Source: Sphingopyxis sp. 2PD | Lineage (GTDB): Bacteria > Pseudomonadota > Alphaproteobacteria > Sphingomonadales > Sphingomonadaceae | Length of the DNA: 64,000 nt | NCBI RefSeq assembly: GCF_005503695.1 | Contig: NZ_SCMU01000006.1 | Location: forward strand, 1-64,000 | Direction of reading: 5' to 3' | Made by a program: the position numbers and the translations under genes | Shown here: piece by piece, positions 1-64,000 of the stretch | Layout: every line of letters begins with the position of its first letter | Numbering within the stretch: the first letter of the stretch is position 1 | The notes under the pieces: generated by a model | Seen by the model: the letters and a program-made list of their open reading frames with translations, nothing else | The model's database searches: none | Told to the model about the DNA's origin: nothing

Positions 1-42
1 AGCAGAGGCAGAATGTCGCCTTCGGCTGCTACCCACCCCCAG

Positions 43-63
43 CCCCTCCCTAAAAGGGAGGGG
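43..63. repeat. Palindromic intergenic repeat upstream of lnt
   Basis: Perfect inverted repeat with arms CCCCTCCCT (43-51) and AGGGAGGGG (55-63) around a 3-base loop, preceded by a C-rich run. Sequences of this kind are, from memory, dispersed between genes in sphingomonad genomes. It lies upstream of the likely lnt start, so the longer in-frame extension of lnt through it is probably not translated. Confidence 0.6.
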
Positions 64-177
64 AGAAGACACGTCCGCAATCGGTCGAAACTGGACAAAG
101 CGTTTTTCATCGTCCCCCCCCCACCTCGCGCAAGCCCACCGATGCACGCCCGATTGTCGCGGCCTCGCCGCATCGCT

Positions 178-1944
178 ATGGGAACGCATGTGACCGCGCT
201 CCTCCCCCGCATCGCCGCTTTCGCCGACCGCTGGCCCAAGCTTGTCGCCCTTGCGCTCGGCGCCGTTTCGGCAACGGGTTTTGCGCCGCTCAACCTCTGG
301 CCGCTGACCCTGCTCGCGTTCGCGGGCTGGATGGCGCTCGTGGCGCGCAGCCCGAGAGGCTGGCGGACGTTCGGCGTCGGCTGGGCGTTCGGAGTCGGGC
401 ATTTTGTCGTCGGACTGAACTGGATCGCGACGGCGTTCACCTATCAGGCGGCGATGCCCGCGTGGCTGGGGTGGATCGCGGTCGTGCTGCTGGCGCTGTA
501 TCTGGCGGTGTATCCGGCGCTGGCCGCGTGGGGTGCTTGGGCGATGACCAAATTCGTCGCCCCCGCGAAGGGTGTCGGGAGGCACGTGACTCCCGACACG
601 GCCGCTCGCAGTTTACACAGCAGCCAAGGCCCAACACTGACAACGGCCCCCGCATTCGCGGGGGCGACGCTGTCCTTCTTCCTCGCCTTCGCCGCGCTTT
701 GGACGCTCACCGAATGGCTACGCAGCTGGGTCTTCACCGGCTTTGCTTGGAATCCGCTGAGCGCGATCCTTGCACCGATGACGCCGATGCTCTCACCGAC
801 ACGGCTGGTCGGCACCTACGGAATGTCGGCGATCGTCATGCTAGCCGCCGGGTTCATTCTTGTCCAAGCGATGCGATGGCTTCCAGCATGGCGGCGAGCG
901 CTCGGCCCGTCACTGAGGGATGGCACATTTCCGACCATCATACTCGGCGGCATATTGGTCGCAGCGGCAGTGATCACTCTGGTTTTTGCCCAAGCGAGCG
1001 CCGTGGGAAATTTCGTCGATACCGCCGTCAACGCTACGGCCACACCGCAACCCAAGGCCGTCCCCATCACCGTCGTCCAGCCCAATGTCGGGCAGGCCGA
1101 CAAATGGGTCGGTGCCAAGGCCGACGCCAATTTTGCCAAACTCGCGGGGTTGACTGCGCCGAAGGACGACACCCCGCGCCTGATCCTGTGGCCCGAGGCG
1201 GCGGTGCCCGACTATCTCGAATGGGGCTATCCCGCGGTCTATTATGACCGCTCGCCCGCCGCGGCGCGGGCGCGGCTGACCGCGCTGATGAACCCCGGCG
1301 ACCTGATGCTGCTCGGCGCGCTCAAGCTCGAACTCGACAAACAGGGCGACGTCGTCGGGGCGCGCAATGCGGTGATGACTGTCCATGCCAACGGCACCCT
1401 CGGCGCGCGTTACGACAAAGCGCATCTGGTGCCTTATGGCGAATATCTGCCGATGCGCCCGATCCTGTCGGCGATCGGTCTGTCGCGCCTTGCCCCTGGC
1501 GATATCGATTTCTGGCCCGGCCCCGGGCCGCGCACCCTCGACCTCGGCGCCTTCGGCCGCGCGGGGCTGCAAATCTGTTACGAGATCATCTTTTCGGGGC
1601 AGGTTGCCGATCGCGACCACCGGCCTGATTTCATCTTCAATCCGTCGAACGACGCCTGGTTCGGCAGCTGGGGTCCACCGCAGCATCTGGCGCAGGCGCG
1701 GCTGCGCGCGATCGAGGAGGGTCTCCCCGTCATCCGCGCCACCCCGACCGGGATCAGCGCGGTGATCGACGCCGATGGCCGCATCCGCGAATCGCTGCCG
1801 ATGCACGCCGCGGGACGGATCGACACGACGATCCCGCCCGCCCACGCCCCGACGCTGTTCGCACGTTATGGTAATATTCTGCCGGTCGGATTTGCGCTGC
1901 TATTGCTTGCCGCAGCCATTGCCTTTCGCCGCCGCGGACGCTAA
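178..1944 (+). CDS. lnt: Apolipoprotein N-acyltransferase Lnt
   Basis: Inner-membrane enzyme that adds the third acyl chain to the N-terminal cysteine of lipoproteins, using phospholipid as donor. The N-terminal part has several hydrophobic helices and the C-terminal part is a nitrilase-like domain. The catalytic triad is visible: Glu about 340 in LWPEAAVPDY, Lys about 414 in YDKAHLVPYGEYLP, Cys about 467 in LQICYEI. The frame stays open upstream to position 13 but that part runs through an intergenic repeat, so I prefer the ATG at 178 (142 is the alternative). An odd hydrophilic stretch of about 40 residues near 128-165 is encoded by two inverted repeats and looks like an in-frame palindromic insertion. 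Confidence 0.93.
   Translation: MGTHVTALLPRIAAFADRWPKLVALALGAVSATGFAPLNLWPLTLLAFAGWMALVARSPRGWRTFGVGWAFGVGHFVVGLNWIATAFTYQAAMPAWLGWIAVVLLALYLAVYPALAAWGAWAMTKFVAPAKGVGRHVTPDTAARSLHSSQGPTLTTAPAFAGATLSFFLAFAALWTLTEWLRSWVFTGFAWNPLSAILAPMTPMLSPTRLVGTYGMSAIVMLAAGFILVQAMRWLPAWRRALGPSLRDGTFPTIILGGILVAAAVITLVFAQASAVGNFVDTAVNATATPQPKAVPITVVQPNVGQADKWVGAKADANFAKLAGLTAPKDDTPRLILWPEAAVPDYLEWGYPAVYYDRSPAAARARLTALMNPGDLMLLGALKLELDKQGDVVGARNAVMTVHANGTLGARYDKAHLVPYGEYLPMRPILSAIGLSRLAPGDIDFWPGPGPRTLDLGAFGRAGLQICYEIIFSGQVADRDHRPDFIFNPSNDAWFGSWGPPQHLAQARLRAIEEGLPVIRATPTGISAVIDADGRIRESLPMHAAGRIDTTIPPAHAPTLFARYGNILPVGFALLLLAAAIAFRRRGR
570..665. repeat. In-frame palindromic element inside lnt
   Basis: Two inverted repeats lie close together inside the coding sequence: gtgtcgggag and ctcccgacac around an 8-base loop (about 571-598), and GCCCCCGC ATTC GCGGGGGC (about 645-664). 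The encoded peptide (AKGVGRHVTPDTA, then TAPAFAGAT) does not resemble Lnt and falls between membrane helices. The second hairpin resembles a repeat that I associate with intergenic regions of sphingomonads. Confidence 0.55.
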
Positions 1945-1956
1945 CAGCGCCCTCAC

Positions 1957-1972
1957 ATAAAGCTTCCTTTAT
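1957..1972. promoter_or_regulatory. Candidate operator upstream of metK
   Basis: The inverted repeat ATAAAG-CTTC-CTTTAT lies 24 bp before the metK start codon in a 51-bp intergenic gap. From memory, ArsR-type regulators of the S-adenosylmethionine cycle in alphaproteobacteria use ATAAAG/CTTTAT-type repeats, so this may be an operator. There is no room for a full SAM riboswitch. Confidence 0.4.
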
Positions 1973-1995
1973 ATCCGATTCACAGAAGGTTTCCC

Positions 1996-3219
1996 ATGCG
2001 CAACAGCTTCCTTTTCACCTCCGAAAGCGTGTCCGAAGGGCATCCCGACAAGGTTGCCGACCAGATCAGCGATTCGATCGTCGACCTGTTCCTGTCGAAG
2101 GATCCCGAAGCGCGCGTCGCCTGCGAAACGCTGACCACGACGCAGTTGGTGGTGCTGGCGGGTGAAATCCGCGGCAAGGGGATCATGGATGAGGACGGAA
2201 ACTGGGCGCCCGGCGTTCCCGAGGAAGTCGAAGCGACGGTGCGCGCCACCGTCCGCGAAATCGGTTATGAACAGTCGGGCTTCCACTGGCAGACCTTCCG
2301 TTTCGAAAACAACCTGCACCCGCAGTCGGCGCATATCGCGCAGGGCGTCGATGCCGGTGAGAACAAGGATGAAGGCGCCGGCGACCAGGGCATCATGTTC
2401 GGTTACGCGTCGGACGAAACCCCCGACCTGATGCCCGCGACGCTCGATTACAGCCACAAGATCCTCGAGCGCATGGCTGCTGACCGCAAGGCGGGGATTG
2501 CACCGTTCCTCGAGCCCGATGCCAAGAGCCAGGTGACGCTGCGTTACGCCAATGAACGCCCGGTCGAAGCGACCGCGATCGTCGTGTCGACCCAGCACGC
2601 GCCCGGCTATTTCTTCCACAACGGGGACGGCGACGAAGCGAAATATAGCGAGCTGCGCAAATATGTGCTCGGCGTGATCGCCGATGTGCTGCCCGCCGAG
2701 TTGCTGACCGCGAACACCGTCTATCACATTAACCCGACCGGCTGTTTCGAGATTGGCGGCCCCGACGGTGACGCCGGGCTGACCGGCCGCAAGATCATCG
2801 TCGACACCTATGGCGGCGCATCCCCGCACGGCGGCGGCGCGTTCAGCGGTAAGGACCCGACCAAGGTCGATCGCTCGGCGGCGTATATCACCCGCTATCT
2901 CGCCAAGAATATTGTCGCAGCCGGGCTCGCGCGCCGCTGCACGATCCAGCTCAGCTATGCGATCGGCGTCGCCGAGCCGCTGTCGATCTATGTCGACCTG
3001 CACGGCACCGGCACCGTCGAAGAAGGCCGCATCGAAGCCGCGATCCCGCAGCTGGTGCGCCTGACCCCGAAGGGTATCCGCACGCACCTCGGCCTCAACA
3101 AACCGATCTATAAGCAGACCGCCGCCTATGGCCATTTCGGCCGCACCGCCGACGGTGACGCCTTCCCGTGGGAGCGCACCGACCTCACCGACAAGCTGAA
3201 GGCCGCGCTGGCCGCCTGA
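1996..3219 (+). CDS. metK: S-adenosylmethionine synthetase
   Basis: Cytosolic enzyme forming S-adenosylmethionine from methionine and ATP. The 407-residue product has family signatures in order: [18 protein letters not shown] near the N-terminus (ATP-binding His and Asp), [12 protein letters not shown], and the glycine-rich loop [16 protein letters not shown]. It is about 20 residues longer than the E. coli enzyme, as is common in alphaproteobacteria. It is followed by a GC-rich hairpin and then trmB in the same direction. Confidence 0.97.
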
Positions 3220-3226
3220 CCGCGAT

Positions 3227-3247
3227 CGGGGGCGCTTGCCGCCCCCG
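3227..3247 (+). terminator. GC-rich hairpin after metK
   Basis: Perfect 8-bp arms CGGGGGCG and CGCCCCCG around a 5-base loop, 7 bp after the metK stop and 23 bp before trmB. There is no U-tract, so it may be an mRNA-stabilising or attenuating structure and not a full terminator. Confidence 0.5.
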
Positions 3248-3270
3248 TGTTGCGCGGCTAGGGGCGCCGC

Positions 3271-3984
3271 ATGACTGCTTATAAATCTGGCGATCCGACG
3301 ACGATCAACCGCCTTTATGGCCGGTCGAAGGGCAAGCCACTGCGCGCCGGGCAGCAGGAACTGGTCGATACTTTGTTGCCGCAGATCGCGGTGCCGGATG
3401 CTGGCGAAGTTTCCGCGCAGCGTCTGTTCGGACAGCCATGTCCGCTGCATTTCGAGATCGGTTTCGGCGGCGGCGAGCATATGGCGGCGCGCGCCGACAT
3501 GCTGCCCGATCATGGTTTTATCGGTGCCGAGCCGTTCATCAATGGGGTTGCGCAGGCGCTGGTCCATGTTGCCGGCGATCATGGCGCGAAACTGCCGCTG
3601 GGCAATGTCCGCATCCACCATGGCGACGCGCTGGAGGTGCTGCAGCGAATCCCCGACGGCGCGCTGAGCTTTGCCTATCTGCTCCACCCCGATCCCTGGC
3701 CCAAGGCGCGCCATGCCAAGCGGCGAATGATGAACGACGGCCCGCTCGACCTGATCGCAGCCAAGCTGAAGCCGGGCGGCGAGTTCCGCTTCGGCACCGA
3801 TCATCCGATCTATCTGCAACATGCGCTGATGGTCATGCGCCGCCACCGCCACCAGTTCGAATGGCTGGCGAAGGACGCATCGGATTTCCAGAACCGCCCC
3901 GGCGGCTGGCCCGAGACGCGCTACGAAGCCAAGGCGCGGCGGCTGGGGCACGAAGTCTGGTATATGCGCTGGAGGCGTAGATAA
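3271..3984 (+). CDS. trmB: tRNA (guanine-N7-)-methyltransferase
   Basis: SAM-dependent enzyme making m7G46 in the variable loop of tRNA. The 237-residue product has the SAM-binding stretch HFEIGFGGGEH, an acidic GDALEVL segment and the TrmB signature HPDPWPKARHAKRR. The C-terminal GTDHPIY segment and the ending GGWPETRYEAKAR also fit the family. It follows metK closely. The next gene is the integrase of a foreign element, so the 3' side of trmB marks the end of the native block. Confidence 0.95.
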   Translation: MTAYKSGDPTTINRLYGRSKGKPLRAGQQELVDTLLPQIAVPDAGEVSAQRLFGQPCPLHFEIGFGGGEHMAARADMLPDHGFIGAEPFINGVAQALVHVAGDHGAKLPLGNVRIHHGDALEVLQRIPDGALSFAYLLHPDPWPKARHAKRRMMNDGPLDLIAAKLKPGGEFRFGTDHPIYLQHALMVMRRHRHQFEWLAKDASDFQNRPGGWPETRYEAKARRLGHEVWYMRWRRR

Positions 3985-4002
3985 GAGTGCTATAGAGTTG
4001 AA

Positions 4003-4025
4003 AAGGCTAGTTTTTTCTAGGCCTT
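4003..4025. terminator. Stem-loop downstream of trmB
   Basis: Arms AAGGCTAG and CTAGGCCTT with a T6 loop, 19 bp after the trmB stop. Read on the minus strand the stem is followed by TTTT. It may end transcription from either side. It lies at the boundary between native and acquired DNA. Confidence 0.35.
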
Positions 4026-4067
4026 CCCTATGCTATCTTTTCTCCAATTACGCGGCAATTTCCGTCA

Positions 4068-4088
4068 CGGTGATTGCCCGGTGATTGC
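4068..4088 (+). repeat. Direct repeats upstream of integrase
   Basis: Two identical decamers CGGTGATTGC start at 4068 and 4079, 11 bp apart, so they present on the same face of the helix. They lie about 30 bp before the integrase start. Such repeats often act as arm-type integrase or excisionase sites, but that is inference. Confidence 0.4.
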
Positions 4089-4116
4089 TGGAAACGCCGT
4101 ATTGGGAGACCCATTT

Positions 4117-5499
4117 ATGGCACGCGGAAAGATCACAAAACGCTCTATCGATGTTCTCATCGCAAGTAGCGAAAATGACATCCTCTGGGATGATAGCATA
4201 AGAGGCTTCGGCGCCAAGCGAACAAAATCGGGGGCCGTTTCATACGTCCTGCAATTTCGAATGGGCGGACGAGAATCAAAGACCCGCCGATATACGATCG
4301 GCAGTCACGGCTCGCCTTGGAGCCCAAGCACGGCGAGAGCCGAAGCGGAACGGCTGTTCATTCTAGTCGCCCAAGGCACGGATCCAGGAGAGGCGGAGCG
4401 GCAGCGCCGGCGTGAGGCGGTCGATCTGGCATTCGACAATTATGCCGATCGATTTGTCGACTCTTGCGTTGGCAAAGGTTGGAAGCGGCTCGCGGAGCAA
4501 GGCCTGAGACTCCATGTGAAGCCGGTGTTGGGCTCAAAGCCCCTGCCGCGGCTTGTTCGGTCCGATATTATTGCGGTGATGGACCGAATGCCGAGGGAGC
4601 AGATCGGCAATATCCGAAACGTCTTTGCAGTGATGCGCCGGCTCTTTCGCTGGGCGGTGGGCCGTGGGGACATCGACCGCAGCCCGATGGAAGGGATGGA
4701 GACTCCGCCTGCCGTTACCCCGCGCGACCGCTGGCTGTCGGACCAAGAGCTCGCCCGCGTTTGGCTCGCGGCGCCGCACACGCACCATTGCTTCGGCCCA
4801 ATCATTCGGCTGCTGATCGTCACTGGACAGCGACGAGAGGAAGTTTCGTCGCTCCGCTGGGAGGAAGTCGACCAAGTCGAACGTATGTGGACCTTGCCAA
4901 AGGAACGGGCAAAGAATGGCAAGTCGAACCAGATACCACTGAACGATCTGGCCGTAGCCGTTCTGGATCAGGTGGCTGGCGCAGCAAAATGGCCGCGTGC
5001 CGGGAAGCTGTTCGCGACGGCGCGCGGAGGCGCTTTCACGGGCTACAGCAAGGGCAAAGACAAGCTGGTTTTGCTCTTATCGCAGGACGGCGGCGAGCCT
5101 GTGCCCGACTGGCGTCTGCATGACCTGAGGCGCACGCTCGCAACAGGGTTTCAGAGGCTCGGGATTCGCTTCGAGGTTACCGAGGCTGTGCTGAACCATG
5201 TGGGAGGTTCGCGTGCGGGTGTAGCCGGAATATATCAGCGCCATGATTGGAAGGAAGAAAAGCAGGAAGCGCTAAAACTTTGGAATGATCATGTTTCCTC
5301 GGCCATCCAGGCAGCAACGAATGCCTTGCGAGCTTTTCCGCAGCCTGCTCCAGCTTCGGACCCGACGGACCGTCAAGATGCTCGCGCCAACGACGCATCG
5401 CGCAATGGCGAAATACAACGCCGAATGGTCTCTAACACCAGGAAGGTTGAAAAAGTGCCCGCCCGACGAGGACGCGGGCGGGCAGGAATGAAGGTCTAG
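4117..5499 (+). CDS. Tyrosine recombinase/integrase
   Basis: Site-specific recombinase of the island type. An N-terminal arm-binding DUF4102-like part (DILWDDSIRGFGAKRTKSGA) is followed by a SAM-like core-binding domain and the catalytic domain. Active-site residues are visible: Arg239 in TGQRREE, His335 and Arg338 in HDLRRTL, His361 in LNHVGG and the nucleophile Tyr373 in GIYQRHDW. I chose ATG 4117 because GGGAGA lies just upstream; an earlier ATG at 4030 has no such site and adds non-family residues. The last 60 or so residues after NDHVSSA are low-complexity and charged, unlike the family end. It probably mobilised the trb-bearing island that follows. Confidence 0.9.
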   Translation: MARGKITKRSIDVLIASSENDILWDDSIRGFGAKRTKSGAVSYVLQFRMGGRESKTRRYTIGSHGSPWSPSTARAEAERLFILVAQGTDPGEAERQRRREAVDLAFDNYADRFVDSCVGKGWKRLAEQGLRLHVKPVLGSKPLPRLVRSDIIAVMDRMPREQIGNIRNVFAVMRRLFRWAVGRGDIDRSPMEGMETPPAVTPRDRWLSDQELARVWLAAPHTHHCFGPIIRLLIVTGQRREEVSSLRWEEVDQVERMWTLPKERAKNGKSNQIPLNDLAVAVLDQVAGAAKWPRAGKLFATARGGAFTGYSKGKDKLVLLLSQDGGEPVPDWRLHDLRRTLATGFQRLGIRFEVTEAVLNHVGGSRAGVAGIYQRHDWKEEKQEALKLWNDHVSSAIQAATNALRAFPQPAPASDPTDRQDARANDASRNGEIQRRMVSNTRKVEKVPARRGRGRAGMKV

Positions 5500-5612
5500 C
5501 CCTTGCAAGAAAGGCGAGCTCTTCTGGGTCGCCCAGCGCCCTTAGGCGCCGCCCTTGCCTGCCGATTGTATGAAAACGCCAAAAGCGACGCGCATGATGC
5601 GGAATGCAGCCC

Positions 5613-5834
5613 TCAGCGCTGCCGCCGCGCACTCGCGAACCCGCGGTCAGCGGAAATGAAGCGCTCGATCATTGGGACCGCAATCTTCTCGGGCGCCAGC
5701 GGCTCGGCGAGGCCCGTGGCCTTCGCGTGGATCTCGGCATAGACAAGCAGATCGCGGTGCAGCCGTCCCGGAACCTCGATCGTCAATTTGACCGGCTTGT
5801 CATCGGCGATCGGTCCAAGGCGAAGCGCGCTCAT
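5613..5834 (-). CDS. DUF2274 protein (trb operon tail)
   Basis: Small 73-residue protein recognised as DUF2274 by the N-terminal MSALRLGPIADDKPVKLTIE and its fixed place directly after trbI in alphaproteobacterial conjugation operons. Its start overlaps the trbI stop by 4 bp (ATGA), so the two are translationally coupled. Function unknown; the compact fold and position suggest a conjugation accessory role. It converges with the integrase gene across about 110 bp. Confidence 0.75.
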   Translation of the reverse strand: MSALRLGPIADDKPVKLTIEVPGRLHRDLLVYAEIHAKATGLAEPLAPEKIAVPMIERFISADRGFASARRQR

Positions 5835-7039
5835 CCTTCGCTGCCCTTGTTCTCGAAGACGAGGTCGCGCGTCACGATGACGCGCAGCGTGTGGCCGGGG
5901 CGGATCGTGAGCGTAGGCGGCACCTTCATCTCGCGCTCCACGATCCGCTGACCCGCCTGGTTCACGCTGTCCTGCGCCCCGTCCCGGAGCGCCCGAAGGA
6001 GGGCGTCATCGCCGCCCGATCCCGTTTCGACACCGATGCCGAGCAAGGTCGATATCAGCGCGGCGCGCAAGACCCGACCCCAATGATGGTCGGTGCGATC
6101 GGCGAGGCCTGCCCGGCCCGACGCGTCGGCCCCTGGCTGGCGATCGAGCGCGAGCGAACGGCCGCCCGGAAGGATGAGCCTCTCCCAGACGAGCAGCACC
6201 CGGTTCTGCCCGTCAGCGATCTCGCTGTCATATTCGCCGATCAGCCGAGCACCCTGCGGGATCAGCAGGATGCGCCCGGTGGGGCTGTCATAGACATTCT
6301 GCGTCACCTGCGCCGTGACCTGCCCCGGGAGGTCGGAGCGGATGCCGGTGATGAGCGCGGCCGGAATCACACTGCCCGCCTGAACCACATTGGGCGACGA
6401 GGGCGCGACGATCCGCGCCGCGCTTTCCGTCGGCCGCGCACTGTCGCCACCGAGGAAATCCCTCCGCTTTCCGGCCAACGTTTGAACGGCTTGGGGATTG
6501 CCGGGCGCAGGTGGCAGTGCCGTATCGCCCAAGACCGGCACAGGCGATGGAAGAGATGCCCCGCCACCAAGAAATATCTGGCTGGCCCGAGCACTGTCGC
6601 GCTCCTGTGCTACCCTCGCGCGTGCCTGTTCGGCGGCAGCTGTCCGGGAGTCAGTATGCGGCGCGCCTATCGGGGGCATGGGTACCGCCTCGCCTTTCTC
6701 GCGCGCCGAGAGAATCGGTCTCCCGAGGTCGCCGGGGAGCGGGTCGCCGAGCTTTGGAATCTTGTCATAAGCACCCGGCGCACCGGTCACGAGTTCGGAC
6801 CGGTTTGCGCGATCGCTGTTATGGAGGTTTTCTGCTACCTTCGGTTCCGTCGACTGCAGCGCGTAGAGCAGCGCGCCGCCAATCGCGATGCCCGCGGTAC
6901 CGCCCATGATGGCAAGCGCCTTGCGAGAAAGACGCACGACCTTCGGAGGTTCAGCGCCGAGCCGGAAAGGTTCGGCACCGGAGGGGGGGGCTGCTGCGGG
7001 CCCCGTCACAATCGCATCGTCTCGTTCCGGCGCGCTCAT
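5831..7039 (-). CDS. trbI: Conjugal transfer protein TrbI (VirB10-like)
   Basis: Inner-membrane-anchored VirB10/TrbI component of a type IV secretion channel, joining inner and outer membrane complexes. The 402-residue product has one N-terminal membrane helix (about 43-63, LAIMGGTAGIAIGGALLYAL), a proline-rich periplasmic linker, and the C-terminal beta-barrel domain with VIPAALITGIRSDLPGQ, NVYDSPTGRILLIPQGARLIGEYDS and the closing LTIRPGHTLRVIVTRDL. It overlaps trbG by 4 bp upstream and the DUF2274 gene by 4 bp downstream. Confidence 0.93.
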   Translation of the reverse strand: MSAPERDDAIVTGPAAAPPSGAEPFRLGAEPPKVVRLSRKALAIMGGTAGIAIGGALLYALQSTEPKVAENLHNSDRANRSELVTGAPGAYDKIPKLGDPLPGDLGRPILSAREKGEAVPMPPIGAPHTDSRTAAAEQARARVAQERDSARASQIFLGGGASLPSPVPVLGDTALPPAPGNPQAVQTLAGKRRDFLGGDSARPTESAARIVAPSSPNVVQAGSVIPAALITGIRSDLPGQVTAQVTQNVYDSPTGRILLIPQGARLIGEYDSEIADGQNRVLLVWERLILPGGRSLALDRQPGADASGRAGLADRTDHHWGRVLRAALISTLLGIGVETGSGGDDALLRALRDGAQDSVNQAGQRIVEREMKVPPTLTIRPGHTLRVIVTRDLVFENKGSEG

Positions 7040-7887
7040 GAGCGGCCCCCGCCGCGCGAGGCGCGTTCGATGATCACCTTGCGCGCCGCGCGGCCGGCAC
7101 CCATCCGCAGTTCGCCGCGCTCGAACAGCCGGTCGACGATCATGTAGCGTCCCTGGACACGGTAGTTGAGAAGCTCCGCCTCTCCTTTCGCACCGGTGGC
7201 GAACAGCGGCGGCATCTCACCTGTCGCGATATCGTCGCCGAATTCCACGAAGGTCTGCCGTCCGTCGTCGAAGACCCTTACCGGGCGCCACCCGGGCTTG
7301 TCGCCAGAGAGCCGATAGCGAAAGTTGAGGGCGCCGAGGTCGAGCCCCGCCGCGACCGGGGCGGTCCGCTCGCGCTCTGCTTCGGCCATGCGCAGCGCGA
7401 TGAGCTCGGCTTCCGGATAGGACCAGGACACCGATGCCATATAAGTTGCGGGCGTTGCGCGCAGCTCGATATGATAGGTCCGCCTGCTCGTGTTGATGAC
7501 GATATTCGTCACGATGTCGGGCCGCGTTGGTTTCACGAGGATATGCACGCGGCGCGCGGAGCCGCTGCCGCTCACCGTGTCGCCGATGATCCAGCGCACC
7601 GTATCGCCGGCGGCAACGGGCCCCGGCCCGACGAGCTCCTCACCCTCCTGCAGCACGATATCGGTGACCTGCCCCGGCGATGCGTAAACCTGGTAGAGTG
7701 CCCCTTCGGCCCAGGCATATTTCTGGATAGCATTGAGGAAGGTGGCCCGCTCGGGCTGGACACGGGCGGCATCATTCGCGCGCCCGACATTCTGGCGCGG
7801 ATCGCGGCTTTCAGCGGCAAGCGAAGGCGACGCGAGACCAAGCAAGGCGGCGCCGGCGAGAAGAAATTCGGAGGAAACTGGCTTCAT
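7036..7887 (-). CDS. trbG: Conjugal transfer protein TrbG (VirB9-like)
   Basis: Outer-membrane-complex component of the conjugative type IV secretion channel. The 283-residue product starts with a signal peptide (MKPVSSEFLLAGAALLGLAS, cleavage likely after SLA-A). The VirB9 N-lobe follows (YAWAEGALYQVYASPGQVTDI, VKPTRPDIVTNIVI) and the C-lobe with LNFRYRLSGDKPGWRPVRVFDDG ends in YMIVDRLFERGELRMG. The ATG at 7887 overlaps the trbF stop by 4 bp; a longer in-frame extension into trbF is not needed. Confidence 0.93.
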   Translation of the reverse strand: MKPVSSEFLLAGAALLGLASPSLAAESRDPRQNVGRANDAARVQPERATFLNAIQKYAWAEGALYQVYASPGQVTDIVLQEGEELVGPGPVAAGDTVRWIIGDTVSGSGSARRVHILVKPTRPDIVTNIVINTSRRTYHIELRATPATYMASVSWSYPEAELIALRMAEAERERTAPVAAGLDLGALNFRYRLSGDKPGWRPVRVFDDGRQTFVEFGDDIATGEMPPLFATGAKGEAELLNYRVQGRYMIVDRLFERGELRMGAGRAARKVIIERASRGGGRS

Positions 7888-8567
7888 TGATTGAGCTCCT
7901 TGGACCATGAAATAGCGGACACAAAAACGCCAAGCGGATTGCGGCGCAGCGCGTCCGGGGTGCGCGGCGGTACATGGGTGACGGTGAGGATGGCGGACCA
8001 GCGCGATGTCTCGATCAGGCTGCCGTCCTGATAGCGGCGCTCGGTCCAAGCGATCCGAAAGCTGTTCTTCGAGGCGCGGATCACGCTCGACACATCGACC
8101 GCGACCTGGACCTTGCCGACCTCGGCGAAGGGGTCGTTATTGCGCGCATGGTCGTTGAGCGCCTGGGCGCCCGTCGCCGTGGTGAAATCATAGGCCGAAA
8201 GCCAGTCCTTGCGCAGCACGACCGGATCGGCGGGGATCGAGCGGACATGCTCGATGAAACGCGCGAGGTGAAAGGCGGTCTGCGGGTCAGTCGGCTTATA
8301 ATCCCCGTCCGCCGGGGCGACCGCGCGAGCCTCGCCGAGTTTGTCGACTTCGACCACCCAGGGCGTGATCGTACCGCGCGCCGAATGCCAGACGAGGCCG
8401 CAGGCGAGACCGCCCGAGAGGAGGAGCGAACCGAAAAAGGCGAGGCGCCAGTTCTTCGCCTGCACCCGCGCCGAACCGATGCGATCGTCCCAGACCTGCG
8501 CGGCGCGCTGATAGGGCGTGACGGGCTCCGGCGTGCGGCCATAATGATTGCTGGGTCTTCTGAACAT
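7884..8567 (-). CDS. trbF: Conjugal transfer protein TrbF (VirB8-like)
   Basis: VirB8-type inner-membrane scaffold of the mating-pair apparatus. The 227-residue product has a short cytoplasmic start, one membrane helix (about 45-62, LAFFGSLLLSGGLACGLVWH) and a periplasmic NTF2-like domain with TPWVVEVDKLGEA, DWLSAYDFTTATGAQALN and the motif FRIAWTERRYQDG. It starts 6 bp after the trbL stop and overlaps trbG by 4 bp. Confidence 0.92.
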   Translation of the reverse strand: MFRRPSNHYGRTPEPVTPYQRAAQVWDDRIGSARVQAKNWRLAFFGSLLLSGGLACGLVWHSARGTITPWVVEVDKLGEARAVAPADGDYKPTDPQTAFHLARFIEHVRSIPADPVVLRKDWLSAYDFTTATGAQALNDHARNNDPFAEVGKVQVAVDVSSVIRASKNSFRIAWTERRYQDGSLIETSRWSAILTVTHVPPRTPDALRRNPLGVFVSAISWSKELNQ

Positions 8568-8573
8568 GTTCGA

Positions 8574-9854
8574 TCAGTCCTTTTCGCTGATGTCGGGAGC
8601 CGAGGCGCCGCCGTGGCTGTCGCCGCCCTTGAGAGTATGGGCACCGATGGTCGCACCCTGCGTCATCACCTGGCGGCGGCGCATTGTGGCCGCCCATGCG
8701 GGAGGGCCGTCGGCAGGCCGGGAAGGCGCAGCGCTCTCGGCGGACCCGCTGCGCCCGGCCTCGAAGTCGGCCCGCAGCTTCTCTGCGGCGCGGCGGAGCG
8801 GCGATGCGGCGCCGCTGGCGGCACTGCGCGCGACATTGGCCAAGCCGGAACCGACCGCCCCTGCCCCGCTCTTCCCGGCCTCTCCCGCGGAATAGGCCGC
8901 CGAGGCGCTGCCGGCCCCGCGCGCGCTGGCTGAAGCGGCGCCGCGTGCCGCGGTGGCCACCGCGCCGCCGGCGAGCGTCGCGCCGGCCGCACCGGCGGCG
9001 AGCGTGGCGCCCGCCGCGACGGCGGTCCCTGCAGCCGCACCGGCGCCGAGCTGCGGCCCGCCCGCGACGATGCCGTTGGCGACGCTGGGGCCGAAGATAC
9101 CAAGGCCGAGAAGCGTCAGCGCGCCGAGCGCGATCGCCATTGCCTGTTCGATATCGGGTTCAGGGCCGACGCTGGCGTCGAGGAAGCGGTCGAACAAGGT
9201 CGTTCCGATGCCGGTGATGACCGCGAGCACGAGCAGCTTGATGCCCGAGGAAATGATATGACCGAGCACGCGCTCGGCCATGAAGGCCGTCCGCCCGAAG
9301 AAGGCGAAGGGGATGAGGACGAAGCCCGCGAGCGTCACGAGCTTGAACTCGAGGATCGTCACGAACACCTGCACCGCGAGGATGAAGAAGGCGAGCACGA
9401 CGATGATCCAGGCGACAAGCAAGATCAGTATCTGCATAAAATTGACGAACAGGCCGATCGGCCCCAACAAATCGGCCGATGCATCGAGCAGCGGCTCGGC
9501 GGCTTCGAGCCCGGTCGCCGCGACGAACCCCGGACGCATGAAGTCGCCGATCGCCATGGCGCCGCCGCTCGCTTTCAGGCCCAGCCCAGCGAAACTTTCG
9601 AGCATGATCGTCGCCAGGCTCTGGAAATTGCCGATGATGAAGGCAAAGACGCCGATATAGAGCGTCTTCTTGACGAGACGCTGGAGGACATCCTCGTCGG
9701 CGCCCCACGCCCAGAAGAGCGCCGCGATCGTTACGTCGATGACGATCAGCGTCGAGGACAAGAAGCCGACTTCACCTCCGAGCAGCCCGAAGCCGCTGTC
9801 GATATAGGTCGAGAAGACCGACAGGAATTGATCGATTACCCCGGTGTCGTTCAT
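8574..9854 (-). CDS. trbL: Conjugal transfer protein TrbL (VirB6-like)
   Basis: Polytopic inner-membrane component of the type IV secretion channel. The 426-residue product has an N-terminal MNDTGVIDQFLSVFSTYIDSG typical of TrbL, about six membrane helices up to residue 260, and a long Ala/Gly/Ser-rich C-terminal tail. The start was set at 9854 because the ATG overlaps the trbK stop (ATGA); an upstream in-frame extension lies within trbK. Confidence 0.92.
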   Translation of the reverse strand: MNDTGVIDQFLSVFSTYIDSGFGLLGGEVGFLSSTLIVIDVTIAALFWAWGADEDVLQRLVKKTLYIGVFAFIIGNFQSLATIMLESFAGLGLKASGGAMAIGDFMRPGFVAATGLEAAEPLLDASADLLGPIGLFVNFMQILILLVAWIIVVLAFFILAVQVFVTILEFKLVTLAGFVLIPFAFFGRTAFMAERVLGHIISSGIKLLVLAVITGIGTTLFDRFLDASVGPEPDIEQAMAIALGALTLLGLGIFGPSVANGIVAGGPQLGAGAAAGTAVAAGATLAAGAAGATLAGGAVATAARGAASASARGAGSASAAYSAGEAGKSGAGAVGSGLANVARSAASGAASPLRRAAEKLRADFEAGRSGSAESAAPSRPADGPPAWAATMRRRQVMTQGATIGAHTLKGGDSHGGASAPDISEKD

Positions 9855-10105
9855 TTTTCGTCCTTCTCTTGACCAAAGAAGTGGCGGCGCTTCGTTTCCC
9901 AAGCCGCCTCGCATTCGGGGTCCGCGACCGTGACGGTTCGGCAGCGGCGGAGCGTCTCGCCAAGCTCGGGCCCTGCATCCGCTCTGGAAATGTGACCAGA
10001 AACGGACGCACGCGGCGCGGGCGGGTCGACCGCCGCCAGAAGCGCAAGCGTCAGCGCCATGCCGCCCACGATCGCTCCGGCGACGAGCTTCCCCGCCCGG
10101 CCCAT
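9851..10105 (-). CDS. trbK: TrbK-like entry-exclusion protein
   Basis: Small 84-residue membrane or lipoprotein-like product between trbJ and trbL, matching the TrbK-alt entry-exclusion type by position and by the conserved C-terminal pattern LGETLRRCRTVTVADPECEAAWETKRRHFF. One hydrophobic helix lies at about 6-26. TrbK proteins reduce redundant transfer between donor cells. It begins 2 bases past the trbJ stop and overlaps the trbL start by 4 bp. Confidence 0.8.
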   Translation of the reverse strand: MGRAGKLVAGAIVGGMALTLALLAAVDPPAPRASVSGHISRADAGPELGETLRRCRTVTVADPECEAAWETKRRHFFGQEKDEK

Positions 10106-10106
10106 C

Positions 10107-10343
10107 TCAATTGCCCTTGCGGAAGCGACGGAAGCGCTCACGCCCTTCGGCCTCGGCCGCCGCCGCGCGCGCGGCATCCAGCATTTCGGCGCGGCCCTGC
10201 GCCGCGATCGCGGCGGCGAGGTCGCCGAGTTGCTGCGACTGGAGCGCGAGCAGTTGGTTGCCCGCCTGCGCCGCCTGCAGCGCGCCGGTCGCCGACTGGC
10301 TGGCGGTGACCAGCGTCGAGATCGACTGGCGGGCCGCGCCCAT
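10107..10343 (-). pseudogene. trbJ: TrbJ C-terminal remnant
   Basis: Only about the last 75 residues of TrbJ (VirB5-like pilus-tip protein) remain, recognised from ATGALQAAQAGNQLLALQSQQL and the ending AEAEGRERFRRFRKGN. The family is usually about 240-260 residues with a signal peptide. Upstream the reading frame runs directly into the terminator of the DUF736 gene, so the deletion endpoint lies at about 10343-10352. This break removed the signal peptide and most of the protein, together with trbB to trbE. Confidence 0.85.
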
Positions 10344-10356
10344 ATGGCAGCACAAA

Positions 10357-10381
10357 AAGGACGGCCCGTCGGACCGCCCTT
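10357..10381 (-). terminator. Intrinsic terminator of the DUF736 gene
   Basis: On the minus strand an 11-bp stem with two G-U pairs (AAGGGCGGTCC / GGGCCGTCCTT) and a 3-base loop is followed directly by a run of T. It sits about 50 bp after the DUF736 stop and only a few bases from the trbJ break, so trb expression from this side would need read-through. Confidence 0.75.
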
Positions 10382-10399
10382 CGATGTCTTGCAGCGATC

Positions 10400-10421
10400 G
10401 GCTCCGCCCGAAGGCGGAGCC
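10400..10421 (-). other. UUCG-capped RNA hairpin
   Basis: Perfect 9-bp stem GGCTCCGCC / GGCGGAGCC; on the minus-strand transcript the loop reads UUCG closed by C-G, a very stable tetraloop. It lies between the DUF736 stop and its terminator and probably protects the mRNA 3' end. Confidence 0.6.
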
Positions 10422-10431
10422 GGGGATCCCG

Positions 10432-10752
10432 TCAGGCCGGCGGGTTCCAGATGATGACCTTTTTCATCGGGTCGTCGCCAGGGGCGTTGGCGACATTGCC
10501 GTAGATGGTCCCGAATTCGGGGGCCGACATCGTCACCGACACATATTCGGCGCCGTTGCTCTGCGAGAAGCGCTTCCAACCGGCGCCCAGTTCGAATCCG
10601 TTCTTGCGGCTGAGGATGCGATAATCAGGCTCGTTTTCCTTGATCTTGCGGCCATTCGGCACGATCGCGATCGGCGCGGTGACGTTGAGGGTGGCCAGCG
10701 TACCTTCGAAGCTGCCGTCGGCCTTGACGTGGAGATTGGCGATGGTGGGCAT
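10432..10752 (-). CDS. DUF736 family protein
   Basis: The 106-residue product starts MPTIANLHVKADGSFEGTLA and contains PDYRILSRKNGFELGAGWKR, which identify DUF736. These proteins are almost always carried on alphaproteobacterial plasmids and conjugative islands; the function is not established. GGAG lies 10 bp before the ATG. It has its own terminator, so it is a separate unit from the trb remnant, and about 250 bp without a gene lie upstream. Confidence 0.85.
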   Translation of the reverse strand: MPTIANLHVKADGSFEGTLATLNVTAPIAIVPNGRKIKENEPDYRILSRKNGFELGAGWKRFSQSNGAEYVSVTMSAPEFGTIYGNVANAPGDDPMKKVIIWNPPA

Positions 10753-11006
10753 GAACTTTCTCCTTCGGTTGCTCGGGGACTTTCCCGATGGCGCCGGAAG
10801 AAGGGACCGCGAGCTGCCGTCACCGAGCGGCACGCGAGGGCGAACCCCGCATGGGGTTGACGGCCAGAGGCGAGCCGGGCCCGCAGAAGGGCGACAGGAA
10901 GGGACAGGCCTCGAGCGACGGAGACAAATGCCCTCACGGCCATCGAGGGACGGGCACCGACAGAATTGGCGGGCCACTCCCAACTACCGCTCCCGATTCC
11001 GTTCGA

Positions 11007-11435
11007 TCAGTCGCAGCGATGCGAGCCCCAATATTTGGCCCACTGCGCCGTGAGACCGCTGCGGACCATCGCGCAGGAGACATCGCCCGAGCGGGGCGAC
11101 GTGCAGAAGGCGGCGGTACGGGTGCCGCCGGCCCCGCCGCGCGACACACAGCGCATGGCCGGCCCGCGAACAAGAATATGGCCCGTCCGGTTCCGCCCCT
11201 GCGGCTCCCCCAGCAGACGGGCGAGATGATCGCGCGCCGCTATGGGGTCGGCATCGGGACAGGGATGGCCTGCGCTGCAGCTGCCATCCATCTCGCGCGC
11301 CGCGACGCCCGAGAGACGGACATGCGGCCCTTCGGCGCACCAGATCGGCCCGTCGCCGTCCCACACTGCGAGCGGAGTACATGTGAAGGACTGGCCGGAC
11401 GGAACGACCGAGGCGAGCAGGAACAGAGCGAACAT
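11007..11435 (-). CDS. Thermonuclease-family (SNase-like) island protein
   Basis: The 142-residue exported protein has a hydrophobic start MFALFLLASVVPSGQS, then SFTCTPLAVWDGDGPIWCAEGPHVRLSGVAAREMDG, which follows the SNase OB-fold pattern. The catalytic Arg/Glu arrangement is only partly preserved. Cysteine pairs suggest disulphides in the periplasm. It belongs to a group seen on conjugative islands. AGGGCGGG upstream supports the ATG at 11435. It starts 9 bp after the preceding small gene on the same strand. Confidence 0.7.
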   Translation of the reverse strand: MFALFLLASVVPSGQSFTCTPLAVWDGDGPIWCAEGPHVRLSGVAAREMDGSCSAGHPCPDADPIAARDHLARLLGEPQGRNRTGHILVRGPAMRCVSRGGAGGTRTAAFCTSPRSGDVSCAMVRSGLTAQWAKYWGSHRCD

Positions 11436-11444
11436 CAACCCGCC

Positions 11445-11714
11445 CTAACGCTGAGGATCGACCGATTCAAACGCCCAAACCGACCCAAGCGCCAAAGGAT
11501 GGCGCGAAGCGCCCACAAGAAACGCGCTCTTGGCGAGCCCGCCGCCGGGCGGCGTGCGCGCGGGCTTGGGGGCCAGCCGCCGCCCGGCAAGGATGGCGAG
11601 CCAAGTGCGCTGCGCGGCCAGAACATCGCGCGGCCCCTGGCGCCGCGTGCCGGCGCCAGAGCACGCCCAATCGAGCCGCGCTCGATCCGGCAGCGGCAAC
11701 TGCCCGGCGTTCAA
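11445..11714 (-). CDS. Small island protein of unknown function
   Basis: An open frame of about 89 codons lies between the zinc-ribbon-like gene and the SNase-like gene. A TTG start at 11714 overlaps the upstream stop (TTGA); an ATG at 11759 would overlap by 49 bp. The product is basic and reads DVLAAQRTWLAILAGRRLAPK and ASRHPLALGSVWAFESVDPQR with strongly GC-biased third codon positions, consistent with a real gene. I do not recognise the family. Confidence 0.45.
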   Translation of the reverse strand: MNAGQLPLPDRARLDWACSGAGTRRQGPRDVLAAQRTWLAILAGRRLAPKPARTPPGGGLAKSAFLVGASRHPLALGSVWAFESVDPQR

Positions 11715-11935
11715 CTCTTGGAGCGAATGACGTGTCGCGGTTCGCCGCACAGGCCGCATGGGGCTTTCAACAATTCGAAGCCGCGAGCACCGCCGGCAGC
11801 CTGCGTTGCGGTGCCGGCCTGCGCAACGGACGAGAGATCGAGCCGATCCGCGATGCATTCGTCGCAGAGTGGCGTTCCGTCCATGCGCCGGACCAGCGCC
11901 TCGACACGTTCTGCCGTTGTTGATCTTGTAGCCAT
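11711..11935 (-). CDS. Small CxxC-pair (zinc-ribbon-like) protein
   Basis: The 74-residue product starts MATRSTTAERVEALVRRMDG and has two CxxC pairs, CDEC near residue 24 and CGLC near 61, which suggests a structural zinc site. The first half looks like a small helical DNA-binding-type segment. Similar small proteins occur on sphingomonad islands. Start ATG 11935; a longer extension upstream runs into IS remnant DNA. It is first of three closely spaced genes leading to the SNase-like gene. Confidence 0.55.
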   Translation of the reverse strand: MATRSTTAERVEALVRRMDGTPLCDECIADRLDLSSVAQAGTATQAAGGARGFELLKAPCGLCGEPRHVIRSKS

Positions 11936-11989
11936 GCGTGTGCCGTAGAGATGTATCGGGATTCGCGAAAGCCACGAGCGTGCGACTGC

Positions 11990-12506
11990 TAGTGGCCGGA
12001 AGGAGACGGTCTTCTGTGGATGGCTCCCGCGTTGCAAGCATAAATTGACGTTCGGCGTTCTGGTCGGTTGCAGTCGTCTGTCCGGCCTGTTGATGCAGTC
12101 GGTAGGGACTGCTGGCCCTGATGGAGTCCGCGAACCGGGTCCCGATCGGCTTATCAGGCTATAGCGCCTTTGACTGTCCATGGGTTGTCCCGGCTCCCGG
12201 TCTGACCGGTATCGCCATCACATCGCATCGCGCTTACAACATCGTAAGGCTGATCTCCTCAGCCAAGCTCCTTCTATTATCCTGCCAGCATCGGGGCATG
12301 ATGGCGCTGATAAACTTGCCCGCGCGTCATGAGCGCCCAAGCGATCCGGGCCATCTTGTTCGCCATGGCGACCGTGGCGACCCTCACCGGCTTGCGGGCC
12401 AGCAGGGCGACAAGGCGCGGGTCTGCCGTGTCAGGCTTGTATTTCGCGCGGCGGACCAATGAGGTCGCGCCTATGACCAGCAGTCGGCGCAGATATTTAG
12501 CCGTTG
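11990..12506 (-). mobile_element. IS110/IS1111-type remnant
   Basis: Contains the last 75 codons of an IS110-family transposase followed by about 270 bp of non-coding DNA with short palindromes (for example CCGGT-CTG-ACCGG at 12197-12209). The 5' part of the element is gone; its broken end joins a GDSL-hydrolase gene at about 12498-12506. The other limit near 11990 is a guess based on a segment resembling ends of such elements. In the IS1111 subgroup the non-coding end after the transposase encodes the bridge RNA. Confidence 0.6.
12277..12504 (-). pseudogene. IS110-family transposase, C-terminal fragment
   Basis: The fragment STAKYLRRLLVIGATSLVRR, then PRLVALLARKPVRVATVAMANKMARIAWALMTRG, matches the C-terminal Transposase_20 domain of IS110/IS1111 elements. 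The N-terminal DEDD RuvC-like domain is absent, so it is inactive. It is joined in a different frame to the truncated GDSL-hydrolase gene. Confidence 0.85.
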
Positions 12507-12751
12507 ACACTCCGCTGGCATGCTAACGGAGCGCCCGGCGCCAACTCGCCCAGACCGAGTTCCGCGGCGAACGAACTTCCCAAGGCGACATATTCAGGGT
12601 TTCCGACCGGCTTGCGATGGCCTTGATACATCATGATCCCAAGGACCGCCGTCGCGCCCAGCGCGAGTAACAACGCCGCTCCAACAATCGATCGTTTCAG
12701 ACCGCGGGGCATGCTCGGTTCTTTCGCCAATACCGGATGTTCGTTCGTCAT
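12497..12751 (-). pseudogene. SGNH/GDSL hydrolase, N-terminal fragment
   Basis: After one membrane helix (IVGAALLLALGATAVLGIMM) the protein reads EYVALGSSFAAELGLGELAPG, the block I motif of SGNH/GDSL hydrolases with the nucleophile Ser in GSSFAA, then ACQRSVNG. It stops at the junction with the IS remnant after about 84 residues, where a full enzyme would have about 270. The Asn and Asp/His blocks are missing, so it is a broken gene. Confidence 0.75.
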
Positions 12752-12790
12752 AGGGCGGCGCGACACGTGCGACGGCGACCTCGGACGCGC

Positions 12791-14398
12791 CTAGGCTGCT
12801 GATAGCGGAGCGACCGAAAGACAATCCGCGTAACGTCCGCGCAAAGCCTTCTTGTCGATTTTGCCCGTAGCGGTGAGCGGAATGTAGTCGAAAATGACCC
12901 GGTCGGGCAGCCACCAGCGCACAAGCCTGGGCTCGAGCCAGGCCCGAACAGCCTCCTCATCCAAGACGGATTCGGGCATGCGCTCGATGACGAGGAGCGG
13001 CCGTTCCTCCCACTTGGGATGAAACACGCCGACAACGGCCGCGATTTTGACGCCGGGGCAAGCGACGGCGACATTTTCGATGTCAATCGAACTGATCCAT
13101 TCGCCGCCCGATTTGATGACGTCCTTCTTCCGGTCGGTGATGCGCATAAAGCCATTCGCATCTACAGTGGCGATGTCGCCGGTATCGAACCATCCGTCGG
13201 CGTCGAGCGCACTGACCGACTGCCGGTAATACCGTTCCAGAACCCAAGGCCCACGGACGAGCACGTTGCCTGCCGCGACACCGTCGTGCGGCAAGTCCTG
13301 ACCATCATCGTCGACAATCTTGAGCTCGACGCCGAACTGGAGCCGGCCTTGCCGCGTCCAGATGATGTCGTTCATTTCATCATGGCCTAGCGCTGCAACC
13401 TTGGGCGTCGGCGTTGCGAGCACGCCGAGCGGCGACATCTCGGTCATGCCCCAGATCTGGCGAACCTTGACGCCATATTGGGTCTCGAACGTCTCCGCCA
13501 TCGCGCGCGGCACGGCCGACCCGCCAATCACGACACGCTCGAGCGTCCCCGTGTCCTCGCCCGTGCGGGCGAGGTGATCGAGATACATGGTCCAGATTGT
13601 CGGCACGCCGCCCGAGAAGGTGACGCCCTCGGACTTGATCAGCTCTTGCAGGCTCGCTCCGTCGAATTTGTCGCACGGAAATACGAACTTCGCTCCGTTA
13701 ATCGCTCCCGCGAATGGGAGGCCCCAGGCCGTCGCGTGATAGAGCGACTGGCACGGCAAGATCACGTCGAAGGCAGAGAAACCGAGCGCGCCCGACAGAC
13801 CGGCGACAAGCGCGTGCAGCACCACCGAGCGGTGCGAGTAGAGCACGCCCTTCGGATCGCCGGTGGTGCCCGATGTGTAGCAGAGAAAGGCCCCGCTGTT
13901 CTCCTCGAGGTCGGGCCAAAGGGTTGTCCCGGAAAATTCAGCGATGCGCCGATCATAGTCATCCCCGGTCAGCATCACGAAATGCTCGATCGTATGGAGC
14001 GCGGGTTTCAGCCGCTCGACGATCTCGTGCAGATTGGCGTCATAGAGAAGCACCCGGCTTTCGGCATGGTTGATCGTAAATGCGATATGTTCGTCCGGGA
14101 GCCTCGGATTGGCGGTGTGGAGAACAAGCCCCTTCCCGGGCGCAGCAAAAAACAGTTCGAAATGCCGGTGCGTATTCCAAGCGAGCGAGCTGATCCGGTC
14201 CCCCGGTTCGAGCCCGAGGCTCATGAGCCACTCGGCCCCCGCCGCCGCTCGCGAGAGCGCACCCGCATAATCGTAACGAAAGAGCTTGCCGTCGCAGTCC
14301 TTCGATACGATCTCGCGATCGCCGTGCGCTGTCGCTGCAAAGCGCAATATCTGCGAAATGTTGAGCGGCAGGTTCTGCATCAAACCCGGGATTGTCAT
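12791..14398 (-). CDS. Medium/long-chain acyl-CoA ligase (AMP-forming)
   Basis: Adenylate-forming enzyme activating a carboxylic acid to its CoA ester. The 535-residue product has the P-loop [18 protein letters not shown], the A5 stretch [12 protein letters not shown], the [12 protein letters not shown] and [17 protein letters not shown] motifs, and the catalytic lysine in [14 protein letters not shown]. The N-terminal [12 protein letters not shown] resembles AlkK-type medium-chain ligases. It is the last gene of the minus-strand operon that begins with the TonB receptor at 20.8 kb, 37 bp after an esterase gene. In that context it probably activates acids released by the two esterases. Confidence 0.88.
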
Positions 14399-14435
14399 CT
14401 AGCATGTCCTCAACCTGATCGCGGCCAGCCGCAGT

Positions 14436-15392
14436 CTACCCATTCGCCAGCAAAGCTTGCAGCCGCGCGACGACCTCATCGGTCGCCTCGGCGGCAGCCG
14501 GTATGATCCCGGCAAAATGCACGAAACCATGCGTCAGATGATCGAACTCCAGGAGTTCGGAGCGAACCCCCGCATCTCGCAGGCGTCCGGCGTAGGCAAC
14601 GGCCTCGTCGCGCAGCGGATCGACCGATAGGACGACCGTCAACGCACGCGGCAAGCGCGAGAGATCGTCTGCCTTGAGAGGCGAAAGGCGCGGATCGGCG
14701 GTGTCGGCGCCCTGCGCATAATCGGCGACACACACCGTCAGACTCGCGCGGCGGAGCGTCGGATCAGCGTCGCGAACGCGGGACGGATAGTCATTCTCGC
14801 CGGCGTCGAGGTCGACGGCCGGGTAGAGCAGGAGCTGTGCATCAAAGGGCCGTCCCTCTTGGGGCTCGTCGCGCATAGCGATGCAGATTGCGGCCGCTAG
14901 ATTGCCGCCGGCGCTATCGCCGCCGATGATCGCTGGCAAACTATCACCGCCGAGGGACGACCGATTGGCGGCAATCCAGCGCGCGGCCGCGAGGCTGTCG
15001 TCAAATCCCGCCGGGAAGGGATGCTCGGGGGCGAGACGATAGCTGCTGGCCACCACCACCATCGAGAGATCCCGGCATAGCCGGCGGATGGTATGATCGA
15101 CGGTGTCGAGGTCGCCGATGGCCCAGCCGCCGCCGTGAATATAGTGCAGCGTCCCCGTCGGCTCGGTCGATGGACGGTAAATCCGGAGTGGGACCTTGGC
15201 GTCGCGCGTTTCGATCTGCCGGTCTTCGATCGAAGCAACGTCTATGCGGCCGCCCGGCCCAACGATCATCGGGATCATCGCGGCAGCCTGCGCCCGAAGC
15301 GTCGGATAGTCGACGGGCCCCGGCGGCACGGAAGGCAGTTGGTCGACAAGTTGCTGCAATACTGGGTCGAGCGCCACGATAAACTCCGTCAA
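14436..15392 (-). CDS. HSL-family alpha/beta-hydrolase (esterase)
   Basis: The 318-residue carboxylesterase of the hormone-sensitive-lipase family IV has the oxyanion-hole HGGG at 86-89 (YIHGGGWAIG), the nucleophile Ser160 in GGDSAGGN, an Asp in SVDPLRDE and the catalytic His in DHLTHGFVHF. It has no signal peptide, so it acts in the cytoplasm. It overlaps the upstream serine-hydrolase gene by 4 bp, which ties it to the GH68 and fructokinase genes. Likely job: removing short to medium acyl groups from the imported substrate. Confidence 0.9.
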   Translation of the reverse strand: MTEFIVALDPVLQQLVDQLPSVPPGPVDYPTLRAQAAAMIPMIVGPGGRIDVASIEDRQIETRDAKVPLRIYRPSTEPTGTLHYIHGGGWAIGDLDTVDHTIRRLCRDLSMVVVASSYRLAPEHPFPAGFDDSLAAARWIAANRSSLGGDSLPAIIGGDSAGGNLAAAICIAMRDEPQEGRPFDAQLLLYPAVDLDAGENDYPSRVRDADPTLRRASLTVCVADYAQGADTADPRLSPLKADDLSRLPRALTVVLSVDPLRDEAVAYAGRLRDAGVRSELLEFDHLTHGFVHFAGIIPAAAEATDEVVARLQALLANG

Positions 15393-16561
15393 TAAGTTGG
15401 AATGGAAAGGCCGAGGATGCGCGCCAGCGCATCGACGACGCGGTACACTTGTGGGTCCCTGACGCCGGGTTGGCCGGTGCGGTTGCGGACATAGGCAAAG
15501 CTGACACCCGAGGATGGGTGGGCAAAGGCGAGCGAGCCCCCCGCCCCGTCATGGCCGAACGATCCCTCGCCGAGCATCGGCTGGATCGCCCATGGCAGCA
15601 TGAGGCCCGCGCCCCAGGTCGGACCGGCGAAGTCCTGACCGAAAGGCGTTCCCGAAGACACGGTACGACAGGCGTCGCGAAGGCAATCCTCCGAAACAAG
15701 CGGAGCCTGGCCGACGCTACCGATCGCCTTCGAATAGAGCCGCGCGAGCGAGCGCGCGTCGGCGACACCATTTGCGCCCGCCAGTTCGACGCGCTGCACG
15801 GCGGGATCGTTCATGGCGTCGGCGAGACCGCTCATCCGCGCGGGGAAAAGGCCATTCAGCGATATCGCGCGCGCTGCGATCGATGACGGGTCAAGTTCGG
15901 GCGTGTCATATTCGGCCGGAACCTCGACGGCGGCAATGGGCGACTGCGCGTCGCCGCTGCGGCCAATCTGTATGTTGAGTTCCAACGGCCCAGCAAGATT
16001 GGCGCGGAACCATTCTCCGATGGTCTGGCCGGTCACCCGCCGCATCAGTTCCGACGTGATCCAGCCCACGGTGATCGCATGATAGGCGTGTGCCGTGCCC
16101 GGTTCGAACAGCGGAGCTTCCGCCGCAAGCCTTGCTGCCATCGCGGCTATATCGGCCAGGCCTGCGATCGTGATCGGTCCGCTTATCAGGGGAACGCCAG
16201 CCTGATGTGCGAGCGCCTTGCGGACACTGATATCGCCCTTGCCGTGCGCCGCGAACTCGGGCCAGTAGTGCGCGAGCGGCAGATCGAGATCGATCCTGCC
16301 GTTCGAGACCTGCGACAGGACGCACAGTGCCGATATTCCCTTGGTGACCGAGAAAACGGGGACGGCGGTATTGCGATACCAGGGGGTTTGATCGCTGGCA
16401 TCTGCCGAGCCGCCCCAGAGATCGAGCACCGGCTGGCCGTCACGATAGATGGCGCAGGCGGCCCCGCGTTCGCCGCCCTCCTGGAAGTTCGCTTCGAATG
16501 CGTCGCGGCACGCCGCGAATTGCGGATCGACGGTGCCCTGAATTTGGGAACGGTTGGTCAA
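15389..16561 (-). CDS. Class C beta-lactamase-fold esterase (EstB-like)
   Basis: The 390-residue serine hydrolase has the SxxK motif SVTK at 71-74 and the second-site Tyr near 159 in AYHAITVGW, as in family VIII esterases such as EstB. It has no clear signal peptide, unlike AmpC beta-lactamases, which favours a cytoplasmic esterase. Its start overlaps the ROK kinase stop by 4 bp and its stop overlaps the HSL esterase start by 4 bp. Two different esterases in one sucrose operon suggest an acylated sugar as substrate. Confidence 0.88.
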   Translation of the reverse strand: MTNRSQIQGTVDPQFAACRDAFEANFQEGGERGAACAIYRDGQPVLDLWGGSADASDQTPWYRNTAVPVFSVTKGISALCVLSQVSNGRIDLDLPLAHYWPEFAAHGKGDISVRKALAHQAGVPLISGPITIAGLADIAAMAARLAAEAPLFEPGTAHAYHAITVGWITSELMRRVTGQTIGEWFRANLAGPLELNIQIGRSGDAQSPIAAVEVPAEYDTPELDPSSIAARAISLNGLFPARMSGLADAMNDPAVQRVELAGANGVADARSLARLYSKAIGSVGQAPLVSEDCLRDACRTVSSGTPFGQDFAGPTWGAGLMLPWAIQPMLGEGSFGHDGAGGSLAFAHPSSGVSFAYVRNRTGQPGVRDPQVYRVVDALARILGLSIPTY

Positions 16562-17478
16562 AATTTTCCCTCCTTGGTTCGGGCATCGATCAACACGGCT
16601 TCGCCGAGCGCGACGGCGCCAAGCGGCCCGGCCCGGTCTCCGAGCGCCGGAAGCGTGACCAGATCTTCGGCCGCGTCGCCCGGGACGAAGGGAAGATAGC
16701 CAGCCAGGTCCGCGACGACATGCTGCCAGGCGCGTTCGAGCAGAAAGGAGCGGCCCATGCCGATCCCGCCGCCTATCAGGATTTTCTGCGGGCTCGTTAC
16801 CAGCAGAAGAGCACCGATCAGCTGGGCCAGGTCGTGCGCGACAAACGACCAGCGCGGATCATCTGCCCGTATTTCCTCGCCCGCCCTGCCGAACCGCGCC
16901 TGCAGCGCAGGACCCGACAACAGGCCCTCGATGCAGTCGCCATGAAACGGGCAGCTACCCGAAAACTCGTCGCCGTTTGCGCGCCGCAATCGGAGATGCC
17001 CGATCTCGGGATGGAGCGCCCCGTGCACGGGGCGCCCTCCGAGCAGCAAGCCCCCGCCGACGCCGGTGCCGAGCGTCAGATAGCAGAGGCTGTCGAGGCC
17101 CTGTCCAGCGCCCCAGCGCCATTCGGCAAGGGCCGCGGCATTGACGTCGGTATCGATACGCCACGGGCAATCCGCGACCGCGCCCAGCGCACCCGCGATA
17201 TCGGCTCCGCTCCAGCCTGCCTTGGGCGTGGCGAGCATTGTGCCAAAATCCGTTGCACCCGGATCAAGCCGCAGCGGACCGAAAGAAGCTATTCCGAGCG
17301 CGGCAAATCCTTCGCGCCGCTTCCACCCTTCGAGCGTGTCGACGAGGGCGCCGAGCGTTTCATTTGGCGTCGTCGTCGCAAATCGCGCGCTCGCCAGAAT
17401 TTCGCTCCCGCGGGCAAGGACAGCCAGCGCTTTCGTCCCCCCCAGTTCGATGCCGGCGATTGTCTTCATAGGGACCAT
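16558..17478 (-). CDS. ROK-family fructokinase
   Basis: Cytoplasmic ATP-dependent hexokinase of the ROK family, most likely phosphorylating the fructose released from sucrose. The 306-residue product has the phosphate-binding IAGIELGGTKALAVL, DTDVNAAALAEWRWGAG, LTLGTGVGGGLLLGG, EIGHL and the zinc-site segment CPFHGDCIEGLLSGPA of fructokinase-like ROK proteins. The ATG at 17478 lies 2 bp after the GH68 stop; another ATG at 17469 is possible. It overlaps the following esterase gene by 4 bp. Confidence 0.92.
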   Translation of the reverse strand: MVPMKTIAGIELGGTKALAVLARGSEILASARFATTTPNETLGALVDTLEGWKRREGFAALGIASFGPLRLDPGATDFGTMLATPKAGWSGADIAGALGAVADCPWRIDTDVNAAALAEWRWGAGQGLDSLCYLTLGTGVGGGLLLGGRPVHGALHPEIGHLRLRRANGDEFSGSCPFHGDCIEGLLSGPALQARFGRAGEEIRADDPRWSFVAHDLAQLIGALLLVTSPQKILIGGGIGMGRSFLLERAWQHVVADLAGYLPFVPGDAAEDLVTLPALGDRAGPLGAVALGEAVLIDARTKEGKF

Positions 17479-17480
17479 AG

Positions 17481-18587
17481 CTATCGCGCGATCCCTGCCT
17501 TGTCGCCTGCCAGCCACAGATGAACGAACGGCGCAAACGCGCCGCCGAAGTTCCGGTCATCGCCGCCGCTCCAGTCATCGACAAAGCTCGTGACGGACAA
17601 GTCGGGCAGTACGAACCAGCTATAGGCCTGCGCCGGCGCGGCTTCGGGATTGGCGAACACCAGCCCGCTACCATTGACCGGGCGCCAGCCCTCGAAGAGC
17701 GCGGGGGATACCATTGCGTAGAGCCCGGTCGGGCCGGCAGGCCCCGACGGCGCAAAAACATGACGCTGCGTCGACCAGAAGAGATAATAAAGGCCGGCGT
17801 GGAAAATGATGTGCGGTCGCTCGAGTTCGTTGTTGAGCGTGTCTGCGCTGACGATCGGCGGAAGGAGGGTCCAGCCCTGCTCGCCGCATTGTCGGCGAAC
17901 AATTCCGATGACGCCGTTATATTCGGACCGCGAGCGCGCCTGCGATCCCGCGAACAGCAGATAATCATCGCCTCCCGCCGGATCACGGAAGAAGGCCGGA
18001 TCGCGGAACGCCTTGATCTTCCCAACCTCGCTCGGGCCGCCGCAGGTGGACATATAATGCTCGAGGTCGATCGGGACGATTTCTTCCAGCTCGCGCCAAT
18101 CGCCAAGCCTGGGTGCCTCGCCCGACAGGTCGAGCGTCGCCAACGCTGAAAATAAACGCTGCTCGAAGGTCAAAATCTGCTCGCCGCGACGCCCGGTAGC
18201 GGTAAAATATAGGGCGACGGTCGCAAGGTCCGCGGAAGCGACGGCCGACCCCGACCATTCGCGGCTACCGGGTGAAAAGCCGTCTGGCATGGCCGGCCCG
18301 AGGTGCCGCCATCCTTCCGCGCTGTGCAGCAGCAGGTGGATGCGTGCATGCCCGTGGCGCTCGTCCGGGTCGGCGAAGCGCGGCGCGCCGAGTGCCATCC
18401 ACAGCTGCCTGCCACCGGCCAGGATGATCGGCTTTCCGGCCTCGTCCTGCACAGGCCAGGCGTCCCAGACGCCGAGATCGGGAGCGATCGGTGCGAAATC
18501 TTCCTCGCTGAGCAGCGGCGCCCGCAGAACGGGCGCTGCGTCGATCGCCTCGATATGATCACCCGTCCAGCGAGCCGGAACCATCAT
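17481..18587 (-). CDS. GH68 sucrose-cleaving enzyme
   Basis: Glycoside hydrolase family 68 (levansucrase/beta-fructofuranosidase type) with 368 residues. Visible active-site elements are the nucleophile Asp42 in VWDAWPVQ, the EWSGSA segment near 110, the transition-state stabiliser Asp196 in RDP and the acid/base Glu256 in ELERPH. There is no signal peptide, unlike secreted levansucrases, so it probably hydrolyses sucrose inside the cell or periplasm-free. It follows the TonB receptor with a hairpin between them and is followed after 2 bp by the ROK kinase. Confidence 0.9.
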   Translation of the reverse strand: MMVPARWTGDHIEAIDAAPVLRAPLLSEEDFAPIAPDLGVWDAWPVQDEAGKPIILAGGRQLWMALGAPRFADPDERHGHARIHLLLHSAEGWRHLGPAMPDGFSPGSREWSGSAVASADLATVALYFTATGRRGEQILTFEQRLFSALATLDLSGEAPRLGDWRELEEIVPIDLEHYMSTCGGPSEVGKIKAFRDPAFFRDPAGGDDYLLFAGSQARSRSEYNGVIGIVRRQCGEQGWTLLPPIVSADTLNNELERPHIIFHAGLYYLFWSTQRHVFAPSGPAGPTGLYAMVSPALFEGWRPVNGSGLVFANPEAAPAQAYSWFVLPDLSVTSFVDDWSGGDDRNFGGAFAPFVHLWLAGDKAGIAR

Positions 18588-18653
18588 GATAATTTCACTC
18601 TCAAATATTCGAAAACCGGACGGACGCGCCGTCGAACATCGGAATCAAATGAG

Positions 18654-18679
18654 GGGGCGAGCGCCGCTGCGCTCGCCCC
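18654..18679 (-). other. Intercistronic hairpin between TonB receptor and GH68
   Basis: Perfect 11-bp arms GGGGCGAGCGC / GCGCTCGCCCC with a 4-base loop, 6 bp after the receptor stop. There is no T-run on the minus strand, so it is likely an attenuating or mRNA-stabilising element that allows more receptor than downstream enzymes. Confidence 0.6.
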
Positions 18680-18685
18680 TCCTGA

Positions 18686-20809
18686 TCAATCGATGGTGGT
18701 GCGCAAGCGCAGGCCGATGGTGCGCGGATAAGGTCCGGCGAGCAGCAGACTGTTGCGAACGAAAGACGGACCGCGTTCGTCGGCGAGATTCTCGCCGAAG
18801 ATCGAAAGTTCCCAGCGGTCCGTGCGGATTCCCGCACTGGCATTGTAGAGCGAGTAGGGCCGGACGACATAGCCGTCGTACATGACCCGGCTGCTGGTGC
18901 GGCTGGCCGCACCGTTGAGGAAGAAGCGCAGGTCGCCGCTGCCGAGCGGCCGCTCGAAATCGGCATCGAGACGATAATTATACTTCGCTGTGCTCGAGAG
19001 GCGCTCGCCATTGGCGACGTTGGGAAGCGAGGCGGTGACGGCGGGATAGATGTCGCGGAATTCGCTGTCGTTCCAGTTGGCGACCGCGCCGAGATTGAGG
19101 CCATCGATCGGGGTGCGCCACCGCGCTTCGAGATCGACCCCCGTCGTGCGGGCTTTGCCGACGTTCGCGAACGCGGAAACGCCGAACGGCGTGAGACCGA
19201 ATTGCAGATCCTTGAAGTCGATGCGGTAGACGTTGAGCCCGAGCTGGACGCGGCCGTCGGCGAGCTTCGCCTTGATGCCCGCCTCATAGTTGGTGAGCGT
19301 ATCGGGAGCGAGCGCGATCGAGGACGGAATTCCCGAGGCCTCGACCAGCGAGGCCTGGAACGGCGTCTGGGTAATGCCGCTCCGGAATCCCGTGCTGACC
19401 GTCACGAAGGCGGTCAGATCGTCGGTCGGGAACCAGGAAAGGTTCGCGCGCCACGTCACCTTGTCGGGTTTGGTTTGCCCCGAGCCCGTTCCGGTCAGGA
19501 TCGAGTCCGCATCGAAGCGTCGATTGTCCTTGTAATAGCGGATGCCGACCAGCGGCACGAGCTTGCCGCCGAACAGATCGTAGCTGATTTCGCCGAAAGC
19601 GGAATAGTTGCGGGTCCGCGTATCGTTGAACCCACTGATGGTGAGCGCGGTCAAGTTGGCATCGAAGCTGAAGAGCGCCTTAGCATTCTGGTAGAAACCG
19701 CCGACCAGCCAGTGGAACGGACCATCGCCGTTCGAGCGAAGCTGGATTTCCTGCGCGAAGCTGCGCGCATCATAACCGTTGAAGAGCGCGCCGGTGCCGA
19801 GCGGTCCGAAGGTCTGTCCGGTCAGATAGCCATATTCGGCATCGAGATAGCTGGTCGAACTGCTGAGGATCGCGGCGCCGGCGTCATATTCGACCGACAC
19901 GCTGTAGAGATCGAAATTCCCGTTCTCATATCCGCGCGTGGTTCCGCTGAACCACTGCTGGGCAGGCTCAAGCTGGTTGATGCTCTGCGTATAATTCTGG
20001 CGCGGTTCCCAGTGCGCGGCCTGCGCCCGGATGCGCAGCGCGTCGGTCGGCTGCCAGAGCAGGACCGCCCGCACGTCGCGGTTGGTGACGTCGTTGGCAT
20101 TCTTGAACGACGGCCCACCGGTCGCCGGCGTCTCGCTGAAGATATCGACATAGCCGGCACGCTTGTCATAGCCGCCGCTGATGCGGATCGCGAGCCGATC
20201 CTTGATCAGCGGCACCGAGATCGCTGCCGACACCCCGTAGTTCAGCGCGCTCGCATCATCCATCTTCGCGATCGTCGCCTCGCCGCGCATCTCGAAATTG
20301 TCGAGATCGGGCTCGCGCGTATGGTAGATGATCGTGCCCCCTGCCGAACCCTGCCCATAGAGTGTACCCTGCGGCCCGCGCAGGACCTCGATGCGGTCGA
20401 TATCGATGAAGCGGAGCGGCGGCGCGATCGGCGAATTGGGAATCGCGAAGGGAACGTCGTCGATATAGTAGCCGATCGGCGAGTCGCCGATGCCGCCCGC
20501 GGCTCCCACGCCGCGCAGCGAGAAGGTCTTGATCACCGAGCCGACCTGTTCGCCCGGCGAAGCACCCGGGATCGAGTTCACAAGATCGGTCGTCTCGCGG
20601 ATTCCGCGCTCTTCGAGCTGCTCGCCGCTGAAGGCCTGGATCGCGAGCGGCGTGTCGATCAGCGACTGCGAGCCCTGGCGCGACGCCGTCACGACGATGT
20701 CGCTGTCACTGCTTTCCGTCGTGGAAGCTGCATCTTGCGCCATCACCGGAGTGATCAATGCGATATGTGCAATGCCGGTAAAGGCGGCGGCGGTCAGGCG
20801 GCGTGTCAT
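18686..20809 (-). CDS. TonB-dependent receptor (sucrose/acylsucrose uptake)
   Basis: Outer-membrane beta-barrel receptor of 707 residues. A signal peptide (MTRRLTAAAFTGIAHIALIT, cleavage after VMA) is followed by the TonB box SDIVVTASR, a plug domain with IQAFSGEQLEERGIRET and VLRGPQGTLYGQGSAGG, and a long barrel that ends with PYPRTIGLRLRTTID. GAGAGG before the ATG at 20809 supports this start. It heads the minus-strand operon and faces the transporter gene across two LacI-type operators. By analogy with SuxA of Xanthomonas it should import sucrose or a derivative. Confidence 0.93.
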   Translation of the reverse strand: MTRRLTAAAFTGIAHIALITPVMAQDAASTTESSDSDIVVTASRQGSQSLIDTPLAIQAFSGEQLEERGIRETTDLVNSIPGASPGEQVGSVIKTFSLRGVGAAGGIGDSPIGYYIDDVPFAIPNSPIAPPLRFIDIDRIEVLRGPQGTLYGQGSAGGTIIYHTREPDLDNFEMRGEATIAKMDDASALNYGVSAAISVPLIKDRLAIRISGGYDKRAGYVDIFSETPATGGPSFKNANDVTNRDVRAVLLWQPTDALRIRAQAAHWEPRQNYTQSINQLEPAQQWFSGTTRGYENGNFDLYSVSVEYDAGAAILSSSTSYLDAEYGYLTGQTFGPLGTGALFNGYDARSFAQEIQLRSNGDGPFHWLVGGFYQNAKALFSFDANLTALTISGFNDTRTRNYSAFGEISYDLFGGKLVPLVGIRYYKDNRRFDADSILTGTGSGQTKPDKVTWRANLSWFPTDDLTAFVTVSTGFRSGITQTPFQASLVEASGIPSSIALAPDTLTNYEAGIKAKLADGRVQLGLNVYRIDFKDLQFGLTPFGVSAFANVGKARTTGVDLEARWRTPIDGLNLGAVANWNDSEFRDIYPAVTASLPNVANGERLSSTAKYNYRLDADFERPLGSGDLRFFLNGAASRTSSRVMYDGYVVRPYSLYNASAGIRTDRWELSIFGENLADERGPSFVRNSLLLAGPYPRTIGLRLRTTID

Positions 20810-20847
20810 AGGTCCTCTCCCCATAAGCTGCGAATCCGCGATGGAAT

Positions 20848-20863
20848 ACGCAATCGATTGCGT
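20848..20863. promoter_or_regulatory. LacI-type operator 1
   Basis: Perfect 16-bp palindrome ACGCAATCGATTGCGT with the central CG expected of LacI-family operators. It lies 39 bp upstream of the TonB receptor start and in the shared promoter region with the transporter. Confidence 0.88.
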
Positions 20864-20870
20864 GCGGTTT

Positions 20871-20886
20871 ACGCAATCGATTGCGC
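20871..20886. promoter_or_regulatory. LacI-type operator 2
   Basis: Near-identical palindrome ACGCAATCGATTGCGC (14 central bases perfect), centred 23 bp from operator 1. It is placed to control the transporter start at 20939. The likely regulator is the LacI protein encoded at 22451. Confidence 0.88.
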
Positions 20887-20938
20887 AGTTGTCAACTCTC
20901 TGTTACCCGGCGGCAACGAATGTAGGTGGAGAGCACGC

Positions 20939-22408
20939 ATGACAGGACCGACCGACCTTCCGAAAGGCGCCAAAGTCGGCACTTCGACGAAGCTTTATTA
21001 CGGGAGCGGTCAAGCCGTCGACGCCATCGTCCAGGCGATCGTCAACACCTTCCTCCTCTTCTATCTCACCGCCGTATGCGGGATGTCGGGGGCTGCCGCC
21101 GGCAGCATTTTCCTGATCTCGCTTGGCGTCGACGGGTTGCTCGATCCGTTCATCGGGCGGCTCTCGGACAATTGGCGGTCGCGCTGGGGCCGCCGCCTCC
21201 CCTTCATGACGATCGCGCTTCCGCCCATGATGATCGCCTCGGCGCTGCTGTTCACGCTCCCCGCCAATCTCGCCGGCGGCGCCCTCTTCGCTTATGTGCT
21301 GGCGCTCAACATCGTCCTGCGTGTCGGCCTGTCGGTTTTCGCGCTCCCTCATTCGGCGCTGACCGCCGAACTCAGCGACGATTATGGCGAGCGCTCGATT
21401 ATCAGCACCTACCGGGCCCTGTTCATCGTGCTGGGCACCGCGGCCGCGCTTCTCCCCGCCTTCGGCTTCCTGTTCGCCGAAGACGGCGCGCTCCAGACCC
21501 GGCCGCCCTACCAGTGGCTCGGGCTCATGACCGCCTGCCTGATCGGCGGGTTCGGGTCGGTCTGCGTGGGGGGGATCTTCAAGACCGTGCGCAGGCTGCC
21601 GATGCCGCCCGGCGAGGCGACGGGCACCGGCTTCCTGTCGGACATGGCACAGCTGTTTCGCAATCCGTCCTTCGTGCCGATGTTCGGCGGCGCGGTGCTG
21701 GTGCTGGTCGGCCAGGGCGCGACGACGGCGCTCAACCTTCACGCGTACCGCTATTTCTGGGAGCTGCCGACCGCCTATATGCAGCTGCCGCTGCTCGTTC
21801 TGCCGCTCGGCATGCTGCTCGGAACCCTCGCCGCAGGCCTCTTGCTGCGGCGCATCGAAAAGCGCGACGGCGTCGTCGGCGCGATCACGCTGCTCGGCGT
21901 CTACCAGATCGTCATCACCCTGCTCGCCGTCACCGGCGTCATTCCCGCGGGGTCGATGATCGCGGTCGTTCTCGTCGCGATCAGCGGCTTGCTCTTCGGC
22001 GGCTGCGGCGCGCTCTGCTTCGTCTGCTTCTACTCGATGATCGCCGACGCGGTCGATGAGCATGATCACCTCTTCGGCGTGCGCCGCGAGGCCCTCTATG
22101 CCGCGGCGCTGATGGTCGGAGCCAAGGCTGCCACCGGTCTCGGTGCCTTCCTTTCCGGACTCGGTCTCCAACTCATCGGGTTCGTGGCGCCGGCGAAAGC
22201 GAGCGGGATCGTCCCGCCGGATATCGCCACGTCGGTGGGTCTCCTATGGGGCCTCGGCGGCGCGCTGGTCGTGCTCGCGGCCATCCCCTTTCTTCGGCGA
22301 TACAGGATCGATCGGTCGCATCATGCGGCGGTCCTCGAAAGCCTTGCGGCGCGCAACGCCGATCACAACACGGCACCGAATTTGACGCCGGACCTTGCGC
22401 AGGCCTGA
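20939..22408 (+). CDS. GPH-type MFS sugar:cation symporter
   Basis: Inner-membrane transporter of 489 residues with about 12 helices. The glycoside-pentoside-hexuronide (MelB-like) pattern is seen in DGLLDPFIGRLSDNWRSRWGRRLPF, ALTAELSDDYGERS and FYSMIADAVDEHD. It lies divergent from the TonB receptor and upstream of lacI, so it is the likely importer for sucrose or the deacylated or intact sugar ester. The frame is open far upstream but that part is antisense to the receptor; ATG 20939 follows GGTGGAGAG. Confidence 0.92.
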   Translation: MTGPTDLPKGAKVGTSTKLYYGSGQAVDAIVQAIVNTFLLFYLTAVCGMSGAAAGSIFLISLGVDGLLDPFIGRLSDNWRSRWGRRLPFMTIALPPMMIASALLFTLPANLAGGALFAYVLALNIVLRVGLSVFALPHSALTAELSDDYGERSIISTYRALFIVLGTAAALLPAFGFLFAEDGALQTRPPYQWLGLMTACLIGGFGSVCVGGIFKTVRRLPMPPGEATGTGFLSDMAQLFRNPSFVPMFGGAVLVLVGQGATTALNLHAYRYFWELPTAYMQLPLLVLPLGMLLGTLAAGLLLRRIEKRDGVVGAITLLGVYQIVITLLAVTGVIPAGSMIAVVLVAISGLLFGGCGALCFVCFYSMIADAVDEHDHLFGVRREALYAAALMVGAKAATGLGAFLSGLGLQLIGFVAPAKASGIVPPDIATSVGLLWGLGGALVVLAAIPFLRRYRIDRSHHAAVLESLAARNADHNTAPNLTPDLAQA

Positions 22409-22414
22409 TCGGCG

Positions 22415-22430
22415 GTGCAATCGATGGCGT
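22415..22430. promoter_or_regulatory. Possible third LacI operator
   Basis: GTGCAATCGATGGCGT matches operator 1 at 13 of 16 positions. It lies between the transporter stop and the LacI start, so it may serve autoregulation. Confidence 0.5.
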
Positions 22431-22450
22431 AACGCAGACGGGCGAGTGGA

Positions 22451-23488
22451 ATGGAACTGGAAAAGGTGCGCCCAAAGTCGGGCCGGGCAGTCAAGATGAC
22501 GGACATTGCGCGGATCGCGGGGGTATCCTCGTCGACCGTGTCGCGGGCGCTTGCCGATCATCCCACCATTCCCGAGGCGACGCGAAATACGATCCAGGCG
22601 CTGGCGAGAGAGCATGGCTATGTCGTGAACCGCGCCGCGCGGAACCTGCGCCAGAGCCAGACGCAGACGATCGCCGTCGCGGTCCCGCTTGGCCACGAGC
22701 GCGAGCAGCTGATTTCAGACCCCTTCTTCCTGCGCCTGTTCGGACATCTCGCCGACGAGATTTCGCAGCGGCGCTACGACATCCTGCTCGTGCGCGAGCC
22801 CTCGCCCGACGCGCATTGGCTAGGGCGCCTCGTTCAGTCGCAGCGCGCCGACGGCTTCATCATCGTCGGGCAGAGCGACCAGCATCAGGCCCTTAACCTT
22901 GCGGCCCGCGACTACCGCCCGCTGGTCGTCTTCGGTTCAGAACTGCCAGATCAAATCTATTGCTCCGTCGGCTCCGACAATTTCGAGGGCGGCCGGCTTG
23001 CCACGGACCATTTGCTCCGATCCGGCCGCAGGCGCATCCTGTTCCTCGGTCCCGCCGAACTGCCGCAGATCGACCTCCGGCTGGACGGTTACCGGCAGGC
23101 GATCGGCGATCATGGCCTGTCGGTCGACGAGAGCTTCGTCCTGCCCGCGCATTTTACGGGACCCTCGGCCCATGACGCGGTGCGCGATCTTCTCGCGCGG
23201 GGGGTGGAATTCGACGGCATCTTTGCGGCCTCTGACGGCATCGCGCTGTCCGCGATCCGCGCGCTTGAGAGTGCAGGCATGCGCTGCCCTGACGACATCT
23301 CCGTCGTGGGTTTCGACGACAGCGATCTCGCCTCGCAATCCCATCCGGCGCTAACCACCATTCGGCAAGATGTCCCCGGTATCGCGGCGACGATCGTCGA
23401 TCATCTGTTTCGACGGCTGGAAGGGGAAGGCACCTATTCGTCGACGCTGCCGGTGAGCCTCATCCTCCGGGAATCCGCTCCCGGCTGA
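22451..23488 (+). CDS. LacI-family transcriptional regulator
   Basis: The 345-residue repressor has the N-terminal LacI helix-turn-helix MTDIARIAGVSSSTVSRALA with hinge AARNLRQSQTQTIAV, and a periplasmic-binding-protein-like effector domain with GSDNFEGGRLATDHLL, DGIFAASDGIALSAIRAL and ISVVGFDDSDLASQSHPALT. It follows the transporter by 42 bp. The palindromes in the receptor/transporter promoter are the obvious targets; the inducer is likely sucrose, fructose or an acylated form. Confidence 0.93.
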   Translation: MELEKVRPKSGRAVKMTDIARIAGVSSSTVSRALADHPTIPEATRNTIQALAREHGYVVNRAARNLRQSQTQTIAVAVPLGHEREQLISDPFFLRLFGHLADEISQRRYDILLVREPSPDAHWLGRLVQSQRADGFIIVGQSDQHQALNLAARDYRPLVVFGSELPDQIYCSVGSDNFEGGRLATDHLLRSGRRRILFLGPAELPQIDLRLDGYRQAIGDHGLSVDESFVLPAHFTGPSAHDAVRDLLARGVEFDGIFAASDGIALSAIRALESAGMRCPDDISVVGFDDSDLASQSHPALTTIRQDVPGIAATIVDHLFRRLEGEGTYSSTLPVSLILRESAPG

Positions 23489-23560
23489 AAACACAGATGG
23501 CCGAAACCAGACTTTCCGCTAAGCGATGAGGCGACGGCAAAAGCGGCCCATAAGCGCTCG

Positions 23561-24184
23561 CTATCGCGGCGCGTCGAGCTGGATGATCGTCGCCATCCGC
23601 ACCAGATCGGACAATGTCTTCGCCTGCATCTTCATCATCGCATTCGCGCGGTAGACCTCGACCGTCCGCGCGCTAATTGAAAGATCGAAAGCGATGGCCT
23701 TGTTCGCCTTGCCGGCAACAAGACCGTCGACGACTTCCCGCTCACGCGCCGAAAGCGCGGCCATCCGTTCGAGGATTGCCTGCCGTTCGGCCCGCGCACT
23801 TTCGCTCCCGGCCTGCACCGTCAGCGCGCGCCGGATGGCGCCGAGCATGACCTCGTCATCGAACGGCTTCTCGATGAAATCGGCGACACCCGCCTTCATG
23901 GCCTGAATGGCGAGCGGAACATCGGCATGGCCGGTGATCATGATGACCGGGACTGCCGCGCCTCGCGCCTTCAGCGCCTCGACCAGCTCGATACCGCTCG
24001 TGCCCGGCATCCGCACATCGGTCACCACGCACGCGCCTTCGAGCGGCGGCGAGGCTTTCAGGAACGCATCGGCGGACGCGAAACCCCGGACGCGAATTTC
24101 GGCACAATCGAGAAGAAACTCGAGCGAGCCTCGAGCGCCGTCGTCATCGTCGATCACATAGACGATCGGATCACTCGCCATCAT
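23561..24184 (-). CDS. fixJ: FixJ-type response regulator
   Basis: Two-domain DNA-binding regulator of 207 residues. The receiver domain has the acidic pocket VIDDDD, phospho-acceptor Asp56 in VVTDVRMPG, Thr in MITGHAD and Lys in FIEKPFDD. The LuxR-type helix-turn-helix follows: [40 protein letters not shown]. The start overlaps the fixL stop by 14 bp, and GAGGAG precedes the ATG. It should be phosphorylated by the adjacent FixL under low oxygen or NO, and the alternative oxidase gene is a probable target. Confidence 0.92.
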
Positions 24185-25715
24185 ATAACTCCTCTTGACC
24201 CATCCTCGGCAAGGTGAAGCTGAACTGTGCCCCGCCGCCAGGTGCCGGATCGACCCAAATCTTTCCGCCATGCGCTTCGATGATCGTGCGCGAGATCGAC
24301 AAGCCCACGCCCATACCGGTCCGCTTCGTGGTTATGAAGGGCTGAAACAATTGCGCCGCGACGGCCGGGGCAATGCCGGGGCCATTGTCGGTCACGGTGA
24401 CCCGGGCCATGTCACCATCGGCCTCGATCGCTATCGTCAGCTTGCGGTCCCCGGCAGCCGTTTCGGCAAAGGCGTCGACCGCGTTGCGGACGAGGTTCAG
24501 CACCACCTGCTGTATCTGTACCTTGTCCACGAGCACCAGATCGACGGCGGTATCGAAGGCGAAGCGAATGCGAATATCATGTTCGCGCGCGCCGACCAGC
24601 GCAAGCGCGCTCGCTTCTTCGACCAGCTTGGGCAGGCTTTCGACGGCGCGCTCGGTTTCGCCGCGCGCGACGAAATCGCGCAGCCGCCGGATGATGTCGC
24701 CCGCGCGTAGCGCTTCCGCGGCCGCTTTTTCGACGGCGTCGGCCAAGCGATCGTGCGGGACATCGTCGCGCGCAAGCAGCATCCTGCTGCCCCTGAGATA
24801 GTTGGCGACCGCCGACAGCGGCTGGTTGATCTCGTGCGCCAGCGCCGATGCCATCTCGCCCAGACTGGTAAGGCGGGAGACGTGGACCAGTTCGTTCTGC
24901 AGTTCCTGCAATCGCACCTCGGCCTCCTGACGTTCGGTGAGGTCGCGAATGAAACCGGTGAAGAAGCGCTCGCCGCCGGCTCGCATCTCCCCGACCGATA
25001 ATTCGATCGGGAAGGTCGATCCGTCGCGCCGTTCGCCGACGACCACCCGACCGGTTCCGATGATCCGCTTCTCGCCGGTCCGGTAATAACGATCGAGATA
25101 ATCGTCATGCGCGGCGCGATAGGGCTCGGGCATCAGCATCCGGACATTCTTGCCCACCGCCTCTTCTGCCCGCCAGCCGAACATGCGTGTCGCCGCCGGA
25201 CTGAAATCGCGGATCGCTCCCGCCTCGTCGATCACAACCATGGCGTCGGGGACGGTTTCGAGGATCGAACGCAAATGAGCCTCGCGTCCCGCCAGCGCCG
25301 CGGCTCCCTCCTCGGTTTCGACGCGGGCGTGTTGGAACCACTCGCCGCCCAGCGAGATCGCGAGCGAGATCACAAAGAAGGATCCGGCGGCGATCAGGCT
25401 GCCGCCCTCGACGGGTCCGATGCGGCTGTCGCACCATAGGCCGGCGGCCGCCCCAGCAAGCGCGGCGAGCGTGCCCGCGCGCAGCCCGGAAAGCGCGCCC
25501 GCGACCACGACCCCCGGCACGAAAAAGATGAAGGTCGCGCGCTGACCAAGCTCGGCCGCGAATAGGAGGCGAACCGCCATGCCGGCCGCGACGAAAAGCA
25601 GGGCGATGCCAAAGGCGGCCAATACCGGAAGGCGCGGAAGAAAGCGGCTCGTCAGGCGGGCACGGCGGACCTCCGGTAAATCCCTTAGGGGAGATACGGT
25701 AGGGACATCATCCAA
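24171..25715 (-). CDS. fixL: Oxygen-sensing histidine kinase FixL
   Basis: Membrane-anchored haem-PAS sensor kinase. Several helices at the N-terminus ([20 protein letters not shown] onward) precede a PAS domain with the proximal haem ligand His about 203 in [20 protein letters not shown] and the heme-side Arg in IIGTGRV. The phospho-acceptor is His about 294 in [13 protein letters not shown], followed by N, G1 and G2 boxes ([30 protein letters not shown]). I prefer the TTG at 25715 since its numbering matches Bradyrhizobium FixL within a few residues. The ATG at 25814 would overlap the divergent oxidase start. Confidence 0.9.
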
Positions 25716-25797
25716 ATTTCCGTGCTCCTCGTTCAGGCCTATTTCGTCTCCATCGACGGCATCTATGAACCCCTGCCGCCGGAACGGAGATGTTCCA

Positions 25798-26487
25798 ATG
25801 ACTGCACCTTTCATCGATCTCAGCGTCCATCACAACCCCAAGGGCATGTCCGATCGCGTCGCTTATGGCTTCACCAAGGTCCTGCGCTGGTGCGCCGACA
25901 CCTTTTTCGCCGAGCGTTACGGCCACCGCGCTGTCGTTCTCGAAACGGTTGCCGCGGTTCCGGGGATGGTCGGCGCAACGATCAACCATCTCGCATGCCT
26001 GCGCCGCATGTGCGACGACAAGGGCTGGATCAAGACGCTCATGGACGAGGCCGAGAATGAGCGCATGCACCTGATGACCTTCATCGAGATCTCGAAGCCG
26101 ACGCTCTTCGAGCGGGCCGTGATCATCGGGGTGCAGTGGGTGTTCTATGTCTGCTTCTTCGCGCTCTACCTGATCAGTTCCAAGACTGCGCACCGCGTCG
26201 TGGGCTATTTCGAGGAAGAGGCGGTGATCAGCTACACGCATTATCTCGCCGAGATCGACGAAGGCCGCAGCGCCAATGTGCCGGCACCGAAAATCGCGAA
26301 GGACTATTGGGGCCTCCCCGCCGATGCGACGCTACGCGATGTCGTCCTGGTGGTTCGCGCCGACGAAGCGCACCACCGCGACGTCAACCACGGCTTCGCC
26401 AACGAGCTTGCCGGCCTGCCCGTCGGCCCGGTGGCCGAGTGCCCGCCGCACGTGACGCTGGAACCCAACTGGAAGAAGGCTGCCTGA
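25798..26487 (+). CDS. aox: Alternative oxidase
   Basis: Di-iron quinol oxidase, 229 residues, reducing oxygen to water without proton pumping and known to resist cyanide and NO. The four-helix-bundle ligands are seen: Glu in [10 protein letters not shown], ExxH in ENERMHL, Glu in [13 protein letters not shown] and ExxH in [15 protein letters not shown] precedes the ATG at 25798. It is divergent from fixLJ and followed by a receiver-like gene and a globin gene, which suggests induction under low oxygen or NO stress. Confidence 0.95.
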
Positions 26488-26515
26488 CCGCGGCTCCGGG
26501 CAACGGAGGAAGGAC

Positions 26516-26860
26516 ATGGACCACCCTGTGATACTCTTCGCGAGCGATCCTGCCCTTCTTTCCGCACTCCGGTTTTCGCTGACGCTCGAAGGGTTCGACG
26601 TTCGCGGCGACGCCGAACGCCCCACAAGCCGAATGTGCCTGGTCATCGACCAGGGTTTTCGCGGCGACGGACTGGCATGGCTCGCCAGCCTCCGCGCGGA
26701 GGGGAACGCGTCGCCGGCCATTCTGCTTGTGACGCACCCTGACCGCACCCTCCGCGCCTCCGCCGCGGCGCTCGGCGCCCGGCTGATCGAAAAGCCGCTG
26801 ACGGGCGACGAACTGACGGACGCCCTGACCGATATCCTGACCTATCATCCCGCCGCCTGA
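26516..26860 (+). CDS. Degenerate receiver-domain protein
   Basis: A single receiver-like domain of 114 residues. The expected phospho-acceptor Asp appears in CLVIDQGFRG, the Thr in LLVTHPD and the conserved Lys-Pro in LIEKPL, but the N-terminal acidic pair is reduced to FASDPAL, so metal binding and phosphorylation may be weak. It has no output domain. Lying between the alternative oxidase and globin genes, it may act as a phosphate sink or partner of FixL. Confidence 0.7.
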   Translation: MDHPVILFASDPALLSALRFSLTLEGFDVRGDAERPTSRMCLVIDQGFRGDGLAWLASLRAEGNASPAILLVTHPDRTLRASAAALGARLIEKPLTGDELTDALTDILTYHPAA

Positions 26861-26895
26861 CAGCCGCGGCACCAATCGAGACAAAGGAACACAGC

Positions 26896-27345
26896 ATGCG
26901 CACCGCCTCTCCCCATGCCATGACCATCGTCAAATCGACCGCGCCGGCACTTGAGAAGCATGGCGTCGAGATCACTACCGCCATGTACGCGCGGCTCTTT
27001 CGGGATCCCGCCATCGAGGCCCTGTTCGACAAGGCCGCGCAGAGCAGCGGCGAGCAGCCGCGACGGCTTGCCGGTGCGATCCTTGCCTACGCCCGCAACA
27101 TCGACAAGCTCGCGAACCTTGGCCCGGCCGTCTCGCGAATGGTCGCGCGCCATGTCGAAACCGGCGTCAAGGCCGAGCATTATCCCTATGTCGCCGAAGC
27201 CTTGCTTCCTGCGATCCGCGATGTACTCGGCCCCGATGTCGCGACCGACGAGGTGCTGGCGGCCTGGGGCGAAGCCTATTGGATGCTCGCCGACATTCTC
27301 ATCGCCGCAGAGGCGCAAGCCTATGAAGACGCCGTGGCGGCCTGA
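26896..27345 (+). CDS. Single-domain globin (NO-detoxifying type)
   Basis: The 149-residue globin is of the Vitreoscilla/flavohaemoglobin class: proximal His86 in ARHVETGVKAEHYPYVAEALL, TyrB10 region TTAMYARLF, and the C-terminal LAAWGEAYWMLADILI. No reductase domain is attached, so it needs an external reductase if it acts as an NO dioxygenase. It is 35 bp downstream of the receiver-like gene and is followed immediately by a broken truncated-haemoglobin gene. Confidence 0.9.
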   Translation: MRTASPHAMTIVKSTAPALEKHGVEITTAMYARLFRDPAIEALFDKAAQSSGEQPRRLAGAILAYARNIDKLANLGPAVSRMVARHVETGVKAEHYPYVAEALLPAIRDVLGPDVATDEVLAAWGEAYWMLADILIAAEAQAYEDAVAA

Positions 27346-27346
27346 T

Positions 27347-27538
27347 ATGGAAGACAGGATGAGACTTGAGCTCTCGGAGCAGGACCTCACGAAACTCGTT
27401 CCGGAATTTTACGCGCGCGTCAGGGCCGATCCGGTTCTGGGTCCAATTTTCGATGGCGCAATCGACGACTGGGACGAGCATATTGAAAAGTTGCAGGCCT
27501 TCTGGTCGTCCGTCATGCTCACGAGCGGGCGGTATAGA
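27347..27538 (+). pseudogene. Group III truncated haemoglobin, 5' part only
   Basis: The N-terminal 64 residues match class III truncated haemoglobins: LVPEFYARVRADPVLGPIFDGAI, then DDWDEHIEKLQAFWSSVMLTSGRY. After that the frame runs into the antisense end of the lasso cyclase gene and loses family similarity, so the haem-binding F-helix region is gone. The ATG at 27347 overlaps the region just after the globin stop, indicating it was once the last gene of the oxidase-globin operon. Confidence 0.8.
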
Positions 27539-28859
27539 GCTCGATGCTCTTTTGGGTTCGCATCAGATAGGCTGCATGAACGGTCTTTCCGGGCAGAATG
27601 TCACGCGGCGGCCGGAGCCAAGGGTGCGTGGCCCCGGCGGCCCGTGCCACCCTCGCGGCGTCCGGCTGCAGCCCCGCTGCGTTGAACCGGATCTGATGCC
27701 GTCCCCCGTGGCGGCGATGGCGATCCCAGGCATGGCGCAGGACCGTGCGTCGGTCGGCGCCGGTCAGCAGGCATATGTCGCGCAGCGTGGTTCCGAGCCG
27801 TGCGGACGGGCCCTCCGCCAGGACGCGATCGAGAAGGGGAATGGTGCTCCGCAGGCTGCACAGAACAGCGTCGCCGCCATTGCCGGTAAAATAAGCATCT
27901 ACCGGCATTTCTCTGGCTAACCGTTCGTGGATCGCCTCGTTCGTCTGGCGCCCGATCGGCACGATCGGCCAGGGATGATTGGGCGCGGAGGCGCGGCCGA
28001 CGTCGATATCGCCAATTTCGCGCTGCACTTCGCGAATATTGAGCCCGAGATGCGTCGCCATGGCCAGCGCATATCGTCGTTCGTCGCCATCGGCATCGGG
28101 CCCGAACAGGGTCAGACACGTCAGCCCGCGCGCGGCAGGTGCGGCGCCGGCGGCGACGATCGATGAGTCGAGACCTCCGGATACGCCCAGCAATATCGAC
28201 GAGAAGCAGCGCGACCATGTCCCCGCGACCCCGCAAACGATGTTGCGCAGGTCCTCAGCGAAAGTCTCGAAGTCCTTGTTCGCGCGCGGCGTGACATGGT
28301 CCCATGGGGTCCACCAGCTCTCGAGTGCCACCTTGCCATCGGCAACGGCAAGGCATTCGCCGGCTATCAGTTCCTCGATCCCCTCGATACATGTGCGACG
28401 CCCGCGCGCGTCGCCGCTTGAAAGCACGCGCGCGACTTCGCCCAAATCGACGGCGCCGGAACCCGGCGAAGCGAGTTCCGTGATATCGCCGGCGATGCTT
28501 ATTCCGTCGGCCTCCCGTTTTACGTAGCAGGGCAGCGCGCCGGACGGGTCCCGGAATATCGTCACCGCCCCGTTCCGGCCGATATGAACAAAAACATAGC
28601 CGCCCCAAAAATCCGTCAGCAGCTTTCGTCCTTTTTCGGCCGTGAGGACTTGGCCGGGGCACTCAATGGCAGGCGGCACCGCGCTAAATTTTTCGAACAG
28701 GCGACCAATGATGATGCTCCGCGCATCCACGTGCTGCAGCGGCTCGCGCGACCAAACCGCCACATTTCCGCAACTGAAATCAGCCGCACCGCGAGCTTGC
28801 GAGCGACGACGCAAACCATCCTCTGCGAAAGCGATCTCGATGCGAAATCCACCGGTCAT
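27519..28859 (-). CDS. Lasso-peptide cyclase, C-terminally truncated
   Basis: Asparagine-synthetase-like macrolactam synthetase (lasso C protein) that adenylates a ring Asp/Glu. The N-terminal glutaminase-like half is followed by the ATP-binding LLGVSGGLDSSIVAAGAA and a synthetase domain with YFTGNGGDAVLC. It ends at 446 residues after HPWLRPPRDILPGKTVHAAY, LMRTQKSIEL, where such cyclases normally continue for over 100 residues. The cut coincides with the broken haemoglobin gene. The ATG at 28859 overlaps the protease stop by one base. Probably non-functional. Confidence 0.85.
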   Translation of the reverse strand: MTGGFRIEIAFAEDGLRRRSQARGAADFSCGNVAVWSREPLQHVDARSIIIGRLFEKFSAVPPAIECPGQVLTAEKGRKLLTDFWGGYVFVHIGRNGAVTIFRDPSGALPCYVKREADGISIAGDITELASPGSGAVDLGEVARVLSSGDARGRRTCIEGIEELIAGECLAVADGKVALESWWTPWDHVTPRANKDFETFAEDLRNIVCGVAGTWSRCFSSILLGVSGGLDSSIVAAGAAPAARGLTCLTLFGPDADGDERRYALAMATHLGLNIREVQREIGDIDVGRASAPNHPWPIVPIGRQTNEAIHERLAREMPVDAYFTGNGGDAVLCSLRSTIPLLDRVLAEGPSARLGTTLRDICLLTGADRRTVLRHAWDRHRRHGGRHQIRFNAAGLQPDAARVARAAGATHPWLRPPRDILPGKTVHAAYLMRTQKSIELYTARS

Positions 28860-29509
28860 CAGACCGCCAAGATCGGCTTGTAGCGAAGGATGACATCGAG
28901 CGGGTCGGTCAGCACCGCTTCGCCAGCCTGAACCCAGCAATGGGCAGCAAAGGGCAATGTCACGCCAAAGACAAGACGGGCGTCGCACCTCGCGCGCGCA
29001 AGGATCCGGCGCATCGCAATGCCCCGCTCGAGGCACCGATCCGTGGCAAGCGCGTAACGCCGGGCACGGTGAAACGCGGCGGCGACACGAATATAGGTCT
29101 CTTGCCGACTCTCGGGAGAATGTTTTTCGAGGCGCTCACCCATCCGCCGCGTGATCTCGAAAACCGGAATACGGCCAATGTCAAAGCGCGCTCGCCTTTG
29201 GGCCGCAATCGCCCTGAGGGTATCGAGCCAAGGCGTATCGGGGAGAGGCTGGTCGATGAGGCTCGCTGTGACGGCCGGCGGCAGGGGCAGATTCCCGATA
29301 GCCAATCCGCCAGCGGGACCGATGAGCTGCTGATCAAGCAGAACAGCCTGTTCGTCGTCGCTGGCGCGCTGGTCGAGGAAATGCGCAAAAGCTTGCGACG
29401 TCCGCCCCTGGATCAGGAAATAGCGGCCAGCAGGCAAGTCCAGAAACACATATTCGCTTTCGAAGCGGCAAAAGTGCAGCCCTGGCCGGATGTCGTAAGA
29501 TGGGTCCAT
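28859..29509 (-). CDS. Lasso-peptide leader peptidase with RRE domain
   Basis: Fused B protein of 216 residues. Residues 1-70 are PqqD/RRE-like and should bind the precursor leader. The C-terminal part is the transglutaminase-like cysteine protease with Cys159 (TDRCLERG), His190 (FAAHCWVQAG) and Asp202 (LTDPLDVIL), with the same spacing as McjB. Start ATG 29509; a longer frame would run across the hairpin and into the precursor gene. It lies 56 bp after the precursor gene and directly upstream of the cyclase. Confidence 0.9.
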   Translation of the reverse strand: MDPSYDIRPGLHFCRFESEYVFLDLPAGRYFLIQGRTSQAFAHFLDQRASDDEQAVLLDQQLIGPAGGLAIGNLPLPPAVTASLIDQPLPDTPWLDTLRAIAAQRRARFDIGRIPVFEITRRMGERLEKHSPESRQETYIRVAAAFHRARRYALATDRCLERGIAMRRILARARCDARLVFGVTLPFAAHCWVQAGEAVLTDPLDVILRYKPILAV

Positions 29510-29531
29510 GCGATGGCTGTGCCAGAGGTAC

Positions 29532-29554
29532 GGCGCGCCGCAGCGCGGCGCGCC
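29532..29554 (-). other. Hairpin between lasso precursor and protease genes
   Basis: Perfect 10-bp arms GGCGCGCCGC / GCGGCGCGCC with a 3-base loop, 10 bp after the precursor stop and 22 bp before the protease start. No T-run follows. Such hairpins in lasso clusters are thought to keep the precursor transcript more abundant than the enzyme transcripts. Confidence 0.65.
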
Positions 29555-29564
29555 GCCCTGAGGG

Positions 29565-29705
29565 TCAGTCTTCAGCGGTGATGCCGCCGACGAGCAGGAA
29601 GTGCTCGTTGGTATCTTCATCGCGGGGACCGACCGGTTCGATGCCTCGGGTCTCGACGCCGACGGCGCCGAGGTCGATCAGGTCACTGCTGTCCTGCTGT
29701 TTCAT
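29565..29705 (-). CDS. Lasso-peptide precursor (sphingopyxin I-like)
   Basis: Tiny 46-residue gene. The leader is MKQQDSSDLIDLGAVGVETR with Thr at the required position -2. The core has 26 residues: it begins GIEPVGPRD (Gly1, Asp9, so a nine-residue macrolactam ring Gly1-Asp9 is expected), continues EDTNEHFLLV and ends GGITAED. Bulky His/Phe/Leu near 15-18 could be the plugs. The core closely resembles sphingopyxin I as I remember it. GGAAGGAAG precedes the ATG. Protease and cyclase genes follow on the same strand, but the cyclase is cut off. Confidence 0.88.
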   Translation of the reverse strand: MKQQDSSDLIDLGAVGVETRGIEPVGPRDEDTNEHFLLVGGITAED

Positions 29706-30137
29706 CACATCTTCCTTCCGAAATCGCGACCGAAATGAGTCGCACTTGGGAAGTTATGCCTCGGAAATTCCGGCCGCTATTTAATAATCTGAAAATAATC
29801 GAGCATCGTTTTCAAAAAAAGAGTGACCGCGCAAAGGAAACGCACATCGGGGCACGAACCGCTACCTTTAGCTTGCGCCTGGACATACGTAGCGGAACCC
29901 GGTCACACGCCTGCAAATGTGGCGTGACCGCGATCATGCGTTTGATCGGGAGATGTGCAACTCCAACTGGCACCGGAACTGGATGTATCTTTGCCGCACA
30001 GGGTTACGTACAAACGCCGAGGCGCGCATCGAACCTCGGTCCCGAAAACGCCTCTGCGATCATCAAAGGAAGCATGATTTCGGCACAGGCCCGTTTTGAC
30101 AACGGCCAGTTGCGCGCGTCCTTTCTGACTACCGACG
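29706..30137. other. Intergenic region upstream of the lasso operon
   Basis: About 430 bp without a supported gene. The part next to 29705 is AT-richer and should hold the minus-strand lasso promoter. The rest looks like eroded sequence leading to a dehydrogenase remnant. I see no clear RNA gene or operator. Confidence 0.5.
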
Positions 30138-30320
30138 ATGGCAAAGAACGCAGTGCTGCCGTCCATCATCGGTACGCCGGCGAACCGGGCGGACATGCCG
30201 GATGCTGACCTGAGCGACTGGATTTCGCCCCAGGCGGCCGCTCGCGTCGTCGCCTTTCTGCTTTCAGACGAGGCGGCGAGCATTACCGGAGCCCAGCTCA
30301 AACTCTCCATGGGGCAATGA
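30138..30320 (+). pseudogene. Short-chain dehydrogenase, C-terminal remnant
   Basis: About 60 codons encode the end of an SDR: NAVLPSIIGTPANRADMP, then a stretch ending FLLSDEAASITGAQLKLSMGQ. The Rossmann and catalytic parts are absent and nothing upstream continues them. It is debris from an earlier rearrangement, near the lasso cluster that is itself broken. Confidence 0.65.
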
Positions 30321-30413
30321 GCCAATCGCACGGCGGTGTGCCGGTTTGGCCGGCGCAGCGGCGCGATCAAGCCGCATCGATCTTGCCGGGAGTGCGAGCC
30401 TTGCGCGGCAAGG

Positions 30414-30515
30414 TCAGAGCTTGGCGGCGATCGTCATCAAAATGGCGCCCCAAACGAGGAAGGTGACGGCGTAAACCGCAATACAGTCAGCCTCTTGGCG
30501 CAGTCTGGCGCGCAT
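30414..30515 (-). CDS. 33-residue single-helix membrane protein
   Basis: Small gene with GGAGAGAAG 4 bases before the ATG. The product starts with a basic, charged MRARLRQEADC and then forms one hydrophobic helix, YAVTFLVWGAILMTIAAKL. The GC-rich stem CCTTGC/GCAAGG (30399-30413) follows the stop. It lies about 115 bp downstream of the CoA-transferase gene on the same strand. Function unknown. Confidence 0.55.
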   Translation of the reverse strand: MRARLRQEADCIAVYAVTFLVWGAILMTIAAKL

Positions 30516-30630
30516 GATCTTCTCTCCTGCTCCTTGCCCCGCCCTTGTTTCGGGCGGTGGCTTCACACAATGCCGTCATCGCGCGGAATCTGGCTTCGGA
30601 TGCGGGATTCGAGGCCCGCACCAAAAGCGG

Positions 30631-31803
30631 TCATCCGGAGATGGATCGGCGGATTTCTTCGCTCTGTTCGCCTATCGCCGGGGCGACCTTGCCGGCTCCT
30701 CCCAGCGATACGCCAAAGCGGACAGGATGCCCCATCCGGAAGCACCGTCCTTCGGTGGGATGCTCATAGGCTTCGAAGAAGCCGGTGGCGGCAAGATGCG
30801 GATCATTCATGATGTCGGCGAGGTCACGGACAGGCTGAGCCGGGATTTGCGCGGCATGGCAGCGCGCAACGAGGTCGGCGGTCGTGAAGCCTGGCGTCAA
30901 CCTTGCTATTTCGCGGTAAAGGAGCGGGAGATTGCGCCCCCGCGCCTTGCGGGTTGCGAACGCGTCCTGATCGAGGAAGCCCGGATTGCCAAGCAGTTCG
31001 AATATCCGCGACCAGCTTTCGTCGGTGTAAGCGACGATGCTCACGTAGCCGTCGGAGGTCGGGAAAGGCTGGCGATCGGGATCGATCTGGCGAAAATAGC
31101 CAACCGGAGCATTGGGAGGGTCGAAGGCCAGACCGCCGAGATGCTCAAGCAGCATGAAATTGGTGAAGACCTCGAACATCGGAATTTCAACGAGCTGACC
31201 CTCGCCAGTCCGCATGTGATGGATAATGGCGGCGAGCACCGCGTGCGCCCCATGAAGACCGGCGACCTTGTCGGCGATCAGCGAGGGCAGATAGCGCGCG
31301 CGCGGATCGCCATCGACGCGGGGGAGAAGCGTTGCCGTCCCCGACGCTGCCTGGATGACGTCGTCATAGGCCTGTAGATCGGCATAGGGGCCATCCTGAC
31401 CGAAGCCGACGCAATGCGCATAAATGATATCGGGCTTGATCGCCTTTACCGCTTCATAGTCCAAGCCGAGACGTTCGGCGGCTTTGCCCCTGACATTGAG
31501 AACGAACACATCCGCATCCGACAGAAGCTTCTTCATCGTCTCGAGGTCGGCAGCGGTCTTGAGATCGAGGGCGATCGATTGCTTGCTGCCGTTGATTGCC
31601 ATGAAAGCAGGCGCCATGCCGTGGGTCGCGGCCGCCTTGCCCGACCAGCGAAAAGAGTCCCCGCTTCCCGGCACTTCGACCTTGATGACGTCGGCGCCGA
31701 GCTCAGCGAGAATATGGGTGCAATAGGGTCCGAAGACGACGGTTGTGAGATCGACGACCTTCAAGCCCGTAAGCATCGCCTTGCCGTCCGCCATTCCCAT
31801 CAT
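30631..31803 (-). CDS. CaiB/BaiF-family CoA-transferase
   Basis: Family III CoA-transferase of 390 residues that moves CoA between carboxylic acids. The N-terminal LKVVDLTTVVFGPYCTHILAELGADVIKVE and the catalytic Asp in QAYDDVIQA are typical; HPVRFGVSLGGAG ends the C-terminal part. It has its own TetR-type palindrome 38 bp upstream (31841-31858), so it belongs to the regulon of this region. Starts at 31794 or 31800 are also possible. Confidence 0.9.
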   Translation of the reverse strand: MMGMADGKAMLTGLKVVDLTTVVFGPYCTHILAELGADVIKVEVPGSGDSFRWSGKAAATHGMAPAFMAINGSKQSIALDLKTAADLETMKKLLSDADVFVLNVRGKAAERLGLDYEAVKAIKPDIIYAHCVGFGQDGPYADLQAYDDVIQAASGTATLLPRVDGDPRARYLPSLIADKVAGLHGAHAVLAAIIHHMRTGEGQLVEIPMFEVFTNFMLLEHLGGLAFDPPNAPVGYFRQIDPDRQPFPTSDGYVSIVAYTDESWSRIFELLGNPGFLDQDAFATRKARGRNLPLLYREIARLTPGFTTADLVARCHAAQIPAQPVRDLADIMNDPHLAATGFFEAYEHPTEGRCFRMGHPVRFGVSLGGAGKVAPAIGEQSEEIRRSISG

Positions 31804-31840
31804 ATGCTATTCTCGCTGCCATACCGTAAAGTCACAGCAT

Positions 31841-31858
31841 TTTAATTACCCAATTAAT
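31841..31858. promoter_or_regulatory. TetR-type palindrome 1 (CoA-transferase)
   Basis: TTTAATTACCCAATTAAT, 14 of the 16 specified positions of ATTAATTG-NN-CAATTAAT, 38 bp upstream of the CoA-transferase start. Confidence 0.65.
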
Positions 31859-31937
31859 GATGCGCGATCAAGCTGAACCGTCGCGCCTCCCGGCGTGACA
31901 TGCGCCGAAACATGACGGCACGGAGCGCGACCGACGC

Positions 31938-33095
31938 TCAGCGAGCGGAGTCGATGGCGCGCCAGACCAGATTCTTCTGAATTTCCGTGGTCCCCCCGTA
32001 GATCGTTTGCGCGCGCTCGAAGAAATAGGAAGCCGTGGCGACCGCGGCAAACTCGGGAATGAGCGGCGTCGCCTCATGCCAGTCGGAACGAGAGCGATCG
32101 AAAAAGGGCGCCGCATGCTCCCCTGCCCGGTCGATATACAGCTCGGTGATCAACTGCGCGGCCTGCGTGCAACCGATCTTCAGACTTGCGACGGTGGCCG
32201 CATCGCTTCCATGCACAAGCGCCTTCAGAACCTGCTGTTCGAGCACCATCACCGTAAATTCTGCATCGGCAAGCCGCCGGGCGAAGGCGCGGTCGCCCGC
32301 GACCATCGTGCGGAGGGTCGCAAGGTCGCGCTTCTTGCGGCCAACATGCGCGTAAGAGAGGCGCTCATTCTTGAGAAGGACGTTTGCATAATGCCACGCG
32401 CGCCCCTCCTCCCCGATGCGGTTTGCGGCGGGAACACGGACGTCGGTAAAGAAGACCTGGTTCAGCTCATGCGCGCCATCGATCGAAACGATCGGCCGCA
32501 CGCTGATGCCTTCGCAATTCATCGGGGCGCAGATGAGCGATATGCCGTCCTGCTTTCTTTCTTCGTGCGAAGTCCGGCAGAGGCAGAAAATCCAGTCCGC
32601 GATGTGGGCGCCGCTTGTCCATATCTTGGAGCCATTCAGAATATAATCGTCGCCATCGCGTACCGCCGAAAAGGCGAGACTGGCGAGGTCGGACCCCGCG
32701 TCGGGTTCCGAATAGCCTTGCGCCCAGAAGGAGCGCGACGAGAGGATGTCGGGCAGCCAGCGCTGCTGTTGTTCGGGCGTGCCGAACGCACAGATGATCG
32801 GCCCGATATAGATGAGGCCCATCGGAATCAGGTTCGGCGCGCCCGCCAGCTCCATTTCCTCTTCGAACAGATAGCGTTCGACCGGCGTCCATCCCGTGCC
32901 TCCGAACTCGCGGGGCCAGCTGGCAGCCAACCAGCCACGGGCCTGGAGCGCCTGCTGTGCGGCTTCATAATCCTGACGGCGGAGAAACTGACCGGTGCGA
33001 ACCTTGTTCAGGACAGAAGGCGGGAACTCGGTTTCGAAGAAGCGGCGAACCTCGGCCTGGAACGCCCTGTCGGCGCGGCTGAACTGCAGGTCCAT
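31938..33095 (-). CDS. Acyl-CoA dehydrogenase
   Basis: FAD-dependent enzyme of 385 residues that makes the alpha-beta double bond in an acyl-CoA. Seen are PREFGGTGWTPVERYLFEEE, the FAD/substrate stretch WAQGYSEPDAGSDLASL, ILNGSKIWTSGAH and the C-terminal IYGGTTEIQKNLVWRAI. The long-loop type resembles steroid and branched-chain acyl-CoA dehydrogenases. AGGAGAGTGAGG precedes the ATG, and a regulon palindrome lies 42 bp upstream. It stands alone between the CoA-transferase and the TetR gene. Confidence 0.92.
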   Translation of the reverse strand: MDLQFSRADRAFQAEVRRFFETEFPPSVLNKVRTGQFLRRQDYEAAQQALQARGWLAASWPREFGGTGWTPVERYLFEEEMELAGAPNLIPMGLIYIGPIICAFGTPEQQQRWLPDILSSRSFWAQGYSEPDAGSDLASLAFSAVRDGDDYILNGSKIWTSGAHIADWIFCLCRTSHEERKQDGISLICAPMNCEGISVRPIVSIDGAHELNQVFFTDVRVPAANRIGEEGRAWHYANVLLKNERLSYAHVGRKKRDLATLRTMVAGDRAFARRLADAEFTVMVLEQQVLKALVHGSDAATVASLKIGCTQAAQLITELYIDRAGEHAAPFFDRSRSDWHEATPLIPEFAAVATASYFFERAQTIYGGTTEIQKNLVWRAIDSAR

Positions 33096-33136
33096 GGCCT
33101 CACTCTCCTCACTTTTTCAATTGCGATGGACCATCA

Positions 33137-33154
33137 ATTAATCGCATAGATAAT
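33137..33154. promoter_or_regulatory. TetR-type palindrome 2 (acyl-CoA dehydrogenase)
   Basis: ATTAATCGCATAGATAAT, 12 of 16 consensus positions, 42 bp upstream of the acyl-CoA dehydrogenase start at 33095. Confidence 0.55.
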
Positions 33155-33264
33155 TTCAGGCAAGCGTCGCGCAGGCCATCTATATCTGGCGAACGCTGTG
33201 GAGGTTATCGCCTGGACCGGCTGGCAAATAGGACCAGCGCCGCCGCCACAGGGCGTGGGAATAT

Positions 33265-33282
33265 ATTGTTCAATCAATTAAT
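33265..33282. promoter_or_regulatory. TetR-type palindrome 3 (tetR)
   Basis: ATTGTTCAATCAATTAAT, 12 of 16 consensus positions with one perfect half-site CAATTAAT, 88 bp upstream of the TetR gene; suggests autoregulation. Confidence 0.55.
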
Positions 33283-33369
33283 TTACGCCATATCCGAACG
33301 GCTAGCCGCAAGCTGCGGCGGGCCGATTGCAGGGGATGGTCGTGCCGGGACGACCACAGGGAGTGACGA

Positions 33370-34017
33370 ATGAAGGTGCAGATCGAGGCGGAAGGCGGTT
33401 CGTCGACAGCGGAGTCTCGCGAGCGACTGCTGGAAGCGGCGGGACAATTGATGGCCGAGCGGGGTACGACCGATATTTCGTTGAGCGAAATTGCTGCGCG
33501 GAGCGGGGTCAATTCTGCGCTGGTCAAATATTATTTCGGCAACAAGGCGGGCATGCTGATGGCGCTGCTTCGCCGCCGGCTGGGTCAGGGAATGGCGGAC
33601 CTGCAGCAGCTGCTGAAAATGGATATTTCGCCGCAGGACAAGTTGCGCATCCACATCAGCGGCATGGTCAACACCTATTATCAATATCCCTATGTCAACC
33701 GGCTGATGCACGAGCTGGCCAACGAGCCGTCGGGCGATTATGGCAAGCAGATCGCCGAGGAAATCAGCCTGCCGGTCGCCAAGGCGCAGCGCGCGATTCT
33801 GGAAGAAGGCCGGGCCAAGGGCATCTTCCGCGAGGTCGATCCTCTGGTCTTCTATTTCATGATCGTCGGGGCCTGCGACCAGCTGTTCCATTCACGCCAC
33901 CAGGCGCGACATGTGTTCGGCCTTGAGGAGATCAACGACGATCTCAAACGCCGCTACGTATCGGAGCTCTGCAACAACCTTATCAGGGGAATCTCGGCCG
34001 ACCCGCGCGCGAACTGA
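33370..34017 (+). CDS. TetR-family transcriptional regulator
   Basis: The 215-residue regulator has the N-terminal helix-turn-helix RERLLEAAGQLMAERGTTDI, then SEIAARSGVNSALVKYYFGN, and a helical ligand-binding domain (IHISGMVNTYYQYPYVNRLM, FYFMIVGACDQLFHSR). It is the only TetR gene in the window, and the palindromes spread over 30.6-60.1 kb are the natural candidates for its operators. The ligand is likely an acyl-CoA or other pathway intermediate. Confidence 0.9.
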   Translation: MKVQIEAEGGSSTAESRERLLEAAGQLMAERGTTDISLSEIAARSGVNSALVKYYFGNKAGMLMALLRRRLGQGMADLQQLLKMDISPQDKLRIHISGMVNTYYQYPYVNRLMHELANEPSGDYGKQIAEEISLPVAKAQRAILEEGRAKGIFREVDPLVFYFMIVGACDQLFHSRHQARHVFGLEEINDDLKRRYVSELCNNLIRGISADPRAN

Positions 34018-34144
34018 CGGCGCGCCGCCCCGGTTGAGCTGCGCGGGAAGGACGCAAGGCGCCGCGGCCCAGGCGTGGCGCCTCCAGCCGCAGCCGCACG
34101 ATTCTGCCCCCTCGCGCCGAGACCGACGCCAAGCTCCGCTGGAC

Positions 34145-35560
34145 CTATTTGGCGATCGTAATCGTCTGGGGCACCGTGAACTCGAGCAGTCCCTCCTTGC
34201 CGTTCTCGACGCCGATCCCCGATTGCTTGTGACCCGCGAAGGGCGTCCAGGGCATGATGTAGAGCGTGTCGTTGATCCACACGGTTCCCGTCTCGAGACG
34301 CGACGCGATGTCCGCTGCGGCCTCCGTGTCGGCTGACCAGATCGAGCCGCCGAGACCATATTCGCAGGCGTTGGCACGAGCGACCACCTCGTCGATGTCG
34401 CGGAACTTCAGCAGCGGGAGGACCGGGCCAAAAGCCTCCTCCTGCACCACGCGGCTATCCTCGGGTGGGTTGTCGACGATCGCGAGTGGAACGAAGAAGC
34501 CAGTTCCTTCGGGAACGTCGCCGCCGGCAAGGAAGCGCAGCCCCTGCTGCTTGGCGTCCTCGATGAGATTCTTGACACGTTCGAACTGGGGGCGGTTCTG
34601 GATCGGTCCGAAATTGCTTCCCTGGTCGAGCCCGTCGCCGACCTTCGCGGCGCGCGCGCGCGCGACAAGTGCATCCGCCACCTTGTCATACACATCTTCG
34701 TGCACATACATCCGCTTCGTCGCGATGCAGATCTGGCCGCTGTTCGCGAAGGCCGAGAAGAAGAGCTTGTCGGCCACCTCATCCAGCGCCACATCGGGCA
34801 TGACAATTGCCGCATCATTGCCCCCGAGCTCGAGGGTCACCCGCTTGAGGCCTTTGGACGCGGTTTCCATGACGCGCTTGCCAGTCGCGGTCGAGCCTGT
34901 GAAACTGATCTTGTCGATGCCCTCATGCGCGGTCAGCCAAGGGCCAAGGCGATCGCCGCCGCTGATCACGTTGAACACGCCTGGCGGAAGATGCTCGCGA
35001 AGAAGCTCGGCCAACTTGAGCATCGTGAGCGGTGTAAAGGGCGAAGGCTTGAGCACCAGGGTATTGCCGGTAAGCAGCGCCGGTGCGATCTTCCATACGG
35101 CGAGATTGACCGGGAAGTTCCAGGGTACGATGCCCGCGACCACCCCGAGCGGGACGTGGCGCGTTTCGGACCGTTTTGAAGCGCTATCCTCGGTGACGGT
35201 AACCGGAATGTCCTGCTTCGATACCTCATTGGCCCAATAGGCGGCGAAGGCGATCTCCTGCGCCGCGCCGTCGAGCGGGCGTCCCTGCTCAAGCGTAAAC
35301 AGACGGGCGAAGTCGGCCTGGTGCTCGGTCAGAACCTCGCCAATCCTGGCCACCGCGCGCCGCCGCTCCTCGATCGGTGTAGCACGCCAGCCGGGAAAGG
35401 CCGCGCGGGCGGCGGCCACGGCGTCATCCAACTGCTTTTCCGAGCAGTCGGGAGCTTTGGCAACGATCTCCTCGGTTGCCGGATTGATGACATCGATCGT
35501 CTCGCTCGACGAGACGGCCTTGCCGCCGATCGTCATCGTGAAGCTATCGAAAAAGCTCAT
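34145..35560 (-). CDS. NAD(P)-dependent aldehyde dehydrogenase
   Basis: The 471-residue ALDH-superfamily enzyme oxidises an aldehyde to the acid. Typical elements: PWNFPVNLAVWKIAPALLTG, LELGGNDAAIVMPD with the catalytic Glu, and the nucleophile Cys in NSGQICIATKRMYV. The regulon palindrome at 35603-35620 is 43 bp upstream. In a CoA-type pathway it could oxidise a terminal aldehyde formed after P450 and alcohol dehydrogenase steps. Confidence 0.92.
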   Translation of the reverse strand: MSFFDSFTMTIGGKAVSSSETIDVINPATEEIVAKAPDCSEKQLDDAVAAARAAFPGWRATPIEERRRAVARIGEVLTEHQADFARLFTLEQGRPLDGAAQEIAFAAYWANEVSKQDIPVTVTEDSASKRSETRHVPLGVVAGIVPWNFPVNLAVWKIAPALLTGNTLVLKPSPFTPLTMLKLAELLREHLPPGVFNVISGGDRLGPWLTAHEGIDKISFTGSTATGKRVMETASKGLKRVTLELGGNDAAIVMPDVALDEVADKLFFSAFANSGQICIATKRMYVHEDVYDKVADALVARARAAKVGDGLDQGSNFGPIQNRPQFERVKNLIEDAKQQGLRFLAGGDVPEGTGFFVPLAIVDNPPEDSRVVQEEAFGPVLPLLKFRDIDEVVARANACEYGLGGSIWSADTEAAADIASRLETGTVWINDTLYIMPWTPFAGHKQSGIGVENGKEGLLEFTVPQTITIAK

Positions 35561-35602
35561 CCGGATTTTCTCCCATCAGGTGGCCGCAAACAATTGGCTC
35601 TA

Positions 35603-35620
35603 TTTAATCATTCAATTGAT
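35603..35620. promoter_or_regulatory. TetR-type palindrome 4 (aldehyde dehydrogenase)
   Basis: TTTAATCATTCAATTGAT, 12 of 16 consensus positions, 43 bp upstream of the aldehyde dehydrogenase start. Confidence 0.55.
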
Positions 35621-35724
35621 TATGCGACGAGGCAAGCGTTTTTTGCATGCAGCCTCGCTGCCGGTCGGGCTCCCGAGCCCTCCGTCCGCACCGACCAATT
35701 CGCTTGATCGAAGCGAGGGATTAA

Positions 35725-35742
35725 ATTAATCGCTCGACTAAT
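35725..35742. promoter_or_regulatory. TetR-type palindrome 5 (thiolase)
   Basis: ATTAATCGCTCGACTAAT, 13 of 16 consensus positions, 35 bp upstream of the thiolase start. Confidence 0.6.
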
Positions 35743-35777
35743 TCTGGATCGGACCAACTTCTTGCAAGGATGCTTTC

Positions 35778-37028
35778 ATGACTGAAGCCTATATCATCGA
35801 CGCCGTCCGCACCCCGCGCGGGATCGGCAAGCCCGGCAAGGGCGCGCTTTCGCACCTTCACCCGCAGCATCTTGCCGCGACGGTGCTCGCTGCGATCCGC
35901 GACCGCAATAATCTCGACACATCAACGGTCGACGACATCGTCTGGTCGACGTCGAGCCAGGTCGGCAAGCAGGGCGGTGACCTCGGCCGCATGGCGGCGC
36001 TTTCGGCGGGCTATGACATCAAGGCGAGCGGCACGACGCTCGACCGCTTCTGCGGCGGCGGCATCAGTTCGGTGAACTTCGCGGCGGCGTCGGTGATGTC
36101 GGGTATGGAAGATTGCGTGATCGCCGGCGGCACCGAAATGATGAGCTTTACCGCCAGCCACGCCGCTGAGCAGGCCAACGCCGGCCTTGCCCCCCAGATG
36201 ATGGGATCGGGTCATGAAGCGCTCGACACGCTCCACCCGCAATCGCACCAGGGAATTTGCGGCGACGCGATCGCGACGATGGAAGGCATCAGCCGCGAGG
36301 CTCTCGATGCGCTCGCGCTCGTCAGCCAGCAGCGCGCCGACAAGGCGATCAAGGAAGGACGTTTCAGCAAGTCGGTCGTCCCCGTCCTTAACCCAGACGG
36401 CAGCGTTGCGCTCGACCGCGAGGAGTTTCCGCGCCCCGAAACGACCGCCGAAGGGCTTGCCGCGCTGAAGCCCAGCTTCAGCGGCCTGGCCGATTTCGAT
36501 CTTGGCGGCGGGGTGACCTTCCGCAAGCAGATCAACCGCCGCTATCCCGACCTCGAAATCCAGCATTTCCATCATGCGGGCAATTCGTCGGGCGTCGTCG
36601 ACGGCGCCGCGGCGATCCTGCTCACGTCGCAAGCCTATGCCGAGAAGAACGGCCTGACCCCGCGCGCGCGCATCGTCGCTTATGCCAATATCGGCGACGA
36701 CCCGACGCTGATGCTCAACGCCCCGGCCCCGGCGGCGAAGAAGGTGCTCGAAAAGGCGGGGCTGACCAAGGACGACATCGACGTCTGGGAAATCAACGAG
36801 GCCTTCTCGGTCGTTGCCGAGAAGTTCATCCGCGACCTGGATCTGGATCGTGAAAAGGTCAACATCAACGGCGGTTCGATGGCGCTCGGTCACCCGATCG
36901 GCGCGACCGGCTCGATCCTGATCGGCACCGCGCTCGACGAACTCGAACGCTCGGGCGGCCGCTATGGCCTGGTCACCATGTGCGCCGCCGGCGGCATGGC
37001 GCCGGCGATCATCATCGAAAGGCTTTGA
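35778..37028 (+). CDS. Acetyl-CoA C-acyltransferase (thiolase)
   Basis: The 416-residue thiolase cleaves a 3-ketoacyl-CoA with CoA. The N-terminal AYIIDAVRTPRGIGKPGKGAL, the nucleophile Cys in LDRFCGGGISSVN, NGGSMALGHPIGATGS with the catalytic His and the second Cys in TMCAAGGMAPAIIIERL are all present. It is the only classical thiolase with both cysteines here and should carry out the release of acetyl- or propionyl-CoA. Confidence 0.94.
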   Translation: MTEAYIIDAVRTPRGIGKPGKGALSHLHPQHLAATVLAAIRDRNNLDTSTVDDIVWSTSSQVGKQGGDLGRMAALSAGYDIKASGTTLDRFCGGGISSVNFAAASVMSGMEDCVIAGGTEMMSFTASHAAEQANAGLAPQMMGSGHEALDTLHPQSHQGICGDAIATMEGISREALDALALVSQQRADKAIKEGRFSKSVVPVLNPDGSVALDREEFPRPETTAEGLAALKPSFSGLADFDLGGGVTFRKQINRRYPDLEIQHFHHAGNSSGVVDGAAAILLTSQAYAEKNGLTPRARIVAYANIGDDPTLMLNAPAPAAKKVLEKAGLTKDDIDVWEINEAFSVVAEKFIRDLDLDREKVNINGGSMALGHPIGATGSILIGTALDELERSGGRYGLVTMCAAGGMAPAIIIERL

Positions 37029-37095
37029 CGTCGAAGCTTTGGCTGACGGATTGGAGCCGATAACAAATAGCGGCGGGCGGCGCATTCGCCCGCCG

Positions 37096-37473
37096 CTATC
37101 CATTGCTGATGATGTCGTGCCCCTGAACCCAGAAGATGGGCGAGTTGGGAAGGTCGATGAACCTTTTCTCGTCGGCGAGCAGCAGCCTGCCTGCGGCGCG
37201 TCCTGCCTCGGTCATACCCGCCGCTCGCACGGCAGCCGCGCTATCGTACCAAAGCTCGGCAATACCGTCGTAGGGCGGAAGCTCGCAGCCGCGGCCAGCC
37301 AAAGCACGGGTAAGCCCGTCGTCGTCAAGGGCGTGCGACTGGACATAGCGGCGGATGCCAAGCGTCTCGGCAACGCTGCGAACAAGCGGTGCATGTTGAT
37401 TGAGCCAATAGTCCTGAAATTCGGACAATGTGAGAGCGGGCAACCGCCGCAGGCAGAATTTGATGGCAATCAT
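37096..37473 (-). CDS. EthD-domain protein
   Basis: The 125-residue ferredoxin-like protein resembles EthD: MIAIKFCLRRLPALTLSEFQ, then YWLNQHAPLVRSVAETLGIRR and an ending VQGHDIISNG. EthD-like proteins accompany P450 or hydrolytic systems or act as dimeric alpha-beta-barrel isomerases or decarboxylases. It lies convergent to the thiolase and divergent from the MDR oxidoreductase. No palindrome precedes it. Confidence 0.75.
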   Translation of the reverse strand: MIAIKFCLRRLPALTLSEFQDYWLNQHAPLVRSVAETLGIRRYVQSHALDDDGLTRALAGRGCELPPYDGIAELWYDSAAAVRAAGMTEAGRAAGRLLLADEKRFIDLPNSPIFWVQGHDIISNG

Positions 37474-37558
37474 GGTCAGACTTTCTTGTGAAAGGGTCGC
37501 CGCGCGCCCCGGATGGGAATTGGCTCTGGTCGCTGTCCCGCGCTTAAGGAGATAGGAT

Positions 37559-38572
37559 ATGAAGAACCGCCAATGGATATTGAAGCGCCGTCCGCAAGGC
37601 GCGCCTGGCGCTGCGGACCTGGAACTGCGGGAAACGCCCATAGGCCCGCTCGCGGACGGAGAGATATTGGTTCGCAACCTCTATCTTTCGCTTGATCCGA
37701 CGAACCGGCTCTGGATGAGCGATCGCGACCAATATCTGCCTCCGGTCGGTGTGGGCGACGTCATGCGCGGCGGCACGATCGGGGTCGTCGAGGCTTCGCG
37801 CTCGGACCGCTTTCGCGTCGGGGACCTCGTCCTGCCATCGACCGGCGGTTGGGAGCTTTACTCGATAGCGAATGAGCGCGGATCGCGTCGTATCGCGCCG
37901 CAGGCTGGAGTTCCGCTGACGGCCTATTTGTCGGTCCTCGGGGCGACGGGACTGACGGCCTATTTCGGGCTGCTGGACATCTGCAAGCCTCGGGAAGGCG
38001 AAGTCCTGGCGGTGTCCGCGGCGGCGGGTGCCGTCGGCTCGATCGTCGGTCAAATCGGCCGCATCAAGGGCGCGCAAGTGGTCGGGATTGCCGGCGGCCC
38101 GGAAAAATGCGGCTGGCTTACCGAGACGCTGGGGTTTGATTCGGCGATCGACTATCGCAACGAGGATGTCGGTGTCGCGCTCGACCGGCTGTACCCGACA
38201 GGTATCGACATGAATTTCGAAAATGTCGGCGGTCCGATCATGGATGCCGTTTTCTCGCGTCTCCGCAAGGATGGCCGCATGGCGCTGTGCGGAATGATCT
38301 CCGCCTACAATGAGGACGGGCCAATGCCGGGGCCGCGCGACTTCGGGCGAATCCTCATGCAGCGCCTGACCGTTCGAGGCTTCATCGTGATCGATTATCT
38401 TCGCCAGGCGCCTGGAGCATTCGCCGACCTCTCGTCGTGGATTGCCGAGGGCCGGCTTGCCTGGAAGGATCATGTCGTCGACGGGCTCGAGGAGGCGGTG
38501 GCCGCGCTCGACCTGCTGTTTACAGGGGGCAACGACGGAAAGCTCGTCGTCAGAGTTTCGCCGGAGCCCTGA
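37559..38572 (+). CDS. NADP-dependent MDR oxidoreductase (enoyl reductase-like)
   Basis: The 337-residue zinc-free medium-chain dehydrogenase is of the leukotriene-B4/2-alkenal reductase type. Seen are NLYLSLDPTNRLWMSD, the NADP-binding AVSAAAGAVGSIVGQIGRIKG and NFENVGGPIMDAVFSRL. It likely reduces a conjugated double bond of an enone or enal. AAGGAGATAGG precedes the ATG. Its stop codon lies in the first copy of a four-copy 7-base tandem repeat. Confidence 0.9.
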   Translation: MKNRQWILKRRPQGAPGAADLELRETPIGPLADGEILVRNLYLSLDPTNRLWMSDRDQYLPPVGVGDVMRGGTIGVVEASRSDRFRVGDLVLPSTGGWELYSIANERGSRRIAPQAGVPLTAYLSVLGATGLTAYFGLLDICKPREGEVLAVSAAAGAVGSIVGQIGRIKGAQVVGIAGGPEKCGWLTETLGFDSAIDYRNEDVGVALDRLYPTGIDMNFENVGGPIMDAVFSRLRKDGRMALCGMISAYNEDGPMPGPRDFGRILMQRLTVRGFIVIDYLRQAPGAFADLSSWIAEGRLAWKDHVVDGLEEAVAALDLLFTGGNDGKLVVRVSPEP

Positions 38573-38597
38573 CGCCTGACGCCTGACGCCTGACGCT
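38570..38597 (+). repeat. Tandem 7-bp repeat, four copies
   Basis: TGACGCC is repeated four times (last copy TGACGCT), beginning at the stop codon of the MDR gene. Because the unit carries TGA and the length is not a multiple of three, copy-number changes leave the stop intact and only alter the intergenic spacer to the convergent hydratase gene. Confidence 0.85.
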
Positions 38598-38610
38598 GCG
38601 CACAGCCCCT

Positions 38611-39408
38611 TCATCGCATCGCTTCAAGTCCGACATCGCCTTCTGCGAACTGGAAGAGCGCCTCCGGCAGCACCTCGCCGGTGAGGCCAAGCTCGCCAAA
38701 CCGGCAAGCTTCCGCGGCCAGCCTCTCCCGGTCTTCGTCAGTGGCCGTCAGGCGCAGGATCGCGGACACCGCGGCGGTCGAACGGCCGGCGAACATGCCG
38801 GCCAATTCGAGGGCACGATCGAGCGCACAGGGGACCACTTCATCGACAAGGCCGGCCGCCAGCGCCTGGCTGGCCGTCATGACGTCGCCGCGGAGCATGA
38901 ACAGGCGGGCCCGATGGCGTCCGACCAGTCGCGACAGCCGCTGCGTTCCCCCTCCGCCGGGGAAGATGTCGAGGCGAATTTCGGGAAGGCCGATCGCGGT
39001 GGCGGCGGGCGATGCGATCCGCATGGTGCAGGCGAGTGCAATTTCGAAGCCGCCGCCCATGCACAGGCCGTCAATCGCGGCGATCACCGGCTTTTCGGCG
39101 GCGTCGAGCATCGCGCCGAGTTCGGCGAATGCGCTGGTCGCAAAGGCTTGCGGATCGACGCTTCCCATGCCTACGCGTTCAAGCGAAGTTGCAATTTGCC
39201 GGACGTCGGCGTGGCGGATGAAGATGCCGTCCTGACCGCCTGTGAGAATGATCGCTCGTGTTTCGGCCGCCGCGAGGAGGGGCCTGATCGCCGCGACAAG
39301 GTCCGCCGCACCGCCGTTCGAGACGGTGCCGTGCGGCGGATTGGCGAAGCGCACGACGGCTACGTCTTCGGCGCTTTCGACCTGAACGCGAAGCGGCTTG
39401 CCTGTCAT
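38611..39408 (-). CDS. Enoyl-CoA hydratase/isomerase
   Basis: Crotonase-fold protein of 265 residues: oxyanion-hole strands AIILTGGQDGIFIRHADVRQI and AAIDGLCMGGGFEIALACTM, PEIRLDIFPGGGGTQRLSRL with the catalytic-Glu region partly altered. It hydrates or isomerises an enoyl-CoA. I start at ATG 39408 because the upstream extension runs to the promoter; a regulon palindrome lies 63 bp upstream. It is divergent from the phosphatase gene. Confidence 0.9.
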   Translation of the reverse strand: MTGKPLRVQVESAEDVAVVRFANPPHGTVSNGGAADLVAAIRPLLAAAETRAIILTGGQDGIFIRHADVRQIATSLERVGMGSVDPQAFATSAFAELGAMLDAAEKPVIAAIDGLCMGGGFEIALACTMRIASPAATAIGLPEIRLDIFPGGGGTQRLSRLVGRHRARLFMLRGDVMTASQALAAGLVDEVVPCALDRALELAGMFAGRSTAAVSAILRLTATDEDRERLAAEACRFGELGLTGEVLPEALFQFAEGDVGLEAMR

Positions 39409-39470
39409 CCGCGGACCTTTTCCATTGCTGATCCGGTGAGCTAGCATCCCCCGACCGGGTTGCACAATCA

Positions 39471-39488
39471 ATTAATCAATCACATAAT
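39471..39488. promoter_or_regulatory. TetR-type palindrome 6 (hydratase/phosphatase)
   Basis: ATTAATCAATCACATAAT, 12 of 16 consensus positions, in the divergent promoter between the hydratase (minus) and the phosphatase (plus). Confidence 0.55.
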
Positions 39489-39644
39489 AAGGCTGGGGCG
39501 GGTTCTTCCGGTCTAGCATGAGCGGGGATGGAGCCCGGGCACCGGGCGATGACGCCAAAGTCGAAGGGAATGGCGTCACAGATTGGAAACCCGAGACTGG
39601 TTGATAAACGCGGCGCACGGGCGCACCTTTTTGTGGGATATCAT

Positions 39645-40442
39645 ATGACCGAGACTGTCGTGATCGAAGAGGACCGGCTGGTCGCACTTGCCGGCGGCCA
39701 GAACTTTCGGGAGGTCGGCGGCTATCCGGCCCGCGATGGCAGGGTTTTGAAGCGACGGCTGATATGGCGGTCCGCCCGGCTGGACGAGTTGACGAGCGAC
39801 GATATCCGCAACGAATCGCTCGACGCGATTTCCACGATCGCAGACCTGCGCCTGGCCAGCGAGCGCGCGCTCCATCCGACCGTTCCGGCTTTTGCGGAAA
39901 AGCGCACTACCTTGGTCTGGGACGAGGGCGATATCGATCTTTCAGGCGATCAGCGGTTGTTTGCGCGCGACCTCAAGCCCGATGATTATGCCGAAGCAGT
40001 GCGGCATTTCTACCGAAGCCTGGCCGACAGGCACGCGACGCATCTCGCCAGCCTGTATCGCCATATCGCCGCAGGCAGCCTGCCGGTGCTCATCCACTGC
40101 TCGGCCGGGAAGGACCGCACCGGCATCGCCATCGCACTATTGCTCGATCTCATCGGAATTCGCCGGGAATATATCATCGCGGACTATTGCAAGACGGCCG
40201 AACTGCTCGACTGGAAACGCCTGACCGCGAGTGCGGCGGCGGCGGGCATGCAAGGAAAGTGGATGGAACGCCTGGCGCCCGATGCGCTCGAAATCCTTAT
40301 GCGCGCCGATCGCAGCTATATCGAGGCTGCCTTTCGCGAACTGGAGTGGCGGCATGGCTCGATATCCAGCTTCGCGAAGGACGTCCTCGGCCTCTCGGAT
40401 AGCGATCTTGGCCGGCTACAGGACAACCTCCTCGAAGGCTGA
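39645..40442 (+). CDS. Tyrosine-type protein phosphatase (IphP-like)
   Basis: The 265-residue product of the Y_phosphatase3 (IphP-like) family has the P-loop signature HCSAGKDRTGIAIALLL with Cys and Arg, and the N-terminal ALAGGQNFREVGGYPARDG. Related enzymes remove phosphate from proteins or small molecules such as phosphoinositides. ATG 39645 follows GGGATA; an in-frame extension from 39528 seems untranslated. Its presence in a regulon that also contains a small-molecule kinase-like gene is notable. Confidence 0.88.
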   Translation: MTETVVIEEDRLVALAGGQNFREVGGYPARDGRVLKRRLIWRSARLDELTSDDIRNESLDAISTIADLRLASERALHPTVPAFAEKRTTLVWDEGDIDLSGDQRLFARDLKPDDYAEAVRHFYRSLADRHATHLASLYRHIAAGSLPVLIHCSAGKDRTGIAIALLLDLIGIRREYIIADYCKTAELLDWKRLTASAAAAGMQGKWMERLAPDALEILMRADRSYIEAAFRELEWRHGSISSFAKDVLGLSDSDLGRLQDNLLEG

Positions 40443-40453
40443 GCGGTCCTTGC

Positions 40454-41269
40454 CTATCGCGGCGGGACAGTGAGGGCGTCTGCCGACGCGTCACCGAGCA
40501 CAGAACCTCCGTCACAATCGAGAATTGCTCCGGTGATATATTTTGCATTGGGGGTGCAAAGAAATACCGCGAGATCGGCGATGTCGCGCTTGACGCCATA
40601 GTCGCGCAGCGGAATCCGTTTCTTCAACGCCGCGGTCGCAGCCTCCGATGCGGTCAGCCTGCGCATGCCTTCAGTATCGCCGATCGGCCCCGGAGCGATG
40701 GCGTTTACGCGAACGCCGGTTGGCCCCCACTCCATCGCGAGCGTCTGGGTCAGATTGTTGATCCCTGCCTTTGCCGCGCCGGCATGCGCCTGGAACATCG
40801 TCGGGCGAATGGCTTGTCCCGCCGTAATCGAGATGAGCGACGCGCCAGGTTTGCGCAAATGGTCGAACGCAGCGCGCATCACGTTGAAAGTGCCCAGAAG
40901 GTCGATGTCTATGACCGTCTTGAATGCGTTTGCGGACATGCCAATCACCGGTGCCAGAAAATTTCCAGCAGCACCGGAAACGACGAAGTCGATCTCCCCG
41001 AACCGTTCGACCGTCGCAGCGAAGGCTGCGTCCACCGCCTCGAAATCGCGAACATCGGCGGCGAGCCCCATTGCGCGCGCACCACCCGGATCAATGCTCC
41101 TGGCGGCTGCACACACCCGCTCGGCATCGCGGCTTATGAGGCTTATGTTCGCCCCGAGTTCGGCGAATCGCTCGGCAATCGCGAGATTGATGCCACCTGA
41201 CCCTCCGGCGACGAACAATGTCCTGTTCTTGAAAATATCCTCACGAAACGCGTCCCCGGCCACTGTCAC
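40454..41269 (-). CDS. SDR, 2,4-dienoyl-CoA reductase-like
   Basis: Short-chain dehydrogenase of 271 residues. The NADP-binding FVAGGSGGINLAIAERFAEL and FVVSGAAGNFLAPVIGMS follow the pattern of peroxisomal-type 2,4-dienoyl-CoA reductases, where the AAGNF segment replaces the usual NNAG. The usual catalytic Tyr is replaced in HAGAAKAGINNLTQTLAMEW, as in that subgroup. The regulon palindrome 41321-41338 is about 50 bp upstream. It converges with the phosphatase gene. Confidence 0.85.
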   Translation of the reverse strand: MTVAGDAFREDIFKNRTLFVAGGSGGINLAIAERFAELGANISLISRDAERVCAAARSIDPGGARAMGLAADVRDFEAVDAAFAATVERFGEIDFVVSGAAGNFLAPVIGMSANAFKTVIDIDLLGTFNVMRAAFDHLRKPGASLISITAGQAIRPTMFQAHAGAAKAGINNLTQTLAMEWGPTGVRVNAIAPGPIGDTEGMRRLTASEAATAALKKRIPLRDYGVKRDIADLAVFLCTPNAKYITGAILDCDGGSVLGDASADALTVPPR

Positions 41270-41320
41270 TCTCCCTCACACTCTTCGCGTCAGCGCCCAT
41301 CACGAGCATCAGAGAATTTC

Positions 41321-41338
41321 ATTAGTTGATTGATTATT
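41321..41338. promoter_or_regulatory. TetR-type palindrome 7 (SDR/ADH operon)
   Basis: ATTAGTTGATTGATTATT, 12 of 16 consensus positions, in the divergent promoter of the reductase (minus) and the alcohol dehydrogenase operon (plus). A further half-site CAATTGAT lies at 41346-41353. Confidence 0.6.
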
Positions 41339-41428
41339 TTTTTGCCAATTGATAATTCCACGCGAGCAAGGATCGCCGCTGCCCCTTTCGACAATGGACG
41401 AACGGCGACGGCGCATGGGAGATGGAGC

Positions 41429-42535
41429 ATGGCCAAGCAAGCATTCGCCGCGGTAGCCCGCACCCCGGGGGGGCGGTGGGATATCGAGGATATCATGCTC
41501 GAAGATCCGCGGCCGGGCGAGATATTGGTCCGCATCGCGGGCGTCGGCCTCTGTCATACCGACCTTGCCTTTGGCGGAAGTCTCCAGATCATGAAGGCGC
41601 CGGCGGTGCTTGGCCATGAAGGGTCGGGTATCGTCGAGCGCGTCGGCGAGGGGGTGTCGAAGGTGCGCCCTGGCGATCATGTCGTACTGACCTTCAACAG
41701 CTGCGGCGAATGCCCCCGGTGCGATGAGGGCCGGCCGGCCTATTGTGTTCGCTTCGCACAAATGAACTATGGCGGCTGCCGAGTGGACGGAAGCCGGACG
41801 CTCTGTGTCGGCGAAGAACCCGCAAGTGCGAACTTCTTCGGCCAGTCGTCATTCGCATCCTATGCACTTGCCAATGAACGCAACACCGTCCGCGTCGACC
41901 CAGCGCTGCCGATCGAGTTGCTTGGCCCGCTGGGTTGCGGTGTCCAGACGGGCGTGGGCGCGGTGATGAACTCGCTCGCCTGCCCCAAAGGCTCGTCGCT
42001 TCTTGTGATCGGCGCCGGCGCGGTGGGGCTGAGTGCGGTCCTCGGCGCCAAGGTCCAGGAATGTGCCACCATCCTCGTTGTCGAGCCGCGGGAGGAACGC
42101 CGGGCCCTGGCGCTCGAACTTGGTGCGACGCACGTCATCGATCCGGCCTCCGCCGACTTTGCGACGGCAATCCGCGAAATCGTCCCGGTCGGGGTCGATT
42201 ATGCGTTCGACACGACAGGCCGGCGAGAGGTCATCGAATCCGCGATGACTGCATTGGCGCCGCGCGCGACCTTCGGACTTGTCGGAATCGCAAGCCCCGC
42301 CGACGATCGGCTGGGTCTTTCGATCAACCAACTGGTCGGTGCGGGTCATATCGTGATGGGCATCATCGAAGGCGATAGCCTACCCGATATGTTCATCCCC
42401 CGCATGATCGAGCTCTACAAGGCGGGAGAGCTGCCTTTCGACCGTCTCGTTCGCAGATATCCGCTATCGCAGATCAACGAAGCCATTGCCGACCAGCACG
42501 CCGGACGGTGCGTGAAGGCCGTGATGATCCCCTGA
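41429..42535 (+). CDS. Zinc-dependent alcohol dehydrogenase
   Basis: The 368-residue MDR enzyme resembles aryl/benzyl alcohol dehydrogenases. Catalytic zinc ligands: Cys in GVGLCHTDLAFGG and His in LGHEGSGIVERV; the structural-zinc Cys cluster is CGECPRCDEGRPAYC. NAD-binding is IGAGAVGLSAVLGAK. It is the first gene of a three-gene plus-strand operon with CoA ligase and SDR. Role: oxidation of an alcohol to the aldehyde used by the aldehyde dehydrogenases of the region. Confidence 0.92.
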   Translation: MAKQAFAAVARTPGGRWDIEDIMLEDPRPGEILVRIAGVGLCHTDLAFGGSLQIMKAPAVLGHEGSGIVERVGEGVSKVRPGDHVVLTFNSCGECPRCDEGRPAYCVRFAQMNYGGCRVDGSRTLCVGEEPASANFFGQSSFASYALANERNTVRVDPALPIELLGPLGCGVQTGVGAVMNSLACPKGSSLLVIGAGAVGLSAVLGAKVQECATILVVEPREERRALALELGATHVIDPASADFATAIREIVPVGVDYAFDTTGRREVIESAMTALAPRATFGLVGIASPADDRLGLSINQLVGAGHIVMGIIEGDSLPDMFIPRMIELYKAGELPFDRLVRRYPLSQINEAIADQHAGRCVKAVMIP

Positions 42536-42548
42536 GAGGACGGACACT

Positions 42549-44099
42549 ATGCATCCCTCGATCCATGCCCGCTCGACGCCCCACAAGCCCGCCCTGATCA
42601 TGGCCGAAACGGGCGAGGCGCTGCGCTATTCCGATCTCGACCGCCGCTCGAACCAGGGCGCGCAGCTATTTAGGGCCCTCGGACTGGCTCCCGGCTCGAC
42701 GATCGCGATGTGCCTTCCCAATTCGCCCGCTTTTTACGAGATCGCCTGGGCTGCCCAGCGTGCAGGCCTCTACTTCGTCACCATCTCCAACAAGCTCCAG
42801 GCTGACGAAGTCGAATATATATTGCGCGACAGCGGCGCCCGGATCTTCATCATTTCGGCCGCGCAAGGCGAGGTCGCGGCGGAAATCGCGCGGCGCGACC
42901 TCGATATCGACCTGTTCGCAACAGGCGGCCGGATCGCGGGCTATCTCGATTTCGAGTCCGAGCGCAGCGCAATGCCCCCAGTCCCGGTCGCCGACGAACA
43001 GGCGGGCTATGACATGCTCTATTCGTCGGGCACGACGGGACGGCCGAAAGGCATCAAGCCGAGCCCGATCTGCGGCGAGCCCATCGACAAGCCGGACTCG
43101 GTCGTCATGGTGGCGACGCAACTCTACGGCGCGTCGGCGGACAGCATCTATCTCTGCCCTGCCCCCATTTATCATGCGGCACCGCTCCGCTGGACGATGG
43201 CGATGATGCGCCTTGGCGCCACCGTCGTTCTCATGGAGCGCTTTGCCCCCGAGACGGCGCTCGCCGCCATCGCGCGATACAAGGTGACGATCGCGCAATT
43301 CGTGCCGACTCATTTCATCCGCATGCTCAAGATGCCGGAGGGCGAGCGCGCCGCCCATGACGTCTCGTCGCTGAGCACCGTGGTCCACGCCGCCGCCCCC
43401 TGCCCGGTCCCGGTCAAGGAAGCGATGATGGACTGGTTCGGTCCGATCATTCATGAATATTACAGTGGATCCGAAGGCAATGGCGGGACCTTCATCGGGC
43501 CTCAGGAGTGGCTCGCTCACAAGGGCTCGGTCGGCAGGCCCCTGACGACGAAGCTCCACATTTGCGACGAAGAAGGACAGGAGCTTCCGCCTCGGCAGGA
43601 AGGCACGATCTATTTCAGCGGCGGGCCGCGGTTCGAGTATCACAACGACGCTGCCAAGACCGACGAGTCGCGGCATGCGGAGGGATGGACGACGCTCGGC
43701 GACATCGGCTGGGTCGACGAGGAAGGCTATCTCTATCTCACCGACCGCAAGAGCTTCATGATCATCTCGGGTGGGGTGAACATCTATCCGCAGGAGATCG
43801 AGAATCTGCTGGTGACACATCCAAAGGTCGCGGACGTCGCCGTGATCGGCGGACCGGACGAAGAGATGGGCGAGCGCGTGATCGCGGTCGTTCAGCCCGT
43901 CCACTGGTCCGACGCCGGTGACGCGCTTGCGGCTGAACTTACCGCGCTCGCGCGCGAGAAGCTCAGTCACGTCAAGGCACCTCGTCAGATCGACTTCTCG
44001 AAAGCGCTCCCCCGGCTCGACACCGGCAAGCTCTACAAACGCCTCATCCGCGACGAATATTGGGCCAGGGACAAATCTGCCGGAGCCACATCGCGATGA
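42549..44099 (+). CDS. Acyl-CoA synthetase (AMP-forming)
   Basis: Adenylate-forming CoA ligase of 516 residues: P-loop LYSSGTTGRPKGIKPSP, EYYSGSEGNGGTFI, GWTTLGDIGWVDEEGYLYLTD and the catalytic lysine in RLDTGKLYKR. The SxGTTGRPKG loop with the following insertion resembles ligases of steroid or fatty acids of the FadD17/FadD3-like group. It follows the alcohol dehydrogenase after 13 bp and overlaps the SDR by 4 bp. Likely activates the pathway acid to its CoA ester. Confidence 0.92.
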   Translation: MHPSIHARSTPHKPALIMAETGEALRYSDLDRRSNQGAQLFRALGLAPGSTIAMCLPNSPAFYEIAWAAQRAGLYFVTISNKLQADEVEYILRDSGARIFIISAAQGEVAAEIARRDLDIDLFATGGRIAGYLDFESERSAMPPVPVADEQAGYDMLYSSGTTGRPKGIKPSPICGEPIDKPDSVVMVATQLYGASADSIYLCPAPIYHAAPLRWTMAMMRLGATVVLMERFAPETALAAIARYKVTIAQFVPTHFIRMLKMPEGERAAHDVSSLSTVVHAAAPCPVPVKEAMMDWFGPIIHEYYSGSEGNGGTFIGPQEWLAHKGSVGRPLTTKLHICDEEGQELPPRQEGTIYFSGGPRFEYHNDAAKTDESRHAEGWTTLGDIGWVDEEGYLYLTDRKSFMIISGGVNIYPQEIENLLVTHPKVADVAVIGGPDEEMGERVIAVVQPVHWSDAGDALAAELTALAREKLSHVKAPRQIDFSKALPRLDTGKLYKRLIRDEYWARDKSAGATSR

Positions 44100-44869
44100 C
44101 CGCCGCGCCGAAGGATGCCTCGCTTCTCGCGGGCCAGTCTGCGATCGTCACCGGGGCCTCGTCGGGGCTCGGCCACCGCTTTGCCAAAACGCTCGCAGCG
44201 GCGGGTGCCGCCGTTACGGTCGTCGGCCGACGTATCGAACGCCTCGAAGCGCTGGTCGCCGAGATAGAGGCGGCGGGCGGCAGAGCGACCGCCGTCGCAG
44301 CCGATGTCGCTGACCCGGGGCAAATCGTCGAGGCTGTCGATAAGGCGCAGGCGGCTTTCGGAACAACCGGGATCCTCATCAACAACGCCGGCATTCCCGA
44401 TGCGCAGCTCGCAACGCGCATGCCGCTCGATCTCATCGATCGCGTGCTCGACGTGAACGTGCGTGCGCCCTTCCTCTTCGCGCGCGAGGTTGCAACGCGG
44501 CTCATCGAGGCCAGGCAACACGGGCGGATCGTCAATATAGCCTCGATAGCGGCCTTTGTGGCGCCCAGGCAGGGTGCCGCCCTTTATGCGACGAGCAAGG
44601 CTGCGGTCGTGCGGATGAGCGAAGCCCTGGCGATCGAATGGGCGCGCTTTCATATCAACGTCAATTGCATTGCCCCGGGCTCGTTCGATTCCGAGATGAT
44701 GGACGGGATGCGGTCACGGACCGGCGACGCCTTTATCGGCACCTTTCCGCGCAAGCGGCTGGGTTTGCCGGAGCAACTTGATTCAAGCTTGCTCTATTTG
44801 GTGTCGCCCGCCTCGGAAGCGGTCACCGGGACGATCCTCAAGGTCGACGACGGCCAGTTTCTGCGCTGA
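44096..44869 (+). CDS. SDR-family dehydrogenase
   Basis: Classical short-chain dehydrogenase, 257 residues: cofactor loop VTGASSGLGHRFAKTLAAAG, NNAG in LINNAGIPDAQ, and the catalytic YATSK. The ATG overlaps the CoA ligase stop (ATGA), which couples the two. The LNVNVR and ILKVDDGQF segments are regular. Likely a 3-hydroxyacyl-CoA or ring alcohol dehydrogenase of the regulon pathway. Confidence 0.9.
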   Translation: MTAAPKDASLLAGQSAIVTGASSGLGHRFAKTLAAAGAAVTVVGRRIERLEALVAEIEAAGGRATAVAADVADPGQIVEAVDKAQAAFGTTGILINNAGIPDAQLATRMPLDLIDRVLDVNVRAPFLFAREVATRLIEARQHGRIVNIASIAAFVAPRQGAALYATSKAAVVRMSEALAIEWARFHINVNCIAPGSFDSEMMDGMRSRTGDAFIGTFPRKRLGLPEQLDSSLLYLVSPASEAVTGTILKVDDGQFLR

Positions 44870-44926
44870 CCGGAGGCTAACGCCCCCTCCGGAGCCAAAG
44901 CGGGAGAGGCAAGTCGCAAGGATGTC

Positions 44927-45703
44927 TTATAGCGATTGTCCATCATCGACGGTGATGACCGTACCGGTTATCCCGAGCGATGCGTCCGAGCAGAGAAACA
45001 GCAGCGGCGCGTGGAGATCGCTCGCCGGGCGCAAGCGGGCGCGCGGAAAGGAAGCGATATAGGCCTGCCCCGCTTCACTTCCGACCATCTCCGCCGTCAT
45101 CTCGGACTCGAAATAGCCAGGCTGGATGACATTCACATTGATGCCGCGCCGCGCCCATTCGCGCGCAAATGCCTTGGCCATATGGCGCGCAGCGGCCTTG
45201 GTCGCGCCGTAAACGGACGCCGCGGGCAGCGCCCGCTCGGCCGTGATAGAGCCGATGATGACGACTCGGCCATGCTCGCGCTCGCGGCTTCCCGCTGCCA
45301 CGAGCCGCCGCGCTCCTTCGGTGGCGGTCAGGAAGGCGCCCCGGACGTTGACAGCGAGCAGATCGTCGACATGCGAGGCGGTGAGGTGCAGGGCGGCGTT
45401 GTCGCTCGCGATACCCGCATTGGCGACAATCGTGTCGACAGTTCCGAAAGCTGCCTCGGCTGCATCATAGGCCGCTATTGTCGAGGCTTCGTCCGTGACA
45501 TCGAGGGCCACGGCGAGCGCCTCGCCGCCCTGCCCCCTGATCGCATCGACCTCTGCCTCGAGCCGGTCGACACGCCGCGCCGCAAGGACCACCTTAGCGC
45601 CGGCCTCAGCGAGCACGCGCGCAAAGCCCGCGCCAAGTCCGGACGAAGCGCCGGTCACGAGCGCCACGCGCCCGGTCAGATCAAAAGCTGTCGCCACACC
45701 CAT
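44927..45703 (-). CDS. SDR-family dehydrogenase
   Basis: Classical short-chain dehydrogenase of 258 residues: VTGASSGLGAGFARVLAEAG, VANAG in TIVANAGIASDN, catalytic VYGATKAA and the ending VITVDDGQSL. It resembles the SDR at 44096 in its C-terminal end, so the two may act on related intermediates or be paralogues. ATG 45703 follows AGGAGAGGGGG. It lies 34 bp downstream of the thiolase-like fusion gene. Confidence 0.9.
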   Translation of the reverse strand: MGVATAFDLTGRVALVTGASSGLGAGFARVLAEAGAKVVLAARRVDRLEAEVDAIRGQGGEALAVALDVTDEASTIAAYDAAEAAFGTVDTIVANAGIASDNAALHLTASHVDDLLAVNVRGAFLTATEGARRLVAAGSREREHGRVVIIGSITAERALPAASVYGATKAAARHMAKAFAREWARRGINVNVIQPGYFESEMTAEMVGSEAGQAYIASFPRARLRPASDLHAPLLFLCSDASLGITGTVITVDDGQSL

Positions 45704-45737
45704 TCCCCCTCTCCTTCCCGGCAGACCCCGAGAAAAC

Positions 45738-48065
45738 CTATCGGCCCTTCCAGACCGGTGGCCGCTTCTGGGCGAACGCGAGCGGCCCCTCGCGCACATC
45801 GTCCGACCGGAAAAGCGCTCCGATCGCCGGATATCGCGTCTGGTTCCCATAGGCGGCCGCGAGGTCGCTTTCGTCCAGGCCTTTCATGACGGCCTCCTTG
45901 GAAGCCCGGATCGACATCGGGCTGCACGCGGCGATGTCATCGGCCCAACGCCGCGCCGCTGCGAGCAGTTCGTCTTGCGGCACCACTTCATTGACGAAGC
46001 CAAGCGACAGACCTTCAGCGGCCGATACGCGGCGGGCGGTGAGGATCATGCCCATGGCCTGCTTGAGGCCGATCTGCCGCGGCAGACGGTGGAGCCCCCC
46101 CGCAAGAGCGGCGAGGCCAACCTTGGGCTCGGGAAGAGCGAAAACGGCGCCTTCGGCCGCGATGATGAGGTCGCAGGCCAATGCAATCTCGAAGCCGCCA
46201 CCCATGGCAATACCATTTACCGCGGCGATCACGGGCTTGTTGTTGTCCCAGCGCGCGGTGAGGCCGGCAAATCCCTTGGTCGGTGTCTCGAGCGGCAACC
46301 CCGCAGCCATCGACTGCGCGGTGAACTTGAGGTCATTGCCCGACGAAAAGGCTTTGTCGCCGGCCCCCGTCAGGATGGCCACCCACTGATCGGGATCAGC
46401 CTGGAAGTCGTCGAAAACCTCGGCCAGCTCCTCGTTCGCATATGGCGTCAACGCGTTCATCGCGTCGGGGCGATTGATCGTGACCAGAGTGATCGGCCCG
46501 TCGCGTTCGACGAGACAGAAGCGGTGCGGCGCCGCGCGCCGGTCGCGCTTCTCGCCTACCTCCCATATTCGGGCGCCAAAGGCATCGATGCGAATATGGC
46601 CGGACGTGCCGATGGGATTGGCGTCGAGCGAGGAGAGGACCAAGATCGATCGATCATCGTCACGCCGTACCTTCGCGATCGTTCGCTGGCCATCTGCGGT
46701 GCGCGCGATCACGACGCCGTGGAGGACCTCGCCCTTCGGCGTATAAATGATCGTGTGCGTTTCGACGGTGGCAGCGCCCTCATAGGTCTCTGTAAATTCG
46801 GGCACGGAGCCGCGCAACGCGTCCGCCCTGGCCTGAACCGAATAGTCCGGCCTCAAAGTCTTCTCCGGTGGCCGCGTCGAGATCAACAGCGCATGATGTT
46901 TGGATACGACGCCGCCCTGGCCGTAGAGAAGGCCTGTGGTTCCCTTTCCGGCCCGCATCTCCCGGACCATCGCGCAGACGCCGTGGCTCATATAATTGTT
47001 CATCGGGCCGCCAAAGAAGGTCAGCCCGCCGGTCACCGTCGGCTTGACGTCCGGCCGCAGCTTCAGCGTCTCGAGCGCCATCTTGGGCACAATCGGAAAG
47101 CAGCTGTACATTTCCGCCAGATCGATCGCGGAGGCATCGCCGCCAGCGATCTCGACTGCCTGCTCCAGAACCACGCGCTGCGCGGTCGACTGGTCATAGC
47201 GGTCGCGTTCCAGATAATCCCCGGGCTCCTGCGCTGCCGCGCCATCCCAGATATAGATCAGCCGCTCTTCGGGAATCCCGTTGGCGAGGGCCCATTCGAG
47301 GCTTGCCACGACGATCGCGGCCGCTTGGTTGACCGAAGGGTTCGCGACCATCAGCTTGGGATAGGGAAAGGCCACCAGCCGGTTGCTCTCCGAAGGCGTG
47401 CCGATCTCTGCCGCTCCCGGCGCGGAACGCAACCATGCGGTTTCATTGGACGCGGCTACCTTGGCATAGTCCGCCCAGAGTTCGGCGGCAGCGGCGCGGC
47501 CCTCGGCCGGGGTCTGCCCGCGGGCGGCTTGGAAGGCGTTCTCATAGAGCGGGTAGATATGAACGGGCGCAGTCATTCCGAGCTTTTTCGAGGCCTTGCG
47601 CATCGGAAGCGAGGCGAAGTCGACCGCGACGGTTTCCTCTTTGGGAGCGAGCGGGGTCCAGTCGAGCTTCGCCTTGGCCTTGCGCGCCTTGCCCATCGCA
47701 TTGACGGCCTCACCGCCGACGATCGCGGCAACGGCGCTGTCACCCCGCGCGATACGGAGTGCTGCCTCGTGCAGGAGGCGAATAGGCGTTTCGCCGCCCA
47801 TGCTGGCATTTTGGGCACGGGCGGGGCCGATCGAGAGCTTCTCGCAAAGAAGAGCTACGGGGTCGCGGTAGCGCCAGGTGACCTGTCCGACGAGATCGAT
47901 CGAGTCCAGCGCGCCGAGAACGGCCGGCGTTTCCGCCGCCGCGCGGCGCAGCGCTTCTGCCATCAGCGCCACAGGTTCGAGCGCCTTGCCCGGGTCATCC
48001 GGGCGGTCCACAATCTCGCCGACGGCGATGATCACGGGCGTCTGCGCTGCTGCTGTCCCTTTCAT
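45738..48065 (-). CDS. Thiolase-like protein fused to enoyl-CoA hydratase
   Basis: The 775-residue two-domain protein has residues 1 to about 505 as a type 1 thiolase-like protein with its extra C-terminal domain (GEVLHGVVIARTADGQRTIAK). The usual nucleophile-loop Cys position reads NASMGGETPIRL, so classical thiolysis is unlikely; NNYMSHGVCAMV carries a His. Residues from about 515 are a complete crotonase domain with VAILTGAGDKAFSSGNDLK, AAVNGIAMGGGFEIALACDL and LPEPKVGLAALAGGLHRLPR. Such proteins may do aldol or hydration steps. Palindrome 8 lies 97 bp upstream. Confidence 0.88.
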   Translation of the reverse strand: MKGTAAAQTPVIIAVGEIVDRPDDPGKALEPVALMAEALRRAAAETPAVLGALDSIDLVGQVTWRYRDPVALLCEKLSIGPARAQNASMGGETPIRLLHEAALRIARGDSAVAAIVGGEAVNAMGKARKAKAKLDWTPLAPKEETVAVDFASLPMRKASKKLGMTAPVHIYPLYENAFQAARGQTPAEGRAAAAELWADYAKVAASNETAWLRSAPGAAEIGTPSESNRLVAFPYPKLMVANPSVNQAAAIVVASLEWALANGIPEERLIYIWDGAAAQEPGDYLERDRYDQSTAQRVVLEQAVEIAGGDASAIDLAEMYSCFPIVPKMALETLKLRPDVKPTVTGGLTFFGGPMNNYMSHGVCAMVREMRAGKGTTGLLYGQGGVVSKHHALLISTRPPEKTLRPDYSVQARADALRGSVPEFTETYEGAATVETHTIIYTPKGEVLHGVVIARTADGQRTIAKVRRDDDRSILVLSSLDANPIGTSGHIRIDAFGARIWEVGEKRDRRAAPHRFCLVERDGPITLVTINRPDAMNALTPYANEELAEVFDDFQADPDQWVAILTGAGDKAFSSGNDLKFTAQSMAAGLPLETPTKGFAGLTARWDNNKPVIAAVNGIAMGGGFEIALACDLIIAAEGAVFALPEPKVGLAALAGGLHRLPRQIGLKQAMGMILTARRVSAAEGLSLGFVNEVVPQDELLAAARRWADDIAACSPMSIRASKEAVMKGLDESDLAAAYGNQTRYPAIGALFRSDDVREGPLAFAQKRPPVWKGR

Positions 48066-48161
48066 CTCAGCTGTCTCCCATCCTTATACGTCCGGCTCGC
48101 CACTTGCGCGCGCAGCGTCTTCCTAAAACCGATCGATAGGCAAGCGGACGTCAGGTGGCAA

Positions 48162-48179
48162 GTTAATTGGTCAATTGAT
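48162..48179. promoter_or_regulatory. TetR-type palindrome 8 (fusion/DUF3237)
   Basis: GTTAATTGGTCAATTGAT, 14 of 16 consensus positions, in the divergent promoter of the fusion gene (minus) and the DUF3237 gene (plus). Confidence 0.68.
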
Positions 48180-48269
48180 TATTATCGCGGCCCGTCTTAG
48201 GATACGACGCTGCCCGCTTCCAAACGACAGCCCGTAGCAGCCGAGCATTCCAACTTGATGGAGAAGAGC

Positions 48270-48773
48270 ATGCACCTTGAACCCCTGCTGCGCATGCGCG
48301 TCGATCTGGGCAACCGCTATCCGATCGGACCGATACCAAAGGGTCGCCGCAACGTGTGGCAGCTGGGCGGCGGCACCGTCGAAGGCCCACGTATCAAGGG
48401 CACGGTCGCGCCTGTCGGAGGCGAGTTCGAGTTGATCGACCAGGAGGGCGTCTTTCACATCGACGTTCGGCTCGTCATCGTCACCCACGACATGGCGAAC
48501 ATCTTCGTCCAATATTTCGGGGTCGCCAACACGACGCCGCAGGCTGCGGCCAAATACAAGGCCGGCGAGACGGTCGATTTCGGCGAGACCTATTTTGCGA
48601 CGCAGCCCCGCTTCGAAACCAGCCACGCGCGCTATTCCTGGCTGAACCATGTGATGGCGGTCGCCGAGGGTCGGGGGGACGGGAGGGCCGTCGAATATCT
48701 CATGTACCAATGCGTCCCCGATCAGTCGATTGGTCTGGCGCGCGCGGACAGCGTGTTCAAATTCGACGGCTAG
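48270..48773 (+). CDS. DUF3237 family protein
   Basis: The 167-residue beta-barrel protein of DUF3237 contains LGGGTVEGPRIKGTVAP and the ending VFKFDG. GGAG lies 6 bases before ATG 48270; an ATG at 48258 is the alternative. The family often occurs next to acyl-CoA and steroid catabolic genes; its activity is unproven. It shares a regulon palindrome with the fusion gene and converges with an aldehyde dehydrogenase. Confidence 0.82.
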   Translation: MHLEPLLRMRVDLGNRYPIGPIPKGRRNVWQLGGGTVEGPRIKGTVAPVGGEFELIDQEGVFHIDVRLVIVTHDMANIFVQYFGVANTTPQAAAKYKAGETVDFGETYFATQPRFETSHARYSWLNHVMAVAEGRGDGRAVEYLMYQCVPDQSIGLARADSVFKFDG

Positions 48774-48779
48774 CTCCTT

Positions 48780-50249
48780 CTACCGGGCGCCCGCTCCGAT
48801 CTGCTTGTCGACGAAGGCGCGAAGCTTGGCGCCATAGGGCGGCCTGAAAAGCTTCATCGGCCCCAGATCCCTGCCGAGCTGAGTGTGGATCGCCTTGCGA
48901 TGGCTGAATTCGCGAAAGCCGTCGATCCCGTGATAGGCACCCATACCCGAAGGCCCGATGCCGCCGAAAGGCAGATTTTCCTGCGCGCAATGCATGATCA
49001 CGTCATTGACGCACACACCGCCCGAGGTCGTGGCATCGATGATGCGATCGCGTTCGCCCGCTTCCGATCCAAAATAGTAAAGCGCAAGCGGCCGGTCGTG
49101 CGCATTGATCTCCGCCACAACCTCCTCGGCGCTGTCATATGCAACGACCGGCAGAAGCGGCCCGAATATCTCGTCCTGCATCACCGCCATGTCGCGGGTC
49201 GCATCGAGAATGAGTGTCGGAGGTATCCGGCGATGCTCCTGCTGTTCGAACGTCTCGCCAGCGGGGTTGATCTCGACGATCGTGGCACCCTTCTCACGCG
49301 CGTCCGCGACATAGCCGCGCACGCGCTCGAAGTGCCTGTCCGATATCATGGCCGTGTAGTCAGGATTATCCTTGAGGGAGCCGAACATCGCCTCGGTCGC
49401 CTGCCGTGCCTCGGTGACAAAGCTGTCGCGTAGCCCACGAGGCACGAATATATGATCAGGCGCCAGGCATATTTGACCGGCGTTCAGGGTTTTTCCGGCC
49501 ATGATCCGCGCTGCGGCGACGGGCATGTCCACGCTCGCACCGAGGATCACAGGGCTCTTCCCGCCAAGCTCGAGCGTCAGGGGCACGAGATTCTCCGCGG
49601 CAGCGCGCATCACATGCTTTGCGACCGAGCCGGCGCCGGTGAATATCAGGTGATCGAAGGGCAACGCCGCGAAGGCGGCCCCCACATCGGCACCGCCTGT
49701 CACGACCGCGACCTCGTCAGGCGCGAAATATTCGGCGATCGATTGCTGGAGCAGATCCGACGTTCGCGGCGTGAATTCCGACGGCTTGATCAGCGCCCGG
49801 TTCCCGGCAGCCAGAACGCCGGCAAGCGGAGAGAAGACGAGACCCACCGGAAAGTTCCACGGCGCGATGATGCCGATCACGCCTTTGGGCTGGAACCGGA
49901 TTTCCGACCGGGCGCCGAAGAGGCCGAGCAACCTCGGTTCGACCGGCCGTCGTTCGCTGCGCATCCATTTGCGCAGATTGGCCCGACAGTCGCGCAGCGC
50001 GCCAAGCGGACTCATGATGTCGGTGATAGCCGATGCGTGGCGCGACCGGTTGCCGAAATCGGCATTGATTGCCTCTTCGAACCGCGCGGAATAGTCGCGA
50101 AGCAAGGCAGCACAGCGATCGAGCCGGTCAATTCGCAAATCCGCGCTCGCCTGACCGTCCGCAATATGGGCCTTGCGCTGACGCTGCAGCAACTGCTCGA
50201 GAGCAGCGCTATCGGTGGCCATCGTGTCAGCGCGTAAGCTCTTGGTCAT
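48780..50249 (-). CDS. Aldehyde dehydrogenase (coniferyl-aldehyde type)
   Basis: The 489-residue ALDH lacks the long N-terminal part of class 1/2 enzymes. PWNFPVGLVFSPLAGVLAAG, LELGGKSPVILGAS with the catalytic Glu and the nucleophile Cys in NAGQICLAPDHIFVP are seen. DRCAALLRDYSARFEEAI at the start is typical of coniferyl-aldehyde dehydrogenases. It is the last gene of the operon that begins with the hydratase at 55.8 kb. Confidence 0.9.
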   Translation of the reverse strand: MTKSLRADTMATDSAALEQLLQRQRKAHIADGQASADLRIDRLDRCAALLRDYSARFEEAINADFGNRSRHASAITDIMSPLGALRDCRANLRKWMRSERRPVEPRLLGLFGARSEIRFQPKGVIGIIAPWNFPVGLVFSPLAGVLAAGNRALIKPSEFTPRTSDLLQQSIAEYFAPDEVAVVTGGADVGAAFAALPFDHLIFTGAGSVAKHVMRAAAENLVPLTLELGGKSPVILGASVDMPVAAARIMAGKTLNAGQICLAPDHIFVPRGLRDSFVTEARQATEAMFGSLKDNPDYTAMISDRHFERVRGYVADAREKGATIVEINPAGETFEQQEHRRIPPTLILDATRDMAVMQDEIFGPLLPVVAYDSAEEVVAEINAHDRPLALYYFGSEAGERDRIIDATTSGGVCVNDVIMHCAQENLPFGGIGPSGMGAYHGIDGFREFSHRKAIHTQLGRDLGPMKLFRPPYGAKLRAFVDKQIGAGAR

Positions 50250-50301
50250 TTTTGGTACCTTCCATAGCTTCTGAAACGGGAAGCTGACGCTTCCCCCCTG
50301 T

Positions 50302-51408
50302 TCACGCAGCGGCGACTACCCTGCCGATTTCACGCAGATGATAGTCCGTGTTGCCGAACAGACCGTCGATCGTGAGAATATGTTTGAGATAATGACCGAC
50401 CGGAAGCTCGTCGGTCATGCCGATGCCGCCGTGGATCTGTACGGCCCCCTGCGCGGTCTCGCGCCCCAGCCTGCCAACCTGCGCCTTCAATACCGAAATA
50501 TCCCGGCTCGTTGCCCGTCCGCTGTCGGCCAGCGCCGCGATATAGAGAAGCGACGCTCGCGCCTTGACATAGGCAATCTTCATATCGGCGAGCCGGTGCG
50601 CGATCGCTTGAAAGCTTCCGATCGGCCGACCGAATTGCTCGCGCGTGCCCGCGAAGTCTGCGGTGGTTGCCATCAGGACGGCCATGGCCCCGACGGCTTC
50701 GGCGGCGAGTGCGAGCCGGGCATCCGCGAGCAAGGCCTCCAGCTCCGCATCGGCGCCCGCCATGATGGCAGCCCTGTCGACCGCGACGTCATGGAGCAGG
50801 ATATCCGCAACGGGCCTGCCATCGAGCGCGCGATATCGCCGCACTTCGATGCCTTCGGCATCGGCGGGCACTGCGGCCAGGCAGACCGCCTTCGTCTCCG
50901 AGAGCGCCGAGATGAGCAGCACCCCTGCTTCTCCGCCTCCAAGAACGAGTTTTTTGCTACCCCGGATGCGCGGACCGGCCTCACCTTCATAGAGTTTGGT
51001 CGACAGCGTCGAAGAGGCGCCGGTGCCGCTACCTTCCTCATGGGCGAAGGCGCCGCGCAAAGCTCCGGTGCCAATATCGGCAATCCATTGCGGCACCGGT
51101 CCCGCGGGATCGAAGCGAGCGAGCGCCCGGCCCGTGAGGATCACCGAGGGAAGCAAAGGCTCGATGACCAGATGGCGACCGAAGAGCTCCGATATCGCCA
51201 CAATGTCGGAGGCCGAACCGCCCAGTCCCCCGCAGGCTTCGGGAAGCGGCATCGCGACAATCCCCATATCGACGAGTTCGCTCCAGATTCCGGTTTCCGC
51301 CTGACCAGCCATGATGCGTCGGCGCAATTCAAAGGCGTAACGCTGATCGAGCAGCCGGGAGAGGCTGTCGCGGAGCATGACCTGCTCATCGGAGAATTCG
51401 AAATTCAT
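50302..51408 (-). CDS. Acyl-CoA dehydrogenase, second subunit type
   Basis: Short acyl-CoA dehydrogenase of 368 residues. The N-terminal MNFEFSDEQVMLRDSLSRLL and the C-terminal IHGGIGMTDELPVGHYLKHI are of the family, but the FAD-binding YTxxEPxAGSD segment is missing and replaced by AFAHEEGSGTGASS. Paired with the next dehydrogenase upstream only 10 bp away, it matches the alpha2beta2 type known for steroid side-chain enzymes such as FadE28/FadE29. Confidence 0.88.
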   Translation of the reverse strand: MNFEFSDEQVMLRDSLSRLLDQRYAFELRRRIMAGQAETGIWSELVDMGIVAMPLPEACGGLGGSASDIVAISELFGRHLVIEPLLPSVILTGRALARFDPAGPVPQWIADIGTGALRGAFAHEEGSGTGASSTLSTKLYEGEAGPRIRGSKKLVLGGGEAGVLLISALSETKAVCLAAVPADAEGIEVRRYRALDGRPVADILLHDVAVDRAAIMAGADAELEALLADARLALAAEAVGAMAVLMATTADFAGTREQFGRPIGSFQAIAHRLADMKIAYVKARASLLYIAALADSGRATSRDISVLKAQVGRLGRETAQGAVQIHGGIGMTDELPVGHYLKHILTIDGLFGNTDYHLREIGRVVAAA

Positions 51409-51418
51409 GGGCTCTGCC

Positions 51419-54974
<3,556 letters not shown>

Positions 54975-55015
54975 CGTCACTCACTCCCGATCGACCAGCG
55001 CTCCAGATGGCGCGG

Positions 55016-55768
55016 TCATGCTTTGCGTTTTGAAAAGGCCGCGATACGTTCGCCCATGTCGGGTCCGACGCCTGCGCTGTTGCGGACTTCGTGTGCGAGG
55101 CCGAGATGCAGCGGGACATTGTCCGTTTCAGCGAGCAGTCGCTTATAGGCGGCAATGCTGAAAGCCGAATTTTCAGCGATCATCGACGCGATCGCATCGA
55201 CCCGCTCCAGAAACTCAGTATCCTCGAAGCAGGACGCCGCCAGTCCGATCTCCGCCGCCTCCCGGCCATCGATCGTGCGTGCGGTGAACATCATCTCGCG
55301 CGCCTTGGCCTGGCCCACCAGACGGGGCAGCCGCTGGCTCATTCCCCACACAGGCGTGAGCGCCCATTTGGCGTGCGTGTCCGCGAACCGCGCGCTCCGG
55401 GCGGCGAGAATGAAATCACTGGCCAGCGCCAACTCGAGCGCGCCGGTGTAACAATGACCGTGCACCGCCGCGATAACCGCCTGGGGCAGATTCGCGAGAC
55501 GCTCGAGCACCGAAGATTGAAAAGAGACATCATGCGCTGCATCGCCAGACGCGATGTCCTGCAGATCATGCCCCGCAGAAAAACATTTTCCCGCGCCACG
55601 CACGATGACGCTGCGAACAGTTTCGGCCTCGCCCGCGAGCCGCGCGACATGATCTTCAAGCCGCCGAAACATGTCGTTGTTGATCGCGTTGAGCCGGTCC
55701 TCACGGTTGAGGATGATATGTGCGGTTGGCCCGTCGACCCGCAACTCTACCGACAATCCCGATGCCAT
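55016..55768 (-). CDS. Enoyl-CoA hydratase/isomerase
   Basis: Crotonase-fold enzyme of 250 residues: VIVRGAGKCFSAGHDLQDIA and AAVHGHCYTGALELALASDF form the oxyanion hole. It is first gene of the minus-strand operon with P450, flavoprotein, two dehydrogenases and aldehyde dehydrogenase. GGAGAGGA precedes ATG 55768; the longer frame to 55825 would run through the regulon palindrome. Confidence 0.9.
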   Translation of the reverse strand: MASGLSVELRVDGPTAHIILNREDRLNAINNDMFRRLEDHVARLAGEAETVRSVIVRGAGKCFSAGHDLQDIASGDAAHDVSFQSSVLERLANLPQAVIAAVHGHCYTGALELALASDFILAARSARFADTHAKWALTPVWGMSQRLPRLVGQAKAREMMFTARTIDGREAAEIGLAASCFEDTEFLERVDAIASMIAENSAFSIAAYKRLLAETDNVPLHLGLAHEVRNSAGVGPDMGERIAAFSKRKA

Positions 55769-55799
55769 GGCGTCCTCTCCGCGAGCGATTCGACAATTA

Positions 55800-55817
55800 A
55801 TTAATTGCTCGATTATT
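55800..55817. promoter_or_regulatory. TetR-type palindrome 9 (hydratase-P450 operon)
   Basis: ATTAATTGCTCGATTATT, 14 of 16 consensus positions, 31 bp upstream of the hydratase start. A perfect palindrome CAATTAATTAATTG overlaps its left half (55794-55807). Confidence 0.68.
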
Positions 55818-55987
55818 AGATACACAAATGCGTTCGCCCGATCAACTGCATAGCTCTGCGGTCAATGCGAACGGTTTTGCCGGCGAAGCGCCGCAAGCAG
55901 AGGCGCGCATTTTTTGCCGTGTCGCCCCCCCCTTTCCGCGTGCGGTCAGCAGGGGCGCGCCGGACTCAGATCCAGCCAGTTGCGTCT

Positions 55988-57025
55988 TCAGGGCTCGAGG
56001 ATGATCTTCAGGGTTCCCGCCTCCCGGCGGTCGAACATCGCATAGGCTTCGGCGCCGTCTCGCAGCGGCAGCCGATTGGAGACATAGGTTTCCGGCTTGA
56101 GACGCCCCGCCTGGACAAGTGGAAAAAGGGTCGGCAATTCTTCGGGGACCGAGCAGGTCCCGACCCGGAATGTGAGCCCTGCCGCGAACGCGCGTTCGAG
56201 CGGAAAGGCGAAACGGCGCGATTGCTGCACACCGATTACCGAGACGGTGCCGCGCGCCCTTACCAAGCGTAATGCCATATCGACCGTCGCGTCGCTCCCG
56301 ACCACCTCGACGACGGAATCGAGTTTACGTCCTTTCGTCGCCTCCCGGATCACGGCGACGGCTTCGTCAGGGTGCAGAGCGACGGCGCCCGCCGCTGCCG
56401 CCAGCGCGCGCCTTTCTGGAACGGGATCGATGGCATATACGATATGGGCGCCCAGCACGAAGGCGGAGTCGACCGTCATGAGGCCGATCGGCCCCAAACC
56501 AATTACGGCGACGCTGCTCCCCGGGGCGATATCGGCGCTGCGCGCACCGAACCAGGCGGTCGAAAGGGCGTCTGTCATCAGCAGCGCCTGCTCTTCCGAT
56601 ATCCCTTCCGGGATCAGCACCGCATTGGCGTCCGCGCTGGGGACGCGAACGGCCTCGGCCTGCGAACCTTGAAGCGCGGCGGACAACCCGTAGCAGGCCG
56701 CTGCGCCATTCTCGCACCCGATCACATTGCCCGACAGGCAGGGTCGGCAGGCGCCGCAGCCCGCTGCTGCGGGGATCATGACCCGGTCACCGACGCGGAG
56801 CCGCGAGACGGCGCGTCCGGTTTCGACCACTTCGCCGACCGCTTCGTGACCGACACAAAAGCCCCGATCCTCGGAAAATCCGTGACCATGATAAATGTGT
56901 AGGTCGCTTCCGCAGATCGAGCAGGCGGTGACCCGAACGATGGCGTCGCCCGCCTCGACCGGCATCGGATCGGCCATGCTTTCGTAGCGGATATCCCCTG
57001 CCCCGTGATAAAGCAGCGCCTTCAT
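55988..57025 (-). CDS. Zinc-dependent MDR dehydrogenase
   Basis: Threonine/sorbitol-dehydrogenase-like enzyme, 345 residues. Zinc ligands: Cys in ACSICGSDLHIYHGHG, His-Glu in CVGHEAVGEVVE, structural Cys cluster CGACRPCLSGNVIGC; NAD-binding IGLGPIGLMTVDSAFVLG. The last gene of the minus-strand operon starting with the kinase-like gene at 60.1 kb. It probably oxidises an alcohol group of a pathway intermediate. Confidence 0.9.
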   Translation of the reverse strand: MKALLYHGAGDIRYESMADPMPVEAGDAIVRVTACSICGSDLHIYHGHGFSEDRGFCVGHEAVGEVVETGRAVSRLRVGDRVMIPAAAGCGACRPCLSGNVIGCENGAAACYGLSAALQGSQAEAVRVPSADANAVLIPEGISEEQALLMTDALSTAWFGARSADIAPGSSVAVIGLGPIGLMTVDSAFVLGAHIVYAIDPVPERRALAAAAGAVALHPDEAVAVIREATKGRKLDSVVEVVGSDATVDMALRLVRARGTVSVIGVQQSRRFAFPLERAFAAGLTFRVGTCSVPEELPTLFPLVQAGRLKPETYVSNRLPLRDGAEAYAMFDRREAGTLKIILEP

Positions 57026-57034
57026 GCCGGCCTC

Positions 57035-58258
57035 CTACTTCGCCATCGCCGAATATTCGGCGATCTTCTGCTTCCCGAGCTGCGACATGTGCACCTCGTC
57101 GGGACCGTCCGCGATGCGCAGATAGCGATTGAGGGTGAAGAAGTAGGCGATCGGGGTGTCGTCGCTTACGCCCATTCCGCCATGAACCTGGATGGCCCGA
57201 TCCGCGACGGTTTGCGCCATTTGCGGAGCGATCACCTTGATGGCCGCGATCAGATCCTTGGCAACCTTGTTGCCATAGCGGTCCATGGCGTCGGCAGCCT
57301 TGAGCGTGAGCAGGCGCGACATCTCGATTTCACAGAAGCTGCGTGCGACGTCCTGGCGGATGCTACTTTGATCGGCGAGCTTCTTTCCAAAAGCGACGCG
57401 GCTGTCCGCGCGGCGCGCCATGATCTCGAGCGCGCGCTGCGCCTGGCCGATCGAACGCATGCAGTGGTGAATACGTCCCGGCCCGAGACGCCCTTGCGCG
57501 ATCTCGAACCCCCGCCCCTCACCAAGAATGAGATTTTCCTTCGGTACGCGTACATTGTCGAAGCGCAGTTCGCACTCGCCGCCCGGCGAGTTCATCGATC
57601 CGAAGACGGTCTGGTTGCGCACGACCGTGATCCCTGCCGTATCTCGCGGCACGAGGATCTGCGAATGTTGGGCATGGCGGGGAGCATCGAAGTCGGTCTT
57701 TCCCATCACGATGAAGATCGCGCAATCGGGGTGCATCGCATTCGAAATCCACCACTTCCGGCCGTTGATGACATAGTCGTCGCCGTCGGGCTTGATGGAC
57801 AGCTCAAGATTGGTGGCATCGGATGAGGCGACCTGCGGCTCGGTCATCACATAGGCCGAGCGAATCTCCCCGTCGAGCAGGGGCTGAAGCCACTGCTGCT
57901 GCTGATCGGGGGTCCCGAATTTCGCGAGCACTTCCATATTGCCCGTGTCGGGCGCGGAGCAATTGAACACCTGGCTCGACCACGGCGATCGGCCCATCAC
58001 CTCGGCAAGTGGAGCATATTCAAGATTGCTGAGCCCGGGCGAGAAGCGGCCATATTCGTGTGGGAGGAAGAGGTTCCACAAGCCCTGAGCACGCGCCTCG
58101 GCCTTGAGGGCGGGCATTCCAGGCCACTCCTGCCACAGATTCCTCTGGTCGTGGATGAAGTGGTAATACTCTTCCTCATTGGGGTAGATATGCGCATCCA
58201 TGAACGTTTCGACCCTCTGCAGGAGGTCACGGACCTTTTCGCTATGTTCGAACTGCAT
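57035..58258 (-). CDS. ACAD10/11-like acyl-CoA dehydrogenase
   Basis: The 407-residue dehydrogenase has the pattern of the ACAD10/ACAD11 group: FNCSAPDTGNMEVLAKFGTP, YVMTEPQVASSDATNLELS, INGRKWWISNAMHPD and GRGFEIAQGRLGPGRIHHCM. The C-terminal RIADGPDEVHMSQL fits. In that group and in LvaC of Pseudomonas, such a protein handles 4-phosphoacyl-CoA made by an APH-like kinase. The kinase gene here is separated only by an SDR gene in the same operon. Confidence 0.92.
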   Translation of the reverse strand: MQFEHSEKVRDLLQRVETFMDAHIYPNEEEYYHFIHDQRNLWQEWPGMPALKAEARAQGLWNLFLPHEYGRFSPGLSNLEYAPLAEVMGRSPWSSQVFNCSAPDTGNMEVLAKFGTPDQQQQWLQPLLDGEIRSAYVMTEPQVASSDATNLELSIKPDGDDYVINGRKWWISNAMHPDCAIFIVMGKTDFDAPRHAQHSQILVPRDTAGITVVRNQTVFGSMNSPGGECELRFDNVRVPKENLILGEGRGFEIAQGRLGPGRIHHCMRSIGQAQRALEIMARRADSRVAFGKKLADQSSIRQDVARSFCEIEMSRLLTLKAADAMDRYGNKVAKDLIAAIKVIAPQMAQTVADRAIQVHGGMGVSDDTPIAYFFTLNRYLRIADGPDEVHMSQLGKQKIAEYSAMAK

Positions 58259-58283
58259 GTGTATCTCCTGTCAGAATGGCAAA

Positions 58284-59024
58284 TCAGAGCGTCAGGCCAC
58301 CATCGACGACCAGCGTGTGGCCGGTGACGTAGGAAGCGAGCGGGGATGCGAGGAATATGGCGGCACCCGCCATATCGGCGGGCGTCCCCATGCGTCGCTG
58401 CGCGATCGTGGCGAGCGCGCCGTCGAGACGAGCGGAATTCTGGGTCGTGATCCGTGTCAATTTGGTATCGACGAGCCCCGGAGCGAGACCATTCACCCGA
58501 ATCCCGTCACCGGCAAAAGCCTGGCCCAGCGTTTTGGTCAGACTGATCGCGGCCGCTTTGGACGCGGCATAAGCCGGGTTTCCGATATTGCCGCGCAAGC
58601 CGGACGTCGAGCTCACGATAATAATCGACCCGCCGGACGCCGAAAGCAGTGGCCGGAACTTGCGCGCGCAATGCATCAGGCTGTCGATATTGACCGCCAT
58701 GACACGATCCCACCCTTCGCGCTCGAACTCCTGGCGCCGATATAATACGGTTCCCTGCGACAAAATGAGGGAGTCCAGCGTGTCGAAGGGAATCTCCGCC
58801 GTCTCGATAGCCTCGGGCGTCCCGACATCGACGCAATGATAGCCCAGTCCTTCAAGGTCGGACCCTTCATCGGCGCTGTAGTCGGACGCAGAGGCGCGCG
58901 TCCCCCAGATATGAACATTGGCGCCGCGGGCGCGAAACCCTTGGGCTATGCCGTTGCCGATCCCGCTCGATCCGCCGACGACGAGAATATTGCGTCCGCT
59001 AAAATCGGTATCGTCGATCATCAT
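58284..59024 (-). CDS. SDR-family dehydrogenase
   Basis: Short-chain dehydrogenase of 246 residues. GGSSGIGNGIAQGFRARGANV, ILSQGTVLYRR in place of NNAG, AYAASKAA with catalytic Tyr/Lys and GLAPGLVDTKLT are seen. It lies between the ACAD10/11-like dehydrogenase and the kinase-like gene, which parallels the SDR LvaD in the levulinate operon. Probably acts on the hydroxyl-bearing acyl-CoA. Confidence 0.88.
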   Translation of the reverse strand: MMIDDTDFSGRNILVVGGSSGIGNGIAQGFRARGANVHIWGTRASASDYSADEGSDLEGLGYHCVDVGTPEAIETAEIPFDTLDSLILSQGTVLYRRQEFEREGWDRVMAVNIDSLMHCARKFRPLLSASGGSIIIVSSTSGLRGNIGNPAYAASKAAAISLTKTLGQAFAGDGIRVNGLAPGLVDTKLTRITTQNSARLDGALATIAQRRMGTPADMAGAAIFLASPLASYVTGHTLVVDGGLTL

Positions 59025-59033
59025 CTTTCCTTT

Positions 59034-60059
59034 TCAACGAATGATGCTGAGGGCGCGCTCGAACAGAGCGAGCGTGTGCGCGTGAAGCCGTTCGCCGGTT
59101 TCTCGCGGCGCCTTTCCGGCACAGGCCCGCGCAAAGCTCCCTTCCAGAATGATGCCCAACTTGTAGCAGGCGAGCACGATGTACCAGTCGAGAGCCGCGA
59201 GATCCCGGCCGCTTGACGCTGCGTAATGCGCCGCGAGGTCGGCAGGAGATGCAAGATCGGTGAGCTGATTTGCCATGGCGTCCGTGGCGAAGGATGAGCC
59301 ATCGGTCGGCCATGTCGCGATCAGCCAGCCGAGGTCGAGCAGGGGGTCGCCAATCGTGCTCAATTCCCAATCAACGAGGGCTGCGAGTTCCCCGCTGTCC
59401 GGCCGGATCATCACATTTGCAAGATGCGCATCTCCGTGGATGATCCCCGGTTGAAATGCGCTTGGGCGATGGCGATCGAGCCAGGCCGCCACCGCGTCCA
59501 CCCCCGGGATGGCGCCAGGCCCCGGCCACCCGGCTAGATCGGCATAGCTTTCAAGCTGGCGGCGCCAACGCCCCACCTGGCGTTCCAGGAAATTCTCGGG
59601 CTTTCCAAAATCCGCGAGGCCGACCGCCCGATAATCGAGCGCGCCGAGTGCGGCGATCGCCTCGACCACGGCGAGGCCCATGCGGCGGCGCAGCAGCGGC
59701 TCGCGAGCGTGCAAGGCGGGGAGCCCGGACATCGGGTTGAAGCCATCGACCGGCTGCATGAGATAGAAAGCAGCGCCAAGGATCGTCTCGTCGCTAGATC
59801 CGGCGATGAAGCCAGGGTGAGGAACATCGCTACCGCGCAGTGCCTCGAGGACGCGCATTTCGCGGCGCATCGTCTCATTGGATCCCGCGCGCAGGACCGG
59901 CGGCGGCCGGCGGAGAACAAATTCGGACGGCCCGCGATGGAAGCGGAGGAGAATATTCTGGGTTCCGCCAGCCAGAAGCCGGACGCCGGAAATCGAGCCA
60001 CTTCCAAGGCTCCGGGCTTCCATCCAGCGATCAAGCGAAACAAGATCGACACCCTCCAC
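59034..60059 (-). CDS. APH-family phosphotransferase (ACAD10/LvaA-like)
   Basis: The 341-residue protein kinase-like fold enzyme has the catalytic HGDAHLANVM (Brenner motif), the metal-binding ALVDWELSTIGDPLLDLGWL and GGTQNILLRFHRG near the N-terminus. It matches the phosphotransferase domain of ACAD10/11, which phosphorylates 4-hydroxyacyl-CoAs, not aminoglycosides. It heads the operon that contains the matching dehydrogenase, and a regulon palindrome lies 18 bp upstream. Confidence 0.88.
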   Translation of the reverse strand: MEGVDLVSLDRWMEARSLGSGSISGVRLLAGGTQNILLRFHRGPSEFVLRRPPPVLRAGSNETMRREMRVLEALRGSDVPHPGFIAGSSDETILGAAFYLMQPVDGFNPMSGLPALHAREPLLRRRMGLAVVEAIAALGALDYRAVGLADFGKPENFLERQVGRWRRQLESYADLAGWPGPGAIPGVDAVAAWLDRHRPSAFQPGIIHGDAHLANVMIRPDSGELAALVDWELSTIGDPLLDLGWLIATWPTDGSSFATDAMANQLTDLASPADLAAHYAASSGRDLAALDWYIVLACYKLGIILEGSFARACAGKAPRETGERLHAHTLALFERALSIIR

Positions 60060-60077
60060 CGCGCCCTCCGATATTTA

Positions 60078-60095
60078 ATTAATTGCTTGTATAAT
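60078..60095. promoter_or_regulatory. TetR-type palindrome 10 (kinase operon)
   Basis: ATTAATTGCTTGTATAAT, 12 of 16 consensus positions with a perfect left half, 18 bp upstream of the kinase-like gene and about 135 bp upstream of the divergent SDR. Confidence 0.6.
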
Positions 60096-60228
60096 CGCAT
60101 TTGACGGCCGCGCATGTCAATGCCAATCCGGAGGCGCGAATGGCGGCGAAGCACGGAAGCGCGCGCGCAATTTGCGCGACGCCGTCGATTGGCTCGATGG
60201 CGCTTCTCAGTTTTCGATCATGGAGGTG

Positions 60229-61020
60229 ATGGTGAATTCGATCGAATTGGAGGGCCGCGTTGCGATCGTGACGGGCGCGGGAAGCGGGATAGGCCTTGCC
60301 GTGGCAAAGCAATTGCTTGCCGCCGGCGCCGAGGTACTTGCGACCGATATCGATGCCTCTCGCCTTGAGTGGTGCGATGGCACCAAGGGAACGCACGCCT
60401 GCCGGCATGACGTGACAAGCGAAGCCGATTGGGAGACGGCGATCGGCTTCGCCGAAAAGCTCGGCCGGCTCGACATTCTCGTGAACAACGCCGGCATCAT
60501 GCTCGACACGCCTTTTGCGACCGCTCCTCTCGACGATCTGAGAAGGCAATATCGGATCAATGTCGAGGGTCCGTTCATGGGGATGCAGATGGCACTGCCG
60601 CTTTTGTCGATGCGTCGTCAGGCGGACGGCACGTCAACCGCCGCCATCGTCAATATCTCATCAATCTATGGGACGGTGGCAGGGGACCGTTATGCCGCTT
60701 ATAGCGCGAGCAAGGGCGCAATCCGTATGTTGAGCAAGGCTGTCGCGGTCGAACTGGCCGAGCGTGCCGTAAGAGTGAATACAGTGTTGCCGGGTCCGAC
60801 GGCAACCAGGCTCGGCGCCCATCACGAGAGACCTACCGCCGCGAACGGCGAACCAGCGTGGGTGGAGCAGGTTGTTGCCGCATGGAACAGCAAGATTCCC
60901 GTGGGCCGGATGGGCAATGTCGATGACATCGCGCCGTTGGTCGCGTTCTTGGCAAGCGACGGCGCACGCTACATCACGGGTTCCGAGTTCATCGTCGATG
61001 GTGGCTACACCGCGGTTTGA
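60229..61020 (+). CDS. SDR-family dehydrogenase
   Basis: Classical SDR of 263 residues: VTGAGSGIGLAVAKQLLAAG, LVNNAGIMLDTPF, catalytic Ser-Tyr-Lys in SSIYGTVAGDRYAAYSASKG and the terminal ITGSEFIVDGGYTAV. The start is uncertain: ATG 60229 lies just after GGAGG, with ATG 60220 and GTG 60232 as alternatives. It faces the kinase operon across palindrome 10. It resembles 3-alpha/7-alpha-hydroxysteroid dehydrogenase-like enzymes only in general fold. Confidence 0.88.
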   Translation: MVNSIELEGRVAIVTGAGSGIGLAVAKQLLAAGAEVLATDIDASRLEWCDGTKGTHACRHDVTSEADWETAIGFAEKLGRLDILVNNAGIMLDTPFATAPLDDLRRQYRINVEGPFMGMQMALPLLSMRRQADGTSTAAIVNISSIYGTVAGDRYAAYSASKGAIRMLSKAVAVELAERAVRVNTVLPGPTATRLGAHHERPTAANGEPAWVEQVVAAWNSKIPVGRMGNVDDIAPLVAFLASDGARYITGSEFIVDGGYTAV

Positions 61021-61229
61021 GCATCCCGTCGGCGCATCGGCCTGCCCCTTTCGCGCAAAGGGAGGGTCGAAACGCCATCAAGACAGTCCAGACCGGCCAT
61101 GACATCATTTCCCATTATATTTGACTCAATGGTGGATCGCATAATATAGATACTTGCATCATTTTTGTCGAATTTGAGAACCAAATGCCGACCATAATGT
61201 CGAGCAACACAGAGAGATGGGAGAATGGG

Positions 61230-62993
61230 ATGCCTAAGTTTGACACGCTCATCAAAGGTGGCACGATCGTCGATGGCACGGGCTCGCCGCGGTTCGTGGG
61301 CGATATCGGAATCAAAGACGGGATCATAACGGACATTGGCGCCGGGATCAGCGGCGACGCGAGCGATGTCATCGACGGCACCGGGAAGATCGTCGCGCCG
61401 GGGGTGATCGACGCCCATACGCATTATGACGCTCAACTGCACTGGGATCCCTATGCCACAAACTCTGGCTGGCATGGCACCACGACAATCGGCGTGGGGA
61501 ATTGCGGTTTTGGCTTTGCCCCCTGCCATCCGCAGGACCGGGAGCGCTACATGCAGATGATGGAGACCACCGAACAGGTTCCCGTAAATGCGATGCGGAC
61601 AGCGCTCGGCTGGGACTGGGTCAGCTTCCCCGAATGGATCGAGCATCTCAAGCGGGTGCCCAAGGGGGTCAACGTCGCCAGCTATGTTCCCCTCAATCCG
61701 CTCCTAATCTATGTGATGGGCCTCGAAGCAGCGAAAAGCCGTCCGGCAACTGCGGAAGAGCGGGAGCGCATGAAGCAGGAACTGCACGCCGCCATGGACG
61801 CGGGCGCAATCGGCTTCGGCTTTTCCTACCAGGGCGAGCATAACACCCACATCGACTGTGACGGCACCCCGATGCCGAGCGACACGATGAGCCGCGAGGA
61901 CATTCTGGCGCTCGCGGAAGTGCTTCGCGAGCGCGGCGAAGGCTCGATCCAGGCCCTCGTCGATACCCCGGGTGCGCGCTTCGGTGAGATCGCGCTAGAG
62001 GTTGCACGGGTGTCGGGCCGGCCCGTCCTCCACAATGTCGTCATCGTCAACGACTTTCTGCCCACTTATCATGAGGAAGTCCTCGCTCTGGTCGACAAGG
62101 CGCGGGAAGAGGGGCTGGAAATCTTCACCCAGACCCTGACCACGCGCGGCTGGAACGAATTCAAACCGATGGACTGGGATATCTGGAACATCATCCCCGA
62201 GTTCCGCGAATTCACCTTCGCGGGCGATCGCGCGGCAAAAGTCGCAAAAGCGGCGGACGAGGATTATCGCACGCGCTTGCGCAACGTGTACAGGCCTGAA
62301 CTGCTCGCACCGGCCGGCGGACCGCTCGAGCATTATGTCCTGAACGACGCTTGCGGCGTCGCCCCATGGAACCAGTATGAAGGCAAGTCGGTCGGCGAAA
62401 TCGCGGCCGCCGTTGGCAATCGGCCCACGATCGACGTGTTTATGGATATCGTGGTCGATACCAATGCCGACAGCGATTTCCTCGTGGCCGAAGGCATGAG
62501 CTTTGACGACGAGAAAGTCGCACAGGTTCTCAAACATCCGTTCACCATTCCGGGAACCTCGGACGGCGGAGCGCATGTGAAATTCTGGGCTGGCGGTCAA
62601 TATTCGACGGACGCGATCATCTGGATGGTTCGCGAGACCGGGTTGATGACGCTTGAGGAAATGCACTACAAGCTCAGCGCGGTTCCGGCAGAAGTGCTCG
62701 GACTCCACAACCGGGGCACGCTGGCAGCGGGGCAAGCGGCCGATCTTTTCATCTACGACTATGAGGCGCTCGACTATCCGCGGCTCAAATATGAGATCGC
62801 CCATGATCTTCCCGATGGCGACTGGCGGCGCGTCTGCAAGCCCCAGGGCATCGAGCGGGTGATGGTGAATGGCGAGACGACCTTCGTCAATGGCACCGAG
62901 TGCACTGGTGCGACACCGGGCCGACTGGTCGGGTCGGGCGGTGCCGACATGGATGAGCAGCTGATGCATCCAATGGCGATCGCCGCAGAATGA
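61230..62993 (+). CDS. N-acyl-D-amino-acid deacylase-family amidohydrolase
   Basis: Amidohydrolase-superfamily enzyme, 587 residues: the metal-binding HTHYDAQLHWDP, the LHNVVIVND segment and SDGGAHVKFWAGGQYSTD. The start and end strands DTLIKGGTIVDGTG, then QAADLFIYDYEALD, fit the D-aminoacylase/dihydroorotase class. ATG 61230 follows GGGAGA. No palindrome was found upstream and it may not belong to the TetR regulon. It lies convergent to Lrp-type regulator genes. Confidence 0.88.
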   Translation: MPKFDTLIKGGTIVDGTGSPRFVGDIGIKDGIITDIGAGISGDASDVIDGTGKIVAPGVIDAHTHYDAQLHWDPYATNSGWHGTTTIGVGNCGFGFAPCHPQDRERYMQMMETTEQVPVNAMRTALGWDWVSFPEWIEHLKRVPKGVNVASYVPLNPLLIYVMGLEAAKSRPATAEERERMKQELHAAMDAGAIGFGFSYQGEHNTHIDCDGTPMPSDTMSREDILALAEVLRERGEGSIQALVDTPGARFGEIALEVARVSGRPVLHNVVIVNDFLPTYHEEVLALVDKAREEGLEIFTQTLTTRGWNEFKPMDWDIWNIIPEFREFTFAGDRAAKVAKAADEDYRTRLRNVYRPELLAPAGGPLEHYVLNDACGVAPWNQYEGKSVGEIAAAVGNRPTIDVFMDIVVDTNADSDFLVAEGMSFDDEKVAQVLKHPFTIPGTSDGGAHVKFWAGGQYSTDAIIWMVRETGLMTLEEMHYKLSAVPAEVLGLHNRGTLAAGQAADLFIYDYEALDYPRLKYEIAHDLPDGDWRRVCKPQGIERVMVNGETTFVNGTECTGATPGRLVGSGGADMDEQLMHPMAIAAE

Positions 62994-63005
62994 TAGTGAA
63001 TCTCC

Positions 63006-63032
63006 GGAAGGGGGCGCAGGCCGTCCCCTTCC
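63006..63032. terminator. Stem-loop between convergent genes
   Basis: Arms GGAAGGGG and CCCCTTCC with an 11-base loop, just after the amidohydrolase stop and 60 bp before the convergent Lrp gene end. No T-run, so only a weak bidirectional terminator candidate. Confidence 0.4.
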
Positions 63033-63090
63033 ACAGGGTCGCTAGTGCGGAGCCCGTGAGCCCGAGTCCCGGCACCTCGGCCGGGTGGGG

Positions 63091-63555
63091 TCAGCGTTTT
63101 CTGGAGACCAGGGCGATATCGAGATTGTGCTTGGCGACCGAGACGATCTCGACCGTTTCTACCCGGTGTACGCCGGATCGCCGCCGTAAATGCATGTGAA
63201 TAATATCTGCCACGGCCTGACGACTTTGCGCCGCCACGAGCAGAACGATATTGAAGCGTCCTGTCATCAAGGCAGCAAAACTCACTTCGTCGAAACTGGC
63301 CATCGCCTCGACCACGTCGCGCGCCGTTTCGGGAGATGTCTGAACCCGCACCAGAACAGCGGTGGTCATTCCCAACGCGGCTGAATCAGCCACCGCCGTG
63401 ATCTTCGCAGCGCCCGAATCGGACAGCTTCTTCAGGCGTTTACGGACCGCAGTGTCCGAGATACCCAACAGGCGCGCCGCTTCGCGGTTACTGATGCGCG
63501 CATCTTCGGCGAGGAGGCCAATGATACGCTGGTCCAGATCATCGAGGCGCATCAT
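63091..63555 (-). CDS. Lrp/AsnC-family regulator
   Basis: The 154-residue regulator has the helix-turn-helix LDQRIIGLLAEDARISNREA, then LLGISDTAVRKRLKKL, and the ferredoxin-like ligand domain with VVEAMASFDEVSFAALMTGR. The ATG at 63555 overlaps the stop of the next Lrp gene (ATGA), so the two are co-translated and may form a heteromer. The next gene downstream, the amidohydrolase, is on the other strand and convergent. Confidence 0.9.
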   Translation of the reverse strand: MMRLDDLDQRIIGLLAEDARISNREAARLLGISDTAVRKRLKKLSDSGAAKITAVADSAALGMTTAVLVRVQTSPETARDVVEAMASFDEVSFAALMTGRFNIVLLVAAQSRQAVADIIHMHLRRRSGVHRVETVEIVSVAKHNLDIALVSRKR

Positions 63556-64000
63556 TCGGATCCCAGCTTGCCAAAGCGGGGATCCAGTTTCACGATCTCC
63601 AGCGCCGTATTGACCTCGTAGGAGGCGATGCCTTCGATCTTCGCAATCTGCTCGTCGACGATCCGCTGGAGCGCAGCGCCATCGGGCGCATTTATATTGG
63701 CGAAGATGTCCGGGCTGCTCATCGCCACCGAAACACTGGTGCATGCATCGAGCTTGGCGAGGTCTTCAGCGACATTTTCGGGCGTGCGGCCTTCAACATT
63801 GAGATCGACCAAAGCGAACACCGAATAACCCAGAGCGCGCATATCGCGCTGCATCATGACGCGCAGGATATTGGCATCTTCGAGCGCCCGGATCCGGTTC
63901 GCCACAGTAGGTTCGGAAACGCCGAGTGTTTCCCCGATGTCCTTGTTCGTTCTGCTCGGATTTTCCTGAAGCGCGGCAATGATCGCCCGATTGAGATCGT
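63552..64000 (-). CDS. Lrp/AsnC-family regulator (partial at window end)
   Basis: Second Lrp/AsnC protein; its gene runs off the window end, lacking the first residues only. The visible part begins DLNRAIIAALQENPSRTNKD, IGETLGVSEPTVANRIRALE (helix-turn-helix) and continues through the ligand domain MRALGYSVFALVDLNVEG. It overlaps the first Lrp gene by 4 bp. The two proteins are clearly different in sequence. Confidence 0.9.
   Translation of the reverse strand, partial: DLNRAIIAALQENPSRTNKDIGETLGVSEPTVANRIRALEDANILRVMMQRDMRALGYSVFALVDLNVEGRTPENVAEDLAKLDACTSVSVAMSSPDIFANINAPDGAALQRIVDEQIAKIEGIASYEVNTALEIVKLDPRFGKLGSE

Follow-up and report, generated by a model that had tools for sequence, protein, structure and literature searches.

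The 64,000 nucleotides of Sphingopyxis sp. 2PD analysed here (contig NZ_SCMU01000006.1, hereafter the window) very probably carry an intact precursor gene for an isopeptidase-type lasso peptide akin to sphingopyxin I, left behind in a gene cluster that became inactive when about 53 kb were recently deleted. The peptide appears to be a new one, closely related to the known sphingopyxin I, and its local cluster is broken.

The precursor gene and its biosynthetic neighbours

The precursor gene A occupies positions 29565..29705 of the minus strand, with its ATG at 29705 and its stop codon at 29567-29565, and comprises 46 codons and the stop. It encodes a 20-residue leader, MKQQDSSDLIDLGAVGVETR (29646-29705, minus strand), that ends in Thr-Arg, followed by a 26-residue core, GIEPVGPRDEDTNEHFLLVGGITAED (29568-29645, minus strand), with Gly1 and Asp9. 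A ribosome binding site, GGAAGGAAG, is found at 29711..29719 on the same strand. A preliminary description made from the letters had proposed a gene of 46 codons preceded by a ribosome site, whose leader closes with Thr-Arg and whose core has Gly1 and Asp9; we recover all of these on the minus strand. The plus-strand reading of 29565-29705 translates to an unrelated frame and was rejected.

Lasso precursors are characterized by a Thr at position -2 of the leader, a Gly at position 1 of the core and an acidic residue at positions 7-9. The window precursor has the leader, the Thr, the Gly and the acidic residue. It is matched by the Pfam model Subterisin (PF24178; E-value 5.4e-8, 33.2 bits for a cut-off of 27), whereas its score with the NCBIfam model benenodin (NF033522) is 30.3, below the cut-off of 33. 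Of 13 related precursor genes (the window and genome G013 counted among them), 11 are preceded by the nine-base site GGAAGGAAG and all 13 by the motif AAGGAA. A stem-loop at 29526..29559 (minus strand, z -3.95) separates A from B, and a comparable GC-rich stem was found in each of the 11 loci folded, two of which have one and the same sequence.

The preliminary description had also placed protease and cyclase genes downstream of the precursor. Both are present and the protease is intact, but the cyclase ends after residue 442 of 570. The B protein (28859..29509, minus strand, 216 aa) is a Transglut_core3 leader peptidase whose N-terminal part is a putative recognition element; the open reading frame listed for it begins further upstream, at 29620. 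It scores 68 bits with lasso_biosyn_B2, over the cut-off of 33, and a search of PDB sequences returned a single meaningless match (E-value 0.095). The precursor is therefore adjoined by its peptidase, as is expected of the class, the recognition element remaining putative. The asparagine-synthetase-like cyclase C (27519..28859, minus strand) has 446 codons where three loci that are otherwise near-identical have 570: it is homologous to residues 1-442 and then continues for four foreign residues. The complete cyclase that characterizes the class is thus absent from the window and present at full length in genomes G013, G015 and G078.

The 128 lost residues include 27 of the 54 nearly invariant positions in an alignment of 37 cyclases, among them K499, which probably corresponds to the catalytic lysine of beta-lactam synthetase. 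The 20 fully invariant positions all lie in the part that was kept, the cut row itself barring positions of the lost part from that list. The truncated protein is far below the NCBIfam cyclase cut-offs (53.7 for 300 and 16.1 for 525), and the cut cyclase is presumably dead. The AF2 model of the full-length C (mean pLDDT 92.5) is predicted to have the fold of asparagine-synthetase-like enzymes: the best Foldseek match was TsnB9 (7ylz, 3e-18), along with beta-lactam synthetase (1mc1, 2e-16) and asparagine synthetase B (1ct9, 3e-15), with TM-scores of about 0.5-0.65. A search of PDB sequences with C gave only weak matches to NAD and GMP synthetases.

A probable deletion and the complete clusters of relatives

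Near the end of the cyclase frame lies a junction at 27534..27536, where a comparison with genome G015 reveals a 3-base overlap (ATA). Positions 12498-27536 of the window are 100.00% identical to one stretch of G015 and positions 27525-64000 are 99.98% identical to another. Between both ends, G015 has 53,062 further bases, which together with the 3 bases shared at the join make 53,065 bases absent from the window. Judging from this alignment, the recent loss of about 53 kb appears to have cut the window cyclase. We favour a deletion in the window over an insertion in G015 because most relatives have a cyclase of full length: 14 of the 18 loci of the window core type and 85 of the 89 other loci. 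At the opposite border of the lasso segment, positions 30146..30320 (plus strand) hold a 3' gene remnant. The whole gene is present in locus L048 (221 aa, a putative short-chain dehydrogenase) and in G028. The remnant marks an older join beyond the cluster, common to G013, G015 and G078.

Along with the 3' part of the cyclase, the genes for the isopeptidase, the TonB receptor, FecR and the sigma factor disappeared. The set that characterizes the sphingopyxin I type, i.e. an S9 isopeptidase, a TonB receptor, FecR and a sigma factor alongside the precursor, is missing from the window; the three near-identical loci with a complete cluster have it. When the lost genes were sought across the whole genome, the best matches were distant and each covered only a part (27% identity for the isopeptidase, 39% for the receptor, 32% for the sigma factor), and FecR had no match at E 0.001 in a search run without a positive control. 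Since the cluster is broken, this bacterium probably does not make the peptide, which relatives that have all the genes should produce.

The identical precursor was found in loci L037, L038, L039 and L059, of which L037 and L059 are one contig. Precursor and protease (100% identical B) thereby occur with a complete cluster in three other Sphingopyxis genomes, G013, G015 and G078, the latter being Sphingopyxis witflariensis DSM 14551 (L059). In these, a C of 570 aa is followed by the isopeptidase, the TonB receptor, FecR and an ECF sigma factor (families run on L038); the best PDB match of the L038 isopeptidase is 5JRK, with 1084 bits. More broadly, 32 of the 80 Sphingopyxis genomes searched, the one with the window among them, match the precursor profile at E <= 0.001; many of these matches are weaker and belong to other core types. 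In a sample of 397 genomes of the family, 8 match at E <= 1e-5, and four of the 8 belong to the genus itself. PMC6771000 reports three lasso regions identified by antiSMASH in S. lindanitolerans; G013 gives three B matches, and the complete cluster may already be among those regions.

In the review PMC9266682, the biochemistry of the class is described as B cutting the leader, C closing the ring and the isopeptidase reopening threaded peptides. By analogy, leader cutting, ring closure and reopening can be predicted for the window peptide. In the complete copies, the B protein would bind the leader and cut after Thr-Arg, and C would join Gly1 to Asp9, giving a nine-residue ring with a 17-residue tail and a calculated mass of 2761.32. 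The isopeptidase would later reopen the lasso, and the TonB-dependent receptor with the sigma/FecR pair may serve uptake or sensing. In the window, the ring-closing step is left without a complete enzyme.

The peptide could still be matured if another cyclase closed the ring in trans after the window B had cut the leader. The cyclase profile matches one other full-length lasso-type cyclase in this genome, besides two weaker partial matches. It belongs to a second lasso cluster (L003 965-3585, contig G000:C18) with a precursor of core GSNENIAPDGVQPRQPLGIVVD, a B protein and a full-length cyclase of 592 aa. This core also starts with Gly1 and has Asp9, and both precursors pass one Pfam model, which leaves cyclisation in trans conceivable. 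We nevertheless consider it quite unlikely, as the B proteins of the two clusters share 28% identity and the cyclases 31%, and beyond Gly1, Asp9 and some further positions the cores are unlike. The same contig has an isopeptidase-like frame at its end, a putative GntR-type gene upstream and a putative TraG-like conjugation protein at 8905-12645.

We regard it as slightly less probable still that the cut is an artefact of assembly and that the real genome has a complete cluster. The genome is a draft of 53 contigs and the four truncated loci of the window core type all come from draft assemblies, but so do many complete loci. Moreover, up to the join the two flanks are 100.00% and 99.98% identical to G015, only 3 bases are common to them, so that there is no repeat to mislead the assembler, and a search of the 53 contigs found no near-identical copy of the isopeptidase or the receptor. 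As for the precursor, short frames are common (196 of at least 30 aa overlap 22000-40000), and a 46-codon frame might be open by chance or encode a non-lasso peptide. The profile match, the conserved relatives adjoining B genes in many loci and the conserved ribosome site and stem-loop make this extremely improbable. Hence, we retain the intact precursor in a cluster broken by a deletion as the preferred reading.

Comparison with sphingopyxin I and other lasso systems

The isopeptidase of the cluster in genome G001 (locus L046) matches PDB entry 5JRK over residues 2-731, and the two are alike in the printed alignment except for the first few residues. We take 5JRK to be the sphingopyxin I isopeptidase, which agrees with a title cited in the literature, and we take the L046 cluster, on the strength of this match, as that of sphingopyxin I. 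Its core is GIEPLGPVDEDQGEHYLFAGGITADD. Aligned with the window core it requires no gap, and 18 of 26 positions are common. The differences named in the preliminary description (Val5, Arg8, Thr12 and Asn13) are correct, and there are four more: Phe16, Leu18, Val19 and Glu25. Both cores have 26 residues with Gly1 and Asp9, and the A-B-C order, isopeptidase, receptor, FecR and sigma factor are as in the complete copies of the window cluster. Apart from the eight core substitutions, the clusters differ in B (40% identical), in C (53%) and in the broken state of the window's. The profile, the leader and core motifs, the neighbouring genes and the direct core comparison together support the initial proposal of a sphingopyxin I-like lasso precursor. 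Four core strings gave no hit in the PMC full texts searched, and as one was the sphingopyxin I core itself, the miss says little.

Among the loci compared, the nearest cores are those of Sphingobium xenophagum NBRC 107872 (L060) and of the MAG BC.033 (L061). Their core, GIEPVGPRDEDTNEHYLFVGGITAED, has 24 of 26 residues in common with that of the window, from which it differs by Tyr16 and Phe18; their B proteins are 58-59% identical to the window's. The cyclase of L060 is truncated too, whereas L061 has a full C and an isopeptidase, its receptor running off the contig. PMC11006600 describes sphingocin of Sphingomonas BPH, likewise encoded by a lasso cluster with an isopeptidase and a TonB receptor. 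Its core as given there, GPGFINNDGVGGKLPFAGLSDD, has little in common with the window core beyond Gly1. According to the same paper, an insertion in B of the sphingocin cluster led to the loss of phenanthrene use.

In some pairs, the core is kept far more strictly than the enzymes. The cores of G001 and G028 are alike at 25 of 26 residues (dN 0.02, dS 0.91), with 47% identity in B and 53% in C, and the window and S. xenophagum share 24 of 26 core residues with 59% identity in B. The pair formed by the window and G001 is less striking (69% in the core, 40% in B). These estimates are rough, since dS in B often approaches or exceeds saturation and the cores have 26 residues. Comparing core and B identity by bands is also partly circular, the group having been chosen by its core, and distinct cores outside the window core type likewise reach 100% when B identity is at least 75%.

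The role of isopeptidase-type lasso peptides is called enigmatic in PMC9266682, which also reports that the sphingopyxin I isopeptidase opens its own lasso only, among 24 tried. The near-constant core of some pairs, the diverging enzymes and the mobile region shared across species provide natural material on this role, and complete and cut copies differ by single recent events. The new core of the sphingopyxin I kind also offers a ready-made test of specificity, given that reported for the isopeptidase (PMC9266682). The source for such work is a species with the complete cluster, not the window genome.

A second precursor gene, with its own ribosome site and the core GLEPVGPVEEDTGSRYIPFAGIGEYD, lies between the cyclase and the isopeptidase of the sphingopyxin I-type cluster in 4 genomes (L046 7779-7919, minus strand; L045 12294, plus strand; L155 11572, minus strand; L154 12350, minus strand). 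Three copies are alike, and the version of G031 has diverged (dN 0.22, dS 0.41). The Subterisin score of this precursor, 26.2, is just below the cut-off of 27. No such gene was found in L038.

Recurrent cyclase cuts and mobile surroundings

The window is not the only locus of its core type with a cut cyclase. In reference positions, the cuts are at 442 in the window, 307 in G046, 219 in S. xenophagum L060 and 189 in G028. Precursor and protease genes remain open in all four. We found no isopeptidase or receptor in the DNA examined of these clusters (for G046 and G028, the stretch around the locus), the L060 contig of 4,538 bases being too short to show their absence. Up to its cut, G046 agrees with the complete cluster of G031 at 99.9% identity over 2,320 bases, so this cut, too, happened recently.

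Whether cuts are commoner in the window core type depends on the counting, and the comparison is post hoc. Record by record, 4 of 18 cyclases are cut in this type and 4 of 89 in others (p 0.026), the count starting from 122 loci and leaving out 12 judged duplicates, the C18 cluster, and L097 and L130, whose cyclase runs off the contig. Removal of one further duplicate gives 4/18 and 4/88 (p 0.027). With one vote per distinct B protein, the figures are 4/11 and 3/76 when any cut copy suffices (p 0.004), and 2/11 and 3/76 when all copies have to be cut (p 0.12). The cases outside the window core type are L120 and L122, two strains with one B protein and a cyclase unmatched by tblastn; L092, which resembles a frameshift; and L166, a B-C fusion close to a contig end. 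In L166, from about 5984 to 7000 (G045:C4), B runs straight into the C-terminal part of the cyclase: here a different lasso cluster has undergone an internal deletion.

Because all four cut clusters keep open precursor and protease genes, they might not be simply dead and could release a linear core, perhaps read by neighbours carrying the receptor. The linear core is the molecule that the isopeptidase makes from the lasso, and such a use would fit a core kept far more strictly than its enzymes. We nonetheless give this idea little credence. That the truncated copies are cheats, which kept uptake and lost synthesis, is unsupported, the receptor and the isopeptidase being missing as well.

The cluster lies in an island with a tyrosine integrase (4030..5499, plus strand) and conjugation genes (5831..9914, minus strand), namely TrbI (5831-7039) and TrbL (8574-9914). 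G013, G015, G019, G028 and G078 match stretches of the window at 99.1-100% identity, with the exception of the G019 stretch over 23498-27536 (95.8%). As a control for the backbone, a 20-kb stretch of another contig was compared with seven genomes and gave 81-88% identity in blocks of at least 2 kb, the longest blocks having 81-83%. The region being mostly at 99-100%, it was exchanged recently between species. In G028 (Sphingopyxis sp. H053, L065), these flanks surround another lasso cluster, which has the core GIEPLGPVDEDQGEHYLFAGGITVDD and a cyclase that is also cut.

A plasmid home for the precursor was rejected, as none of 72,556 plasmid records matched it at E 0.01. Positions 22000-34700 do match 8 plasmids, only in the regulator/kinase/oxidase part (about 23585-26494) and at 76-79%. 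No known structured RNA or tRNA was found in the window at Rfam gathering scores or by ARAGORN. Beside the junction, positions 23561-27390 hold a FixJ-like regulator (name from plasmid annotation), a PAS histidine kinase, an alternative oxidase and a globin; the regulator/kinase/oxidase set is 76% identical on plasmids of Sphingobium and other sphingomonads. The moved region also includes, at 17481-23488, a gene of the levansucrase/invertase family, a TonB receptor and then a putative LacI-type regulator.
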